The notes beneath the pieces were generated by a model. That model had not been told where the DNA came from and made no database searches. It worked only from the letters and a program-made list of their open reading frames with translations. The position numbers were made by a program, and so were the translations under genes. 64,000 bases of DNA from an uncultured cyanobacterium (lineage in GTDB: Bacteria; Cyanobacteriota; Cyanobacteriia; PCC-6307; Cyanobiaceae), in NCBI GenBank assembly GCA_903917565.1, contig CAIXBB010000004.1:1-64000 (forward strand), written 5' to 3'. Shown here one piece after another: positions 1 to 64,000 of the stretch. Numbering within the stretch: position 1 is the first letter of the stretch; each line of letters starts with the position of its first letter.

Positions 1-52
1 AGGGCAACGTTGGAAACGGCCTGAGGGAAAGACCAGCTCCGGGGAGAACCCC

Positions 53-3000
53 TCAGTACCGGAAGCCAAGGTCCCTGGGACAGAAGCTCACCCCATTGCA
101 CCCGGAACTGCCGGATGCAATGGGCGACAGACTCCTAGCCTTTTTGGCAATCGCTAAACTGATTAATGCGTTGACCTTGTGCTGCGCGTGGCGAAGTGAA
201 AAGTTACGCCTTGCATAGGTCTTGCCAGCTTCTCCTTTGGATCTGCGCAAGTCATTGTCAAGAACTACGTTTCTGAGGCTGTTCTTTAATTGAGCTGTAT
301 CATGTGAGGCAACAACAACACCTAAATCATTATTATAAATCTTATCAATCGTGGCAATCTCTAGCGGCCCATAGGCAAAAAGCATTTTGCCTGTAGCTAA
401 TATCTCGGGAAGCTTATTAGCCATCGACAATCCAGTATAGGCAATGGACCTTTCGTCGAAGTTGTAAGCGATAAGTAGAATGTCGGCTGACCGAATTGTT
501 TCATTGTAGATCTCCATTGATACCAAGGGCTTAACTGAAACTGATTTCAAGCAGGACAAATACTGGTTGGCCCAGTCAATATACCAGCTCATAGTATAGA
601 TTTCAAAAGCCACATTGATACCTTCATTGCTCAGCTCATCAATTGCACATGCAATTTCAAGAATACTTTGTGAGTTCATATCTTCAGCGAGACCACCCAT
701 GTACTTCACAATAACTTGGTTAGTACTTGTCATCTCAGCACTATGGCTAGAACCAAGTCTTGAGACAATCGGATCGCTAAAATCAACCGCATTTGAGAGC
801 TCCATCCAATTGCAAGCATATCGTTTGCTAAACTCGTGAGACATTTTTGAACATATCGTTAATCTGACTTGAGATTGCCTTAAGGACTTCCGAAGCAATT
901 TAGAAAGCACAACATGATTTGGATTCTTATCCCAAAGCATTCTCGCCTCCCAATCGTCCATGATGTGAATGATAGATGGAATGTTGAAAGACTCAACGAC
1001 TTGGTGATGAAAGTGATGCAGTTTCTCCGAGGCAGTTGACCTGAAGTAAATAGCAGTTGGTGAAAAACTATTCAAGGCCTTGAGTATGTCTTTCAAGGTG
1101 CAGCAAGGTGTTATGACGTTTGGATCTAAGTTGCCATCCGGAAAGAACAAACGCAATCCTGGATCTGCTCCAGTATGCTCCCAAACCTGAATTATCTGAC
1201 TACTGGCCAAATGCCCAAATAATGTTTTCTTGATTTGACCAGTTGCAGAATTACTACCAAGGGGAGTAGCATCAATAATCAGCAGTCTAGTTTGATGAAG
1301 CTTAGATGATGTATTCAGACAATCCTTCTCACTGATCACATGAAAAGAACGATCATCTCTCTTTGTATTGGTAAAATCCTCGTTTTCAGTAGCAGAGATA
1401 GATATTGACGCCAGAAACTGACTGCTTTTGGTGGCTGTAAATAAATTTTGTGACGCACCCTTGTTGGAAGCTCGGAACTGATTCTTAACATAAAGCATGA
1501 ATTTATCGAATTCTCTTCTTGTCTTCTCATGAACATCTCGTTCAAATAGAACGTACTGGCGGTCATACCTGAAAAGCTGGCTTTTAATTTCTTTAAGTAT
1601 TTCAGATTGATTGAAGCATCCTAGATAATGATCACCATTGCTGCCGTCAATAATGATCTCTAAAAAACTACCTCTTCTCATTGAATCTCTGAATCTTACT
1701 GTCAGTTCATCCTGGATTGATACTAGCTTATGAGGATCGATACTAAATCTTTCAAACCATATGTCTGGATAATCACTTGATGTCACCCATGGAGATGCAC
1801 CAAACATTCTGAAAAGGCAGTACCACCAGCCCAAGGCATGCGTCGGAGTACCAATACTAAGCGAAGTTGAACTTGTCGCCTCTAAAGTGGCAATAATATC
1901 GCTATCTGGAAAGGCATTAATAAGCTCTGTAATGAGGGTCGATTTAAATGCATCTACATTCTCTAATACTTGCCTAGTCCCAGTCTCGCCTGAATAGTTT
2001 CTAGGCTTATTGTCTATGTGAATCGCCTTAAGGTCAAGGCAAGGATTTGACACAATAAATCCACCTGCACGAAGAATAGCAGCTATTGCAGTGTCACAAC
2101 CAAATGTTCCAATGTAGACTCGTGCGAAAGACTCTGGTATTAAGAGGTCTTTGTTAAATACATACGTGTCATAAGACAAATAGTTAACATCAGATAGGAG
2201 CTCCATATGTTCCGTAGGTATTTCCTGCCATGGAGGGGCAGGAACTTGACCTTGTAGAAAAGTTCCATTATCAGTCTGATTCCATCTAGTCAAACAATAA
2301 ACAGTTATGGGCGATTGAACAGAATACGATGTGCTTATTGATTCAATTAACTCGTCTGAATACACTAAGTCTGAATTTGTGACAATCGCAATTTGAGTGT
2401 TACAAGCCTTGGCTGCATTGAACAAATCTAGATAACTTGGCCTTTTGTCAATAGCGATTAAAACAAGCCTCCCCTCTGAAAGGCTGTAGTCAATAGTTTC
2501 CTTCTCGCTGACATCAAGAAGTTGATAAAAGCACGAGAAATCACCTTCGAACAGGAGATTGATAGATATCACCCTGGCTTGCTTAAGATTATAGCAAAGG
2601 GCTTTAGCATTCAGTCTTGCTTCATCTCCTTTCTCTGTTTGGAAAAAGAAAGAAGTCGTCAATGAAACCCCTTGAATATTAAAAAAACTAGATATAGGTA
2701 GCTTGGGAAAGGCGTTGTGCTCAGAAATTGGACTTAGGTCATAGACTTTGCTTGACAGGCCAAGCATATCAATGTCTTCTCGAACTCTGATCACAGCGTC
2801 TGCGTGCACAGTTGTTCCATGTTTCGCAACATACTGTGGATCATTGGGAATATTGTATTCGTCACCTGCTTGTTGATAATCATCAAAAAAGTAGTTTGGA
2901 TTGTACTTGGGTGTTTGATTGATTGAGAGTTCAATCTTTCCAGCTTTAGTGGCTTCTTTAAGTACCTCTTGATAATTCGCGTCAACACCTATTACGGAGA

Positions 3001-4240
3001 TAAGCTTGTAGCCAAGATGCACCATCCATCTCAATGACCAGCTTCCTGTTGTAATCCAGTTTGTTGTGAATAGCCTGTCACTTTCTGATCGCATTTCATC
3101 AAACCATGTAATGCGAGGATGATCTCGAAAGCGTGGGTAAAGATCTAGAAACTCATTTCTCAAGAAGAACTGCTGAATGCGATTCTCATCAATCAAATTG
3201 CAAATTGCTGGTGCATGAGACTTGATGACGACAGAGTCCATGCATATATAGTAAGTCGGTCTATAGTCAATTCTTTCCCATAGCCTATAGGCTGAATTCA
3301 TTCCGCATGTAGGGATTCTAAATCTCTTTATAGTGTCAAAGTTAACAAGACTTGCTGACGGGCCATTGCCAATAACCAATACAGTATTGAGTTCGATAGT
3401 ATTGGAGCTTCTAAGACTGACAGGCTTAAATGCTTCTATTCTAGGAGTCGCTGAGTGTTGATCTTCTTGCATATCCCTCTCGTTGATGCTGTAGTTATCA
3501 ATATCAACTAATATGTTATTCTCTTTGACCCACGAAAGTGTCTTTAAATGAAGTTCGTTGAGTTCATCTTTAAGCTTATCGTCTGTCTCTAGGGTAATTC
3601 CCGGCTCAAGTATTGTTGAATTGACTGTTAGACGTTGCGTGACTGGATTCACCTCGAATCCCAATTTATCAGAAAGGATGAGAAGAATCTTTTCTGGATT
3701 CAGACGCAGGTCATCTTGCCTTATTACAAAAGTCTTATTGACATGAAGCATGTTGACTAACTTGCTAAGAACTGACAAATAATCAATTCTCTTGCACGCA
3801 AATTCAAGGTAGTACTCACTTAGTGAGCAATTTGAGTAAAAATCACGACTTTTATAGGTGAAATGTGCTTTATCATCTCCTTTGACTGCCTTACTTCTAT
3901 GAAATGCATGCCAACTCCGAAGGCGATCGTATGGATTACCTAACATAAATAGTATTGCTGTGTTCTTTCTTATGTTGAGGGTTGAGTTAAGCGCCAAAGA
4001 GATCTGCTTGACATATGTATAGCCGCTAAACTTGTGAAATATGTGACCACTGCACAGTAGCTCACTATTGTAATATTCACTAATCTCGCTATTGCTAAAT
4101 CCATTGTATTCGTATGCGCCTGTATTGGGGTCCTTCAGGACTTTTACATTTGTGTATTTCTCAAAATACTTTGACAGCGCAGTGGTTCCGCACCTTGGAA
4201 ATCCGGCGCAAATTAAATTTAGTCCTTCTTGTTGTGACAT
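53..4240 (-). CDS. Four-domain sulfotransferase / glycosyltransferase fusion protein
   Basis: A 1395-residue protein predicted to act in surface-glycan assembly. The order seen is: a sulfotransferase domain at residues 8-200, with a PAPS-loop motif GFPRCGTTAL and a second motif LGNPYDRLRSW; a Rossmann-like domain at about 285-510 with GNGPS and a later LIS-VIGVDANY strand, resembling DUF115 and GT42 sialyltransferase folds; a GT-A-like domain at about 560-760 with TNSD and GCD motifs; and a GT-B-like domain from about 985 to 1380. The ATG at 4240 is preferred over the upstream TTG at 4255 because GAGAGG lies about 9 bases before it. It follows the CMP-sugar synthetase fusion by a few bases. 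It is plainly AT-rich against its GC-rich surroundings, which suggests transfer. The domain identities are inferred from motifs; the coding call is firm. Confidence 0.85.
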   Translation of the reverse strand: MSQQEGLNLICAGFPRCGTTALSKYFEKYTNVKVLKDPNTGAYEYNGFSNSEISEYYNSELLCSGHIFHKFSGYTYVKQISLALNSTLNIRKNTAILFMLGNPYDRLRSWHAFHRSKAVKGDDKAHFTYKSRDFYSNCSLSEYYLEFACKRIDYLSVLSKLVNMLHVNKTFVIRQDDLRLNPEKILLILSDKLGFEVNPVTQRLTVNSTILEPGITLETDDKLKDELNELHLKTLSWVKENNILVDIDNYSINERDMQEDQHSATPRIEAFKPVSLRSSNTIELNTVLVIGNGPSASLVNFDTIKRFRIPTCGMNSAYRLWERIDYRPTYYICMDSVVIKSHAPAICNLIDENRIQQFFLRNEFLDLYPRFRDHPRITWFDEMRSESDRLFTTNWITTGSWSLRWMVHLGYKLISVIGVDANYQEVLKEATKAGKIELSINQTPKYNPNYFFDDYQQAGDEYNIPNDPQYVAKHGTTVHADAVIRVREDIDMLGLSSKVYDLSPISEHNAFPKLPISSFFNIQGVSLTTSFFFQTEKGDEARLNAKALCYNLKQARVISINLLFEGDFSCFYQLLDVSEKETIDYSLSEGRLVLIAIDKRPSYLDLFNAAKACNTQIAIVTNSDLVYSDELIESISTSYSVQSPITVYCLTRWNQTDNGTFLQGQVPAPPWQEIPTEHMELLSDVNYLSYDTYVFNKDLLIPESFARVYIGTFGCDTAIAAILRAGGFIVSNPCLDLKAIHIDNKPRNYSGETGTRQVLENVDAFKSTLITELINAFPDSDIIATLEATSSTSLSIGTPTHALGWWYCLFRMFGASPWVTSSDYPDIWFERFSIDPHKLVSIQDELTVRFRDSMRRGSFLEIIIDGSNGDHYLGCFNQSEILKEIKSQLFRYDRQYVLFERDVHEKTRREFDKFMLYVKNQFRASNKGASQNLFTATKSSQFLASISISATENEDFTNTKRDDRSFHVISEKDCLNTSSKLHQTRLLIIDATPLGSNSATGQIKKTLFGHLASSQIIQVWEHTGADPGLRLFFPDGNLDPNVITPCCTLKDILKALNSFSPTAIYFRSTASEKLHHFHHQVVESFNIPSIIHIMDDWEARMLWDKNPNHVVLSKLLRKSLRQSQVRLTICSKMSHEFSKRYACNWMELSNAVDFSDPIVSRLGSSHSAEMTSTNQVIVKYMGGLAEDMNSQSILEIACAIDELSNEGINVAFEIYTMSWYIDWANQYLSCLKSVSVKPLVSMEIYNETIRSADILLIAYNFDERSIAYTGLSMANKLPEILATGKMLFAYGPLEIATIDKIYNNDLGVVVASHDTAQLKNSLRNVVLDNDLRRSKGEAGKTYARRNFSLRHAQHKVNALISLAIAKKARSLSPIASGSSGCNGVSFCPRDLGFRY

Positions 4241-4251
4241 TAAAGAGCCTC

Positions 4252-5931
4252 TCAAATTCCAGCAATTAAGGCTCTTGCCTCATTGCGCCTTGTGGTGTGG
4301 TGGGCTTGGGCTATGGCTGAAGCAATGTCCCAGTCTTCAGGCTCGTCAATGTCAATTGATTCGTACTTGGAGCTTACGAATAGATGTGGGGCTGCACCAA
4401 TTCTGGCTTGTGATGCGTTGAAACTTGTTTTTGAGAAGATGTAGAGATTGGAATTCTCTTCGTACCACGGAGTCAAGTCCTGGGTCCTAACCAAATTGTT
4501 CGGATCATGATTGACAGGCGTGCCATCACGCTCATAGAAGCGTGTCTGAATTCGATCGACAGTGAACAAAGAATCGCTGGTGTTGTTGGCTATGCCCAGC
4601 TTGTGAGCGTTGATGGCTTTGCGAATGGTGTCAACGCTCAGCAGCGGATTGGTTGTGTGCGTCATCAGGTAGATGTCCGCAGGTACGTTCTCTATGTCGT
4701 TCGCTATGACTTTGTTCATGCTGACGAAGTCACCACAGATCTCTTCGGGTCTGTCGCGGATGAGCACGCGTTCACTGTCCACAAGGCCATTTTCCTTGAG
4801 GATTTCCCGTGCATCGGTGTTGATCACGACCAGATCGATCTCCTCCACCTCTAGCAGCGTGTCGAGAATCCAGCGAAACAGAGGCTTGCCACAAAAATCA
4901 CGGAAGTTCTTGCCACTCACCCTGGCGCTGTGGGCCTTCATCGGCAACAGGGCAACGATTCGCTCAGGTGTGGGGGTTGTCATGGTGGGGAGGTTGGAGG
5001 GGCGGGCTTCGAAATCAACATGGGACAGGGCACGTCCCTTCTTCGCCGTTGGGTAGAAGTAGCTTTCCCGCAGGCTGGACGAGATCTCCCGGATGCGGCG
5101 GTTGCCGCTGTAACTTCCCCAGTACTGGGCAAGCCGATAATGGAAGACGCCAGGCCAGCGATGTAATCTTACCCGATGTCTGTGGGCATTCCTAAGATCT
5201 GAGAGAACACCTCTGGAGAGATAGCGCAACAGATCCCGCTTGCGCACCACCAGGTCGGGACGAATACGCTGTAGTGCCAGAGCCTCCCGCTCGAACCGGG
5301 TTTTGACTTGGGGCCAGCGCTCGTGGTGATAGTGGAACACGCTTGCTTCCGCCACGTAGCCCACCTTGCCACCATCGGCCACGAGCCTTTGCGCGAGGTG
5401 CATGTCTTCCAGGCCCGTGAGACTTTCATCAAACTTGTATCGATTCCAGGCGTCTTTCAGCAGTGCGCTGTTGGCGTTATTGCAGTAGATGCCTTGCTGT
5501 GGGATGTCGCTTTGTTCGGGAAAGTATTTGTCAAAAATCCTATGCTCACTCCAATGGGAGTCCGGCCCACCCAGTTGCCTGCCGTAGCTGTAGGCAACGA
5601 TCCCTTCTGCCAAAGGCGACACGAGCCTTTGCAACCAGCTGCCATGACACGGCACGCAATGCCCACTGATCATCACGAGAAAGCGGCCTAGTGCTGCTTC
5701 ACAGCCTCGGTTGAGGCTGCGCCCGAAGGAGAATTCCTCTTTAGTGATGCTCAGAATCCTGCACCCATGGGCATGGGCTATCTCCAGTGTGCCATCGGTG
5801 GAGCCTGAGTCGATCAGCACCACCTCACTTCGAAACTCGCTACGCTGGGCATGAATGGCCTCCAGCAACTGAGGCAAGTAACGAGCCTCGTTCAAGGTGC
5901 GAATGATGATGCTTGTTTCGACCGGTCTCAT
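4252..5931 (-). CDS. Fusion of GT2 glycosyltransferase and CMP-nonulosonate (acylneuraminate) cytidylyltransferase
   Basis: 559 residues. The N-terminal half (about 4-240) is a family 2 glycosyltransferase, with the opening SIIIRTLNE, the nucleotide-binding VVLIDSGSTDGT, and a GLEDMHLAQRL acidic motif. The C-terminal part (about 318-550) is a NeuA/KdsB-type cytidylyltransferase, with the LLPMKAHSARVSGKN signature and a closing IDIDEPEDWDIA motif; it should activate a nonulosonic acid or KDO-like sugar with CTP. The ATG at 5931 overlaps the stop of the upstream MBL gene (ATGA), so the longer reading frame to 5973 is not preferred. The gene that would make the free sugar (a NeuB-type synthase) is not in the window. 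The sugar identity is unknown. Confidence 0.85.
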   Translation of the reverse strand: MRPVETSIIIRTLNEARYLPQLLEAIHAQRSEFRSEVVLIDSGSTDGTLEIAHAHGCRILSITKEEFSFGRSLNRGCEAALGRFLVMISGHCVPCHGSWLQRLVSPLAEGIVAYSYGRQLGGPDSHWSEHRIFDKYFPEQSDIPQQGIYCNNANSALLKDAWNRYKFDESLTGLEDMHLAQRLVADGGKVGYVAEASVFHYHHERWPQVKTRFEREALALQRIRPDLVVRKRDLLRYLSRGVLSDLRNAHRHRVRLHRWPGVFHYRLAQYWGSYSGNRRIREISSSLRESYFYPTAKKGRALSHVDFEARPSNLPTMTTPTPERIVALLPMKAHSARVSGKNFRDFCGKPLFRWILDTLLEVEEIDLVVINTDAREILKENGLVDSERVLIRDRPEEICGDFVSMNKVIANDIENVPADIYLMTHTTNPLLSVDTIRKAINAHKLGIANNTSDSLFTVDRIQTRFYERDGTPVNHDPNNLVRTQDLTPWYEENSNLYIFSKTSFNASQARIGAAPHLFVSSKYESIDIDEPEDWDIASAIAQAHHTTRRNEARALIAGI

Positions 5932-6722
5932 AAGCTGATGTCCTCTGCGTTCATCACCAGCCGGAAGGGCCATGGCTGTGATGCATAAACGGCCTTGATC
6001 TCGTCGGGTGAGGTGCTGTTGATGGCAAACAGATCCCAGTGAACTGGCATCACCTCCAGCACCTCCAGCTCAGCGGCCAGGCCAAACGCTTCCCGAACGC
6101 TCATGTTGCCCACGATTCCGCGCCGCCGGCGAAAGAAATTGTCTTCGTTGACCGGCAGCAAGGCGCTGTGGATGGGCCGCAGAGCCTTCAGACTTGCGAT
6201 CACGTCTTCACAGGCACTGGTGTCTCCGGCCACCAGGATCCGTTTCTGATTGCGCTCCAGCAGGTAGCCCACCGCCTTCGGCTGGCCATCCTGTGCCTTG
6301 ATGATTTGAGGGTGTGCCGCCGGCACGGCCCGCACCCGCAGATGGGCCCCCAGCTCCGTCCAGCTCGCGCTGGCAGGCACCACGCGCTCCTGGTTGATGC
6401 CCCATTCCTGCAGTTTGCGCCGAACCGGTTCTGGTGCCATGAAGCGTGCTCCAGGCGAAGCGTCGGCGATCACGGGGATGGTGTGGGGATCACAGTGATC
6501 CATGTGCTCATGGGTAATGAGCACCCAATTGACCTGATCGAGGCTGGACGGTGGATACGCAATTGGCACCTGTCGCACCAGATCTGGCGCATCCAGTTCC
6601 TGAACCGAGTGGCTGAGATATGGATCGATGAGAACCAAAACATCGCCGAGGTCGATTCTCAAGCCCGTCTGACCCAGATGTTCCAGGCTGCCGTTGGACT
6701 GGATGGTGTCAAGGGCTGTCAT
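5928..6722 (-). CDS. UlaG-like MBL-fold metallo-hydrolase
   Basis: 264 residues of the metallo-beta-lactamase superfamily. The metal-binding motif HEHMDH lies at residues 71-76, further ligands are likely in VPAAHPQ and VAGDTSA, and PVHWDLF is near the end. The N-terminal LRIDLGDVLVLIDP strand is typical of the UlaG (L-ascorbate-6-phosphate lactonase-like) branch. The substrate cannot be read from sequence. Both ends are translationally coupled by ATGA overlaps, upstream to the decayed DUF115-like gene and downstream to the GT2/CMP-sugar synthetase fusion, which ties it to sugar or glycan chemistry. Other MBL enzymes are possible. Confidence 0.8.
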   Translation of the reverse strand: MTALDTIQSNGSLEHLGQTGLRIDLGDVLVLIDPYLSHSVQELDAPDLVRQVPIAYPPSSLDQVNWVLITHEHMDHCDPHTIPVIADASPGARFMAPEPVRRKLQEWGINQERVVPASASWTELGAHLRVRAVPAAHPQIIKAQDGQPKAVGYLLERNQKRILVAGDTSACEDVIASLKALRPIHSALLPVNEDNFFRRRRGIVGNMSVREAFGLAAELEVLEVMPVHWDLFAINSTSPDEIKAVYASQPWPFRLVMNAEDISL

Positions 6723-7630
6723 GGGAAAACCTTAGCGAGGGAACTGTTTTCGTACACGTCGAAGGCCCCTCCTACAGTATAATCAATGATTAAGCGACCA
6801 TCCCTCTCGTAGGCGTGTCTTGAGATACAGTAAGACCCTTTTGGGTGATTTAGGTCTGGACTTTCACACATACAGGCCTGAAAACTGCTGTCGACGAATT
6901 GATTGGGATCGGGGCCTTTCTTGTTGTTGAGCGCATTTGGATGGCCTTCGTGTTGACAGCGACTATCTATGCCAGGGATCAGTACACTTTGAAAGCTCAT
7001 GAAATATGTTATTTGCAGGGCGGCGTGAGTTACCGACCAGCCATGATAGATGTCTAAGCAGAGAGCTGTTGAAACCCCTTCGGCGGCAGATCGATTTTCA
7101 TCCACTAGGTGAAGGTGCATTGCTTCAGGTTGCTTGAGGCGGTTTGTAGTGTGATGAATTAAAAGCAGTTCAGATTCTTGAGCCGTGCTTCACTCAGTTT
7201 GATCGCTATGAATTTGACGGGGACATAGTTGCGCTGACAAAACTTGTATTTGCTAGGCTCGAGAAAGACCTTGTTCACTCCCATTGTGTATTGACTGCGG
7301 GTACTGCTGAAATTGCTTTTTGTTGAGGGATGGTTCACTTTACGCCAGGACCATCTGCTTCCTCTTATGGCAGTCATTGAATCTCTCTAGTAGGCAGGCT
7401 TTTTGCGGCCAATTGGGTTTCACTTTGAGTCTTTGCCAGTGACTTGAGACGTTTTGATTGTAGTAGATCTTTTTTCGTTTTCTGGATTGCCACTTGATAG
7501 GGCAGCGTAAAAGAGTGGTTGGGCGTCTGTCTGATGGGTTCATTGCGTTTGTGTATTGACCATTAATGTCCGTTTCCTTGTTTGATCGTTGAGTGGTAAT
7601 TGCCTGCTGTGTTGCAGTTATTGCCGCCAC
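6719..7630 (-). pseudogene. Decayed DUF115/MptE-like glycosyltransferase-fold gene
   Basis: I read this as one gene broken by at least two frame changes. The 3' part, 6719-7120, is open for 133 codons and carries the C-terminal signature of DUF115 (6-hydroxymethylpterin diphosphokinase MptE-like) proteins: SVTHAALQITYF, then PGIDSRCQ, GPDPNQF, SPDL and a final TVGGAFDVYE. Upstream, another frame (7159-7377) reads NHPSTKSNFSS then TMGVNKVFLE, which fits a degraded GNGPS-L-DFS region and the following strand. A third frame (7340-7630) ends in LERFNDCHKRKQMVLA, which fits the family's helix before GNGPS. The segment is AT-rich. The final 133 codons might still be translated, since their stop overlaps the next ATG. 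The family assignment is from memory of its motifs. Confidence 0.65.
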
Positions 7631-7654
7631 TGCCGGTGACCAGATGACGCAGGT

Positions 7655-8638
7655 TCATCGCTGCGGCATCGGAGCAGAATCGGTCCTACCCGGTTGCTGC
7701 GCGTAGAGGGCGTAGGTGCTTGCCAGCCCATTCGGTAGCTGGATGCTGGACTGCCAGCCCAGCTCCGCCAGCCGACTCACATCCAGCTGCTTTTTTGGGG
7801 TGCCATCGGGTTTGCTTGCATCCCAGAAGATGTCCCCCTGATAACCAATGGTCGCCGCCACTAGCTCTGCCAGTTCTTTGATGCTCAGATCGACGCCGGT
7901 GCCTACGTTCAGGTGCTGGATGGGATCTTCTGCGTTGGGCTGCCAGTGCTCCAGGGCAAACAGGGCCGCAGAAGCCAGATCATCGGCATGGAGAAACTCC
8001 CGCAGGGGGCTGCCGGTGCCCCAGCAGGTGACGCTGGGGGCTTTCGCCTCCTTGGCCTCGTGGAATCGCCGGATCATCGCCGCCATCACATGGCTGTGGG
8101 TGGGGTGGTAGTTGTCGCCCGGCCCATACAGATTGGTGGGCATCAGGCTGATGGCATCGAAGCCCTCCTGTTTGCGCAGGGCCCGGCAGAGTTGGATGCC
8201 GGCGATCTTGGCGATCGCGTACCACTCGTTGGTGGGCTCCAGGGGACCAGTGAGCAGGGCCTCCTCCTGGATCGGTTGCGGCGCCAGCCGGGGGTAGATG
8301 CAGCTGCTTCCCAGGAACAGCAGCCGGCGGCTGCCGCTGCGCCAGGCGCTCTCGATCACGTGGTTCTGGATCTTGAGGTTGTCGAGCAGGAAATCAGCCG
8401 GATAGGTGTCGTTGAAGTGGATGCCGCCTACCTTGGCGGCCGCCAGCACCACCACCTCGGGCCGCTGGGCCTCAAACCAGGCCTGCACGGCAACTCCGTC
8501 CTCCAGATCCAGCTCGCTGCGGGGTGCGGTAAGCAGATTGCTGTAACCCGCGGCTGAGAGTGCCCGGACGATGGCGGACCCCGCCATGCCCCTATGCCCC
8601 GCGACGAAGATGCGGTCGCTGCGGTGGATCAGGCTCAC
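7655..8638 (-). CDS. fcl: GDP-L-fucose synthase
   Basis: 327 residues, normal length for the family. It makes GDP-L-fucose from GDP-4-keto-6-deoxymannose by epimerisation and NADPH reduction in the cytoplasm. The NADP-binding GHRGMAG is at residues 14-20, the SSC motif is at 111-113, and the catalytic Tyr140 and Lys144 lie in WYAIAK. The start is GTG at 8638, overlapping the stop of gmd as GTGA, so the two enzymes of the GDP-fucose pathway are translationally coupled. It is the last gene of that pair. Confidence 0.95.
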
Positions 8639-9780
8639 GACCGCGAACCACCTTGGGTGGCTTTCAGATGGCCGCTGCTGGGGGGATTCTCCATCGAACC
8701 CACCACCGGGAACCCCTTCAGCCGCAGGTAGGCCTCCTTCTTTGCCTCTTCCTTGTCGGCGGCCACCATCTCCGCCACCAGTTCTTCCAACGTGGTGGTG
8801 GGCGTCCAGCCCAGCTTCTCCCTGGCCTTGGTGGGATCCCCCAGCAGTGTTTCCACCTCCGCCGGCCGGAAGTAACGCGGATCGATTCGCACCACCACCT
8901 CGTTGCTGCCGGCTCGCCGCCCGATTTCGTTCACCCCCTCACCGCTCCATTCGATGCCGCCCCAGCCCAGTTCGCTGGATGCCAGCTCGATGAACCGCCG
9001 TACGCTCTCCTGCCGGCCGGTGGCGATCACGAAATCCTCCGGTGGCCCCTCCTGCTGCAGCATGCGCCATTGCATCTCCACGTAATCCCTGGCGTGGCCC
9101 CAGTCGCGCAGGGAATCGAGGTTGCCCATGAACAGGCATTGGTCGAGGCCGGCATCGATGCGGGCCAGGCCGCGGGTGATCTTGCGGGTCACGAAGGTTT
9201 CACCGCGCCTGGGGCTCTCGTGGTTGAACAGGATGCCGTTGCAGGCATACATTCCGTAGGCCTCGCGGTAGTTCACCGTGATCCAGTAGGCATACATCTT
9301 GGCCACCCCATACGGGCTGCGCGGATAGAAGGGAGTCGTCTCCTTCTGGGGGGTCTCCTGCACAAGCCCGTAGAGCTCACTGGTGCTGGCCTGGTAAATC
9401 CGCGTCTTGCCGGTGAGCCCCAGGATCCGCACCGCCTCCAGGATCCGCAGCGTGCCCAGGGCATCGCTGTTGGCGGTGTATTCCGGGCTCTCGAAGCTCA
9501 CCGCCACATGGCTCTGGGCGCCGAGGTTGTAGATCTCATCGGGCTGCACCTGCTGCACGATGCGGATCAGATTCGTGGAATCGGTGAGATCGCCGTAATG
9601 CAGCACCAGCCTAGGGTCGCTCTCATGGGGATCCTGATAGAGGTGATCGACCCGATGGGTGTTGAAGCTGCTGGCGCGGCGCTTGATGCCGTGCACCTCG
9701 TAGCCCTTCTCCAGCAGCAGCTCGGTGAGGTAGCTGCCGTCCTGGCCAGTGATACCGGTGATCAGGGCGGTTTTGTGCAT
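8635..9780 (-). CDS. gmd: GDP-mannose 4,6-dehydratase
   Basis: 381 residues. It converts GDP-mannose to GDP-4-keto-6-deoxymannose, the first step to GDP-fucose. The nucleotide-binding [12 protein letters not shown] is at residues 7-18, followed by the family hallmarks [18 protein letters not shown] and [10 protein letters not shown], which carries the catalytic Tyr/Lys pair. ATG at 9780 is chosen because the protein then opens MHKTALITG as the family does; the open frame to 9861 adds 27 residues with no homology. It is coupled to fcl downstream. Confidence 0.95.
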
Positions 9781-10064
9781 AGGTGCCGTGAGGGTCCTTT
9801 GGTTGTTGCAGCGCCAGCAACGTACGGATCGTAAACCCGATAACAGGTTCAGCCTGAACACTTGTGGCGGTGTTCGAACAGTTCAGCCAGCCCCGTCGTG
9901 GATTTGACCAGGGCCCCAGCTTCTGGCGCTGCTGATCGGCCACCAGAGACTGGCTATGGGCCTGGAGGCTCTGGATCGCCTCCTGCAACTGGTGTCTTCC
10001 TCCCGGAAGGGGATAGGGACGGCATGCACAACGTGCCAGTTGCTGAAGATCTCATCCCACCCAC

Positions 10065-11315
10065 TTACGTGGCCTGCGTTTCCTGCAGCAGGCTGGCCAC
10101 ATGGGCCGCGAACCCCTCCCCCAGCATCCGCTGGCCGTAGGCCGTGAACCGTTCGGCGGCGCTGCCGCTCCCGGCACGACTCTGCTCCACCAGGGCCGCC
10201 AGGCCCTCCAGCCAGCCGCCATCGGCGCCACTGCGCCAGTTCAGGCCCAGATCCCGGGCCTCGCGCTCCAGCCATCCCCCCGCCCGTCCCACCACCGCCG
10301 CCGCTTGCCCGCTCCTCCATCGCGCGGCGCCGTAGCACCACAGCAGCCCCGAACTGCGCTGCCGGTAGATGAGCGGGTCGTACGCCAAGAGGGTCCCATC
10401 GCAGCCGGCCAGCAGCGCCTGCATCTGCCCCGGCTCCACCCGCTCGTTCAGCCATTGGAACCCGCTGATCCGCTCACGGGCCCGCTCCAGGCTGGTGCGC
10501 TCCTCATCGGGCAGCGGTTCCCGGCTGTGCAGGTGGAACAGCCACTCCGCGTCTCGCAGCGCCGCTGGCCGGGGCCCTCCGCCCAGCAGGGCGTTCACCA
10601 CTTCAAGCGCTTCCCGGCGGCCCTTGCCGGGCTTGAGGTCGCCCCAGTGCAGCAGGATCCGCGGCCGGCCACTTGATGAGAGGAGCTCATCGGCGGGTGG
10701 CTCCGGCACCGGCGTCCCAGCCCCCACCACGGCCGGATGCAGCCCGGCGCACGCCAGGCCCGCCGCCGCCAGCAGGGGCCCGTACAGCTCCAGGCTCTGC
10801 TGGCTCGGCAGCACAAGCCGCAGCCGATGGCCGCCCTGCTCCACCGCCCGCGCCAGGGCGCCCAGAGCCACCTGGCAGTTGCTGGTGGCCTCCGCCTCTC
10901 CCCCTTGCCCGTCGAGGGTTTCCCCCGGGGCGAACATCAAGCTCACCACCACGGTGGCCGCTGGGCAGTGGCACAGAGCCCGGGCCAGCCCCAGCAGCTG
11001 GAACGGCAGCGCCGTGTGCATCACCCATCCACCCACGGGCCCCTGCAACTCCAGCGCCGCGCGCAGCTGCCGCTCCAGCTGTCTGGCCAGATGCACCGTG
11101 CCGCCCAGATCGGCCCAGTGGCGCGGATCCACGTAGCCGCAGTCGCGGAACACACCCCGGCAGCCGCTGGCCGAGATCGCTGCATCTGCCCAGCACTCCC
11201 CCGGCCAGCCCTGGGCCGCCAGCGCCGCCAGCAACTGGGCGTTCACATCGCCGTGGTGCCCCACGTTGCTGGCGTAGGCCGGATCCACGATCACCACCCA
11301 GCTGTTTCGCTCCAT
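10065..11315 (-). CDS. GT-B-type glycosyltransferase (family 1-like)
   Basis: 416 residues with a two-Rossmann GT-B layout. The N-terminal half opens MERNSWVVIVDPAYASNVGH. The C-terminal half starts near ILLHWGDLKPGKGRREAL and has a donor-site region LLAYDPLIYRQRSSG. ATG at 11315 has GGAG about 7 bases upstream; the longer open frame to 12011 is antisense to the neighbouring plus-strand gene and is rejected. It is divergent from the helical-repeat gene at 11379 across only 63 bases, so they probably share a promoter region. The donor and acceptor are unknown. Confidence 0.75.
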   Translation of the reverse strand: MERNSWVVIVDPAYASNVGHHGDVNAQLLAALAAQGWPGECWADAAISASGCRGVFRDCGYVDPRHWADLGGTVHLARQLERQLRAALELQGPVGGWVMHTALPFQLLGLARALCHCPAATVVVSLMFAPGETLDGQGGEAEATSNCQVALGALARAVEQGGHRLRLVLPSQQSLELYGPLLAAAGLACAGLHPAVVGAGTPVPEPPADELLSSSGRPRILLHWGDLKPGKGRREALEVVNALLGGGPRPAALRDAEWLFHLHSREPLPDEERTSLERARERISGFQWLNERVEPGQMQALLAGCDGTLLAYDPLIYRQRSSGLLWCYGAARWRSGQAAAVVGRAGGWLEREARDLGLNWRSGADGGWLEGLAALVEQSRAGSGSAAERFTAYGQRMLGEGFAAHVASLLQETQAT

Positions 11316-11378
11316 CCGCTCCGTTTCGATGCCAGCGGCTGCCAACCGCCGCACAATGGTGCCAGTGATCCCCAGGCT

Positions 11379-12608
11379 GTGAACCGAATCGGCTGGCCCA
11401 CCGCATCGGAACTCCTCCAGGAGCTGGCCGGCGCTCCTTCGGCAGACCCATCTGTTCGGCTCAACCAATTGCGCTGGCTGGGCCGTTACGGACTGGTGGA
11501 GCCGCTGCGTGATCTTGTTGCCCAGCTGCGGAGGTCCCCCCATTGGGGGGCGCCCCTGGCGCTGGAGGTGAGCCTGGCCTGGTTGCTCGCCGGCGATGGC
11601 CACCAGTCCGACCTGGCCGTCCTGGAGGCCGATGTTCTCGATCCCTCCCTCGCTCTGGTTCCCGATCCGTGGGGCCTCTGGCCCGCACCCGGCAAGCCCC
11701 AGGCCCCGACGCCCCAGGAGCAACGGGTCGACGCCGTGGCCCTGGCGGCCCGGATCCGCCACTGGCGCTGGCTCGAACCCACCGCCCTGGCGGAAACCTG
11801 GCGCCAACGGGCCCAGGCCGACTGGACGCTGGCCCTCACCAGCCCCGGGCTGGAGGAGCTGATCCTGCTGCTCCGTCACGGGCCTGCCCTCGACCCGCCG
11901 ATCGAGCCCTTCCTGGCCGAACTGGTGGGGGAGGCGCCGATCGCGGCCAGCCCCATTCAGGCCTTTCAGTTCTGGGCCCTGCTCACTGACATCCGCCCGG
12001 ACTGGCCCCACGCGCGCCTCAAGGCCGCCGATCTCGCCCTGGGCCAGGGGGATCGGCAGCGCTGTGACAACTGGATCGCCAGCGCCTCCCCAGACACCCG
12101 ACGCAGCCCCTGGCTATGGGACATCGCCGCCCGCTCGGCCCTCGAAGCCGGTGCCATCACCACTGCCCTCGACCACTGGGGCGAGGCCCTGGCGAAAGCG
12201 CCCCCTGAGCAGGCGGAGATGTTCCGCCAGCGCCGCCGTGAGGCCCGGCGGGGCCCCGGCCTGCTTCAGGCCCGCTCCCTGCTCAATCGCGGTGACGTCA
12301 CGCCGGCGCTGACGCTGCTGCAGCGGCTGGTGGCCGACGATCCCCAGTGGCAGCCGCTGCGCACCCTGTTGCAGCAGGCCGAATCCAGCGCCGCCGCCGC
12401 GGGCGGAACCGTAGCGGTGGCAGGCCAGCCCCCCCAGCGCTTTGGCCAGCTCCTGGAGCAGGCCGCCGCCCGCATCGGGCTCACCCTTCCCCCGATTGCC
12501 TCCGACCCCCAGGGCCCCGTGCCGGATCCCGAGGCGGCTCGCCAGCGGCTTGAGGCCTTCTCCAGCAGCCTCAGCGACGCCGAAGCCCGCTTCGCCCTGG
12601 GGGCCTGA
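11379..12608 (+). CDS. Helical (TPR-like) repeat protein of the glycan cluster
   Basis: 409 residues from a GTG at 11379. It is rich in paired helices such as LEAGAITTALDHWGEALAKA and LLNRGDVTPALTLLQRLV, which look like tetratricopeptide repeats; no catalytic motif is seen. The start is the best in-frame candidate, since an open frame reaching 10737 would run antisense through the divergent glycosyltransferase. By position between a glycosyltransferase and a methyltransferase it may be a scaffold for glycan enzymes. That role is inference only. Confidence 0.7.
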   Translation: MNRIGWPTASELLQELAGAPSADPSVRLNQLRWLGRYGLVEPLRDLVAQLRRSPHWGAPLALEVSLAWLLAGDGHQSDLAVLEADVLDPSLALVPDPWGLWPAPGKPQAPTPQEQRVDAVALAARIRHWRWLEPTALAETWRQRAQADWTLALTSPGLEELILLLRHGPALDPPIEPFLAELVGEAPIAASPIQAFQFWALLTDIRPDWPHARLKAADLALGQGDRQRCDNWIASASPDTRRSPWLWDIAARSALEAGAITTALDHWGEALAKAPPEQAEMFRQRRREARRGPGLLQARSLLNRGDVTPALTLLQRLVADDPQWQPLRTLLQQAESSAAAAGGTVAVAGQPPQRFGQLLEQAAARIGLTLPPIASDPQGPVPDPEAARQRLEAFSSSLSDAEARFALGA

Positions 12609-12618
12609 GGGCCGGAAC

Positions 12619-12879
12619 TCAGCCCCCGGCCGCTTCGATCCTCTCCAGGAGGGCGGCGATCAGCACTTCCGCCCGCCGTTCCTCCTGCTGATGCTGCTCC
12701 AGCAGCTGCAGCAGCTCCTGGTGGGCCAGGAAATAGAACTCCAGTTCCTCCTGCACCTGCTGCAGCTGAAGCAGATTCAGTTCGGCTTCATCCCGCGCCT
12801 CTTCCAGCTGGCCCTGCAGGCTGGCGATCTCGGCTTTCAGCGCCTGGGGATCGGCTGCTTTGGCAGGAGTTGTGCTCAT
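12619..12879 (-). CDS. Short coiled-coil protein (LLQLQQVQEELE type)
   Basis: 86 residues, nearly all heptad-like helix with the core LLQLQQVQEELEFYFLAHQ followed by an ELLQLLEQHQQEE stretch. The QVQEELE-YFL signature recurs as a helical segment in larger bacterial polysaccharide-associated proteins, which agrees with its neighbours. The start is ATG at 12879; the frame extends upstream but without a better start. It is convergent with the helical-repeat gene, with 10 bases between stops. It likely mediates an assembly or a partner contact; the function is not known. Confidence 0.65.
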   Translation of the reverse strand: MSTTPAKAADPQALKAEIASLQGQLEEARDEAELNLLQLQQVQEELEFYFLAHQELLQLLEQHQQEERRAEVLIAALLERIEAAGG

Positions 12880-12980
12880 TGGATCAAGCTTAGAAGCTCT
12901 GCGCCACGGCGTCGATCCATCCGCAACAGACCGTGCAGGAGTGATCACGGTAGCTTTGCGCTGTGGTCTTCCCTGGCGCC

Positions 12981-13841
12981 ATGCCCCTGGCCTCCCCGGA
13001 TCTCGTGCAGCGCACCTATCGCCAGCAGGCGGCTTTTCAGCGCGACTTCAAGGCGCAATGGAGCGATCTGGCCAGGCAGGTGCACACCAGCCTTCGCCTG
13101 ATGGCCTTGAACGGGATACGTGATCCACTCACCGATGCTCCCATCGCGGCCACCGATCTCCGGGTGGAGGGAACCAACTTCCGCGAAAGCCTGCAGCACG
13201 AGGGCCTGGTGTCACGGCAACGGGCCGTGCTCCTGTTGTTGCGTCAGTTGATCGAAGCCGGTCTCCTCCCGCGTCTGGACGCCTTGCGGCTCTACTGCCC
13301 GGAAGCCATCACCCCCTTCGCAGAGCATCTGCGGGGGCTTGTGGGGCACTTTCACGGTAGCGAATATCTACCGGATCCCCAGGATCGCCGGCGTCAGCAG
13401 GTGCGCCACGAGGATCTCTGCCAGCTCAGCTTCGAGGATCGCCGCTTTGATGTGGTGATCTGCAATGAGGTTCTCGAGCATGTCTACGACCTGCCGGCCG
13501 CCCTGCGTTCGATGCTGCGGGTGCTCGTGCCCGGTGGCGTGCTCTTCGGCACGGTTCCTTTTGCCTACGGCCAGTCCGCCTCCACCGTGAAGGCCCTGCA
13601 TCTCGCCCAGGAGCTGGATCCCGAACTCCTGGTGGAGCCGGAGTTCCACGGCGACCCGGTGCAGCCGAAACGAGGCTCGCTCGTGTACCGCATTCCGGGC
13701 TGGGACTTTCTCGATCAGCTGCGCGAGGCCGGTTTCGAGGATCCCCGCATCGAAGCGATCCACTCCCCCACCTACGGCATCCTCGGTGCCGAGATCCCCT
13801 GGATCCTGGTGTTCTTGGCCCAGCGCCCTCGCGATTCCTAG
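12981..13841 (+). CDS. SAM-dependent methyltransferase, class I-like
   Basis: 286 residues. The core is a Rossmann methyltransferase: LRLYCPEAITPF stands where the family has its cofactor strand, then GSEYLPD, RHEDLCQLSFEDRRFDVV, the ICNEVLEHV acidic motif and VPGGVLFGTVPF. The upstream NFRESLQHEGLVSRQRA fits a segment that in relatives contains cysteines (RExLvCPxxGLNxR), here lost. Start ATG 12981; GTG at 12963 would add six residues. It probably methylates a sugar or lipid-linked glycan. Substrate unknown. Confidence 0.75.
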   Translation: MPLASPDLVQRTYRQQAAFQRDFKAQWSDLARQVHTSLRLMALNGIRDPLTDAPIAATDLRVEGTNFRESLQHEGLVSRQRAVLLLLRQLIEAGLLPRLDALRLYCPEAITPFAEHLRGLVGHFHGSEYLPDPQDRRRQQVRHEDLCQLSFEDRRFDVVICNEVLEHVYDLPAALRSMLRVLVPGGVLFGTVPFAYGQSASTVKALHLAQELDPELLVEPEFHGDPVQPKRGSLVYRIPGWDFLDQLREAGFEDPRIEAIHSPTYGILGAEIPWILVFLAQRPRDS

Positions 13842-13844
13842 GTT

Positions 13845-13858
13845 CCCCAGGCCTGGGG
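13845..13858. terminator. Perfect GC palindrome between convergent genes
   Basis: CCCCAGGCCTGGGG is a 14-base perfect palindrome in the 22-base gap between the methyltransferase stop and the WcbI-family stop. Its position between convergent ends suggests a shared hairpin terminator, but there is no T-run on either side, so it may be chance in GC-rich DNA. Confidence 0.3.
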
Positions 13859-13863
13859 GCCGT

Positions 13864-15369
13864 TCAGTTCCCCTCAAGGGCAAGTGCCAGCAACCGATCC
13901 GCCAGCTGGAACTTCTCCTGCTTCCGGTTGCAGGCCACGAGCCAGCCGTGCCGCCGGTAGAAGCCGATGGAGGCCCCCAGTTGCTCCGCCAGCGTCCAGC
14001 TGGTCTCCCAGTCGCTGCGCCCTTCAGCGCTGGCCCAGGTCGGTAACCCCAGGGCCTGGCGCGTCCAGGGGAGGATCCCGTGCCGTTGCCGCCCCAGGAT
14101 CTCCATCGTGTCGGAGATCCTGGGCGGCTCCATGCCGTTTTCCAGCTCCAACATCCCAATCAGATCAGCGAGCAGCCTCTCCAGCAATTGGTTGCTGGGG
14201 TGGTTGAAGGTGTGAAACAGCGGCAAGGGGTGGCCAGACGCGTTGTAGTTCGCCTCCAGCCAGGGGGAGAGCTGCAGGTCGCAATCGTGTTCTCGCCGGG
14301 CCAGCTCTGCCAGCGATCGCCGGTGCCAGCCCCGCAGGAGATCGTCCATGGCCGGGGTGGCGGGCAGCTCGAGGATCGCTTCGGCCTCCAGCCCCCGCTC
14401 CGCGGCCACCATCGCCAGAAAATCGTGATAGTCGCCCAAGGGGGATTCGGCCGCCAGGCCGGGCAGTTCGCCCCGGTCGTCGTGGGCGTAGCCGATCGTG
14501 GCGTGATACCCCTCGTAGTGCAGATTCGGCAGCACGATGGCGTGAGCACCTGCCGGCAGCAGGGCCTCCAGGGTGACCCCATCCAGGCCGATGCCGTCGC
14601 GATAGCCCGGGGTGATCCGGTGCATCACCAGCACCTGCGTTTCGCCCAGCACCCGATGCAGATCCTTCACCTCCTCCGGAGTGGCGAGATGCACCGGCGT
14701 GCAGAAGTGGAACCGGTGCGAGGGCAGGGCCCGCTCCAGCCCCAGGAACAGCGGATGGGTCTGACAGTTGCCCACGATCGTGATCAGGGTTGCCCCTGCC
14801 GGCCTCGCTGTCGCCGTGGCGTCAGCGGCGGCAGACGCCATGCCCAGCAACTCCTGCCACATGGACATGGACGGTATCCATGGCGGCAGGGGATCGTGGT
14901 AGCTGCCAAGCTGCTCCAGCAGTTGCAAGGCCAAGGCGTTAAGGTCCTGGCGCTGCCGGGGAGACCAGCCATGGTCGCCGGCCTTCAACCGCCTGTGGAT
15001 CCAGATGGACCCATAGCGGCAGAACTGCTCCTGGTGGATGGCCACCCACTCCGGCTGCGGTTCGGCCCCTTCCAGCAGATGGCCGTACAGCCGAGCCCCC
15101 CAGCCGGCCAGGGAGATGGCGTGGTCCGGTTCGCTGGTGGCCACGGCCAGCATCTGCTGGTGGCAGGCCAGCCCCAGTTCCAGCAGCAACTCCAGATCGT
15201 CGCTCGCCAGTGCGGTGTCGGAAGCCAGCACGCCTTGCCAGGCCAGCTCCGCAATCTTGTCCAGACCCTGGCGCTTGAGGCACTCTCTGGCCAGGTCCAT
15301 GCAGACGGCCCGATCCCTCAGCACGTTCGAAGCGGGGAGGGCCAGGCCTGGACTGGGGGATGTCTCCAT
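13864..15369 (-). CDS. WcbI-family polysaccharide biosynthesis protein with extra N-terminal domain
   Basis: 501 residues. The C-terminal part from about residue 190 is a WcbI-type domain (capsule biosynthesis, putative acetyltransferase or hydrolase), with TIVGNCQTHPLF, HRITPGYRDGIGL and LPNLHYEGYHATIGYAHDD. The N-terminal part is a separate helical domain; residues 65-124 align without gaps to residues 37-96 of the divergent GT61 protein, sharing ACHQ, GARLY, W-VA, EQFCR and W-I motifs. Start ATG 15369. Length exceeds a bare WcbI domain because of this extension. Likely modifies a surface polysaccharide. Confidence 0.8.
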   Translation of the reverse strand: METSPSPGLALPASNVLRDRAVCMDLARECLKRQGLDKIAELAWQGVLASDTALASDDLELLLELGLACHQQMLAVATSEPDHAISLAGWGARLYGHLLEGAEPQPEWVAIHQEQFCRYGSIWIHRRLKAGDHGWSPRQRQDLNALALQLLEQLGSYHDPLPPWIPSMSMWQELLGMASAAADATATARPAGATLITIVGNCQTHPLFLGLERALPSHRFHFCTPVHLATPEEVKDLHRVLGETQVLVMHRITPGYRDGIGLDGVTLEALLPAGAHAIVLPNLHYEGYHATIGYAHDDRGELPGLAAESPLGDYHDFLAMVAAERGLEAEAILELPATPAMDDLLRGWHRRSLAELARREHDCDLQLSPWLEANYNASGHPLPLFHTFNHPSNQLLERLLADLIGMLELENGMEPPRISDTMEILGRQRHGILPWTRQALGLPTWASAEGRSDWETSWTLAEQLGASIGFYRRHGWLVACNRKQEKFQLADRLLALALEGN

Positions 15370-15484
15370 TCAGATGCTGCGACCCCCCTCCGGGGGAGTG
15401 ATCGGCGCGGCTTCCATCATGAAGGGCATGGTTGCTCCACCAACCCTCAACCAGTGTCAAAGTCAACCGTGATCCGCCGATGCC

Positions 15485-16972
15485 ATGAGCAACGCTCGCC
15501 AGCTCGCTGAGGCCTGCCGGCAGTTGCCACCCCTGCCTCCCCAGGGCAGCCAGACCGCACTGGATCCCACCGAACGGGATCGGTTGCGCCAGCTCGGAGC
15601 CGCTTGTCATCAGCACATGCTGGCCCTGCCCGAAGAGCAGCGTTACGAGGCCATCGCCCTCGCCCTCGATGGCGCCCGCCTCTACCGCTGGCTGCAGGCC
15701 ACCAGCCCCGCGGAGCCCGACTGGGTCGCCGTGATCGAGGAGCAGTTCTGCCGTTTCGGCGTCCTCTGGATCAAGGACCAGGGCCGATCCGATCCCCATC
15801 TGGCCCTTCGGGCACTGCCGCTGATCGATCGCCTGCTGCAGTTCAATCCGACGCAACACGATTGGATCAGCGCCACCCGCCAGCAGCTGGAGCAGGCCGC
15901 GGCTCCCATCCCGCGTGGATTTTTTGCCCCCCCAACTGGCCCTGCCCCCTTCCCCTGGTCGGAACCCCTCCACACCTATCGGCTCAGCCATCGCCTGGCC
16001 AGCAACGCCGTGGTACTGCCCATCGGCGTCATCGCCGACGGGGAATGGTTCTGCGACTGCCTCCAGTACCTCCCCGCGCGCTGGCCCGAGGCCCACTGGA
16101 TGCAGCAGCTCGGCGGCTACCAGCTCGAACGCGATGGAGACAGCATCAGCCTCCGTCCCCGGCCCGATCAGGGGCCCTCACCCCTGCGGTTGGCGGGCAC
16201 CTGGTGCGTACTGAACGACATCGTTGGCCGCCGCAACCTGGGCCACTTCTTTCACGACACCCTCCCCCAGCTGGCGGCCATCCGCCGGCTCTCCAGCGAG
16301 CTGGGGGAGTTGAAGGTGCTGGCCTGCCGCGAACGCTATGCCAATCTCGCCCACCTGCGTCGCCTGCTCTGGCCCGGGGAGGTGCAGTTCCGGGAGGATC
16401 TTCCGGCCTCGTTCAGCGTCGAGCGGTTGGTGCTGCAGCCGGTGGCCTGCAACGGAGCCAGTGGCTTCTACCCCGATTTCCAGCGGGTCTGGTGCTTTGC
16501 GCTGGAGGATTACCGCGAGGGGGTGGAGCTGTTGCGCCGGGAGCTGCATCAGCCCTCGCCTCCTTTCGCGCTGCAGGATCACTGGATCTACTTCAGCCGC
16601 AATCTGGCCGCCCCCACCGAAGTTCCCCATGGTCGTCACTTCAGCAACCACGCCGAACTGCTCGAGCAACTCAGCAACCACGGCGTGCTGATCCTCGATC
16701 CGGGTCACTACGACATCCGGGCCCTCCATGGCCTGATCAGCCGGGCTCGGGGCTTCATCGGCATCCATGGAGCTGGGCTTGCCAATGCCCTGCTCGCCCC
16801 TGAAGGCACCCCGGTGATCGAAATCCGGCCCCACGGTGGCGCTTGGCGGATGCTGGAACTGGCGGGCCGCTCCGCCGGCCTCGACTGGCAGGTGCTCGAC
16901 TGTCCCGCCGATCCAGCGGTGCCAGGCCGCAGCGTGCTGCCCATCCAGGCCCTGCTGGATCGGCTCCAGTAG
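15485..16972 (+). CDS. Family 61 glycosyltransferase with shared N-terminal domain
   Basis: 495 residues. The C-terminal half is a GT61 (DUF563) domain, shown by NLGHFFHDTLPQLAAI, IYFSRNLAAPTEV, and the closing IHGAGLANALLAPEGTPVIEI signature (read in parts). The first about 110 residues are not part of GT61 and match the N-terminal domain of the divergent WcbI-family protein. ATG at 15485 is the start; 115 bases separate the two divergent starts. Transfers an unknown sugar, probably in the cytoplasm, in the same glycan pathway. Confidence 0.85.
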   Translation: MSNARQLAEACRQLPPLPPQGSQTALDPTERDRLRQLGAACHQHMLALPEEQRYEAIALALDGARLYRWLQATSPAEPDWVAVIEEQFCRFGVLWIKDQGRSDPHLALRALPLIDRLLQFNPTQHDWISATRQQLEQAAAPIPRGFFAPPTGPAPFPWSEPLHTYRLSHRLASNAVVLPIGVIADGEWFCDCLQYLPARWPEAHWMQQLGGYQLERDGDSISLRPRPDQGPSPLRLAGTWCVLNDIVGRRNLGHFFHDTLPQLAAIRRLSSELGELKVLACRERYANLAHLRRLLWPGEVQFREDLPASFSVERLVLQPVACNGASGFYPDFQRVWCFALEDYREGVELLRRELHQPSPPFALQDHWIYFSRNLAAPTEVPHGRHFSNHAELLEQLSNHGVLILDPGHYDIRALHGLISRARGFIGIHGAGLANALLAPEGTPVIEIRPHGGAWRMLELAGRSAGLDWQVLDCPADPAVPGRSVLPIQALLDRLQ

Positions 16973-16977
16973 ACGCT

Positions 16978-18426
16978 TCAGCCCCGCACCCAGTCGGTCA
17001 CACCACCCGGCCGGTCGATCAGCTCAATGCCCTCGGCGGCCAGTTCGGTGCGGATGCGGTCGGCTGTGGCGAAATCGCGGGCGGCCTTGGCGGCCCGGCG
17101 TTCCTCGATCCGTTGCTGGATCTCCCCCCCATCCACCGCTTCTGCCGCCGGCTCCGCCTCCAGCCCCAGCACCCCGGCCAGCTCCACCAGCAGCTGCCAA
17201 CGGGGTTGCAGCTGGGCCACTTCGGGGGCGGCGCCCCCTTCGCGCTCGCCTCGCTCCAGCCGGTTGGCCAGGGCCCGCAGGGGCCGGGCCAGCTCGAACA
17301 GCACCGCCACGGCCGCCGAGGTGTTGAGGTCGTCGTCCATGGCGGCGGCGAAGCGGTTGCGGGCCTCTGTGAGCGCGTCTGAGGGCTCTGCAGGCGGCGC
17401 GGCACGCCAGCCCAGGGCCGCTGCGTGGCGTTCCCCCAGGCCCAGGGCGCCGTCGAGCCCCTTCCAGCCCGTGGCGGCCGCCGCCAGGGCCTCGCTGGTG
17501 AAATCCAGCGGCTTGCGGTAGTGGGCCTGCAGCACGAACAGCCGCAGGGTCATCGGGCTGACGCCGCTTTCGAGCAGCGCACGGATCGTGGTGAAGTTGC
17601 CCAGCGATTTGGACATCTTCTCGCCGCCCACATTCACCATGCCGTTGTGCAGCCAGAAGTGCGCCAGGGGCTGGCCGCTGGCCGCCTCCGACTGGGCGAT
17701 CTCGTTCTCATGGTGCGGAAAGATCAGGTCGGCACCGCCCAGGTGGATGTCGATCGTGGGGCCGAGCTCCTCGCGCACCATGGCCGAACACTCGATGTGC
17801 CAGCCCGGCCGTCCCGGCCCCCAGGGGGAGGGAAAGCTGGGCTCACCGGGTTTGGCGCCTTTCCAGAGGGCGAAGTCGAAGGGATGCTGCTTGCGGGCTT
17901 CTTCGGCCTCGCTGGTGCGGCCGCTGGCGCCCTCCTGCTGCTCCTCGAGTTGGCGGCCGCTGAGCTTGCCGTAGCCGGCCTGGCGCATCACCGAGAAGTA
18001 CACATCGCCATCGGCGGAATAGGCCGCCCGCTTCTCCACCAGGTCACTGATCAGGCTGCGGATCGCGTCCAGGCTGCGGGTGGCCCGGGGCATCCGGTCG
18101 GGGGGAAGGATGTGCAGGGCGGCCATGTCCGCCTGGAAGGCGGCGATGTTGCGCTCGCTCACCACCGCCATGGAGCTGCCCTCCGCTTCGGCCCGTTTGA
18201 GGATCTTGTCGTCGATGTCGGTGAAGTTCTGCACGAAGGTCACCGCGTAGCCACACCACACCAGATATCGCCGCAGCACGTCCCAGACGATGTAGCTGCG
18301 GGCATGGCCCAGGTGGCACAGGTCGTAGACCGTGACACCGCAGCAGTAGATCGACACCCTCCCCGGCTGCAGCGGCTCGAAGGGCTCGCAGCGGCGGCTG
18401 AGGGTGTTGGTGAGCCGCAGGGTCAA
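16978..18426 (-). CDS. cysS: Cysteinyl-tRNA synthetase
   Basis: 482 residues. It charges tRNA-Cys with cysteine. The class I HIGH motif appears as HLGHARSY, the KMSKS loop as [10 protein letters not shown], and the zinc-site region as WHIECSAM. The start is TTG at 18426, overlapping the rfbB stop as TTGA, with GGAG about 10 bases upstream; reading from there gives the expected TLRLTNTL opening. The upstream frame extension to 18498 lies inside rfbB and is rejected. Coupling of an essential synthetase to a sugar gene is unusual, but the overlap is clear. Confidence 0.95.
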
Positions 18427-19568
18427 TGGCCCGCTCCCGCCGTGGCCTGGCCCAGGCGGCCGCCGCCGTAGCCGGCCCGGCTGCGCACGTTGGCGCACCA
18501 GTCGCCGTGCTCCAGGTACCAGCGCACCGTCTCCCTCAGACCCTGGTTGAAGTCATGGCGCGGCTGCCAGCCCAGCTCGGTGCTGATCCGCTCCGGGTCG
18601 ATGGCGTAGCGCCGGTCGTGGCCCGGCCGGTCGGCCACCGGCGTGATCAGGCTGGCGTGGGGGGAGCCGGCGGGCCGCAGCTCGTCCATCAGGGCGCAGA
18701 TGGCCTGCACCACCTTCTTGTTGGTGCGCTCCCCATGGCCCCCGACGCAGTAGCTGCGCCCCAGCTGCCCGCTGGTGGCGGCCAGCAGCAGGGCCTCCAC
18801 GTGGTCCTCCACGTAGAGCCAGTCGCGCACATTGGCCCCATCGCCGTACAGCGGGATCGGCTCGCCGGCGGCGGCCTTGAGGATCACCACCGGGATCAGC
18901 TTCTCGGGGAATTGCCAGGGGCCGTAGTTGTTGCTGCAGTTGGTGAGCACCACCGGCAGCCCGTAGGTGTGGTGCCAGGCCTGCACCAGGTGGTCGCTGC
19001 CCGCCTTGCTGGCCGAATAGGGGCTGCGCGGGTCGTAGGGGGTGGTTTCCGAGAACCGCCCGGTGGCCCCTAACGAGCCGAACACCTCGTCGGTGCTGAT
19101 GTGGTGGAAGCGGAACTGTTCCCGGCGCTCCGCCGGCAGCCCCTCCCAGTGGGTCCGCACCGCCTGCAGCAGGTTGTAGGTGCCCATCACGTTGCTCACC
19201 AGGAACGCGCCCGGATCGTCGATCGAGCGGTCGACATGGCTTTCGGCCGCCAGGTGCAGCACCAGATCCGGATCGGCCTGACGCACCGCCGCCGCCACGG
19301 CCTCCCCATCGGCCAGATCCACCTGCAGCAGTCGGTGGCGCGGGCCGTCGGAGCGCTCGGCCGCTTCGCCCAGCTCCGCCAGGGTGTTGTAAACCCCCAG
19401 CAGATCGCTGGCGTAGCCCATCTTGTCGAGGTTGAACACCGTCACGGTGCTGTCCCGCAGCAGCCGCCGCACCAGCGCCCCGCCGATGAAACCGGCCCCC
19501 CCCGTCACCAGGAGGCGGCGACGGCCGGCGAGCAGCACCGGCAGGTCGAGGGAGTGGTTGGGGAGCAT
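18423..19568 (-). CDS. rfbB: dTDP-glucose 4,6-dehydratase
   Basis: 381 residues. It produces dTDP-4-keto-6-deoxyglucose for dTDP-rhamnose. The opening [19 protein letters not shown] binds [26 protein letters not shown] and [18 protein letters not shown] are the family hallmarks with the catalytic Tyr/Lys. ATG at 19568 is preferred to the unsupported extension to 19694. It lies 28 bases after rfbD and overlaps cysS. Confidence 0.95.
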
Positions 19569-19596
19569 CGGGGTGGAGCGAGACGACAAAGGGGGT

Positions 19597-20496
19597 TCAG
19601 GCCTTGGGCAGGGGGATCTGCGCCAGCACCTCGGCCAGGGCGGCCTGCCAGTGTTGCCCCTCCAGCTCCAGGGTGCGCCGGGTGGTGCTTCCATCCAGCA
19701 GGGAATAGGCGGGGCGCCGGGCCGGGGTGGGGTAGTCGGCGGTGGTGATCGGCTTCACCCGGGCCGGGGCGTCGATCAGCCCCCGCACCGCCGCCTGGGC
19801 GCCGATGGCCACGGCGAAGTCGTACCAGCTGGCGGCGCCGCAGTCGCTCCAGTGGTGGTGCCCGCCCACGCCCCGCTCGATCACCCGCCAGCAGGCGGCC
19901 GCCAGCCCGGGGGTGGCCGTGGGGCAGCCCACCTGGTCGGCCACCACCTTGAGGGGCTCGCCGGCGGCGGCCCTGGCCCGGTGCAGCCGCAGCATCGTGA
20001 GGCAGAAGTTGGCCCCCACCGGCCCATACACCCAGCTGGTGCGCAGCAGGCACAGGCGCTCGGGGGGCAGGGCCGCCGCCGCCCGCCGTTCCCCCTCGGC
20101 CTTGGTGGCGCCGTACACCCCCAGGGGCCGCAGGGGTTGCTCCGGCGCGTAGGGATGGCCCTGCTCACCGTCGAACACGAAATCAGTGCTCACCTGCAGC
20201 AGCCGCCCGCCGCCGCTGGCCAGGGCTTCGGCGAAGGCCCCGGGGGCGCCGGCATTCACCGCCCCAGCCAGCTCCGCCTCTGCCTCGGCCCGATCCACCG
20301 CGGTGTAGGCGCCGGCATTGAGCACCCAGTCAGGCCGGTGCCGCCCCACCGCCGCCCGGCAGGCCCCGGGGTCGGCCAGATCCAGCTCGCCGCGGCCCGT
20401 GGCGATCAGGTCGATGCCGGCGGGGACCGAGGCCACAAGGGCCCGGCCCAGCTGGCCGTCGCGGCCGGTCAGCAGCACCCGCACCGGTTCAGGCAT
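19597..20496 (-). CDS. rfbD: dTDP-4-dehydrorhamnose reductase
   Basis: 299 residues. It carries out the last step to dTDP-L-rhamnose, NADPH reduction of the 4-keto sugar. The motifs VLLTGRDGQLGRALV, VNAGAYTAVDRAEAE, STDFVFDGEQGHPY and YGATKAEGE are all in place. Start ATG 20496. It is followed directly by rfbB. The other two pathway genes, rfbA and rfbC, are absent from the window and must be elsewhere, as polA is the upstream neighbour. Confidence 0.95.
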   Translation of the reverse strand: MPEPVRVLLTGRDGQLGRALVASVPAGIDLIATGRGELDLADPGACRAAVGRHRPDWVLNAGAYTAVDRAEAEAELAGAVNAGAPGAFAEALASGGGRLLQVSTDFVFDGEQGHPYAPEQPLRPLGVYGATKAEGERRAAAALPPERLCLLRTSWVYGPVGANFCLTMLRLHRARAAAGEPLKVVADQVGCPTATPGLAAACWRVIERGVGGHHHWSDCGAASWYDFAVAIGAQAAVRGLIDAPARVKPITTADYPTPARRPAYSLLDGSTTRRTLELEGQHWQAALAEVLAQIPLPKA

Positions 20497-20539
20497 CGAT
20501 GGCGGCGGAATGGCTCCGGCGCAGCCTACCTTCGCGCCG

Positions 20540-23467
20540 CTATTTGGCCTCCATCCAGTTGGGGCCGACCCCGGTGTCCACCGCCAGGGGCACCAGCAAC
20601 TGCACCGCCTGCTCCATGGTGCGGCGGGTGAGCGCCCGCACCTCCTCGAGCGCCTCCGGGGCCGCCTCGAGCACCAGCTCGTCGTGCACCTGCAGCAGCA
20701 GCCGCGCCGGCAGGGCGGCCGCCGTCAGCGCCTGTTGCAGGCCCACCATGGCCAGCTTGATGATGTCGGCGCTGGAGCCCTGGATCGGGGCGTTGGCGGC
20801 CGCCCGCAGCTGCTGGGCCTCCATGCCGCCGCGGCGGGCCACCTCCAGGTCGATCTCCAGCGGATCCTTGCCCCGCAACCGGCCCAGGCCGCCGGGATCG
20901 AAGTGGAAGGGGCGGCGCCGCCCCAGGATCGTCTCCACGTAGCCGCGGCTGAGGGCCAGCCGCTCCTGCAACTCCAGGAACAGGAACACCCGCGGGTAAC
21001 GCTGCTTGTAGAGGCTCAGGAACTCCTTGGCCCGCGCCTGGCCCATGCCGGTCTCCCGTGCCAGCCGCTGGGCCCCCATGCCATAGATCACCCCGAAGTT
21101 GATCGTCTTGCCCAGCCGCCGTTCTTCGGGTGTGACGCTGTCGGTCTCCAGCAGCAGCCGGGCCGTGAGGGCGTGGACGTCGTCGCCTTCGTTGTAGGCC
21201 TTCACCAGCACCGGTTCGCCCGAGAGGTGGGTGAGGATGCGCAGCTCGATCTGGGAGTAGTCGGCGCTGATCATCCGCCAGCCCTCCTGGGGCAGGAAGG
21301 CCTTGCGGATGCGGCGGCTGAACTCGGTGCGGATGGGGATGTTCTGCAGGTTGGGGTTGCTGCTCGACAGCCGCCCGGTGGCGGTCACCGCCTGGTTGAA
21401 ATCGGTGTGCACCCGCCCGGTCTCCGGCTCCACCAGGGCCGGCAGGGCCTCCACGTAGGTGCTCAGCAGCTTGCTGAGGGTGCGGTGCTCCAGCACCAGC
21501 TTCACCACCGGATGGTCGTCCTCCAGCTTCTCCAGCACCGCCGCGTCGGTGCTCCAGCCGGTCTTGGTGCGCCGCGACTTCTTGCGGTCGAGGCCCAGGC
21601 TGTCGAACAGCAGTTCCCCCAGTTGCTTGGGGGAGGCCAGGTTGAAGTCCACCCCCGCCGCCTCCTGGGCTTCCTGTTCCAGACGCACCAGGGTGGTGCT
21701 GAGCTCCTCGGCCAGCTCCTTGAGGTAGGGCACATCGATGCGGATGCCGGTGGCCTCCATCTGGGCCAGCACCGGCTCCAGGGGCAGCTCCACCTGCTCC
21801 AGCAACGGCAGCAGCGCTGGCCCCATCGCCGCCAGCTGCTGCCGCAGCAGGGCCCCCAGACGCCGGGTGAGGTGCACGTCCATGGCGCAGTAGAGGGCCG
21901 CCGCGTCGATCGGCACGTCGGCGAAGTTCTGCCCCTTGGCCACCAGATCGCCGTACGCCGTCGGGTGGAAGCCGAAGGCGCGCTCCGCCATCGCCTCCAG
22001 GCCATGTTTGTCGTTGGCATCCCGCAGGTAGTCCGCCAGCAGGGTGTCCATCACCACCCCGGCCAGGGGCAGCCCATGGCGCAGCAGGATCAGGCGGTCG
22101 TACTTGGCGTTCTGGAGCGCCTTGGGGTGGGCGGCACTGGCCAGCCAGGGCCCCAGGGCCAGCAGCACCGCAGCCAGGGACAGCTGCACCGGCGGGGGCG
22201 GTGGCGTGCTGAGCAGGTCGGCGGCGGGGGGGCTGTGGTGCCCGATGGGCACGTAGGCCAGATCCGCCAGCCCCTCCCCCCAGCACACGCCGATCCCCAC
22301 CAGCTCCGCCTTGAAGGGATTGAGCGAGGTGGTCTCGGTGTCGAGGGCCACCGGCGCCGCCGGATCGGTGCAGGCCATCAGCCTCTCCACCAGGGCCGCC
22401 AGGCCCTCCGGGGTGGTGATCAGCTCTGGCCGCAGGGCCGGCAGGCTGCCTTGGGCCTCCTGGGTTTCAGGGGCCTCTGGTGCTTCCGCTGCGGGCACCT
22501 CCGGCTCGCTGGGGGGTGCGGGGATGGCGGCGACGGGCTCGGGGGGCTCCGCAGAGAAGAGGCGGGCGAAGCCCTCGGTCTGCTTCACCAGGCTGAACAG
22601 CTCCAGCTCGGCAAGACGCGCCCCCAGTCCCTCGCTGTCCACCCGGCCCAGGGCCAGGCGGGGTTCCTGGGGCAGGGGGATCTGCACGAGGATCTCCGCC
22701 AGCATGCGGGAGCGGAAGGCATTCTCCCGGTCGGTCTCCAACTTGGTTCTCAGGGCCCCTTTCTGCTGGTCGAGGGCGGCGTAGATGCCGTCCAGGTCGC
22801 CGTGGGCCTTGAGCAGGGTCAGGGCCGTCTTGGGGCCCACCCCCTTGACGCCGGGAATGTTGTCGGAGCTGTCGCCGGTGAGGGCCTTGAGGTCCACCAC
22901 CCCCTCCGGTGGCACCCCCAGCTTCTCGATCACCTGGGCCCGGCGGATCTGGGTCGGACCGCTGTTCCTGGCGTAGGGCCCGCCACCCATGTAGAGCACG
23001 GCGATGTCGCGCGCGTCGTCCACCAGCTGGAACAGGTCCCGGTCGCCGGAGAGGATCCGCACCCGCCAGCCCTCGTCCGCCGCCCGGTTGGCCAGGGTGC
23101 CGAGCACGTCGTCGGCCTCATAGCCCGGCGCCATCGACAGGGACAGGTCGAGGCAGTCCCGGAGGATGGCCTGCAGGTTGGCCAGATCGGCGAAGAACTG
23201 CTCCGGCGCCTCCTCCCGGTGGGCCTTGTAGGCGGCGTCCGCCTCATGGCGGAAGGTGGGTTCGGCCGTATCGAAGGCGATCACCACCCCCTGGGGCCCC
23301 AGACCCTTGCAATTGTCGAGCAGGGCCTTGAGGAAGCCGTAGGTGACGCTGGTGGGCACCCCGTCCTTCGTGCTCAGGCCCCCCTCGCCGCCCTTGGCGA
23401 AGGCGTAGAAGCTGCGGAAGGCCAGCGAGTGGCCGTCCACCAGCAGCAACATGGGTGCCTCAGCCAT
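20540..23467 (-). CDS. polA: DNA polymerase I
   Basis: 975 residues. The N-terminal third is the 5'-3' exonuclease (opening LLLVDGHSLAFRSFYAF). The central 3'-5' proofreading domain looks active, with the DxE motif in ALDTETTSLNPF, NAKYD, and the YCAMD motif. The C-terminal polymerase domain has motif A DYSQIELRILTHL, motif B around KTINFGVIYGMG and motif C VHDELVLEA. A Pro/Glu-rich linker of about 60 residues follows the 5' nuclease. Start ATG 23467, 50 bases from the divergent DUF1643 gene. Confidence 0.97.
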   Translation of the reverse strand: MAEAPMLLLVDGHSLAFRSFYAFAKGGEGGLSTKDGVPTSVTYGFLKALLDNCKGLGPQGVVIAFDTAEPTFRHEADAAYKAHREEAPEQFFADLANLQAILRDCLDLSLSMAPGYEADDVLGTLANRAADEGWRVRILSGDRDLFQLVDDARDIAVLYMGGGPYARNSGPTQIRRAQVIEKLGVPPEGVVDLKALTGDSSDNIPGVKGVGPKTALTLLKAHGDLDGIYAALDQQKGALRTKLETDRENAFRSRMLAEILVQIPLPQEPRLALGRVDSEGLGARLAELELFSLVKQTEGFARLFSAEPPEPVAAIPAPPSEPEVPAAEAPEAPETQEAQGSLPALRPELITTPEGLAALVERLMACTDPAAPVALDTETTSLNPFKAELVGIGVCWGEGLADLAYVPIGHHSPPAADLLSTPPPPPVQLSLAAVLLALGPWLASAAHPKALQNAKYDRLILLRHGLPLAGVVMDTLLADYLRDANDKHGLEAMAERAFGFHPTAYGDLVAKGQNFADVPIDAAALYCAMDVHLTRRLGALLRQQLAAMGPALLPLLEQVELPLEPVLAQMEATGIRIDVPYLKELAEELSTTLVRLEQEAQEAAGVDFNLASPKQLGELLFDSLGLDRKKSRRTKTGWSTDAAVLEKLEDDHPVVKLVLEHRTLSKLLSTYVEALPALVEPETGRVHTDFNQAVTATGRLSSSNPNLQNIPIRTEFSRRIRKAFLPQEGWRMISADYSQIELRILTHLSGEPVLVKAYNEGDDVHALTARLLLETDSVTPEERRLGKTINFGVIYGMGAQRLARETGMGQARAKEFLSLYKQRYPRVFLFLELQERLALSRGYVETILGRRRPFHFDPGGLGRLRGKDPLEIDLEVARRGGMEAQQLRAAANAPIQGSSADIIKLAMVGLQQALTAAALPARLLLQVHDELVLEAAPEALEEVRALTRRTMEQAVQLLVPLAVDTGVGPNWMEAK

Positions 23468-23517
23468 TCACACCGCCGTGTCCGATCCGCCGCCACAGCC
23501 TGCCACCGCCCAGCGCC

Positions 23518-24087
23518 ATGCCTGCCTGCTTCAGTGATTGCGGCCGCTACCGCTGGTGGCTGGAGCGGGTGTGGCAGGCGGACGCCAGGCGGCTGCTGTT
23601 CATCGGCCTCAACCCCTCCAGCGCCGACGGTCGCAGCGACGATCCCACCCTGCGCCGCCTGATGGCCTTTGCGGCGGGCTGGGGCTATGGGGGCATCGAA
23701 GTGCTCAACCTGTTCGCCCGGGTCAGCCCGAACCCCGCGGCCCTGCGGCGTGACCCCGATCCGGAGGGGGCGGCCAACCGCTGCTGGCTGCGACGGCGGC
23801 TGCGGGCCCTGGCCCGGGAGCAGGGGGCGCCGGCGACCCCGATCTGGCTGGGCTGGGGGAACGGCGGCCGCCTGCTGGGGCAGGACCAGCGGGTGCTGAG
23901 CCTGCTCGGTGAGGAGAATGCGGCCCTGGTGTGTCTCGGAGAGACGGCCAGCGGCGCCCCGCTCCATCCCCTCTACCAACCGGCGGCGAGCCTGTTGCGG
24001 CCCTATGGGCCATCCTGTGGGCGTTCAGCCGCAGCCGCTGCTCCATGGCCCGCACCCCCCGCCGCTACGCCATCCACCTGTTCCTGA
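23518..24087 (+). CDS. DUF1643 domain protein
   Basis: 189 residues. DUF1643 hallmarks are visible: FSDCGRYRWWLERVW, LLFIGLNPSSAD, DPTLRRLMAFA, NLFARVSPNP and WLGWGNGG, ending with HPLYQPAASLLRPYG. The function of the family is unknown. ATG at 23518 is used, since the frame upstream lies in the divergent promoter region. The last 25 residues (Ala/Pro/Ser-rich) run over the start of the next gene and are unlike the family's end, so a small frame change near 24010 may have lengthened it. Confidence 0.8.
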   Translation: MPACFSDCGRYRWWLERVWQADARRLLFIGLNPSSADGRSDDPTLRRLMAFAAGWGYGGIEVLNLFARVSPNPAALRRDPDPEGAANRCWLRRRLRALAREQGAPATPIWLGWGNGGRLLGQDQRVLSLLGEENAALVCLGETASGAPLHPLYQPAASLLRPYGPSCGRSAAAAAPWPAPPAATPSTCS

Positions 24088-24287
24088 TCGGCGGTCACCA
24101 CCAGGAGGTGCACTTCAACACCCTTGAAGACTTCCAGGGCTGGTACGGCGGGGTGCTGAACGCGGCGGCCCTCGACGCCTTCGTGAACGTGCCGATCAGC
24201 GACCTGACCAGCGAATTCCTCGTGCTGCGGGCCGGCAGCGTCCAGGCCATCCGGGTGGAGCCGATCTACGGCGCCCTCGAAGACTGA
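24045..24287 (+). CDS. Conserved-looking small protein of unknown function
   Basis: 80 residues from ATG at 24045, overlapping the end of the DUF1643 gene by 43 bases. The sequence is well mixed (VHFNTLEDFQGWYGGVL, VNVPISDLTSEFLVLRAG) with a strand-helix look and no signal peptide or membrane segment. I do not recognise the family. Its stop lies inside the first copy of a short tandem repeat. Confidence 0.65.
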   Translation: MARTPRRYAIHLFLIGGHHQEVHFNTLEDFQGWYGGVLNAAALDAFVNVPISDLTSEFLVLRAGSVQAIRVEPIYGALED

Positions 24288-24310
24288 AGCGCGCAGTCTG
24301 AAGCGCGCAG
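24284..24310. repeat. Two tandem copies of CTGAAGCGCGCAG
   Basis: Two identical 13-base copies separated by one T, at 24284-24296 and 24298-24310. The first contains the stop codon of the 80-residue protein. Likely a small duplication between convergent gene ends. Confidence 0.8.
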
Positions 24311-24317
24311 AAGAGGC

Positions 24318-25760
24318 TCACAGGGCCGCGGCGATCCGCTCCCGGTCGCTGCCCAGCCGGTGCAGCAGCAGCCAGGTGGTGAGCAGGTCGGGCCCCTTGA
24401 GGCTGCCCAGCAGGGCGGCCCGCAGTCCCTTCATCAGCACCCCCTTCTTGACGCCGGCGGCCGTGGCGGCCTCCGCCAGCAGCCCCTGGGCGGTCTCGGC
24501 GTCCAGCGTCCCCTCCGGCAGCCGCTCCAGCAGGGCCGTCAGGGCGCCGCGGCTGCCTGGATCACTGCGCAGGGCCAGGGCCGCCCCGTCGGGCTCAGGA
24601 GCTTCGAAGAAGGGGGCGGCCTGGTCGACCCCGTCCGCCAGCAGGCTGAGGGAGGGCCCCAGCAGGGTGCAGAGATCCTCCTGCCAGGCGGCATCAGCGC
24701 CGGCCCCCTCGTCCCAGCCCCGGGCCTGCCAGAGGGGCAGCAGCCGCTGGCGCAGCTCGCCGGCCGACAGCCCATGCAGCACCTGGGCGTTGAGCCAGTT
24801 GAGCTTGTCCCAGTCGAAGCGCGCCCCGGCCCGGTTCACCCGCTCGAAGGAGAACACCGCCGCCGCCTGCTCGAGGCTGAAGCGCTCGCCGATCCCCTCC
24901 GGCGGCGACCATCCCAGCAGGGTCATGTAGTTGACCAGGGCTTCAGAGGTGTATCCCATGGCGCGGAAGTCGCCCACGGAGGTGACGCCATCGCGCTTGG
25001 AGAGTTTGCGGCCCTCCTGGTTGAGGATCAGGGGGGTGTGGGCGAACTGGGGCGGCGCCAGCCCCAGGGCCCCGTAGAGCAGCAGTTGCTTGCCGGTGTT
25101 GGCGATGTGGTCCTCGCCGCGGATCACGTGGCTGATGGCCATGGCGGCGTCGTCCACCACCACCACCAGGTTGTAGAGGGGGTCGCCGATCGCCGTGGCG
25201 GGCGCCCGGCGGGCGATCACCATGTCGCCGCCCAGGTCGCTGCCGGCCCAGCGCATCTCGCCCCGCACCAGATCGCTCCAGGTGATCGTGGCGCCGTCGT
25301 CGATGCGGAAGCGGATCACCGCCTCCCGGCCCTCAGCGATGAAGGCCTGCTGCTGCTCGGCGGTGAGGTCGCGGTGCAGGTTGTCGTAGCGGGGCGCCCG
25401 GCCCTCGGCCTGCTGGCGCTCCCGCATCGCCGCCAGCTCCGCGTCGCTGGCGTAGCAGCGGTAGGCGTGGCCGCGCTCGAGCAGCTGCTCGATGGCCTCC
25501 CGGTGGGCCTCGATGCGCTCGCTCTGCACCACCGGCTCCTCGTCCCAGTCCAGGCCCAGCCAGCGCAGGCCATCGAGGATGTTCGCGGTGAATTCCGGCC
25601 TGGAGCGTTCCCGGTCGGTGTCCTCGATGCGGATCAGGAAGGCGCCCCCCAGGTGGCGGGCGAACAGCCAGTTGAACACCGCCGTGCGGGCGGTGCCGAT
25701 GTGAAGGGTGCCGGTGGGGCTGGGGGCCAGCCGAACGCGTACGGGAACCGTTGCGGGCAC
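24318..25760 (-). CDS. gltX: Glutamyl-tRNA synthetase
   Basis: 480 residues, class I. The ATP site is [18 protein letters not shown] (HIGH variant HIGT), followed by IEDTDRERS, and the KMSKS equivalent is RKLSKRDG. In cyanobacteria this enzyme usually also charges tRNA-Gln with glutamate for amidation, and supplies Glu-tRNA for haem and chlorophyll synthesis. Start GTG 25760 with AGGAG about 12 bases upstream; the frame to 25811 adds 17 unsupported residues overlapping the tRNA. tRNA-Asp lies 24 bases upstream on the same strand. Confidence 0.95.
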
Positions 25761-25784
25761 GGATGCGGCTCCTGATGATGAGAA

Positions 25785-25858
25785 CGGGACTGACGGGGCT
25801 CGAACCCGCAACTTCCGCCGTGACAGGGCGGTGCTCTAACCGATTGAACTACAGTCCC
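25785..25858 (-). tRNA. tRNA-Asp (GTC)
   Basis: Read on the minus strand, a complete cloverleaf of 74 bases: acceptor GGGACTG paired with CAGTCCC, D arm around GTTCAATCGGTTAGAGC, anticodon loop CTGTCAC with GTC, and T arm CGGGTTCGAGCCCCG. The discriminator is G, as expected for Asp. CCA is not encoded. Confidence 0.95.
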
Positions 25859-25953
25859 AGACAGGCTGCGATCGCCGTTGGTGGCACGAATCGCCCCGAG
25901 GGGTGGATCCGGCGCCGATGGGCGATTGCGACAGCGCGGACGCCGACTAGGGA

Positions 25954-25983
25954 AGTATCCATCGTCACCGGTCCCCCCGTCAA
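25954..25983 (-). promoter_or_regulatory. Candidate sigma70-type promoter for tRNA-Asp/gltX
   Basis: On the minus strand TTGACG (25978-25983) stands 18 bases before GATACT (25954-25959), giving a start roughly 75 bases upstream of tRNA-Asp. The TTGACG is one of three copies in a 13-base tandem repeat. Inferred by motif match only. Confidence 0.5.
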
Positions 25984-26014
25984 CGCAGCCCGTCAACGCC
26001 GCCCGTCAACGTCG
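25976..26014. repeat. Three 13-base tandem repeats containing TTGACG on the minus strand
   Basis: CCCGTCAACGCAG, CCCGTCAACGCCG and CCCGTCAACGTCG follow each other without spacers. On the minus strand each copy gives a -35-like TTGACG. The copy nearest the tRNA-Asp gene is the one with a plausible -10 box. Confidence 0.85.
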
Positions 26015-26060
26015 CCAGAAGGGTGGCTGGCGCGGGGTCCGGGGCGTCGATCGGCCGCAG

Positions 26061-26086
26061 AAAAAGCCCCGTGCCGGGCACGGGGC
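26061..26086 (-). terminator. Rho-independent terminator after hcp
   Basis: On the minus strand a 10-base-pair GC hairpin (GCCCCGTGCC / GGCACGGGGC, 26066-26086) is followed at once by TTTTT. It lies 45 bases past the stop of the 62-residue Hcp gene and probably ends the rplS-tRNA-Trp-hcp transcript. Confidence 0.8.
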
Positions 26087-26130
26087 ATAGGGCCTTGGCC
26101 GTCAGGCGGGGGCGACAGAACCCCTGATCC

Positions 26131-26319
26131 TCAGGGGCGGAAGCCGGCGGGTTCGATCAGGCGCACCTGATTCCCCCGGGCGGTGAATTCCCGCCCCTGG
26201 TCGCTCTGGACAACGACCCGACCTCCGGACTTGACCCGGATCACCCGGGCCCGGACCCAGCCAAGGGCTGCTGATTCCAGCACCTTGACCACATCACCGG
26301 GTTGTAGATCCAACTCCAT
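26131..26319 (-). CDS. Hyper-conserved picocyanobacterial protein (Hcp)
   Basis: 62 residues, opening MELDLQPGDVVKVLESA and ending LIEPAGFRP. This matches, from memory, the hyper-conserved protein known in Prochlorococcus and marine Synechococcus, both in length and almost every residue. The composition suggests a small beta-barrel, SH3- or KOW-like, with basic stretches (RARVIRVKSGGR), so nucleic-acid or ribosome contact is plausible; its role is not settled. ATG at 26319. It lies between tRNA-Trp and tRNA-Asp, downstream of rplS, and is the strongest taxonomic marker in the window. Confidence 0.85.
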   Translation of the reverse strand: MELDLQPGDVVKVLESAALGWVRARVIRVKSGGRVVVQSDQGREFTARGNQVRLIEPAGFRP

Positions 26320-26355
26320 GTTCGGAACCACGAGACTGCATAGGGGACCATCGAA

Positions 26356-26428
26356 CGCGCCGTGGAGGACTTGAACCCCCGACATCAGGTTTTGGAGACC
26401 TGCGTTCTACCAACTGAACTAACGGCGC
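26356..26428 (-). tRNA. tRNA-Trp (CCA)
   Basis: On the minus strand, 73 bases: acceptor GCGCCGT with ACGGCGC, D arm around AGTTCAGTTGGTAGAAC, anticodon loop CTCCAAA with CCA flanked by CAGGT/ACCTG, T arm GGGGGTTCAAGTCCTCC, discriminator G. CCA tail not encoded. Confidence 0.95.
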
Positions 26429-26493
26429 AAGGCGATGGTCCCTGGAAAGCGTGAGAGGGAAACGCGGGCAATGAAATCCCGTGAAACCAGGCT

Positions 26494-26976
26494 TCAGCGA
26501 TCGAAGCGCTGTTTGACGCGAGTGGCTTTACCCACCCGGTCACGCAGATAGAAGAGCTTCGCCCGACGCACCTTACCGCGCCGCTCCACCTTGACGGAAG
26601 CGACCTGAGGGCTGTGCAGCATGAAGACCCGCTCCACGCCGATGCCCTGGAAAATGCGGCGCACGGTGATGGTCTGGTTGAGGCCGCCGTGGCGTTTGGC
26701 GATCACCACGCCCTCGTAGGGCTGCACCCGCTCCTTGTTGCCTTCCCTGATGCGCACGCCCACCTTGACGGTGTCGCCCACGTAGATGTCGGGCAGATCG
26801 CTCTTCAGCTGACCCGCCTCGAACTCCTCGATCAGCGCCCGGGCGCTGAGCTTGCCCGTGGTGACCTTCACGCCGTTTGCTGCGTTGGCAGTCACGGTTT
26901 CCGCTTGCACCGACTGGGGCTCCGCGTCTGGGGTCTGCTGGTCCACTTCCGTGGACGGATCGATCTCGGTTGCCAT
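26494..26976 (-). CDS. rplS: 50S ribosomal protein L19
   Basis: 160 residues. The conserved core starts near [14 protein letters not shown] and includes [32 protein letters not shown] and the C-terminal [19 protein letters not shown]. About 45 N-terminal acidic/Thr-rich residues precede it, an extension commonly seen in cyanobacterial L19. ATG at 26976 gives MATEIDPS; the frame to 27009 is not needed. L19 sits at the interface of the two ribosomal subunits. Followed by tRNA-Trp and hcp on the same strand. Confidence 0.95.
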
Positions 26977-27018
26977 CCCTGTTCTCGGAGCGCCAGGCCA
27001 AACCAACACCTTACCGCC

Positions 27019-27366
27019 TCAGGTGACCCCCTTCCCCCCACGCCGCCGCCAGCCCCGCCGCAACCGCTCCCAGGCCAGGGCGCCGCCGGTGACGAGCATC
27101 CACAGCAGCCCGAGGCCGTTGAGCAGTACGTAAAGCGACTCGCCCACCTCGCCCACCCAGGCCTGGAGCCATTCGCCCTCGTGCAGCACCATCAGCGGAT
27201 GGGCCTGGTCCCGGCTCAGCCCGCCCCAGTCGCGCAGCAGCCGGTAGCCCACCCCCGTGATCGCTGAGAGCAGCAGGGGGGCGAGCACCAGCGGCGCCAG
27301 CCAGGCATGGGCCTGCCGCAGGCGGGCACCCCAGGACGGGGCGGCGGCTGGGGTGGGGTTGGACAC
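27019..27366 (-). CDS. Small PepSY-like membrane protein
   Basis: 115 residues with two membrane segments (about 25-45 and 82-98) and a short soluble part between. The N-terminal LRQAHAWLAPLVLAPLLLSAITG resembles the first helix of PepSY-associated transmembrane proteins. Start is GTG at 27366, 39 bases from the divergent map gene. Function unknown; it ends just upstream of rplS on the same strand. Confidence 0.65.
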   Translation of the reverse strand: MSNPTPAAAPSWGARLRQAHAWLAPLVLAPLLLSAITGVGYRLLRDWGGLSRDQAHPLMVLHEGEWLQAWVGEVGESLYVLLNGLGLLWMLVTGGALAWERLRRGWRRRGGKGVT

Positions 27367-27405
27367 GGGGAATCGACGGCTGGAGGGACGTCATTGATAA
27401 CTTGA

Positions 27406-28290
27406 ATGTCCGGCTTCGTACCCCACCGCATGAACCTGTTCGCCGATCTGCTGGCCAGCACCAACGGCGTCAAGGGCGGTGGCACCCCTCTCACCCAGGC
27501 CGGCCCCCGCATCCAGAAGGGCCGCCGCGGCGTCGAGGTGAAATCGGCCCGGGAGATCGCGATCATGCGCCAGGCCAGCCGCATCGTGGCCACGGTGCTG
27601 CGGGAGATCATCGACATGGCCGCCCCGGGCATGACCACCGGCGACCTCGACCGCCACGCGGAGGCCCGCATCCGCGCCATGGGGGCCACCCCCAGCTTCA
27701 AGGGCTACCACGGTTTCCCCGCCAGCATCTGCGCCAGCATCAACAACGAGGTTGTGCATGGCATCCCCAGTGCCAAGAGGGTGATCAAGGCCGGCGACCT
27801 GGTCAAGATCGACACCGGGGCCTACTTCGAGGGCTTCCATGGCGACAGCTGCGTCACCCTCTGCGTTGGCGAGGGCGTGCCCGAGGAGGCCCGCCGTCTC
27901 AGCCGCGTGGCCCAGGAATCGCTGATGCAGGGCCTGGCCACCGTGAAGGCCGGCAGCACCCTGCTGGAGCTGGCCGGCGCGGTCCAGGACCACGTCGAGG
28001 CCAATGGCTACGCCATCGTCGAGGACTACACGGGCCACGGCGTCGGCCGCAACCTGCATGAGGAGCCCTCGGTGTTCAACTACCGCACCAGTGATCTGCC
28101 CAACATGCAGCTGCGCTCCGGCATGACCCTGGCGGTGGAGCCGATCCTCAACGCCGGAAGCAAGGGCTGCCGCACCCTCAAGGACCGCTGGACCGTGGTG
28201 ACGGTGGACGGCAGCCTCTCGGCCCAGTGGGAGCACACCATCGTCGTCACCGCCGACGGCTGCGACATCCTCACCGACCGCGATTTCTAG
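27406..28290 (+). CDS. map: Methionine aminopeptidase, type I
   Basis: 294 residues. It removes the initiator methionine from new proteins. All metal ligands are visible: Asp in [10 protein letters not shown] and GDSC, His in TGHGVGR, Glu in AVEP and WEHT; the substrate-site His is in KGYHGFP. About 45 extra residues precede the catalytic core. ATG at 27406 is used; ATG at 27430 (MNLFADLL) is an equal alternative. Confidence 0.95.
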
Positions 28291-28311
28291 GCCCCATCGC
28301 CGCCCCATCCC

Positions 28312-29028
28312 TCAAGAGCGCCTGAGCAGCCCCACGTAGGCCCAGCGTCCGAGGGTCGCCAGTGGCATCAGCAGGTAGGTGAGCGGGTTCGGCGTGACGA
28401 TGATCAGGCTGCAGTTCCACTCGGCCTGCCGCAGGATCTCCCCCGCCACCCAGTCGGCGCCCATCACTCCCACGGGATTGAGGGCTGAGCGGAACGGCCC
28501 CAGCACCAGCCGCCGCAGGCGCAGGGCCTGTGCCAGCTCCGGCGCCCGCAGGCTGAGCAACTGGCCCAGCAGCCGTTTGCTGATCTCGTAGAGGGGGCTC
28601 ACCGCCGGCTGGATCTCCGCTTCCGAGGTGTTCACCCAGACCTCCGCCCGCCGCCGCCCCTCCCGCCGCTGCGCCACCACGGCGAACAGCTCCAGCAGCC
28701 GCCAGGCGCTCAGGGCGTTCACCTCCAGGGAGGAGCCGGTGGCCTCGGCGCTGCAGTCGCCATGGACGTTGATGCCGTGGTTGATCACCAGCACGTCCAC
28801 CTGCTCGAGCAGGGGTTCCAGGACCGCCTCCTCCCCCACCTGCCAGTGCACCTGGTGCAGGGGGATCGGCTGCCCGTCCGGGCCATCCAGCTGCAGCGGC
28901 GTGCGGCCATGGCAGAGGGCGATCAGCTGCGCTCCGCGGCCGTGGAAGCGGCGCAGCAGGGCCTGGCCCAGGGCGCCGCTGGCCCCGGTGATGGCCACGG
29001 TGAGGGGGGCGCTCGACGGGTCCGGCAT
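28312..29028 (-). CDS. Short-chain dehydrogenase/reductase family protein
   Basis: 238 residues. The NAD(P)-binding VAITGASGALGQALL starts at about residue 10; LVINHGINVHG and the catalytic YEISK fit the family. The C-terminal end has a hydrophobic stretch (LTYLLMPLATLGRWAYVGLL), so membrane contact is likely. ATG at 29028 opens MPDPSSAPLTVAITG; the long upstream frame is antisense to the next gene. Similar reductases occur in cyanobacteria fused to or beside sterol-desaturase-type proteins. Substrate unknown. Confidence 0.8.
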   Translation of the reverse strand: MPDPSSAPLTVAITGASGALGQALLRRFHGRGAQLIALCHGRTPLQLDGPDGQPIPLHQVHWQVGEEAVLEPLLEQVDVLVINHGINVHGDCSAEATGSSLEVNALSAWRLLELFAVVAQRREGRRRAEVWVNTSEAEIQPAVSPLYEISKRLLGQLLSLRAPELAQALRLRRLVLGPFRSALNPVGVMGADWVAGEILRQAEWNCSLIIVTPNPLTYLLMPLATLGRWAYVGLLRRS

Positions 29029-29091
29029 GGGCCTGCGGTGGAAGTGCTGCCTAGATTGCCCCGCACCTGCAGGACCCGGCGAGGTCAACTC

Positions 29092-30198
29092 ATGTCCATC
29101 CCCCTGCTGATCGGCTCCTGTGAACCCTTCAGCGGAAAGTCGGCGGTGGTGCTCGGTCTCGGCCGCCAGCTCGCCCGCCAGGGCGTGCCCCTGGCCTTCG
29201 GCAAGCCGCTGGTCACCTGCATGGACGACCCGCTCGACAGCTTCCCCGATGCGGCGCCGGGCAATCCCCTGCTCGATCCCGATGTCCGTTTCATCGGCGC
29301 CACCCTCGGCCTGTCCCAGGAGCAGCTGATCCCTTCCCTGCACGTGCTCGAGCCGGCTGCCGCCCGGGAGCGCCTGCTGGCGGGGGATCTGACCCCTGGT
29401 GAGGGGCTGACGCTCCTGCAGCGGCGCATCCACGACGACGCCGATCGCCTGGTGCTGCTCGAGGGGGCCGGCAGCCTCAGCGAAGGCCAGCTCTACGGCC
29501 TGGGCCTGGTGCAGCTGGCCCAGGCCCTGCAGGCGCCGGTGCTGTTGGTGCATCCCTGGAGCGACAGCCGCAGCGTCGATGCTCTGCTGGAGGCCAGGCG
29601 CCAGCTGGGCGATCTGCTGGCCGGTGTGGTGCTCAACGCCGTGCTGCCCGACATGGTGCCGGAGGTGCGAGAGGAGGTGCAGCCGGCCCTGGAACGGCTG
29701 GGCATCCCGGTGCTGGGCGTGATGCCCCGCAGCCCTTTGCTGCGCAGCGTCACGGTGGAGGAGCTGGCCCGCCGCCTCGAGGCCACCGTGCTCTGCTGCC
29801 ACGACGGCCTCGACCTGCTGGTGGAGACGCTGTCGATCGGCGCCATGAACGTCAATTCAGCGATGGAGTTCTTCCGGCGCCGCCGCAACATGGCCGTGGT
29901 CACCGGCGCCGACCGCACCGACATCCAGCTGGCGGCCCTGGAGGCCTCCACCCAGTGCCTGATCCTCACGGGGGCCGGGGAACCCCTGCCCCAGCTGATC
30001 AGCCGGGCCGAAGAGCTGGAGGTTCCGGTGCTCAAGGTCGACCACGACACCCTCACCACCGTGGAGGTGATCGACGGCGCCATCGGCCATGTGCGGCTGC
30101 ATGAAGTGGTGAAGGCCACCTATGCCATCCGCCTGGTGGAGGAGCACTGCCACTTCGAACGGCTGTTCGGCCGGCTGCGCCTGGCGGTCCATGCCTGA
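29092..30198 (+). CDS. Phosphotransacetylase-like ATPase with DRTGG domain
   Basis: 368 residues. The N-terminal domain is a dethiobiotin-synthetase/CobB-type P-loop ATPase (GSCEPFSGKSAVVLGL; LVLLEGAGSLSEG). The C-terminal domain from about residue 220 is a DRTGG domain, as at the N-terminus of bacterial Pta, but the acetyltransferase domain of Pta is missing. Start ATG 29092. It is 39 bases from the SLOG protein downstream on the same strand, suggesting an operon. A nucleotide-sensing regulatory role is inferred. Confidence 0.85.
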   Translation: MSIPLLIGSCEPFSGKSAVVLGLGRQLARQGVPLAFGKPLVTCMDDPLDSFPDAAPGNPLLDPDVRFIGATLGLSQEQLIPSLHVLEPAAARERLLAGDLTPGEGLTLLQRRIHDDADRLVLLEGAGSLSEGQLYGLGLVQLAQALQAPVLLVHPWSDSRSVDALLEARRQLGDLLAGVVLNAVLPDMVPEVREEVQPALERLGIPVLGVMPRSPLLRSVTVEELARRLEATVLCCHDGLDLLVETLSIGAMNVNSAMEFFRRRRNMAVVTGADRTDIQLAALEASTQCLILTGAGEPLPQLISRAEELEVPVLKVDHDTLTTVEVIDGAIGHVRLHEVVKATYAIRLVEEHCHFERLFGRLRLAVHA

Positions 30199-30237
30199 GG
30201 GCGCTGCTAGTTTCTGACTGTTGGTTGTCGATAACGG

Positions 30238-30750
30238 GTGACCCGGTCCCTAGATCTTCCGGCCCTGGACCGGATCGATACGCTCGCCCAGGAGCTGGCC
30301 ATGCTCCAGGACCGGGGCAAACGCAGAATCGCCTTCCTCGGCAGCCGCCATGTGCCGGTGGTGTCGATCCATCTGGTGGAGCTGGTGGCCCGCTCCCTGG
30401 CCCAGGAGGGCCACAACCTGATCACCTCCGGTGCCCAGGGGGTCAATGCGGCCGTGATCCGCAGTGTGCTGGAGGTGGATCCGGCCCGGCTCACCGTGCT
30501 GCTGCCCCAGAGCCTGGAGCGCCAGCCCGGCGAATCCCGCAGCCAGCTGGAGCGGGTGCTGCACCTGGTGGAAAAGCCCGAGAACGATGAGCTGCCCCTG
30601 CCCATGGCCAGCAGCCTCTGCAACCAGGAGATCATCAACCGCTGCGACCAGCTGATCTGCTACGCCTTCCACGACAGCGAAACCCTGCTTTCCAGCTGCC
30701 GCACCGCCGAGGACATGGGCAAGGTGGTGAGTCTGATGTTCTTCGATTAG
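30238..30750 (+). CDS. SLOG/DprA-like nucleotide-binding protein
   Basis: 170 residues from GTG at 30238. It has a single Rossmann-like SLOG domain: RIAFLGSRHVPVVS, NLITSGAQGVNAAVIR and CDQLICYAF. Such proteins are often annotated as DNA recombination-mediator protein A, but the helical extra domains of true DprA are missing, so DNA uptake is doubtful. Binding of a nucleotide or nucleotide-derived ligand is more likely. It is probably cotranscribed with the DRTGG ATPase. Confidence 0.8.
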   Translation: MTRSLDLPALDRIDTLAQELAMLQDRGKRRIAFLGSRHVPVVSIHLVELVARSLAQEGHNLITSGAQGVNAAVIRSVLEVDPARLTVLLPQSLERQPGESRSQLERVLHLVEKPENDELPLPMASSLCNQEIINRCDQLICYAFHDSETLLSSCRTAEDMGKVVSLMFFD

Positions 30751-30761
30751 CCAAGGCGGTT

Positions 30762-31211
30762 CTAGTCCGGTAGCGAGTCCTGGCGCGGCAGCACCTGCAG
30801 GCGGGTGCCTTCCCGGCCCATGACGGTCACCTGGGTGCCGGGCTGCAGGATTTCGTCGGGGGCCAGGTTGAGGGCGGCCCAGCTCTGGCCCTGCCAGCGC
30901 ACCCGGCCTTCGCCCTGGGCGTCGAAGGGGCTGATCACCTCGGCCAGCTCGGCGCGGGTCGAGGCCGGGATCACCCGTGCCTGGCGCCCGGCCGACCAGC
31001 GCCGCATCCAGGCGTAGGCGGCCCCCACCAGAGCGCCGAACAGCAGCACCTGCGCCAACGGCGGCACCACCGGCACCAGGACGGCGACGAGGGTGAGCAG
31101 CAGGGCTGCCACGCCGGCGATGAGCAACAGTCCGTCGGTGTCGGCTCCCACAAGCACCGACAGCAGCAGCACCGCCGCCAGGACCAGCCAGAGGATCGGA
31201 GGTGCGGGCAT
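30762..31211 (-). CDS. NfeD-like membrane protein
   Basis: 149 residues. Four hydrophobic helices fill residues 1-75 and the C-terminal part is an OB-fold typical of NfeD (EGRVRWQGQSWAAL, PGTQVTVMGREGTRLQV). The serine-protease half of long NfeD proteins is absent, so this is the short form that pairs with stomatins. ATG at 31211 gives MPAPPILWL. It is divergent from the stomatin gene with 100 bases between, an unusual orientation for this normally co-directional pair. Confidence 0.85.
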   Translation of the reverse strand: MPAPPILWLVLAAVLLLSVLVGADTDGLLLIAGVAALLLTLVAVLVPVVPPLAQVLLFGALVGAAYAWMRRWSAGRQARVIPASTRAELAEVISPFDAQGEGRVRWQGQSWAALNLAPDEILQPGTQVTVMGREGTRLQVLPRQDSLPD

Positions 31212-31311
31212 CGGCAGGGGGCGAGGGGGCGGTGGCGAGGACAACGAAAGCCACGGGAACGCTGGCCTTCGCCCCCATCCTGCCTAGCGTTGCCGCAGTG
31301 AAGCCCCCGGC

Positions 31312-32226
31312 ATGGAAGCGCTCATCATTCCTGTGCTGGTGGTGCTCGCGGGTCTGGGCATCAGCGGCGTCAAGGTCACCAGCAGCAGCCGCTCGATGCT
31401 GGTGGAGCGGCTCGGCAAGTACGACCGGGAGCTGCGCCCCGGTCTGTCCCTGGTGATTCCTGGGCTGGAGCGGGTGGTGAGCCATGAGTCGCTGAAGGAG
31501 CGGGTGCTCGACATCCCCCCCCAGCAGTGCATCACCCGCGACAACGTCTCGATCGAGGTGGATGCGGTGGTGTACTGGCAGCTGCTCGAGCACGCCCGCG
31601 CCTACTACGGCGTCGACAACCTGCAGGCGGCCATGGTCAACCTGGTGCTCACCCAGATCCGGGCCGAGATGGGCAAGCTCGACCTCGACCAGACCTTCAC
31701 CACCCGCCAGGAGGTGAACGAAACCCTGCTCAAGGAACTGGATCAGGCCACCGATCCCTGGGGCGTGAAGGTGACCCGGGTGGAACTGCGCGACATCCAG
31801 CCTTCCAAGGGGGTGCAGCAGGCGATGGAGCAGCAGATGACCGCCGAGCGTGAGAAGCGGGCGGCGATTCTGCGCTCCGAGGGGGAGCGGGAATCCCAGG
31901 TGAACGCGGCCCGGGGCCGGGCCGAGGCCCTGGTGCTGGATGCCAAGGCCAAGCAGGAGGCGGTGCTGCTCGATGCCGATGCCCAGGCCAAGCAGCAGCT
32001 GCTGCTGGCCAAGGCGCGGGCCGAGTCGGCCACCGAACTGGCGGCCGTGATCGAGGCCCATCCAGCGGCGGCCGAAGGTCTGCGGTTGCTGCTGGCCAGG
32101 GACTGGATGGCCATGGGCCAGCAGATGGCCGCCGCCCAGGGGGGATCGGTGCTGATGGTGGATCCCCAGAGCCCGGCGTCGTTGCTGGCGGCCCTCAAGG
32201 GGCTGCAGGAGAAGGGCGGCAGCTGA
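31312..32226 (+). CDS. SPFH/Band 7 (stomatin-like) membrane protein
   Basis: 304 residues. One N-terminal membrane anchor (about 3-20) is followed by the SPFH domain (LVERLGKYDRELRPGLSLVIP, ITRDNVSIEVDAVVYWQ) and an Ala/Glu/Lys-rich coiled coil from about 170 to 240. Likely forms oligomers in membrane microdomains and works with the divergent NfeD protein. Start ATG 31312. Confidence 0.9.
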   Translation: MEALIIPVLVVLAGLGISGVKVTSSSRSMLVERLGKYDRELRPGLSLVIPGLERVVSHESLKERVLDIPPQQCITRDNVSIEVDAVVYWQLLEHARAYYGVDNLQAAMVNLVLTQIRAEMGKLDLDQTFTTRQEVNETLLKELDQATDPWGVKVTRVELRDIQPSKGVQQAMEQQMTAEREKRAAILRSEGERESQVNAARGRAEALVLDAKAKQEAVLLDADAQAKQQLLLAKARAESATELAAVIEAHPAAAEGLRLLLARDWMAMGQQMAAAQGGSVLMVDPQSPASLLAALKGLQEKGGS

Positions 32227-32248
32227 AGCCGGCCCTTTTCCCATGCCC

Positions 32249-32737
32249 TCAGCTGCGCAGCACCGCCCGCAGCCCTTCGCCATACAGCAGGGCGGTGCAG
32301 AGAATCCCGCCGGCCCAGCAGAGGCTGCGCACCGGGGGGATGTTGGCCACGTAGGCCGCCAGGTAGCCCAGGCGAAGGACCGGGTGCAGCCAGGCCACCA
32401 ACGCCACCCAGGGAGAGGCTGCCAGCAGCGCGGGAGCCACCACCAGGCACAGCAGGCAGGCCGGGGCGTGCAGGGTGAAGGCCTCGAAGCTGTTCTGGTG
32501 GGCCCAGTTGGCCCGCTTGCCCCAGGCCGGCAGCCGCTCGAACATCGCCCGGGGGGCAGCCAGGTCGGAGGGTTTGAAATCGGCCTGGGAGCGGGCGGCC
32601 CCCAGGGGAATCAGGCTGAGCACCACCACGGCGCCCGAGAGCACCAGGGACCAGGCGAAGGATCCGCCCGCTGCCGATGGCAGCACCGGCAGGGCGATGC
32701 TGGCCGCCAGGAGCTGGCTGGGCACGGAGGTGATCAT
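32249..32737 (-). CDS. MAPEG-family membrane protein
   Basis: 162 residues with four predicted helices. ANWAHQNSFEAFTLHAPACLL is the MAPEG hallmark between helices 1 and 2 (seen also in glutathione-transferase-like and leukotriene synthase relatives); the C-terminal part reads LRLGYLAAYVANIPPVRSL. ATG at 32737 (MITSVPS) is used; the upstream extension to 32890 is not credible. Function in bacteria is uncertain. Confidence 0.8.
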   Translation of the reverse strand: MITSVPSQLLAASIALPVLPSAAGGSFAWSLVLSGAVVVLSLIPLGAARSQADFKPSDLAAPRAMFERLPAWGKRANWAHQNSFEAFTLHAPACLLCLVVAPALLAASPWVALVAWLHPVLRLGYLAAYVANIPPVRSLCWAGGILCTALLYGEGLRAVLRS

Positions 32738-32884
32738 CGGGACAGGGCCGAAGGGTCTCTTTTCTAGGTTGGCGCAGCTTTGCCTTCCCTCTGCCAAGCG
32801 CCGGTGTGGCTGCAGCAGGTGAAGCGGTGACGGAATTCCGATTACGGTCCGGCTGAAGCAAGCAGCAGCCGGACCCTCGAATTC

Positions 32885-34015
32885 ATGCAAACCGCCGAAA
32901 CAGCTCCAACGCGCTCATCGGCGTTCCCCCCGGCGGTCTGCGATGTTTCGGTCACGAATATGTGCAATGCGACCTGCGATTTCTGCGGCTTTGCCAACGA
33001 CAAGGGCCTCGTCCGGGATCGTCGCAGCATCGATCGCACGCGTTTCGCTCAGGCGTTGCCGATCCTGCATCGCCGCGGTGTGCGTTATGTCAATTTCCAG
33101 GGCGGCGAGCCGCTGCTGCATCCGGAGATCGTCGGCCTGGTGGCCGACACACGCCGCGCCGGCCTGCATCCAAGCCTGATCACCAATGGCTGGCACCTGC
33201 CACGCGACATTGCGCGCCTTGCTGATGCGGGGCTGAGCAACCTGCTCGTCTCGATCGACAGCGCCGACATGGCCGCCCACGAAGCCAACCGCGGCTTGCG
33301 CGGCCTTGGCGAGCGCATCGGCCAGGGCCTTGCAGAAGCCCGTCGCCGGCGCATACCGGCCATCGCCTCCGTCACGCTGAGCCGCCTCGCCAAGCTCGCC
33401 GATCTACCCGACGCCCTGCGGGGACTCGGCTTCAGCGCCGTTACCTTTTCCTACCCAAGGCGGGCCCCGTTCGGCTCCTCCTCACTGGTGTACAGCGAGG
33501 ACTCGGATCTGATCGCCTTCAGTCAGGCGGAGCTGCTGAAGGCGCTGGATCAGATCGCTGTGGTGAGGAAACGTTTTCCGGTGCTCAACCCGGCCGCCTC
33601 TGTCGCCGACATCCAGCGTCATCACAAGGGCGAGCCTGAGCGCTTCCCCTGTGTCGGCGGGCACAGGTATTTCTACATCGACTGGAATCTCGACATCTGG
33701 CGCTGCGAGGCATGGCAGGAAAAACTTGGATCCGTCTTTGATCTCGACCAGATCCCCGCGATGCGTGACCACTGCACGGCCTGCACCATGTCCTGTTACC
33801 GGGACACCAGTGTGCTCATGCACGGCGCTATCGCCGCCATGGACGCCGCCAGCGCCTTGCGCAAGGGGGAGGTCGGCCAGGCGGCGCGCACCTTGTTCCA
33901 GCCGCCCGTTGCCACCTCCCTCCGGGCAGGCCTTCGCGCCTCCGCGCTGCTTCTGCGTATGGCCAAGCGCCCTACTCGGGGCGACCAACCTGCCGATCAG
34001 GGCAGAACCGGCTGA
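32885..34015 (+). CDS. Radical SAM protein, unknown substrate
   Basis: 376 residues. The [4Fe-4S] motif CNATCDFC lies about 26-33, followed by NFQGGEPLLHPEI and LITNGWHLP. The C-terminal part contains FPCVGGHRYFYIDWNLDIW, then a Cys-rich CTACTMSCYRD motif that may bind a second cluster, as in SPASM/Twitch- or HpnH-like enzymes. Start ATG 32885. No partner peptide or acceptor gene is next to it. Codon choice looks less GC-extreme than its neighbours, perhaps from transfer. The family member cannot be named. Confidence 0.85.
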   Translation: MQTAETAPTRSSAFPPAVCDVSVTNMCNATCDFCGFANDKGLVRDRRSIDRTRFAQALPILHRRGVRYVNFQGGEPLLHPEIVGLVADTRRAGLHPSLITNGWHLPRDIARLADAGLSNLLVSIDSADMAAHEANRGLRGLGERIGQGLAEARRRRIPAIASVTLSRLAKLADLPDALRGLGFSAVTFSYPRRAPFGSSSLVYSEDSDLIAFSQAELLKALDQIAVVRKRFPVLNPAASVADIQRHHKGEPERFPCVGGHRYFYIDWNLDIWRCEAWQEKLGSVFDLDQIPAMRDHCTACTMSCYRDTSVLMHGAIAAMDAASALRKGEVGQAARTLFQPPVATSLRAGLRASALLLRMAKRPTRGDQPADQGRTG

Positions 34016-34152
34016 GACCGTTCCTGGCAACACTCTTAGGAACCCAAGCAAGGTGGCGGGGGTGCCGCGGCTGGAGTCGCCGAGCTTCAGGAATGCGGCC
34101 GCTACGCCAGCGGGAGGCATACCATCAGCCCACCACCGCTCCAGTCTGCGCC

Positions 34153-34644
34153 ATGGCCGACACCTATTCCTTTGACGTGGTGTCCGACTTCGACCGCCAG
34201 GAGCTGGTGAATGCCGTCGACCAGGTGCGCCGGGAGGTGGGCCAGCGCTACGACCTCAAGGACTCGGCCACCGAGATCGCGGTGGAGGAGGCCAGCCTGA
34301 CCATCACCACCGCCAGCGACATGACCCTCGACGCGGTGGTGGACGTGTTGCGCCAGAAGGCCACCAAGCGCAACCTGTCGCTGAAGATCTTCGACCTGCA
34401 GACCCCCGAGCCGGTGGGCGGCAACCGGGTGAAGCAGGTGGTGAAGTTGCGCAAGGGCCTCAGCCAGGAGCTGGCCAAGACGCTCAGCAAGCTGGTGCGC
34501 GATCAGATCAAGAAGGTGACCGTGGCGATCCAGGGCGAGAGCCTGCGGGTGACCGGCAAGAACAAGGACGACCTCCAGCAGGTGATCACCCTGCTGCGCG
34601 CCGAGGATCTGGAGGTGCCGTTGCAGTTCGAGAACTACCGCTGA
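34153..34644 (+). CDS. YajQ-family nucleotide-binding protein
   Basis: 163 residues, the usual length. Opening MADTYSFDVVSDFDRQELVNAV and later SLKIFDLQTPEPVGGNRVKQ and RVTGKNKDDLQQVI are family hallmarks. Some members bind cyclic di-GMP or RNA; the role here is unknown. Start ATG 34153. Its last 59 bases are overlapped antisense by the PEP-CTERM-like gene. Confidence 0.95.
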   Translation: MADTYSFDVVSDFDRQELVNAVDQVRREVGQRYDLKDSATEIAVEEASLTITTASDMTLDAVVDVLRQKATKRNLSLKIFDLQTPEPVGGNRVKQVVKLRKGLSQELAKTLSKLVRDQIKKVTVAIQGESLRVTGKNKDDLQQVITLLRAEDLEVPLQFENYR

Positions 34645-35236
34645 GGGGTCCGTTGATCCTTCTCCTCAGCTTGCGACTCAGCCCGAAGGCGGCAGCAACT
34701 CCGAGCCATGGAAGTGGGCCAGGGACGGCAGGGCCGGAGTCCTCCCCGGGATCGGGGTGAGGGGGTGGGGTGAGCCATCCGGCCCGGGACTCGGTTCCTG
34801 GGCCCGGAGCTGGACACTTTTCAGGATCGCCATCCACTTCATAGCCTGGGCAATACAACAATGATCCAAACACGGTCCAGCTAGTTGGTGTCGGGGGAGG
34901 GGACGTGATCAGAAGTTGCCAACCATTGTTTTGTCCATGGAAGAAAGCTGGGGCCGTGAAAATGGATCCTTTGGCGGTGACGGACACATAGCCACAGTCT
35001 GGAAGGATGCATCGGGGTGCCTTGATGTAGAAACCCTTGGCAGGCCCGAAGTTAATCTCAACTTCGCCCGGTGGAAAATTGGTAGTCACGCCGGCCTCCA
35101 GGCTGCGGAACGTGCCGAGCACTCCATCAAACACGAAGATCAGGCCAAGGGAATAGGCCGCTTGCGGGGCCAGCAGGATCCCTGCAATGGCTCCGATGAA
35201 AGTGGTAGGGAATCCACGAACTTGTTTCCGCTTCAT
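34586..35236 (-). CDS. Secreted protein with PEP-CTERM-like C-terminal signal
   Basis: 216 residues. An N-terminal signal peptide (basic start, then TTFIGAIAGILLAPQAAYS) is followed by a soluble beta-rich part with paired cysteines. Near the end, GPLPWLGVAAAFGLSRKLRRRI is a short Pro motif, hydrophobic helix and basic tail, the pattern of a cyanobacterial PEP-CTERM variant processed by an exosortase; here about 20 residues follow it. ATG at 35236 has GAGGGGAG upstream. Lower GC than nearby genes. No exosortase is in the window. Confidence 0.7.
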   Translation of the reverse strand: MKRKQVRGFPTTFIGAIAGILLAPQAAYSLGLIFVFDGVLGTFRSLEAGVTTNFPPGEVEINFGPAKGFYIKAPRCILPDCGYVSVTAKGSIFTAPAFFHGQNNGWQLLITSPPPTPTSWTVFGSLLYCPGYEVDGDPEKCPAPGPGTESRAGWLTPPPHPDPGEDSGPAVPGPLPWLGVAAAFGLSRKLRRRINGPLSGSSRTATAPPDPRRAAG

Positions 35237-35442
35237 TGCGACTCTCCCCTCAGTCATCGACTCCAGCATTCTCTGATGTGTGTAGACGCATTGTGCATTC
35301 GGCTACAACTTAATGCCCGATGCAGATAGGCTGTGGACGTGCATCAGATGGTTTGGGAGAATCGCGTGATCGGCCCTGTCCATGGTCCTGGCACGCTGCT
35401 TGAACCAGGCCCTGCGTTGCCAAGCCCTCAGACTGAGACGGC

Positions 35443-36402
35443 ATGAGCGCGCCGAACCCCATGGCTTCACCGCAGCGATCGCTGTCCAGCGATTGGCCGG
35501 CCCTTCCCTATGGCGACTGGGCGGACACGGCCACCACTCTGCATCTGTGGACCCAGATCGTGGGCAAGATCCGTCTGGCGCAATCACCCTGGACGAACCA
35601 TTCCTGGCACGTGCCTCTGTATCTCACGACCAGGGGGCTCTCCACTTCGCCGATTCCCTGCAACGCCAGGCTGTTTGAACTGAGCTTCGATTTCCTCGAT
35701 CATCAGCTTGTGATCCAGTCGAGTGACGGCGCCTGCCGGCAGGTGGCCCTGGAGCCCCGCAGCGTGGCCGATTTCCATGCCGCCGTGTTCAGCGCCCTGC
35801 ACTCCCTGGGGCTGCACATTCACATCCACACCACCCCCAGCGAAATCGCCGCCGCCATTCCCTTCGAGCAGGACACGGTTCACCACCAGTACGACCCGGA
35901 GGCCGCCCAGCGCTTCTGGCGCGCCCTGCTCCAGGCGGATCGGGTGTTCAAGGAGTTCCGGGCCCGTTTCCTCGGCAAGTGCAGCCCGGTGCACTTCTTC
36001 TGGGGCAGTTTCGATCTGGCGGTGACCCGCTTCTCCGGTCGGCCGGCGCCGCCCCATCCCGGCGGCATCCCCAACTTCCCCGACTGGGTGGCGCGGGAGG
36101 CCTATTCCCATGAAGTGAGCAGCGCCGGCTTCTGGCCCGGTGGCGGCGACATCGCCTATCCAGCCTTCTATTCCTATGCCTACCCAGCGCCGGCCGACTT
36201 CGCCGCTGCCGCCGTCAGGCCGGATGGGGCCATCTGGGAGCCATCCCTGGGGGAATTCCTGCTCCCCTACGAACTGGTGCGGACCGCCGCCTCGCCCGAC
36301 GTCCTGCTGCTCGACTTTCTGCAGAGCACCTACGAGGCGGCCGCCGATGGCGCCGGATGGGAAAGGAGCTCCCTCGAGCGCTCGTTCACGGCTTGCACGT
36401 GA
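35443..36402 (+). CDS. DUF5996 family protein
   Basis: 319 residues. The family pattern is visible: WPALPYGDWADTATTLHLW, NHSWHVPLYLTTRG, FHAAVFSALHSLGLHIHIHT, HFFWGSFDLAVTRFSGRPAP and GFWPGGGDI. No catalytic function is established. Start ATG 35443; MASPQRS six residues later is an alternative. The 3' end overlaps the PIN gene by about 70 antisense bases. Confidence 0.85.
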   Translation: MSAPNPMASPQRSLSSDWPALPYGDWADTATTLHLWTQIVGKIRLAQSPWTNHSWHVPLYLTTRGLSTSPIPCNARLFELSFDFLDHQLVIQSSDGACRQVALEPRSVADFHAAVFSALHSLGLHIHIHTTPSEIAAAIPFEQDTVHHQYDPEAAQRFWRALLQADRVFKEFRARFLGKCSPVHFFWGSFDLAVTRFSGRPAPPHPGGIPNFPDWVAREAYSHEVSSAGFWPGGGDIAYPAFYSYAYPAPADFAAAAVRPDGAIWEPSLGEFLLPYELVRTAASPDVLLLDFLQSTYEAAADGAGWERSSLERSFTACT

Positions 36403-36848
36403 TCCCCATAGGCGGCCAGTTGCCGATCGGCGCTCAGTAGCCGCAGCCCCTCCAGTTGCGCCTGCACCACCAGCAGGCGATCGAAGACGAAGTCTTCCGC
36501 GCAGCGGTGGGGATCACGGTGGATCCAGGGGAGCTGCTGAACGGCCAGGGCATGCTCGGCCCTGATCGGCAGCTCTTGGAATCCTTGCCCGAGCAAGCCG
36601 AGCCGCAGGGCAGTGGCATCCACCTGGAAGTCCGCCCGTCCAAGGGACGCCTTGATCGCCACCTCCCAGAGGCTCACGACGCTCAGCGTCAGAGGCTGCA
36701 ACGGGTCGGCCAGATGACCGGCGACGACAGCCGGAAGCCGCTCGGGCTCCACGGCCCACCAGAGCAGCAGCTGGGTGTCGAGCAGAAGCGGCTGGCGCTG
36801 TTCATGGGAATTGGCCACCAGCTCAGCCAAACATCGCGTCGATCGCAT
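36330..36848 (-). CDS. PIN-domain toxin (VapC-type)
   Basis: Up to 172 residues. PIN-domain acidic residues appear in LLLDTQLLLWW, SLWEVAIKASLG, EDFVFDRLLVVQAQ and LLSADRQLAAYG, so a magnesium-dependent RNase activity is expected. ATG at 36848 overlaps the antitoxin by 26 bases; GTG at 36818, four bases past the antitoxin stop, is an equally likely start and gives a more normal length. The last residues overlap the DUF5996 gene antisense. Confidence 0.85.
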   Translation of the reverse strand: MRSTRCLAELVANSHEQRQPLLLDTQLLLWWAVEPERLPAVVAGHLADPLQPLTLSVVSLWEVAIKASLGRADFQVDATALRLGLLGQGFQELPIRAEHALAVQQLPWIHRDPHRCAEDFVFDRLLVVQAQLEGLRLLSADRQLAAYGDHVQAVNERSRELLSHPAPSAAAS

Positions 36849-37050
36849 CGGCGAAGCTCGCCTTGAGATTGGTATCGATCACGGCGGAGCCCCGCAGGAA
36901 GCCGCCACGGCGGAGATCGGTGCTGGAGACCACCGGCACCAGGCGAACCAGAGGTTTTCCTTCCTTGGCGATCACCACCTCCTCGCCCTGCAGCGCCTGG
37001 CTCACGTAGCGCGAGAGGTGGGTTTTGGCGTCATGGAGGTTCACCTGCAT
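36823..37050 (-). CDS. Phd/YefM-type antitoxin
   Basis: 75 residues. The N-terminal MQVNLHDAKTHLSRYV is the DNA-binding half of Phd antitoxins, followed by EEVVIAKEGKPLVRLVPV; the C-terminal half should wrap the PIN toxin encoded next. ATG at 37050 is chosen; the frame upstream to 37245 lacks similarity. Such antitoxins normally repress their own promoter, upstream of 37050. Confidence 0.88.
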   Translation of the reverse strand: MQVNLHDAKTHLSRYVSQALQGEEVVIAKEGKPLVRLVPVVSSTDLRRGGFLRGSAVIDTNLKASFADAIDAMFG

Positions 37051-37244
37051 GGGCGGATCCAGGGTTGGACTCGGCTTGGTCGAATTGCGGCTAAGTCCTG
37101 GAGCTGGGCAGCGGAACAGTGCGTCATTGACGCGTGGAGCCGCAACGCCTTGGGACATCGACGGGGGGTAGTGGTAGCGTTGCCGGTCGCACAAAAATTT
37201 CTGTCCGGTTTCGCGCCGGACATGGCTTCCGCCAGCACCTAGCA

Positions 37245-38192
37245 ATGGAAAAACTCACAGCCGAAGGGCTTGAGGTCGTCAACGACCTGGCCCAGCGGTA
37301 TGGCTTCAGCCAGGACGCCGTGCTGCACATGACCTTCGCCCTGCTCAAGGGTCGTGGCGGCATGGCCCAGTTCAACCACCCGGAATTCGCCGGCTCCGGC
37401 CAGTGGATGAATGGCGGCATGATGATGCTGGGGGACATGTTCAACCATGGGCTCAAGGCCCGCGTCGATGGGGTCTGCCGGGAGCTCGCCGCCGCGATCG
37501 CCAGCCAGCCCGAGCTGTTTCCGCGGGGCAGCTTCCAGTCGCAGAGCCAGAGCGGTGGCGCACAGCAGGTGATGGTGGGTGGCGCCGGACTGCAGCAGCA
37601 GGCCAGCAGTGGCGGTCAGCAGATGCAGGTGAGTGGCGGCATGGCGCCGATGGCTCCCATGGGATCGATGGCCCCGATGCGGCCGATGAGCTTCGGCTCC
37701 GCCCCCCTGTTCACCCCCGACCCCCGCGACACCTGGTGGCCCCCCGAACTGGGAACCCCCAGCTCCAGCGGCGCCCAGAACGAGGTGCGCTACGCCTACT
37801 TCCCGGCTGCCGGGCGGCTGGCGGTGGAGGTCAACGGCCAGGTCAGCGTCTACGACACCAGCGGCCATCAGATCGCCGGCATCTCCTCCCAGCAGCAGTC
37901 TTCCGGCGGCGGGCTGGTGTTCAGCACAGGCGACGGCAGCATCAGCCTGGCGCACCTCGCGGCGGTGGGCGCCCCGGTGGCGCCGGAGGCCCCATCGAGG
38001 CCCCCTGTGGCGGGGCCTCCAGAAGCCGCTTCCCCGGCGGCAGCCGCTCCGGCCAGGCCCGAACCCGCTGCCGCCGAGCCCGCCACCGACGTGTTCGCCA
38101 CCCTTGAGCGCCTCGGGGAGCTCATGCAGAAAGGCATCCTCACCGAGGAGGAATTCGCCGCCAAGAAGGCCGAGCTGCTCAGCCGCCTCTGA
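37245..38192 (+). CDS. SHOCT-domain protein with Gln/Gly/Met-rich linker
   Basis: 315 residues. The N-terminal 80 residues form a helical domain (EGLEVVNDLAQRYGFSQDAV, HMTFALLKGRGG) of unknown role. Then come a flexible Gln/Gly/Ser stretch, a Met/Pro-rich run (APMAPMGSMAPMRPM), a beta-rich central domain and an Ala/Pro linker. The end, LGELMQKGILTEEEFAAKKAELL, is a SHOCT domain. ATG at 37245 is used; upstream frame is discarded. It is divergent from the toxin-antitoxin pair. Function unknown. Confidence 0.8.
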   Translation: MEKLTAEGLEVVNDLAQRYGFSQDAVLHMTFALLKGRGGMAQFNHPEFAGSGQWMNGGMMMLGDMFNHGLKARVDGVCRELAAAIASQPELFPRGSFQSQSQSGGAQQVMVGGAGLQQQASSGGQQMQVSGGMAPMAPMGSMAPMRPMSFGSAPLFTPDPRDTWWPPELGTPSSSGAQNEVRYAYFPAAGRLAVEVNGQVSVYDTSGHQIAGISSQQQSSGGGLVFSTGDGSISLAHLAAVGAPVAPEAPSRPPVAGPPEAASPAAAAPARPEPAAAEPATDVFATLERLGELMQKGILTEEEFAAKKAELLSRL

Positions 38193-38262
38193 CACCCGTG
38201 GCGGACGGCTGGGGGTGCGGCTGCAGTGCGGGAATGACCGCTGAAGCGCCGGCGGGCTTGAA

Positions 38263-38991
38263 TCAGAACTTAGTGATTCTTGTTGCTTCTTTCTCCTTGC
38301 TGAACGATTCGGCGGCTTTCTGTTCCTTCGCCTTTTCATTCTCCTGGTCTTTTGGGGCTTCTTTCAATTTTTCCGCCTCCTTCATTTTTTCAGCCGTCTC
38401 ATCGGCGGGAAGGGCCTCCTCCTGCTTCTGCGGATCAGCCTCTGGGGCTTTTTCAGCCACATCTTCCGCACTCTCCTGCGCCGGTTTCGCTTCCCCCGGA
38501 TTGAGCGCCTTGATGGGCTCTTGAGAGGCTACCGCGGGTTGGCTGCCGATCTGGGAGCCTGAAGAACAGCTGATCACGCCATTTCTGCTGGCCGTGATGG
38601 TGAAGCTGGTTTCCGTGGTCGCCACCGTCGTCAGGCAAGGCACTCCAGGAGCCACCCCACCGCCCCAGGTGACCAAGAAGCTGATGTCATTTTCACCATT
38701 GCAGACACCGCTGGCACCAGCGGGTGTGGCATGGATTCTGGAAAGATTCGCGGTCGCACATTCCTTGGCCAGGCCGATCGCTTCACCGATGCGTGCTGCA
38801 GCGGCGGCTCGATTCTTCGCGTTCAGATACTGGGGAACAACAACGGCAGAAAGAATGCCGACGATGGCAGCCACAATCATCAGCTCCAACAGAGTGAAGG
38901 CGGCAGTGGTGGCCCCGGGACGGACGGCCAACGACAGCATCAGGATCCGCGAAGTTCTGGCACGCATGGAAAGCTGCAGATCTGCATCCAT
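38263..38991 (-). CDS. Type IV pilin-like protein with charged C-terminal tail
   Basis: 242 residues. The class III leader ends at Ala31, and mature residues FTLLELMIVAAIVGILSAVV form the pilin helix with Glu at +5. The -1 residue is Ala, not the usual Gly. The pilin globular part has cysteines in ECATAN, GVCNG and VPCLT. The last about 80 residues are an odd Lys/Glu/Pro-rich coil (KEAPKDQENEKAKEQK) ending at TKF. Start 38991 or 38967. No other pilus gene is near. Probably a minor or specialised pilin. Confidence 0.75.
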   Translation of the reverse strand: MDADLQLSMRARTSRILMLSLAVRPGATTAAFTLLELMIVAAIVGILSAVVVPQYLNAKNRAAAAARIGEAIGLAKECATANLSRIHATPAGASGVCNGENDISFLVTWGGGVAPGVPCLTTVATTETSFTITASRNGVISCSSGSQIGSQPAVASQEPIKALNPGEAKPAQESAEDVAEKAPEADPQKQEEALPADETAEKMKEAEKLKEAPKDQENEKAKEQKAAESFSKEKEATRITKF

Positions 38992-39430
38992 CTGCAGAAG
39001 CCTAGAGATCGCTTCATTGCTGTCAACAGCTCCAACGTCGTTGCCTGGATGGCATCCATCCTCAGTGGCTGGCCGTTCGTGGCCTGGTTTCGCGGGACAC
39101 CCGTCGTCGAGGCATGAAGGCTGGAGTTCCAGCTTTTGATGGCGATTTGCGGAAGTGCTTCTCTCGGTTGGAGGCTTACAACGTTTCGGTCGATCAGTTG
39201 GTCCCTCAACCTGTTTTCCGCCCCTTCCAGTCCATCGAGCAGCCGGAGATGCAATTGCGACAGCGGTCGCCTCAGATCCGCTGCTGCAGGTCGGCGCTGG
39301 AGTCAGCAGCCTGGAGGGCCGAGCGCAGTTCGACGAATCAGTTGCTGGCGTGGTCGAACTGGCGGGCCTGGGTGCTGCGGCCAGGCAAGCTGGGCCTGGA
39401 AGGCCGGACAGCCGGCACGGAACAGCGATC
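38992..39430. other. 439-base intergenic stretch, nothing convincing
   Basis: This lies between the divergent pilin and 5-oxoprolinase starts. Open frames run through it on both strands but show no recognisable domain, start signal or family motif. It may hold promoters for both genes or the remains of an older gene. Confidence 0.6.
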
Positions 39431-43218
<3,788 letters not shown>

Positions 43219-43222
<4 letters not shown>

Positions 43223-45048
43223 GCAACGGGCGCCGGGGGGCCATCGGGCTGGTGCTGGTTGTGCTGGCCGCACCGGCGACATTCGCCAAGCCTTCTGGGG
43301 ACATTCAGCCCGCCGCCGCCCTGGGCAGCAACGTGCTGCAGGAGGGGGAGCAGCGCTTCCGGCCGGTCTGGTCGGCGAAGGGGATCGTGGCGGCCCAGGA
43401 GCCGCTGGCGGCGGGGGCCGGCGCCGGGATTCTGCGCCAGGGGGGCAACGCGGTGGACGGGGCCGTGGCCACCGCCTTCGCCCTGGCCGTCACCCTGCCC
43501 CAGGCCGGCAACCTGGGCGGGGGGGGCTTCCTGCTGCTGTGGCTGCCGGGGCCGTCGCCGGCGGCGGCAAGGGGCTGCCTGGCCGCCACGGTTCCCGGTG
43601 GTGCCGCCGGTGAGGGCCCGGAACGGCGCCTCGGCGGCGGCACCGCGGTGGCGGTGAACTTCCGCGAAACCGCCCCCCAGGCCGCCCGACCCGAGATGTT
43701 CCTGGGCGCCGATGGCCAGGTGGACCGCGCCCGGGCCACCCGCAGCCTGCTCAGCACCGGCGTGCCTGGCACGGTCGCCGGCCTCACCCTGGCCCAGCGC
43801 TGCTACGGCCGCCTGCCCCTGGCCCAGGTGATGGCGCCGGCGCTGCGGCTGGCGGAGGCGGGCTTTCCGGTGAGCAAGGACCTGAGCGATTCGTTGACCG
43901 CCTCGGCGCCCCTGCTGCAGGCCGACTCCGCCTCCCGCCGCCTCTTCCTGCCGCCGCCCCCCCCGGGCACGCGGCTGCGCCAGCCGGAGCTGGCGGCCAC
44001 CCTGCGGCGCATCGCCGCCCAGGGAGAGCGGGGCTTCTACCGGGGGCCGGTGGCCGAGGCCCTGGTGACCGCCATGGAGCGGGGCGGTGGCCTCATCCGC
44101 CACGGCGATCTGCGCGCCTACCGCGCCCGGCTGGTGGAGCCCCTGCAGGGGCGCTTCCGCGGCCATCCGCTGCTCACCATGCCGCCGCCCGGGGGCGGGC
44201 TCACCCTGCTGCAGATCCTGGCGATCCTTGAGCCCTTCGACCTGGCGGACAGTGGCCTCAACGCCGCCGCCAGCCTGCATCGGATGGCGGAGGCGATGAA
44301 CCTGGCCTACCGCGACCGCAACGCCCTCCTGGGGGATCCGGATCAGGTGCCGGTCCCGGTGGAGCGGCTGCTGTCGGCGGCCCATCTCGATGGCCTGCGC
44401 CGCCGCATCGACCCCCGTCGCCACACTCCGGCCCCGCAGCTGGAGGCGGCCGCCGGCCGGGAGGGCACCAACACCACCCACCTGTCGGTGGCCGACCACC
44501 AGGGCGGGCTGGTGGCCCTCACCACCACCCTCAACTTCCCCTACGGCAACGGCATCACGGTGCCGGGCCAGGGGTTCCTGCTCAACAACGAGATGGACGA
44601 TTTCACCGCCAGCCCTGGCAGCGCCAACGCCTTCGGCCTGCGCCAGGGGGCAGCCAACGCCATCGCCCCGGGCCGGCGGCCCCTCAGTTCGATGGCCCCC
44701 ACCCTGCTGTTCCGCCCCGATGGCCGCCCCTGGATCGCCACGGGCAGCCCCGGCGGCAGCCGCATCATCACCACCGTGCTGCAGGTGCTGCTCAACCGGG
44801 TGGTGCATGGCCTCAACCTGGCCAGCGCCGTGGCTTCGCCCCGGATCCACAGCCAGCTGTGGCCCGACCGGATCGATGGGGAGCAGGGCCTCAGCCCCGA
44901 CACCCGCCGTCTGCTGGAGGCCATGGGCCACAAGGTGCGCCAGGCCCCGGCCATGGGGGCGGCCAACAGTGTCGAGGTGCTGGAGGCCGGCGGCAGCCTG
45001 GGGACGGTGGATCCGCGCCGCGCCGAAGGTCCGGCCGTGGCCGAATGA
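43219..45048 (+). CDS. ggt: Gamma-glutamyltransferase
   Basis: 609 residues. A signal peptide occupies about 1-23, so it acts outside the cytoplasm. It is made as one chain that self-cleaves before the catalytic Thr in NTTHLSVAD (about residue 418). Also visible are NAVDGAVATAFAL, NLGGGGFLL and the small-subunit oxyanion-region GRRPLSSMAPT. It splits glutathione and other gamma-glutamyl compounds; the coupled upstream 5-oxoprolinase would recycle pyroglutamate. Confidence 0.93.
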
Positions 45049-45051
45049 GGC

Positions 45052-45582
45052 TCAGCCCTGGGGCGCGGCGGGGGCTTGCGGCGGGGTGGCGGTGAGCAGG
45101 TTGAAGGCGGAGAAGGCCAGGCCGAACCCGAGCAGGGTGCCGATGGCCCAGATGCTGTCGGAAGGCCACTCGGCGATCAGCATCCCCCCCAGCACAACGG
45201 TGACAATGCCGTCGAGCAGCACCAGGCCCCTGGCCGGCCCTGAGCCGGCGGCGGCGCCCGCCAGCTCCATCACCCCCTCGACGGCCAGCAGGACACCGAT
45301 GAACAGGGTCAGGCTCACGGTGCTGGCCACCGGGAAGGCCACCAGGCCGATGCCGCCGATCACGTAGAGCACCCCGGAGATGGCGCGGAACACCTTGCTG
45401 CGGGTGTCATCGGCGGAGGTAAGCCGCAGCAGCTGGGAGGCGCCCGCCGCGATTGCCACCCCACCGAGGGCGATGGTGAGCAGGGTGGCCGACACGAAGG
45501 GAAGCGCCAGAGCGAGGACGGCCGCTACAAGCAGCAGGCCGGCGGTGAGCCAGCGCAGGGTGGGGGAAGCGGGGACGGACAA
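45052..45582 (-). CDS. HdeD-family (DUF308) membrane protein
   Basis: 176 residues with six hydrophobic helices, alternating with short turns as in HdeD; the repeated pattern LLVAAVLALALPFVSA / GVLYVIGGIGLVAFP / GIVTVVLGGMLIAEWP shows the internal repeat of DUF308. Start is TTG at 45582. Linked to acid resistance in enterobacteria; role here unknown. Convergent with ggt, 3 bases apart. Confidence 0.85.
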   Translation of the reverse strand: MSVPASPTLRWLTAGLLLVAAVLALALPFVSATLLTIALGGVAIAAGASQLLRLTSADDTRSKVFRAISGVLYVIGGIGLVAFPVASTVSLTLFIGVLLAVEGVMELAGAAAGSGPARGLVLLDGIVTVVLGGMLIAEWPSDSIWAIGTLLGFGLAFSAFNLLTATPPQAPAAPQG

Positions 45583-45638
45583 GGGCTCAGGGAGGCTGGT
45601 GGGAGGTTAGGCCGCATTGCCGGCGGAAACCGCCGCGC

Positions 45639-46019
45639 TCATCGGGGCGGGCCGTTGAAAAGGATGGCCACCACCCGGCGACCGTCCGGAGCGATCTTGA
45701 TCTCGGTTTCCATGGTGGCCGGGAGCCCCTTGGATTCCCAGCCGGGGGGGCCTCCCAGGAAGCGGTAGACGAAGCCGTTGGCATCGTTGCGCACCAGGCA
45801 CGGGTTGGAGGCCGCCGAGGTGGAGAACATGCAGTTCGCCGGGGTGTACACCGTCAGCCCGCCGTTGCTGAGCACGGCCGCGTTGCGGGCCAGGTTGAGG
45901 GCCCGGATCTCGTTGAAGGGAATGCCCTGGGCCAGGGCCGGGGCCAGGGGGGCCATCGCCAGCAGGAGCCCAGCGGCGGCGGGCAGCAGGCGGGTCGTGG
46001 GCCGGAAGCGGAAGGCCAT
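45639..46019 (-). CDS. Small secreted protein, unknown
   Basis: 126 residues. A signal peptide with LLPAAAGLLLAMAPLAPALA precedes a mature part of about 95 residues carrying two cysteines (ANCMF, NPCLV). ATG at 46019 has AAGGA about 7 bases upstream, better than ATG at 46043. I do not recognise the family. It is divergent from the potassium channel gene. Confidence 0.7.
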   Translation of the reverse strand: MAFRFRPTTRLLPAAAGLLLAMAPLAPALAQGIPFNEIRALNLARNAAVLSNGGLTVYTPANCMFSTSAASNPCLVRNDANGFVYRFLGGPPGWESKGLPATMETEIKIAPDGRRVVAILFNGPPR

Positions 46020-46123
46020 CGGAGTCCTTGCGGATGTCTCCATTCTGAGGGCGCTCCCTGGTTTCGCGTCTCGGGGTCGCTGGGGGCCGCAGAGCCTCGG
46101 CCTACCTTGTCGGTCCTGAGTCG

Positions 46124-46900
46124 ATGGCGTCCGTGATCCGACCTCTGGCAGCGCCGGCCACGCCGGAAGGCCTGGCGCGACGGCGGCACCGCTTCTACCG
46201 ACGGCTGCTGTTTCTGTGTCTGCTGGTGATGCTGAGCCTGGCGTTTCCGGAGTCGCTGCGTCTGGTCAGAACGGTGGGATTTTTCCTGATCACGGTCTTC
46301 ACCACCGTGGAACTCAGCGGCCTCACCAGCGGCCGGCTCCAGTGCTCCTGGAGCAACCGGATCTTTCTGGCGCTGGGCTGTGGCAACCTTCTGGCCCAGT
46401 TGCTCTGGTTGCTGACGCCGATGGAGCAGCGCCTCTCCGGCGTGCCGCTGCTGGTGTTGGGCACGGTGTTCATCGGCTGGAGTCTGGTGCGTCTGGTGAG
46501 GGTCCTCGGCCGGGAGCCCCGGGCCACCAGTCCGGTGGTGATCGGGACGGTGGCCGGTTATCTGCTGCTCGGGCTCAGCGGTGGGCTGGTGCTGAGCGTG
46601 CTGGAAACGATCCAGCCCGGCAGCTTCGTGGTCAACGCCGGCGATGAGCCGGCCCGCGTCGTTCGCGCCGATTCGGGGCCTGACTCCTACTCGATGTGGG
46701 AGCTGGATTTCGCCCGCATCAACTACTTCGCCTTTGTCAGCCTCACCACCACCGGCTACGGGGATGTCATCCCGGCAAAGCCGCCGGCGCGGATGGCCAG
46801 CGTGGTGCTGGGGATCGCCGGCCCCCTCTACATCGCCGTGATCCTGGGGGTGCTGATCAGCCGATTCACGGGCTCGGAGGTGGGGGGCTCCGGCGGCTGA
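46124..46900 (+). CDS. Ion channel protein (two-pore-helix potassium type)
   Basis: 258 residues. The selectivity filter TTTGYGD lies near residue 209, between a pore helix and a last membrane helix (MASVVLGIAGPLYIAVILGVLI). Four or more helices precede it. No cytoplasmic TrkA-N (RCK) domain follows. Start ATG 46124. The 3' end overlaps NDH-2 antisense by 73 bases. Confidence 0.88.
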   Translation: MASVIRPLAAPATPEGLARRRHRFYRRLLFLCLLVMLSLAFPESLRLVRTVGFFLITVFTTVELSGLTSGRLQCSWSNRIFLALGCGNLLAQLLWLLTPMEQRLSGVPLLVLGTVFIGWSLVRLVRVLGREPRATSPVVIGTVAGYLLLGLSGGLVLSVLETIQPGSFVVNAGDEPARVVRADSGPDSYSMWELDFARINYFAFVSLTTTGYGDVIPAKPPARMASVVLGIAGPLYIAVILGVLISRFTGSEVGGSGG

Positions 46901-48324
46901 GACAGGGGCCCCGGCGGCACGGCCCGCTCCAGGCCCACATCGACGCCGATGTGCTGATCCGGCCGTCCGGTGATCAGCAGGGCCGTGCGCTGGCGGGTGG
47001 CGATCTGCCACATCCACTTGCTGAACAGGGCGATGCGGTTCTCGGTGTCGGGGATGAAGGCGAGATGGGCCAGGGCCCAGAGGACCCAGCCCGCCAGCCC
47101 GCTCACATGCAGGCCGCGCAGATCGGCCACCGCGTACCAGGGGCCGATCACGGCCATGCTGCCGAGATCGAACCAGCGGAACGGCTCACTGCGGCGCCCC
47201 TCGAGGCCCGCCAGGATGTCGCGCGCCACCCAGCCGCCCATCTGCACGGCCGGGCCCGCCATGCCCGGCAGCACCCTGCCGTCGCCGGTATGGGCGTAGT
47301 GGCAGAGATCCCCCACCGCCCGGATCTCAGGGTGACCCGGCAGCGAGAAGTCGGCCTCCACCTCCAGCCGGCCGCCCCGGTCCACCGGGGCCCCCGTGCG
47401 CTCGGCCAGCAGCCGGCCGAGACGGGAGGCGCGCACCCCGGCGGTCCAGCAGATCGTGGCCGCTTCCAGGGAAGGGCTCTCACCTGAGCTGTCTTGCTGG
47501 CCGCCATCGGCGCCGTCTGCGCTCTCGTCTGCGGGGCGCTTGAGGATCACCCGGCCGGGTTCGATCGCCGCCACCATCGCGTTCAGCCGCAGTTCCACGC
47601 CGGCCCGCTCCAGGTAGGCCGCCGCATCCCCGGACAGGTTGGCGGCCATCGCCGGCAGCACCCGATCCACCGCATCCAGCAGGATCACCCGGCACTGGGC
47701 ACGATCGAGCTGTTTGAAGTCCCGCGCCACGGCGCGATGCATGAGCTCGATCAGGGAGCCGGCCAGCTCGCAGCCCGCCGGCCCGGCCCCCACCACCACC
47801 ACCGATTGCAGGAAGCGGCGCCGCTGGGGATCCCGGGTCTGCTCGGCTTCTTCGAGGGCCATCAGCAGCCGGCGCCGGATCTCATCGGCGTGCTCGAGGA
47901 TCTTCATCGGTGGCGCCAGGGGCCGCCATTCCTCGTGGCCGAAGTAGGTGCTGCCCGAACCGCTGGCCAGGATCAGGTGGTCGTAGCCGTAGCGGTGGTC
48001 GTTGAACACCACCTCCCTGGCCCCGGTGTCGATGTCGACCACCTCGCCCAGCAGGATCTGGATGTTGGCGGCCTCCCCCACCATCTGGCGCAGGGGTGAC
48101 GCCACGTCGGCCTCCGACACCAGACCGGAGGCCACCTGGTACAGCAGCGGCTGGAAGAGGTTGAAGTTGCGCTTGTCGATCAGGGTGACGCGCACCGGCT
48201 GGCCGGCCAGGGCGTTGCAGGCCTTGAGCCCGGCGAACCCGCCGCCCACGATCACCACATGGGGCCAGTCGCGCATGGCCTCCAGCGGCGGATCCAGCTC
48301 GAGGAAGAAGCGTTCCGGGGCCAT
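46828..48324 (-). CDS. ndb: Type II NADH dehydrogenase (NDH-2)
   Basis: 498 residues. Two nucleotide-binding motifs, VVIVGGGFAGLKA (about 25-37) for FAD and VVVVGAGPAGCELAGSL for NAD(P)H, and KRNFNLFQPLLYQVASG are typical of NDH-2 that feeds electrons to quinone without pumping protons. The C-terminal part contains the hydrophobic membrane-contact region (GLAGWVLWALAHLAFI). ATG at 48324 with GAGGA upstream; TTG at 48333 is rejected. Shares a 161-base divergent region with znuA. Confidence 0.92.
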   Translation of the reverse strand: MAPERFFLELDPPLEAMRDWPHVVIVGGGFAGLKACNALAGQPVRVTLIDKRNFNLFQPLLYQVASGLVSEADVASPLRQMVGEAANIQILLGEVVDIDTGAREVVFNDHRYGYDHLILASGSGSTYFGHEEWRPLAPPMKILEHADEIRRRLLMALEEAEQTRDPQRRRFLQSVVVVGAGPAGCELAGSLIELMHRAVARDFKQLDRAQCRVILLDAVDRVLPAMAANLSGDAAAYLERAGVELRLNAMVAAIEPGRVILKRPADESADGADGGQQDSSGESPSLEAATICWTAGVRASRLGRLLAERTGAPVDRGGRLEVEADFSLPGHPEIRAVGDLCHYAHTGDGRVLPGMAGPAVQMGGWVARDILAGLEGRRSEPFRWFDLGSMAVIGPWYAVADLRGLHVSGLAGWVLWALAHLAFIPDTENRIALFSKWMWQIATRQRTALLITGRPDQHIGVDVGLERAVPPGPLSQPPEPPTSEPVNRLISTPRITAM

Positions 48325-48421
48325 CAAGCGCAATCCTCAGGAGCTAACCGTAGGCAGCCCCCCTTTCCGGGGCGGTAGTGATGGAAGCGGTTTGCCGTGA
48401 AAGGGACCTGAGGCTGTAGAT

Positions 48422-48436
48422 TGATAATGATTCCCA
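48422..48436 (+). promoter_or_regulatory. Zur/Fur-type operator
   Basis: TGATAATGATTCCCA is a 7-1-7 near-palindrome: the left half TGATAAT is a consensus Zur half-site and the right half keeps 5 of 7 bases of ATTATCA. It lies about 50 bases before the znuA start, so zinc-bound Zur likely represses this gene. Confidence 0.75.
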
Positions 48437-48485
48437 AACCTGTTTCGATATCGCCAGGTCCCTGCCCCCTTCCCGTCGTCAACTG

Positions 48486-49421
48486 GTGGCCGTGGCCGCG
48501 GCTCTGTCCGCCCTGCTGCTCGGCTGCCGTGCTGCGGTGGAACCGCCGGACCCCCGGACCGGCCGCCCCGATCGCCCCCAGGTGCTGACCACCTTCCTGC
48601 CGATCACCCTGTTCACCAGGGCCGTGGCCGGCGACTGCGCCGAGGTGACGGCGCTGATCCCTGCCGCCAGCGGCCCCCACGACTTCCAGGCCAGGCCGGG
48701 GGACGTGGCCGCCATCAGGAACGCCAGGGTGCTGGTGAAGAACGGCCTGGGAATGGAGTCCTTCCTCGACAAGCTGGTGGAGGCCGCCGGCAACCCCGCC
48801 CTCAAGGTGATCGACTCCAGCCGTGGCATCGCCACGCTGGAGAACCCGCAGGAGCCCCGTGGGGATCACCCTGATGGCCATGACCATGATCAGGGCCAAG
48901 GCCCGATCAATCCCCACATCTGGCTGGATCCGGTACGCGCCGCCCAGCAGGTGGAGACCATCCGCGACGGCCTGATCGCGGCGGATCCGGCCTGCGCCGA
49001 TGGCTACCGCCGCCATGCCGCCGCCTTCACGGGCGAGCTGCGCCGGCTCAACACGGACTTCGAGAAGCAGCTGGCCCCGTTCCGGGGCAAGACCTTTGTG
49101 GTGGTGCACGACTTTGCCCCCTACTTCGCTGAGCGCTACGGCCTCAGGGTCCAGTACCTCGTGGGTGTGCCGGAGCAGAACCCCTCCCCCGCCGATCTGG
49201 CACGGGTGGTCGACACGGTGAAGAACACCCAGCTCAAGGCGCTGCTCACCGAACCCCAGCAGGGCAACCGCTCCTTCAACGCCCTGGCCGGGGATCTGGG
49301 GATCCGCATCAGCGTCTTCGATCCCATGGAGACCGGCACCGAGCGGGCCTCCAGGATCCCTGCCAGCTATGGCGAGGTGATGCGCCGCAACGTCACCGAC
49401 CTGGTGAGGGCGTTTCGTTGA
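48486..49421 (+). CDS. znuA: Zinc ABC transporter substrate-binding lipoprotein
   Basis: 311 residues from GTG at 48486. The lipobox LLLGC is at about 10-14. The metal ligands typical of cluster 9 proteins are seen: His in GPHDFQ, His in NPHIWLDP, His in VVHDFAPYFAERYG and Asp in DPMETG; a short His/Asp-rich loop (DHPDGHDHD) lies between the first two, as in ZnuA. No permease or ATPase gene is next to it. The true start may be a little upstream, since the signal sequence reads back as PPSRRQLV. Confidence 0.88.
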   Translation: MAVAAALSALLLGCRAAVEPPDPRTGRPDRPQVLTTFLPITLFTRAVAGDCAEVTALIPAASGPHDFQARPGDVAAIRNARVLVKNGLGMESFLDKLVEAAGNPALKVIDSSRGIATLENPQEPRGDHPDGHDHDQGQGPINPHIWLDPVRAAQQVETIRDGLIAADPACADGYRRHAAAFTGELRRLNTDFEKQLAPFRGKTFVVVHDFAPYFAERYGLRVQYLVGVPEQNPSPADLARVVDTVKNTQLKALLTEPQQGNRSFNALAGDLGIRISVFDPMETGTERASRIPASYGEVMRRNVTDLVRAFR

Positions 49422-49965
49422 TCGCCGCCAACATGATGTTGGCGCAGGCCTCAGCATCGGAAAGGGCATCGTGATGCTGCAGCGGCAGGCCCAGATGGCG
49501 GCACACATCCGGCAGCTTGGTGGGCCGAAGATTCCAGGCCTGCCTGGCCACCTGCACCGTGCAGACAAAGGGTTGGGTTGGAGGGCGCAGGCCGGCCTGA
49601 TCGCAGCACGCCCGCATCACACCGGCGTCAAAACTGGCGTTGTGGGCGGCGATGAATTGCGCCCCATCCAGACAGGTCGCCAGCTCCTGCCAGAGTTCAG
49701 CGAATGGGGGCGCATCGGCCACCTGCGACCAGCTGATGCCATGGATGGAGGTGAAGAGGAAGGTCCGGCGCGGTGGGCGAATCAAGCGGTGCTCGCGGTG
49801 CACGATGGTCCGCCTCTCCACCCGCACCAGGGCGATCGAGCAGGCGCTGTCCCGGCCTTGATCGGCCGTCTCGAAATCCAGAGCCACGAAACAGCCCTGC
49901 TGGACATCGCGACGGCTTGGCCCAGCCATCGGCGTGACGGGCGGAGGTCCCTCGTTGCTGCTCAC
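49393..49965 (-). CDS. DEDDh 3'-5' exonuclease (DnaQ-like)
   Basis: 190 residues. Exonuclease motifs are complete: FVALDFETAD (DxE), TSIHGIS, AAHNASFDAGVM and HHDALSDAEACA. It resembles stand-alone epsilon-like nucleases. Start GTG 49965 overlaps the autotransporter stop as GTGA; ATG at 49929 is possible. Its 3' end overlaps znuA by 29 antisense bases. Confidence 0.88.
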   Translation of the reverse strand: MSSNEGPPPVTPMAGPSRRDVQQGCFVALDFETADQGRDSACSIALVRVERRTIVHREHRLIRPPRRTFLFTSIHGISWSQVADAPPFAELWQELATCLDGAQFIAAHNASFDAGVMRACCDQAGLRPPTQPFVCTVQVARQAWNLRPTKLPDVCRHLGLPLQHHDALSDAEACANIMLAAINETPSPGR

Positions 49966-52900
49966 CAGAGGCCGCGGATCGTCGGGGTGGCAGGTTCCGA
50001 TGGACCAGGACTGGCTGGTTCGGCGGCCGGTGCGGCCGCCGTCCCGCCCTTGGCGACTGCCGCGTGGGGAGCACCGCCAAAGCGCCAGCGCAGGCCGCCG
50101 CCGTAGCTGAGTTCATTGACATTGCTCCGGAAAGAGCCCCCCACCCCGGCGTAGAGGGAGAACTGGTCGGAGGTTTCCAGTTCCACGTTCAGGGCGAGCT
50201 TGAGGTCGTTGGCACCGCGGTTCTGCCCCAGCACATCAATGGGCCCAAGGGCCGGGACTTCGGCGAAGGACGCCGTCAGTTGGTGCTCCTCATTGGGATT
50301 GGTGCCGGCATAGAAGTCATGCTCGTAGCCCACCGAAAACCGAGGGATCAGGCGTGTCTGGCTGGCCAGTTGCAGGGGTGTTTCCAGCGTGAAGCCGATG
50401 CCATACACGAGGGAATCGGCCGTGTGACCGTTGACGCTCAGATTGAGTGACTGGGCACCCGATTCGGTGATCCCACCCTGGTTGTAGCGGCTGTAGGCCA
50501 CGTAGGTGGTCGGCTTGAGGCGAACCGCGTTGCGATCGGCCTTGTCGGCCGAGAGAATCCAATCGTATTCGGCCTGCAGGGCCGTGGTGAAGCCGTTACC
50601 GCTCCAGTTGGCCGTGGCGATGCGGTCGATGCCAACAAAGTTCATGTTGCGGTTGGCGTTGTATTGGAAACTTGTGTAACCGATCAGTCCTGTGAATTTC
50701 CAGGGTTTCGAGGGGCGATAGAGGCCCCAGAGGCTGCCGCTATAGGTATCAGAGTTGATGGCGGCGTTGGCATACTGGTAGTTGTAAAGGTTGGCCTGGC
50801 CATAGCCAAAGGCGGCTCCAATGCTCCATTGCCTGGAGGCGTCGTACTGGAGACCGTAGGTGCTCTGAAAGATGTTGTAGTCGAGGGAAGACAGATCGTT
50901 GGTGCCATTCAGGCTGGCCTGGGTGTAGGTGGCGTCGATCAGCAGCGACCAGCGGCTGGCCTGGGAGACTTTGAGGGGTTTGCAGTTGCTGGGGCGTTGA
51001 TCGCTATGCGCGGGGATCAGGCTGCCATCATCCGCTCGGCACACCTCCGATTCTGTGAACAGGCGAATGGCATGGGCGCTGTCGCTGAGGGAGAGAGAGT
51101 TTTCGCGGAACTGCTCCATCGCCGCCAGGGCCACCGACGGCAGCGAGGCATAGGGCTCGGCAGTGATGGAGTGGAGGGCCTGGTTGAGCTGGGACCGGCT
51201 GGGGATGGTGTACAAAGCGCCGTACACCGAGATGAAGTCTGGCGTGACGGCAGCTGCCAGGGCCTGGTTGCTGGTGTAGCCACTGAAGCCGCCGCTGGCG
51301 GTGGGGACGGGAAAGCCACCTTTACTGCCTTGGTTCACGGCGGCATACACGGACGACATGCCGGCATCGATGGTCTTCGCCACGGCGATGCTGTTGCCAT
51401 TGGGCCCCTTCGATCCGGAAGAGCCACCCACCGCCAGGTTGTATTGACAGGTAGCGGGATTCCCCGTGTTCGCGATGCACTGCTGCAGGAGTGTGGGGAT
51501 GCTGCCGGTGATGGCCTGGGTGATGGCACCCCCTGTTGGTTTCACGAGGGCGATGGTGGCTGGTCCTGGTGGGGTGGCGGTGGAGATCACGTCAGCCACA
51601 GTCGGTGTTGAGGCGGTAGGCCTGAGCTGGAGCCACCCGAACTGCAGCTTGTTGGGATCTGGCAGGGCCGTGCCGTTGGCCAGCAGGTTGAAGAGTGAAT
51701 CTTCATCGCGCACGAATCGAAAGCCGCTGGTTCCCGCCACACCGCCGGTATCAGCAAAAAGGCCAGGGTCTCCGCCAACCGTGCCATTGGGAACGGTCAC
51801 CGCGGTGTACACCATCCCGGGGGTGATGGGCGCTCCTTGATAGCTGGAGAGCTGTAGATTTCCCTCCAGAAAGATAACTTGTCCGACGCCGGAGCCTGTG
51901 AGTTGCAGCAGGTCGCTCTGGCCGGCACCGGCTACGTCAATCGCCAGGGTTGCGGCCGTATCCTGTAGATAGGAGCCTCCGTTGATGGTCAGGGTGCCGA
52001 TACCCTGACCTGGAGAAACTGTGCCGAAGTTGAAGACATTGGCGCTGATGACGCCGTTGCCTCCGAGGAGTCCATTGGGTTGCACAAGAACATCGGAGGT
52101 GCTGGTGCCGTTGACAATCAGGCTCCCGCCATTGATGAGCGTCAGGCCGGTATAACTCAAGGCGCCATTGAACACCTGGGTATAGCTGCCATCCTTGATG
52201 AGGTTACCGCTGCCGCTGATGTCGGCACTGGAATTGCGTGTGAAGGGGGCATTCAGGTTGAGCGTGAGATCTCCTGATCCCAGTTCGATGGAGCCTGCGC
52301 CGCCCAGGGCAGCAATGGTCTGGTTGTTATCCCTGAGGCGGAAGCGTCCATTCCCATAGAGGATCAGCTCGGTGCTGGTGGGCAGGGCATTGGCGACGCC
52401 GATGTCAACGGTGGCGTTGTCCCAGATGGAGGTGAGGCCGCTGTAGGTGCTTTGGCCGGTGAGACTGATAATGGCCCCGTTGGCGCCTGAGTTTCGGAAG
52501 TTGAGACTTCCTTGAAGGCCACTTTGATCAGCGAATACACCACTGAAGCTGGCGTTGTTGCCGGCAGCATCGATGGCATTGCTGCTGGAGTCATCCAGGC
52601 TGAAATTGTCTGGTACCGCTGTGCCGGAGGTCGACACGGTGAGGGTGCCACCTTTGAACTGGGGCAGCAGGGTTCGGTTGAGCAGGCTGGCGGTGGTGTT
52701 GACGCTGGTGCCGTCGTTGACCGGCAGGATCGGACCGGCCAGGGGTCTGGGCGCTGCCACCTCCTTTGCCAGCCACACGGTGTTGAAGGAGGACGTGCCG
52801 TCGAAGCTGTTCCAGTTTCCCCCTCGGGCATAGGAACTGTTCAGAGGCGGATCCCACACAAAACCGTCGAAAGGAAGCGAGCTGGCGTTGAACTGCGATG

Positions 52901-53219
52901 GACTTCCCGACTGCCAGACGAAGTTCGGACCCAGACCGGTACCCAGGACAGGATTGGGAAGTCCCAGCAAGGCTTTTGTGGCTGCTGAAAGACTCTGGGC
53001 AAGCTGTGAATTCCCATACCAGGAGCTCAGCCGGAAGTCCGTGGCTCCGTTGCAGCCGCTCAGGATCGTCCCGGGTGCAAAGCATTGGGATAGATCCAAG
53101 GTATAGATCGTGCCGTTAACGGCACTTGCACCGGTGTGGCAGCCGCAGGCTTGATCGGGATCAGAACGCCCGTGGCAGTGAGCAAGGCCACAGCGCCCGG
53201 CACCGCAGCAGTGAGGCAA
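49962..53219 (-). CDS. Autotransporter with outer-membrane beta-barrel (5' end out of frame)
   Basis: 1085 codons are open. A beta-helix passenger (roughly 40-700) includes autotransporter-type repeats such as NGGSLIVNGTS and GLLGGNGVISANVFNFG. A beta-barrel domain covers about 752-1047, ending YGGGLRWRF. A Pro/Ala-rich tail of about 38 residues follows, which is odd because barrels normally end at that aromatic residue. This frame starts with a Cys/His-rich stretch that is not a signal peptide; the real signal lies in another frame just upstream. Either a frameshift broke the gene or the sequence has an error. Confidence 0.8.
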   Translation of the reverse strand: MPHCCGAGRCGLAHCHGRSDPDQACGCHTGASAVNGTIYTLDLSQCFAPGTILSGCNGATDFRLSSWYGNSQLAQSLSAATKALLGLPNPVLGTGLGPNFVWQSGSPSQFNASSLPFDGFVWDPPLNSSYARGGNWNSFDGTSSFNTVWLAKEVAAPRPLAGPILPVNDGTSVNTTASLLNRTLLPQFKGGTLTVSTSGTAVPDNFSLDDSSSNAIDAAGNNASFSGVFADQSGLQGSLNFRNSGANGAIISLTGQSTYSGLTSIWDNATVDIGVANALPTSTELILYGNGRFRLRDNNQTIAALGGAGSIELGSGDLTLNLNAPFTRNSSADISGSGNLIKDGSYTQVFNGALSYTGLTLINGGSLIVNGTSTSDVLVQPNGLLGGNGVISANVFNFGTVSPGQGIGTLTINGGSYLQDTAATLAIDVAGAGQSDLLQLTGSGVGQVIFLEGNLQLSSYQGAPITPGMVYTAVTVPNGTVGGDPGLFADTGGVAGTSGFRFVRDEDSLFNLLANGTALPDPNKLQFGWLQLRPTASTPTVADVISTATPPGPATIALVKPTGGAITQAITGSIPTLLQQCIANTGNPATCQYNLAVGGSSGSKGPNGNSIAVAKTIDAGMSSVYAAVNQGSKGGFPVPTASGGFSGYTSNQALAAAVTPDFISVYGALYTIPSRSQLNQALHSITAEPYASLPSVALAAMEQFRENSLSLSDSAHAIRLFTESEVCRADDGSLIPAHSDQRPSNCKPLKVSQASRWSLLIDATYTQASLNGTNDLSSLDYNIFQSTYGLQYDASRQWSIGAAFGYGQANLYNYQYANAAINSDTYSGSLWGLYRPSKPWKFTGLIGYTSFQYNANRNMNFVGIDRIATANWSGNGFTTALQAEYDWILSADKADRNAVRLKPTTYVAYSRYNQGGITESGAQSLNLSVNGHTADSLVYGIGFTLETPLQLASQTRLIPRFSVGYEHDFYAGTNPNEEHQLTASFAEVPALGPIDVLGQNRGANDLKLALNVELETSDQFSLYAGVGGSFRSNVNELSYGGGLRWRFGGAPHAAVAKGGTAAAPAAEPASPGPSEPATPTIRGLW

Positions 53220-53248
53220 CCTTTCAGGAGTTGTCGGTGCTGGCCCAT
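53120..53248 (-). other. Out-of-frame signal peptide of the autotransporter
   Basis: ATG at 53248 begins MGQHRQLLKGC followed by a hydrophobic run (TAAVPGAVALLTATGVLIPI) and an AAA-T cleavage site, a classical signal peptide. It is one frame away from the passenger, which becomes sensible at about GASAVNGTIYTLD; the switch must lie around 53120-53140. A single-base indel would join them. Confidence 0.7.
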
Positions 53249-53391
53249 CTCAGGGCGCTGGGATTGGATTCCTCTGCCCTGGCCATCACGACAGCTGACC
53301 ATCTTCTCCTGGCAACGTATCGGTGTGCATTCTGTTCCACCGTCTCCTGTTTGGCTTGACGCCATTTGTTGTCTTTCCCTTGGAAGTGCGG

Positions 53392-53412
53392 AAAAAATCA
53401 AAAGTTTCTGAT
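53392..53412 (-). terminator. Weak AT hairpin with T-run after potassium channel gene
   Basis: On the minus strand ATCAGAAACTTTTGAT can fold weakly and is followed by TTTTTT, 25-45 bases past the channel stop. Possible end of the hemL-liv-channel transcript. Confidence 0.35.
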
Positions 53413-53436
53413 CCATCGCGGCGAGTCGGCGGCCGA

Positions 53437-54447
53437 TCAGGACTGTGGGGTCTGCAGCTGCCCAGGCCGATCAGGCTCGACCTCCAGCCGCGGACGCCTC
53501 TCCAAGACGTCTCCGCAGTGTTTGCAGTGCTTTGCGTCGACCTCGTGCCCGCCCAACTGGCAGGACAGACACAGCGGAGGGGCAGGCGAGTCGCCCGGTT
53601 GTGTTGGCCCATCGCTTGGCTGCCGCAACACCGACAGGCCGATCTCGGCGCTGAGGATGCCAGTTGGCACCGCAATGATGCTGTAGCCGATCAGCATCAC
53701 AACTGAGGCCATGAAGCGCCCCAGCGGCGTCACCGGGGCCACGTCGCCGTAGCCCACCGTGGTGATGGTGACGCAGGCCCAGTAGATGGCCACTGGGATG
53801 CTGCGGAAGCCATCATTGCCGGCCTCGATCACATACATGAAGGCGCCGATCAGGATCACCAGGGTCACCATGGCCAGCAGGAACACCGTGATCTTGCGGC
53901 GGGCGGCGATCAGGGCACTCCAGAGCAGTTCCGCCTCCTGCAGGTAGGCCCCCAGCTTCAGCACCCGGAACACCCGCAGCAGCCGCAGTACCCGCACCAC
54001 CAGGAACAGTTGCCCCCCGCCGATCAGCAGCCCCAGGTAGGTGGGCAGGATCGCCAGCAGATCCACCACCCCGAAGAAGCTGCTCGCGTAGCGCCGCGGC
54101 TCGGCCACGACCAGAAGCCGCAGCAGGTACTCGAGGCTGAACAGCAGTGTGAATCCCCATTCCAGCCGCAGGAAGGTGCCGGACCAGTGCTGCCGCAGTA
54201 GCGGATCGCTCTCCAGCACCACCGCCAGCACGCTGAGGGCGATCGCCAGCATCAGCAGGGCGTCGAAGGCCTTGCCCGAGGGCGTTTCCGTCTCGAGGAC
54301 CGTGCGGCCCAGCCAGGGGCGGCCGGCGACCCGCACCAGCCCCAGGGCCGCGGCGATCAGGCCGGCCAGCAGCAACAGCAGCAGCAGAGCGGCAGGCACG
54401 GTCGCGACCTCTTGGACGGCGTCATGGCTGATCGTGGCGGAATCCAC
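53437..54447 (-). CDS. Voltage-gated-type potassium channel with zinc ribbon
   Basis: 336 residues. Six membrane helices are present; S4 is basic (VVRVLRLLRVFRVLKL) and the filter is TTVGYGD, as in bacterial Kv channels. The C-terminal tail has a CxxC...CxxC zinc ribbon (CLSCQLGG, HCKHCGD) instead of a cyclic-nucleotide or RCK domain. Start GTG 54447, with AAGGAG just upstream, 19 bases after livF; the open frame to 54567 lies inside livF. Probably the last gene of the hemL-liv operon. Confidence 0.85.
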   Translation of the reverse strand: MDSATISHDAVQEVATVPAALLLLLLLAGLIAAALGLVRVAGRPWLGRTVLETETPSGKAFDALLMLAIALSVLAVVLESDPLLRQHWSGTFLRLEWGFTLLFSLEYLLRLLVVAEPRRYASSFFGVVDLLAILPTYLGLLIGGGQLFLVVRVLRLLRVFRVLKLGAYLQEAELLWSALIAARRKITVFLLAMVTLVILIGAFMYVIEAGNDGFRSIPVAIYWACVTITTVGYGDVAPVTPLGRFMASVVMLIGYSIIAVPTGILSAEIGLSVLRQPSDGPTQPGDSPAPPLCLSCQLGGHEVDAKHCKHCGDVLERRPRLEVEPDRPGQLQTPQS

Positions 54448-54466
54448 AGCTCCTTGCCGTTCCCCC

Positions 54467-55183
54467 TCAGCCGCTCCCCAGGTAAGAGGCCCGCAGCCCC
54501 GCGTCGGCCAGCAGGGCATCGGCACTGCCCTCCAGGCTGATGCTGCCGCCCTCCAGAACCACGCCACGGTCTGCGATCTCCAGGGCAGCGGTGGCGTTCT
54601 GCTCCACCAGCAGCATCGACAACCCGTCCCGGTGCAGCGCCGCCAGGGCGGCCATCACCTCGCCCACCAGCTTCGGCGCCAGCCCCAGGCTGGGCTCATC
54701 CAGCAGCAGCAGGCTGGGCCGGCCCATCAGGGCCCGGGCGATCGCCAGCATCTGCTGCTCGCCCCCCGACAGGTTGCCGGCCAGCTGCTGGCGTCGTTCC
54801 GCCAGGCGGGGGAACAGGCCGTAGCAGTGGTCCAGGTCGGCGGCGATGCCAGCCCGGTCGCGCCGCAGCCAGGCGCCCAGCTCCAGGTTGGTGGCCACGG
54901 TCTGCCATGCCAGCACCCGCCGGCCCTCGGGACAGTGGCCGATGCCCAGCCGCACCGTGCGGTGGGTGCGCACCCCCGCCAGGTCGGCGCCGCGCCACAG
55001 CACCTGGCCGGCAGCGGCGCCCACCAGAGCGGAGATGGCCCGCAGGGTGGTGCTTTTGCCGGCGCCGTTGGCCCCCAGCAAGGTCACCAGCTCGCCCTGG
55101 TGCACCTGCAGATCGAGGCCCCGCAGGGCGGTGAGGGCGCCGTAGCGCACCGTGAGCTGCCGCAGCTCGAGCAGCGGCGTCAT
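54467..55183 (-). CDS. livF: Branched-chain/neutral amino acid ABC transporter ATPase
   Basis: 238 residues. Walker A GANGAGKSTT, signature LSGGEQQMLAIARAL and Walker B LLLLDEPSLGLAPK are intact. LivF-type. ATG at 55183 overlaps livG (ATGA). Confidence 0.92.
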   Translation of the reverse strand: MTPLLELRQLTVRYGALTALRGLDLQVHQGELVTLLGANGAGKSTTLRAISALVGAAAGQVLWRGADLAGVRTHRTVRLGIGHCPEGRRVLAWQTVATNLELGAWLRRDRAGIAADLDHCYGLFPRLAERRQQLAGNLSGGEQQMLAIARALMGRPSLLLLDEPSLGLAPKLVGEVMAALAALHRDGLSMLLVEQNATAALEIADRGVVLEGGSISLEGSADALLADAGLRASYLGSG

Positions 55184-56001
55184 TGACCCTCTCCAGCGAC
55201 ACTGGCCTGGCCGCCTAGGTAAGCCTCGATCACCCGCGGGTCGCGGCGCACCTCGGCGGGGCTGCCGAGGGCGATCCGTCTGCCGAAGTTGAGCACCGCC
55301 AGCCGGTCGCAGAGACGTATCATCAGCGGCACGTGGTGCTCGATGATCAGCACCGTCAGGGCGAAGTGGTCGCGGATCCGGCCGATCAGCTGCCGCAGGT
55401 CCTCCTTCTCGGCCGGGTTCATGCCGGCGGCGGGTTCATCCAGCAGCAACAGCTTTGGTGCCGTCGCCAGGGCCCGGGCGATCTCCAGCCGCCGGCGATC
55501 GCCATAGGGCAGATCCGCGGCCCGCTGGTCGGCCAGGGCCTCCAGCTCCAGCAGCGCCAGCAGCTCCATGGCCCGGGCCTCCAGCCGCCCCTGGTGGCGG
55601 CGGAAGACGCCATTGCCCAGCAGGGCCCCCAGCAGCGGGGCGCGGGCCGCGTGGTGCAGGCCCACCAGCACGTTCTCCCGCACCGACAGGCTCTCGAACA
55701 GGCGCAGATTCTGGAAGGTGCGGGCGATGCCGAGCCGGTTGAGGCCGCACGCCCCCAGGCCCGTGGTGGGCACACCCCGCCACAGGCAACGGCCGCCGCT
55801 GGGGGTGGTGAGGCCGGAGATCACGTTGAACAGGGTGGTCTTGCCGGCGCCGTTGGGCCCGATCAGGCCGAAGATCTCCCCTTCCGCCAGCTCCAGACTC
55901 ACCTGATCGAGGGCCAGCAGGCCGCCGAAGCGGCAGCTGATTGCCTCCACCTGCATCAGGGGAGCGGGGGCCGGGGTGATTCCACCGGGGCTGGCGCTCA
56001 T
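55180..56001 (-). CDS. livG: Branched-chain/neutral amino acid ABC transporter ATPase
   Basis: 273 residues, LivG-type. Walker A GPNGAGKTTLFNVISGL, Q-loop region TFQNLRLFESLSV, signature LPYGDRRRLEIARAL and Walker B LLLLDEPAAGMNP. ATG at 56001 overlaps livM (ATGA). Confidence 0.92.
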   Translation of the reverse strand: MSASPGGITPAPAPLMQVEAISCRFGGLLALDQVSLELAEGEIFGLIGPNGAGKTTLFNVISGLTTPSGGRCLWRGVPTTGLGACGLNRLGIARTFQNLRLFESLSVRENVLVGLHHAARAPLLGALLGNGVFRRHQGRLEARAMELLALLELEALADQRAADLPYGDRRRLEIARALATAPKLLLLDEPAAGMNPAEKEDLRQLIGRIRDHFALTVLIIEHHVPLMIRLCDRLAVLNFGRRIALGSPAEVRRDPRVIEAYLGGQASVAGEGQ

Positions 56002-56906
56002 GGGGCCTGCGGCGCCTGGCGGACCCGGCCCAGCAAGGCGGCCAGCCCCCGCAGCCGCTCCGCCGTGACCAGTCCCTGGGGAAAGAACAGCGGTCCGAGC
56101 AGGATCACGGCGCCGAACAGGATCAGGCGCAGGTCCCCCACCGGCCGCAGCAACTCAGGAAGGGCGGTGAGCACCAGGCCCCCCAGCACCGGCCCAGGCC
56201 AGAACCGCGAACCGCCGAACACCACGAAGGCCAGGGTGGTGATGCTGGCATCGAAGCTGCCGGCGCGGGCGTTCCAGGAATTGAAGAAATGGGCCGCCAG
56301 CGCCCCGGTGACGCCGGCGAGCACGGCGCTGGCCACGAAGGCGATCAGCTTGGTGCGCGGCGTGTCGATGCCCACGCTGGCGGCCGCCAGTTCGTCGTCG
56401 CGGATGGCGGCCATCGCCCGCCCCAGCCGCACGGCCTCCAGCCGCTGGCACAGCCAGCAGGCCACGGCCAGCAGCCCCAGGGTGAACAGCACGTAGCCGC
56501 CGGCGTGCTCGAAGGGCTGGGGGATGCCGAAAATGCCCATGGCCCCGCCGGTGAAGGGCAGGTTGAGGTTGAGCACCCGCAGGATCTCCACCAGGGCGAT
56601 GGTGGCGATGGCCAGGTAGATGCCCCGCAGCCGCAGCACCGGGCCGCCGATCGCCAGGGCGATCAGCCCCGCCAGGCTCCCCCCCAGCACCATTTCCGCC
56701 AGCAGGGCCGCTAGCGGTGAGGTGGCGCCGCTGCCGGCGAAGGCGGGAACGTCGGTGGAGAGCAGGGCGGCCACGTAGCCCCCCACCGCATAGAAGCCCG
56801 GGGTGGCCAGCGACAGCTGACCGCAGCGCAGGGGCAGGAAGACCGAGAGTGCCAGCAGGGCGCCGAGCAACATCTGTTCGAGCAGGGCGGCGTCCATGGC
56901 CCTCAC
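55998..56906 (-). CDS. livM: Branched-chain/neutral amino acid ABC transporter permease
   Basis: 302 residues, LivM-type, about eight to ten membrane helices. LRLRGIYLAIATIALVEILR and FVVFGGSRFWPGPVLGG are family marks. Start GTG 56906, overlapping livH as GTGA; ATG at 56897 is possible. Confidence 0.9.
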   Translation of the reverse strand: MRAMDAALLEQMLLGALLALSVFLPLRCGQLSLATPGFYAVGGYVAALLSTDVPAFAGSGATSPLAALLAEMVLGGSLAGLIALAIGGPVLRLRGIYLAIATIALVEILRVLNLNLPFTGGAMGIFGIPQPFEHAGGYVLFTLGLLAVACWLCQRLEAVRLGRAMAAIRDDELAAASVGIDTPRTKLIAFVASAVLAGVTGALAAHFFNSWNARAGSFDASITTLAFVVFGGSRFWPGPVLGGLVLTALPELLRPVGDLRLILFGAVILLGPLFFPQGLVTAERLRGLAALLGRVRQAPQAP

Positions 56907-57832
56907 ACCTTGGTGGGCAGGGGCCGGCCCAGCAGCCCCCGGGGCCGCAGCAGCAGCACCAGGAACAGGAAGCCGTAGCTCACCGCATCCTTGTAGCCCG
57001 ACCAGTCGGCCGGCACGAAGGCTTCCGCCAGGCCGACGATCAGCCCGCCCAGCACCGCCCCCGGCACGCTGCCCAGCCCCCCCAGCACCAGCACCGCCAG
57101 GCCCTTGAGGCCATAGCCGATGCCGAAGTAGGGCCCGGCGATGCTGACGCTCAGCCCCACCAGACCGCCGGCCACCCCGGCCAGGAACCCGCTGAGCCCG
57201 AAGGCCAGCCGCACCATCACCGTGCTGTCGATGCCCAGCAGCTGGGCGGTTTCGGCGTCCTCGGCCACCGCCTGCAGCCCCTTGCCGTTGCGGCTGCCCT
57301 CCAGCCAGAGGGTGAGCAGGGCCAGCAGCAGCACCGCGATCCCCAGCAGCAGGGCCTGCACCGTGCGCACCCTCGCGCCCAGCAGGGGAAAGGAGGCCGG
57401 CAGGGCGCCGAGGGCGCCGGTGGGGATGGCATAGCTTTCCGCCCCCACCAGCAGCTGGATCAGGTTCACCAGGATCACGCCGGCCCCCAGGCTGGTGATG
57501 AGGGCCAGCAGCGGGTCGGCCCGGCGGCGGCGCAGCGGGCGGAAGGCCACCCGCTCCACCAGCAGGGCCACCAGGGCCGCCCCCAGACCCGCCAGGGGCA
57601 GGGCGCCCCAGAAAGGCAGGGCGACGGGGAGCTGGAAGCCGGCCAGCAGACCGTTGGCCCCCACCGCGCCGCCGATCAGCAGGTAGGTGAAGTAGGCCCC
57701 GAGGGTGAACACGGCCCCGTGGGCGAAGTTGATCACCCCCAGCACCGAGAACACCAGGGTGTAGCCCAGGGCGAACAGCCCATAGACCGCCCCCACCGAA
57801 AGACCGTTCACCAGGATCTGGAGCAGGTCCAC
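56903..57832 (-). CDS. livH: Branched-chain/neutral amino acid ABC transporter permease
   Basis: 309 residues, LivH-type, with the opening LLQILVNGLSVGAVYGLFALG, then GVINFAHGAVFTLGAY, and the late LGGLGSVPGAVLGG. Start GTG 57832, only 6 bases after livJ. Confidence 0.92.
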   Translation of the reverse strand: MDLLQILVNGLSVGAVYGLFALGYTLVFSVLGVINFAHGAVFTLGAYFTYLLIGGAVGANGLLAGFQLPVALPFWGALPLAGLGAALVALLVERVAFRPLRRRRADPLLALITSLGAGVILVNLIQLLVGAESYAIPTGALGALPASFPLLGARVRTVQALLLGIAVLLLALLTLWLEGSRNGKGLQAVAEDAETAQLLGIDSTVMVRLAFGLSGFLAGVAGGLVGLSVSIAGPYFGIGYGLKGLAVLVLGGLGSVPGAVLGGLIVGLAEAFVPADWSGYKDAVSYGFLFLVLLLRPRGLLGRPLPTKV

Positions 57833-57838
57833 CCGGCC

Positions 57839-59038
57839 TTACTTCAGCAGGGCGAAGCGTCCGCTGCGCCCGCCCGGGTCCATGCGCACCTGGGCCACGA
57901 AGAACTGGCTCTGGATCACCTCACCCTCGGGGGTGAAACGGATCTCGCCCAGGGGTGTGGCATAGGTGCCGGCCAGGATCTCCTGCATCAGCTGCTTGCG
58001 GGCCGCCGCCAGGTTGGCGCCGGCCAGGGGCTGGCGTTTGTCGAGGCGCACCAGGGCCTCGCCGATCACCTGCAGGGCCGTGTAGGCCTGGGCGGTGAGC
58101 TGGGGCGGGATGGCGCCACCCTTGGCGGCCTTGAAGGCCTTCAGAAAGGCCGCATTGGCGGGGGTGTCCAGTTCGGGGCTGTAGGCCTGGGCGATCAGCA
58201 GCCCGTCGCAGTACTTCTGGCAGATCGGGTAGATGTTGGGGGTGTTCATGCCGTTGCCGGCCACGATGAGGCCCCGGTAACCCAGCTCCCGCAGCTGGCG
58301 GATCAGGTTGCCCCCATCCACCGCCTGCAGCGACAGCACGATCAGATCGGGCGTCTCCCGCAGGGCCGCGCTGATCTGGTTCTGGAAGTCCTGGTCGTTG
58401 AGCTGGGTGCGCTGCACCGTCACCGGATCGAGGCCCCGCTCCTTGAGGGCCTTCTGGAAGATGGTGGTCTCGGCGGTGCTGTAGGCGTCGTCCTGGGCGT
58501 AGAACACAGCCGCCCGCTTCAGGCCCGGCTGGATCTTCAGGGCCTGCGCGATGGCCAGGGGCGCGATCACCGAGCTCTGGGCCGACACCCGGCTGATGAA
58601 GAAGCCGATCTCCGGGATACCGGTGGCCGTGTTGGAGGGGGCCACCACCGGCACGCCGCGGCGCTGGGCGATGGGGTCGGCGGAGAAGGCCTGCTGGGAG
58701 AGGGTGGGACCGACCAGGGCCAGCACACCCCGGTTGATCTGCAGGGTGAAGGCCGCATTGGCCCCCGGTTCGTCGCTGCCGCTGTCCTCCAGGGCCAGCT
58801 TCAGGGGGTGGCCGTTGATGCCGCCGCCACCGTTGCGGTGCTGGAGCGCCAGCTCCAGGCCGATCTTCTGGTCCTGGCCGTAGACGTTGGCGTTGCCGGT
58901 GAGGGCCAGCACCGCTCCCACCGGCACCCCGCCCCCCACCTCGAGCGGTTGGTTGCCCGCATCGGAGCCGCAGCCAGCGAGCAGCAGGGTCAGGGTCAGC
59001 AGCCCCGTGCCGACCCTCTGGAGACGGCCGAGGATCAC
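57839..59038 (-). CDS. livJ: Branched-chain/neutral amino acid ABC transporter binding lipoprotein
   Basis: 399 residues. A lipoprotein signal with lipobox LLAGC precedes the periplasmic-binding fold ([45 protein letters not shown]). Start GTG 59038 overlaps hemL as GTGA, with no room for a separate promoter. Cyanobacterial relatives take up neutral amino acids; urea cannot be excluded, but no urease gene is near. Confidence 0.9.
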
Positions 59039-60363
59039 GCCAGCGAGAGGAAGACGTCGCGGAAGGCGGCGATGGTGGCGTCGATGTCGGCGTCGCTGTG
59101 GGCCAGGGAGGTGAAGCCGGCCTCGAAGGCGCTCGGCGCCAGATAGACACCGTGCTCGAGCATGCCGCGGTGCAGCCGGCCGAAACGGGCTGTGTCGGCG
59201 GCCTTGGCCTGCTCGAAGTTGTGCACCGGCCCTTCGCAGAGGAAGAAGCCGAACATGGCGCTGATACTGCCACCGCACAAGGGGACCCCCGCCTCGGCGG
59301 CGGCGGCTCGGATGCCGTCGCTGAGCCGGCGGGTGATGGTTTCCAGCCGCTCGTAACTGCCGGGTTGTTTCAGCAGCTGCAGGGTCTTGATGCCGGCGGT
59401 CATGGCCAGGGGATTGCCGCTCAGGGTGCCGGCCTGGTACATCGGCCCGGCCGGTGCCACCATCGCCATGATGTCGGCCCGGCCGCCGTAGGCGCCCACC
59501 GGCAGGCCGCCGCCGATCACCTTGCCCATGGTGGTGAGGTCCGGAGTGACGCCGAAGCGGGCCTGGGCGCCGCCGTAGGCGATGCGGAAGCCGGTCATGA
59601 CCTCGTCGAACACCAGCAGGGCGCCATTCTCCTTGGTGAGCTCGCGCAGGCCCTCGAGGAAGCCGGGTTCGGGGGTGATGAAGCCCGCATTGCCCACCAC
59701 CGGCTCCAGGATCACCCCGGCGATCTCACCGGGGTTGTTGGCGAACAGCTCCTTGACCGACTCCAGACAGTTGTAGGGGGCGGTGAGGGTGCTGGCCGTG
59801 ACCGCCCGCGGCACCCCGGGGGAATCGGGCAGGCCGAGGGTGGCCACGCCGGAGCCCGCCTTGACCAGGAACATGTCCGCATGGCCGTGGTAGCAGCCCT
59901 CGAACTTGATCACCTTCTCGCGGCCGGTGAAGGCACGCATCAGCCGCAGCACCGCCATGCAGGCCTCGGTGCCGGAGTTCACGAAGCGCACCATCTCCAC
60001 CGACGGCACCGCGGCGATCACCAGTTCGGCCAGCTCGTTCTCCAGCACGCAGGGGGCACCGAAGCTGGTGCCCTTCTCCAGGGCCTCGTGCAGGGCGGCG
60101 ATCACCTCCGGGTGGCTGTGGCCGCAGATGGCGGGGCCCCAGCTGCCCACGTAATCGATGTAGCGATTGCCGTCCACATCCCAGGCGTAGGCGCCCTTCA
60201 CCCTGTCGAACACGATCGGCTGTCCGCCCACCGACTTGAACGCCCGCACCGGCGAACTGACGCCGCCGGGCATGAGTGTCTGGGCGGCGGCGAAGATCTC
60301 CTCGGATCGGGTGGTGAGGAGAGCAGGGGCCGAGGTGGGCGCTGAAGGGGTGGCCGAACTCAA
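59035..60363 (-). CDS. hemL: Glutamate-1-semialdehyde 2,1-aminomutase
   Basis: 442 residues, PLP-dependent. It converts glutamate-1-semialdehyde to 5-aminolevulinate, the entry to haem and chlorophyll. [18 protein letters not shown] is near the start, the PLP-site [15 protein letters not shown] and catalytic Lys in [14 protein letters not shown] follow. TTG at 60363 fits the family's length but has no clear ribosome site, so the start is uncertain; the frame continues to 60495. First gene of the operon with liv genes. Confidence 0.93.
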
Positions 60364-60487
60364 GGCGGGATCCGCGGAAGGTGGAGGCTTTCGTTTCCCA
60401 TCCTGACCCAGAAGGGTGCCGGGGTGCCTGGCCTCAGTAAGTTCGGAAGCAATGCCCCCCCCTCCCCCGGCCCACCGGAGCGCCTGC

Positions 60488-61990
60488 GTGACCATCGACT
60501 GGGCCGCGATGGAGCGTCACTGCCGCGCCCTGCTGCCGGCACGGGCGGTGGTGGCGGCGCCCCAGGAGCTGCTGGCCTACGACTGCGACGGCCTGACCCT
60601 GCATCGGGCCCAGCCGTCTCTGGTGGTGCTCCCGGAGACCACCGCGCAGGTGGCCGCCCTGCTGCGGCTCTGCCACACCCAGGGGGTGCCCTTCGTGGCC
60701 AGGGGCAGCGGCACCGGGCTCTCCGGTGGCGCCCTGGCGGAGAACGGGGCGCTGGTGATCGCCACCACCCGCATGCGCTCCATCCTCAACCTCGATCTGG
60801 CCAACCGGCGCATCACCGTGCAGCCGGGGGTGATCAACGGCTGGGTCACCCGGGCCGTGGCCGGCGATGGCTTCTACTACGCCCCGGACCCCTCCAGCCA
60901 GGTGGTATGCAGCATCGGCGGCAACGTGGCCGAGAACTCCGGTGGGGTGCACTGCCTCAAGTACGGCGTCACCAGCAACCACGTGCTGGAGATGGAGGTG
61001 GTGCTCCCCGACGGCACCATCACCACCTTTGGCAGCGGCCTGGCTGAGACGCCGGAACTCGATCTGCGCGGGGTGTTCATCGGCAGCGAAGGCACCCTGG
61101 GCATCGCCACCGCGATCACCCTGAGGTTGCTGCGGGCCCCCCAGAGCGTGGCGGTGCTGCTGGCCGATTTCACCGCCATGGAGGCCGCCGGTGAGGCGGT
61201 GCGGCTGGTGACGGCGGCCGGGGTGCTGCCGGCGGGGATGGAGATCATGGACAACTTCACGATCAACGCCGTCGACGATCTGTTCGGCCGTGACGAGTAC
61301 CCCCGCGATGCCGCCGCGGTGCTGCTGATCGAGCTGGACGGCCAGGAGCGGGAGGTGGCCGCGGCGGTGGAGATCGCCGGGGATCTCTGCCGCCGGGCCG
61401 GCGCCCGCACGATCCGCCGTGCCTCGAGTGAGGCCGACCGGGCCCTGCTGTGGAAGGGTCGCAAGTCCGCCTTTGCCGCCGTCGGCAGGATCACCCCCAC
61501 CTATTACGTGCAGGACGGCGTGGTGCCCCGCAGCGCCCTGCCCGCCGTGCTGGCGGCGATCGAGGAGCTCAGCCGCCATTACGACCTGCCGGTGGCCAAC
61601 GTGTTCCATGCGGGTGACGGCAATCTCCACCCCCTGATCCTCTACCGCGCCGACGAGCCCGGCGTGATCGACCGGGTGCAGGAGCTGGGTGCCGACATCC
61701 TGCGCCTCTGCATCGAGGCCGGCGGCAGCATCACCGGTGAACATGGAGTGGGCAGCGACAAGCGCTGCTACCTCGACTGGATGTTCGCCCCCGACGACCT
61801 CGCCACCATGGGCCTGGTGCGCGAGGCCTTCGACCCGGCGGGCCTGGCCAACCCCGGCAAGATCTTCCCCACCCCGCGCAGCTGCGGCGAGTCGGCGCGG
61901 CGCCAGGCGTCGTCGCTCAGCCTGCGTCTCGACGAGCCCGTCAGCGGCGGCGTTCAGACGCCGAGCCTGGAGCCGCTGGATGTCTTCTGA
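60488..61990 (+). CDS. glcD: FAD-linked oxidase, glycolate oxidase subunit D-like
   Basis: 500 residues. It likely oxidises glycolate to glyoxylate in photorespiration. FAD-binding [29 protein letters not shown] and the C-terminal [14 protein letters not shown] are typical of GlcD. GTG at 60488 has GGAG 7 bases upstream and gives [14 protein letters not shown] at 60452 is an alternative. GlcE/GlcF are not adjacent. Divergent from hemL, about 120 bases apart. Confidence 0.9.
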
Positions 61991-62071
61991 GTCTGGGTCC
62001 AGCGGCGGGCGTCCCTGATCCGCTCTGGTGGGTCGGATCTAGGTTGAAAGGCTTTCTTCGGACTGCGCTCC

Positions 62072-62359
62072 ATGAAGTTCAACCTGATGGCCAGCCTGGG
62101 GGTGGCCGCTGTCCTGGCTGTCGCGACCCCCGTCCGGGCCGAGTCCCCGGTCGTCGGGCTGGTGGCCAAGCGGGTGGTTGAGCGCTACCAGAAATCCACC
62201 TGCGACCAGCTGTGGGCGGCCCGCGGCGAGCGGCGAGGCTCCCAGGAACAGCGGGTGTACGACCTGCTCAATGACGATCCCCAGATGCGGCAGGCTTTCT
62301 TCAGTCAGATCGCCGGCCCGGTGATGAACAAGTTGTTCGTCTGCGGGATGATCCCGTGA
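62072..62359 (+). CDS. Small secreted protein, unknown
   Basis: 95 residues. A clear signal peptide (MKFNLMASLGVAAVLAVATPVRA) is followed by about 70 residues with two cysteines (STCDQLW, FVCGM). Family not recognised. Convergent with chrA, 9 bases apart. Confidence 0.75.
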   Translation: MKFNLMASLGVAAVLAVATPVRAESPVVGLVAKRVVERYQKSTCDQLWAARGERRGSQEQRVYDLLNDDPQMRQAFFSQIAGPVMNKLFVCGMIP

Positions 62360-62368
62360 GCGGCCCCC

Positions 62369-63709
<1,341 letters not shown>

Positions 63710-63780
63710 CGTCCAGCCCTACCAAGGCCCACAAGTTAATCCGGTTGGTGGTTGCCGAGGCCAGCCCAGGGAGCCCGACA

Positions 63781-63803
63781 TCACACCAGGGAAACTGATG
63801 TGA
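63781..63803. other. Stem-loop TCACACCAG / CTGATGTGA
   Basis: Nine-base arms with one mismatch and a GGAAA loop, spanning the stop codon of the edge ORF. It could be a transcript-end hairpin or a fortuitous repeat; it is followed on the plus strand by a short TTTC. Confidence 0.35.
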
Positions 63804-63996
63804 TTTCACTTACACCTCGCCAACCTAAATAGCAGCAAACTTCGTTCAGTTCAGAGGCCAGCCTCTTCAGCCTGAAACCGATGACATGCCAACCCCAGTC
63901 CGATGCAGCCTCTGAGCCATCTGGGGAAACCTGCGACACATCCTTCTTCAGCCGATGCTTGAACTGGCGGGGCGGGATCGTGATTCTTGTGGGCAT
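63781..63996 (-). CDS. Possible small protein at the window edge, unknown
   Basis: 71 codons, MPTRITIPPRQFKHRLKKD at the start and a mixed remainder (GWHVIGFRLKRLASELNEVC). ATG is four bases from the window end, so the gene may begin outside. Lower GC than chrA. I do not recognise it. Confidence 0.3.
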   Translation of the reverse strand: MPTRITIPPRQFKHRLKKDVSQVSPDGSEAASDWGWHVIGFRLKRLASELNEVCCYLGWRGVSEITSVSLV

Positions 63997-64000
63997 TATG

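Follow-up and report, generated by a model that had tools for sequence, protein, structure and literature searches.

Gene content of the window

The window, that is, the whole stretch of 64,000 nucleotides analysed here from an uncultured member of the Cyanobiaceae (contig CAIXBB010000004.1), carries two divergent, head-to-head genes separated by an intergenic region of 115 bp in the ORF list (15370..15484). The gene on the minus strand (13864..15369) encodes a WcbI-family protein of 501 aa, and the gene on the plus strand (15485..16972) encodes a GT61-family protein of 495 aa; both proteins begin with the same N-terminal module. No sigma-70-like consensus was found at 15300-15560, around the intergenic region.

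The catalytic assignments made in an earlier sequence-only reading of this DNA hold. The WcbI domain (residues 196-410; 14140..14784, minus strand) matches PF18588 with an E-value of 3.4e-46 and 157.9 bits against a cut-off of 29.2, covering the full model (positions 2-203 of 205), and it has a distant match to 4bqn (E 4.8e-4). The GT61 catalytic domain (residues 253-445; 16241..16819, plus strand) matches PF04577 with an E-value of 2.7e-14 and 54 bits against a cut-off of 27, again over the full model (2-137 of 137). Judged by its sequence, the WcbI protein is a putative CoA-binding, acyl-transferring protein, and its domain a putative CoA-dependent acyltransferase. For the GT61 protein, a weak match to TetR_C_28 (E 0.2; 12.5 bits, below the cut-off of 26.4) was rejected.

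The surrounding genes form a putative glycan cluster. The methyltransferase gene adjoining WcbI (12963..13841, plus strand; PF08241, 3.4e-13) has homologues in 11 of the 27 other module loci, and the gene at 10065..12011 (minus strand), which had no match in the Pfam scan at 1e-3, has homologues in two related WcbI/GT61 clusters (G001 and G005). Sugar-nucleotide functions are represented by a GDP-mannose 4,6-dehydratase (8635..9861, minus strand; PF16363, 8.6e-153) and by RmlB-like dehydratase and RmlD genes (18423..20496, minus strand; PF16363, 2.8e-84; PF04321, 3.3e-82), and the cluster also holds a GT2-cytidylyltransferase fusion. Because the GDP-mannose dehydratase, the GT2-cytidylyltransferase, the methyltransferase and RmlB/RmlD occur together, the product of the cluster is likely a surface glycan.

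A shared N-terminal domain

The sequence-only reading had reported a gap-free match of 31 identities in 60 residues between the two proteins, and the count was reproduced for residues 65-124 of the WcbI protein (14998-15177, minus strand) and residues 37-96 of the GT61 protein (15593-15772, plus strand). In 100 shuffles of the WcbI protein the best ungapped window of 60 residues reached 17 identities (mean 14.3). A full-length BLASTP comparison of the two proteins gave 51 identities in 143 positions with an E-value of 2e-17 (WcbI 50-192, GT61 22-152). The 60-residue match therefore stands, while its bounds do not: the true extent is longer, with a homologous unit of about 105-120 residues that includes a second conserved block, ALxLLxRL...W, after the EQFCR block. 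According to the profile and the AlphaFold2 (AF2) models, the module spans residues 62-172 of the WcbI protein (14854..15186, minus strand) and residues 34-135 of the GT61 protein (15584..15889, plus strand). The shared segment is thus one protein domain of about 110 residues, and both Pfam domains lie wholly C-terminal to it.

The module had been described as unnamed, and no Pfam or NCBIfam model exceeded its cut-off in it; among ten proteins scanned, NCBIfam named nothing in the module. A profile search against the sequences of solved structures (PDB) gave no convincing module match, and the Cullin-7 match (best E 0.041) was put down to chance.

The proposal that the segment is not an ordinary part of either enzyme family is borne out by the relatives. 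Twelve of 22 near-complete WcbI matches lack the module, as do 45 of 48 GT61 matches in the genus. In the order, 17 WcbI matches were found in 16 of 299 genomes, of which 10 carry the module, six within the window's family lack it and one is a fragment. The class-wide search found WcbI in 10 of 376 genomes; six of these come from outside the family, with frames of 300-370 aa that lack the module, and the remaining four are repeats from the order search. The 22 near-complete matches thus comprise 16 from the order (one with an internal stop codon) and the six from outside the family. The 48 GT61 matches come from 31 of the 42 genomes of the genus, and three carry the module; for 18 of the 48, which lacked a locus of their own, the judgement comes from the genome-wide module search.

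Predicted fold of the module

The AF2 model of WcbI residues 1-192 has a mean pLDDT of 86.8, a pTM of 0.78 and seven helices, those of the module region being predicted at 56-76, 81-100, 107-129, 137-155 and 167-187. For the whole GT61 protein the mean pLDDT is 53.8, but residues 31-140 reach block values of 77-95, with helices predicted at 28-47, 50-73, 79-98, 104-120 and 125-139. The input alignments held only window and related-locus sequences (14 and 12 rows). The same fold had been anticipated for the two N-terminal parts, and both were indeed predicted to be all-helical with the same helix series, five helices corresponding by order when compared without superposition. The catalytic fold of GT61 enzymes is of the GT-B type; in the GT61 model the catalytic part has block pLDDT values of 21-64 and is not reliable.

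The Foldseek search of the module against the PDB returned no match at E ≤ 1e-3 (best E 0.036), and for this reason the fold assignment is only generic. The best matches were designed helical repeats, TPR and 14-3-3 proteins. The VIA-align comparison gave Z values of up to 13.4 with designed helical-repeat toroids and of about 9.4-10 with 14-3-3 and TPR chains, values that are common for helical models and may reflect a mere common arrangement. We read the predicted module as an alpha/alpha helical-repeat solenoid that has no close solved relative among the compared chains.

Distribution and partner domains of the module

An alignment of nine modules served as the starting profile. At E ≤ 1e-3 it matched in at least 28 of 399 genomes of the order, with at most 11 of up to 76 first-look candidates scored per genome; these genomes belong to nine of 44 genera, and all are labelled as the family of the window. 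Two further genomes (G011 and G012) had module matches in the genus-level and class-wide searches and none in the search of the 399 genomes. In the class-wide sample, where the best 12 of up to 100 first-look candidates per genome were scored, at least five of 388 genomes had a match at E ≤ 1e-4, and all five belong to the window's family. The profile matched seven named records: two of Cyanobium, Synechococcus WH 5701, UW140 and GreenBA-s, a genome from a lake metagenome and an entry under the name "Microcystis elabens". Six of them belong to the window's family, WH 5701 standing outside that tally. One scan of viral contigs gave no module match. Within the samples searched, the module has so far been found in one cyanobacterial family only.

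The iterated profile, which was trained on its own matches, converged on 42 module genes in 28 loci, counted among the ORFs of the fetched loci. Sorting by Pfam and by sequence assigned 14 of them to WcbI (two of which also carry GT61), three to GT61 alone, two to GT2, one to an FkbM methyltransferase and one to a sub-threshold sulfotransferase match. The rest comprise one unnamed protein of 696 aa (L057), 14 unnamed proteins in frames of 437-867 aa, four module-only genes of about 270 aa and two tentative matches. The module is therefore also attached to enzyme domains beyond the WcbI and GT61 pair on which it had first been noticed. In two loci (L066 and L074) it is internal: GT2 follows it, and the stretch that precedes it has no more than a sub-threshold match to a glycosyltransferase. 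The genome of the window has a third copy on a different contig, where an unnamed protein carries it and the gene alongside encodes a glycosyltransferase of the GT2/GT1 type. A GT32-like reading of the L057 protein was a visual impression alone and was dropped; likewise, no claim is made for the GT-D-like look of the C-terminal part of the proteins of about 640 aa, for which one of 16 members gave a sub-threshold match (E 0.018).

The WcbI/GT61-type modules and the other types are, by their sequences, evidently homologous. When 17 modules of the WcbI/GT61 type were set against 21 others, profile to profile in a single comparison, the probability was 98.9 and the E-value 1.3e-17 over 101 columns. 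The WcbI/GT61-type profile alone, run against 2161 ORFs, recovers 20 of the 22 firm genes of the other types with E-values from 4e-10 to 1.3e-4, which carry the selection of these loci by the first profile. The other two (L073:6626-8701 and L063:9989-11998) did not fall below 0.05 with this profile and rest on the iterated and mixed profiles. The count of 22 sets aside the two tentative genes (L077:8641-9639 and L078:4209-5735), which are included among the 42; they pass the iterated profile and have E-values of 0.0078 and 0.042 with the WcbI/GT61-type profile. The best E-values of reversed decoys were 0.26 for the starting, 0.029 for the iterated and 0.0071 for the mixed profile. The match in a histidyl-tRNA synthetase (L082, E 9.6e-4) was discarded as a false positive, as it lies over the anticodon-binding domain and rises to 0.38 with the full profile.

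Linkage of WcbI and GT61 across genomes

A search with the catalytic part (E ≤ 1e-20; five of up to nine first-look candidates scored per genome) found the GT61 subfamily of the window in at least six of the 399 genomes, and in all six it is linked to a module-bearing WcbI. The two genes are divergently adjacent in four genomes (G000, G017, G005 and G001), and in the other two (G193 and G269) the module, WcbI and GT61 are fused in this order in one open frame, 843 aa long in G193 and 934 aa in G269, with a single module. Five of the six catalytic domains of the subfamily are thus on the same polypeptide as a module. Among the four separate GT61 proteins, three have a module of their own, and the G001 protein has none though the neighbouring WcbI does; the module is therefore not strictly required on GT61. 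The tree of catalytic domains unites the six in a single clade (100/100), to the exclusion of 11 other GT61 proteins of the genus; nine of the 17 rows of this tree cover less than half of the columns, and four of 15 picked other GT61 loci were dropped as having no usable match.

At its C-terminus the WcbI protein of G001 has a sulfotransferase-like domain. Freestanding genes that lie between module genes in G147 and G269 share 53% and 55% identity with it; none of these three sequences exceeded the Pfam cut-off. At least two module genes are present in 12 of the 28 module loci, or in nine of 28 when the two loci with tentative matches and L070, whose two frames are interrupted by N, are left out; a single module gene was seen in the other 16. 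Such neighbouring module genes could partly stem from tandem or inverted duplication. The cysS gene neighbours module genes in the window, G017, G005, G001, G193 and G298.

Proposed role of the module

The fusions and gene neighbourhoods suggest a docking or targeting role for the module. Because related cyanobacteria attach it to other sugar-coat enzymes or fuse WcbI and GT61 themselves, the module probably holds such enzymes together. We lean, by a little over even chances, towards reading the module as a solenoid for protein interaction, through which WcbI and GT61 are coupled on a single glycan. The WcbI protein would bring acyl-CoA, the GT61 glycosyltransferase would hold or extend the acceptor glycan, and the module would bind protein, be it the matching module of the other enzyme, a shared scaffold or the module-only proteins; the coupled reaction would be the acylation of the glycan built by GT61. 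In the two related genomes with fused genes, coupling would be provided by the WcbI-GT61 fusion behind a single module. One module in the fusions and one on each protein in three of the four separate pairs is as expected if the module replaces the covalent fusion.

The WcbI of Burkholderia pseudomallei, solved in 2013, binds CoA and had no activity in three assays, and its authors suggested that a partner presenting the acceptor is missing (PMC4104973). This proposal makes the WcbI-GT61 pairing interesting, and GT61 is a testable candidate for the partner in this lineage. As this branch of WcbI is fused or paired with one GT61 subfamily in six of the six genomes found, the question of the partner can be put to ordinary co-expression. 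The module profile, moreover, offers a means to tie unnamed picocyanobacterial proteins to surface-glycan synthesis.

The module might also be a general assembly tag, a broader reading to which we give about one chance in four. WcbI, GT61, GT2, the methyltransferase, the sulfotransferase-like and the unnamed enzymes would then form, with the module-only adaptors, a multi-enzyme assembly line for glycans, in which GT61 would be the partner presenting the acceptor to WcbI.

The main rival, equally tentative, is an acceptor-binding domain: both enzymes would use it to bind a common acceptor (glycan, lipid-linked or protein) and share a substrate with no complex between them. The predicted helical-repeat fold is consistent with this, since such solenoids can hold substrate as well as protein; O-GlcNAc transferase uses helical repeats for its acceptors, and the Pfam-named partner families of the module act on glycans or similar acceptors. 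The WcbI structure is said to have no site for a reactant besides CoA (PMC4104973), and the module could supply one. Against acceptor binding stand the four module-only genes, which are spread over three genomes; the three of their products that were scanned had no Pfam match. The single module serving two catalytic domains in the fused proteins is compatible with docking and with acceptor binding alike.

Selection and origin of the GT61 copy

A further explanation, which we hold to be improbable, is that the module merely hitch-hiked: an old inverted duplication across the divergent promoter would have added a copy of the WcbI 5' end to the GT61 gene, leaving the GT61 module with no role of its own. 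The head-to-head arrangement speaks for it, as do the close GT61 relative that lacks the module and an inverted repeat of 62 nt in the DNA (14998-15059 / 15711-15772), which is 74% complementary. This residual repeat fits an inverted duplication across the promoter, and such a duplication may well be the origin of the GT61 copy. In a tree of the modules, those of the three GT61 proteins group together (100/99) and fall outside the clade formed by the modules of the three adjacent WcbI proteins (100/99), and the copy is therefore older than the split of these species; a recent copy of the neighbouring WcbI module was rejected, as the tree does not nest the GT61 modules there.

What argues against hitch-hiking is that other enzymes carry the module too, at loci that have no gene pair of this kind, and that the module is under purifying selection. 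Compared between the window and G017 and G005, respectively, the GT61 module has dN/dS values of 0.24 and 0.29 against 0.29 and 0.29 for the rest of the protein, a constraint no weaker than that on the remainder, whereas the stretch before the module is looser (0.32 and 1.0; 20 and 26 codons). In the WcbI protein the module has values of 0.43 and 0.39 against 0.34 and 0.31, a somewhat weaker constraint than on the remainder, and the stretch before it 0.56 and 0.58 (48 and 53 codons).

It is just as improbable that the module is a mere extension for folding or stability with no intermolecular partner, for although 16 of the 17 WcbI/GT61-type modules share their chain with a WcbI or GT61 domain, the module-only proteins and the internal modules before GT2 fit this poorly, and WcbI and GT61 relatives exist without it.

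Comparison with known systems

A survey of the open-access literature, judged by title and abstract and with subscription journals mostly uncovered, returned nothing on WcbI in cyanobacteria or on docking domains of this kind among enzymes that make polysaccharides; for such enzymes, interaction regions of other forms are already known. The docking domains of polyketide and peptide synthases, likened by description, are short helices through which consecutive members of an enzyme assembly line pair up; they differ in standing at chain ends in head-to-tail cognate sets. The alpha-solenoids of TPR and 14-3-3 proteins may share with the predicted module the arrangement of antiparallel helix pairs suggested by VIA-align, whereas neither window protein matches a TPR or 14-3-3 profile at E ≤ 1.

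The WcbI of B. pseudomallei (PF18588; 4bqn/4bqo) has the WcbI domain in common with the window protein. In contrast to the module-bearing protein, it is described as having 310 residues and a beta-sheet lobe from residue 2 (PMC4104973); it leaves no room for an N-terminal module. A functional likeness, drawn by description, is to the chain-length complex WbdD-WbdA of E. coli O9a and to the Klebsiella O4/O7 polymerase complexes, in which, as is proposed for the module, a non-catalytic helical region joins enzymes of a surface polysaccharide (PMC3482155). In WbdD this region is a C-terminal coiled coil, whereas in the family of the window the same predicted solenoid module is carried by several different enzymes (PMC3482155 for WbdD).

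Recurrent neighbours of the module genes

Of the 27 module loci besides that of the window, 11 contain a homologue of the methyltransferase encoded beside the window's module-WcbI gene (12963-13841, + strand), which suggests that this enzyme is a conserved partner; these are L054, L057, L063, L065, L067, L068, L073, L075, L079, L080 and L081. Three of the module loci also encode a sulfotransferase-like enzyme (L079:6713-7510, L063:2607-3479 and L068:9175-10014), for which no Pfam match was obtained above the cut-off. In one genome it is fused behind the module-WcbI protein, and in two others it is freestanding between module genes.

Variants of the module-bearing proteins

A protein family of the window's lineage, mostly of about 570-730 aa, carries the module internally (loci L054, L063, L067-L070, L073, L075 and L083). 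Its C-terminal part is conserved and matched no Pfam model above the cut-off; one member, L054:3882-5828, contains two modules. Module-only proteins of about 270 aa are encoded at L061:6983-7810, L072:904-2529 and L076:6532-7359, and the genes in L061 and L072 lie close to cysS, the same place as the WcbI/GT61 pair of the window. The module-WcbI gene of genome G206 (L064:5498-6544) is interrupted by an in-frame stop (open frame of 857 aa, one TAG).

Other genes of the window cluster

The cluster includes a 1400-aa frame (56-4255, - strand), for which the Pfam scan at 1e-3 gave no match; judged by eye, its start resembles a sulfotransferase. In the same cluster as the WcbI/GT61 pair, a GT2 domain and a cytidylyltransferase (PF02348) are joined in a single 573-aa protein (4255-5973, - strand).
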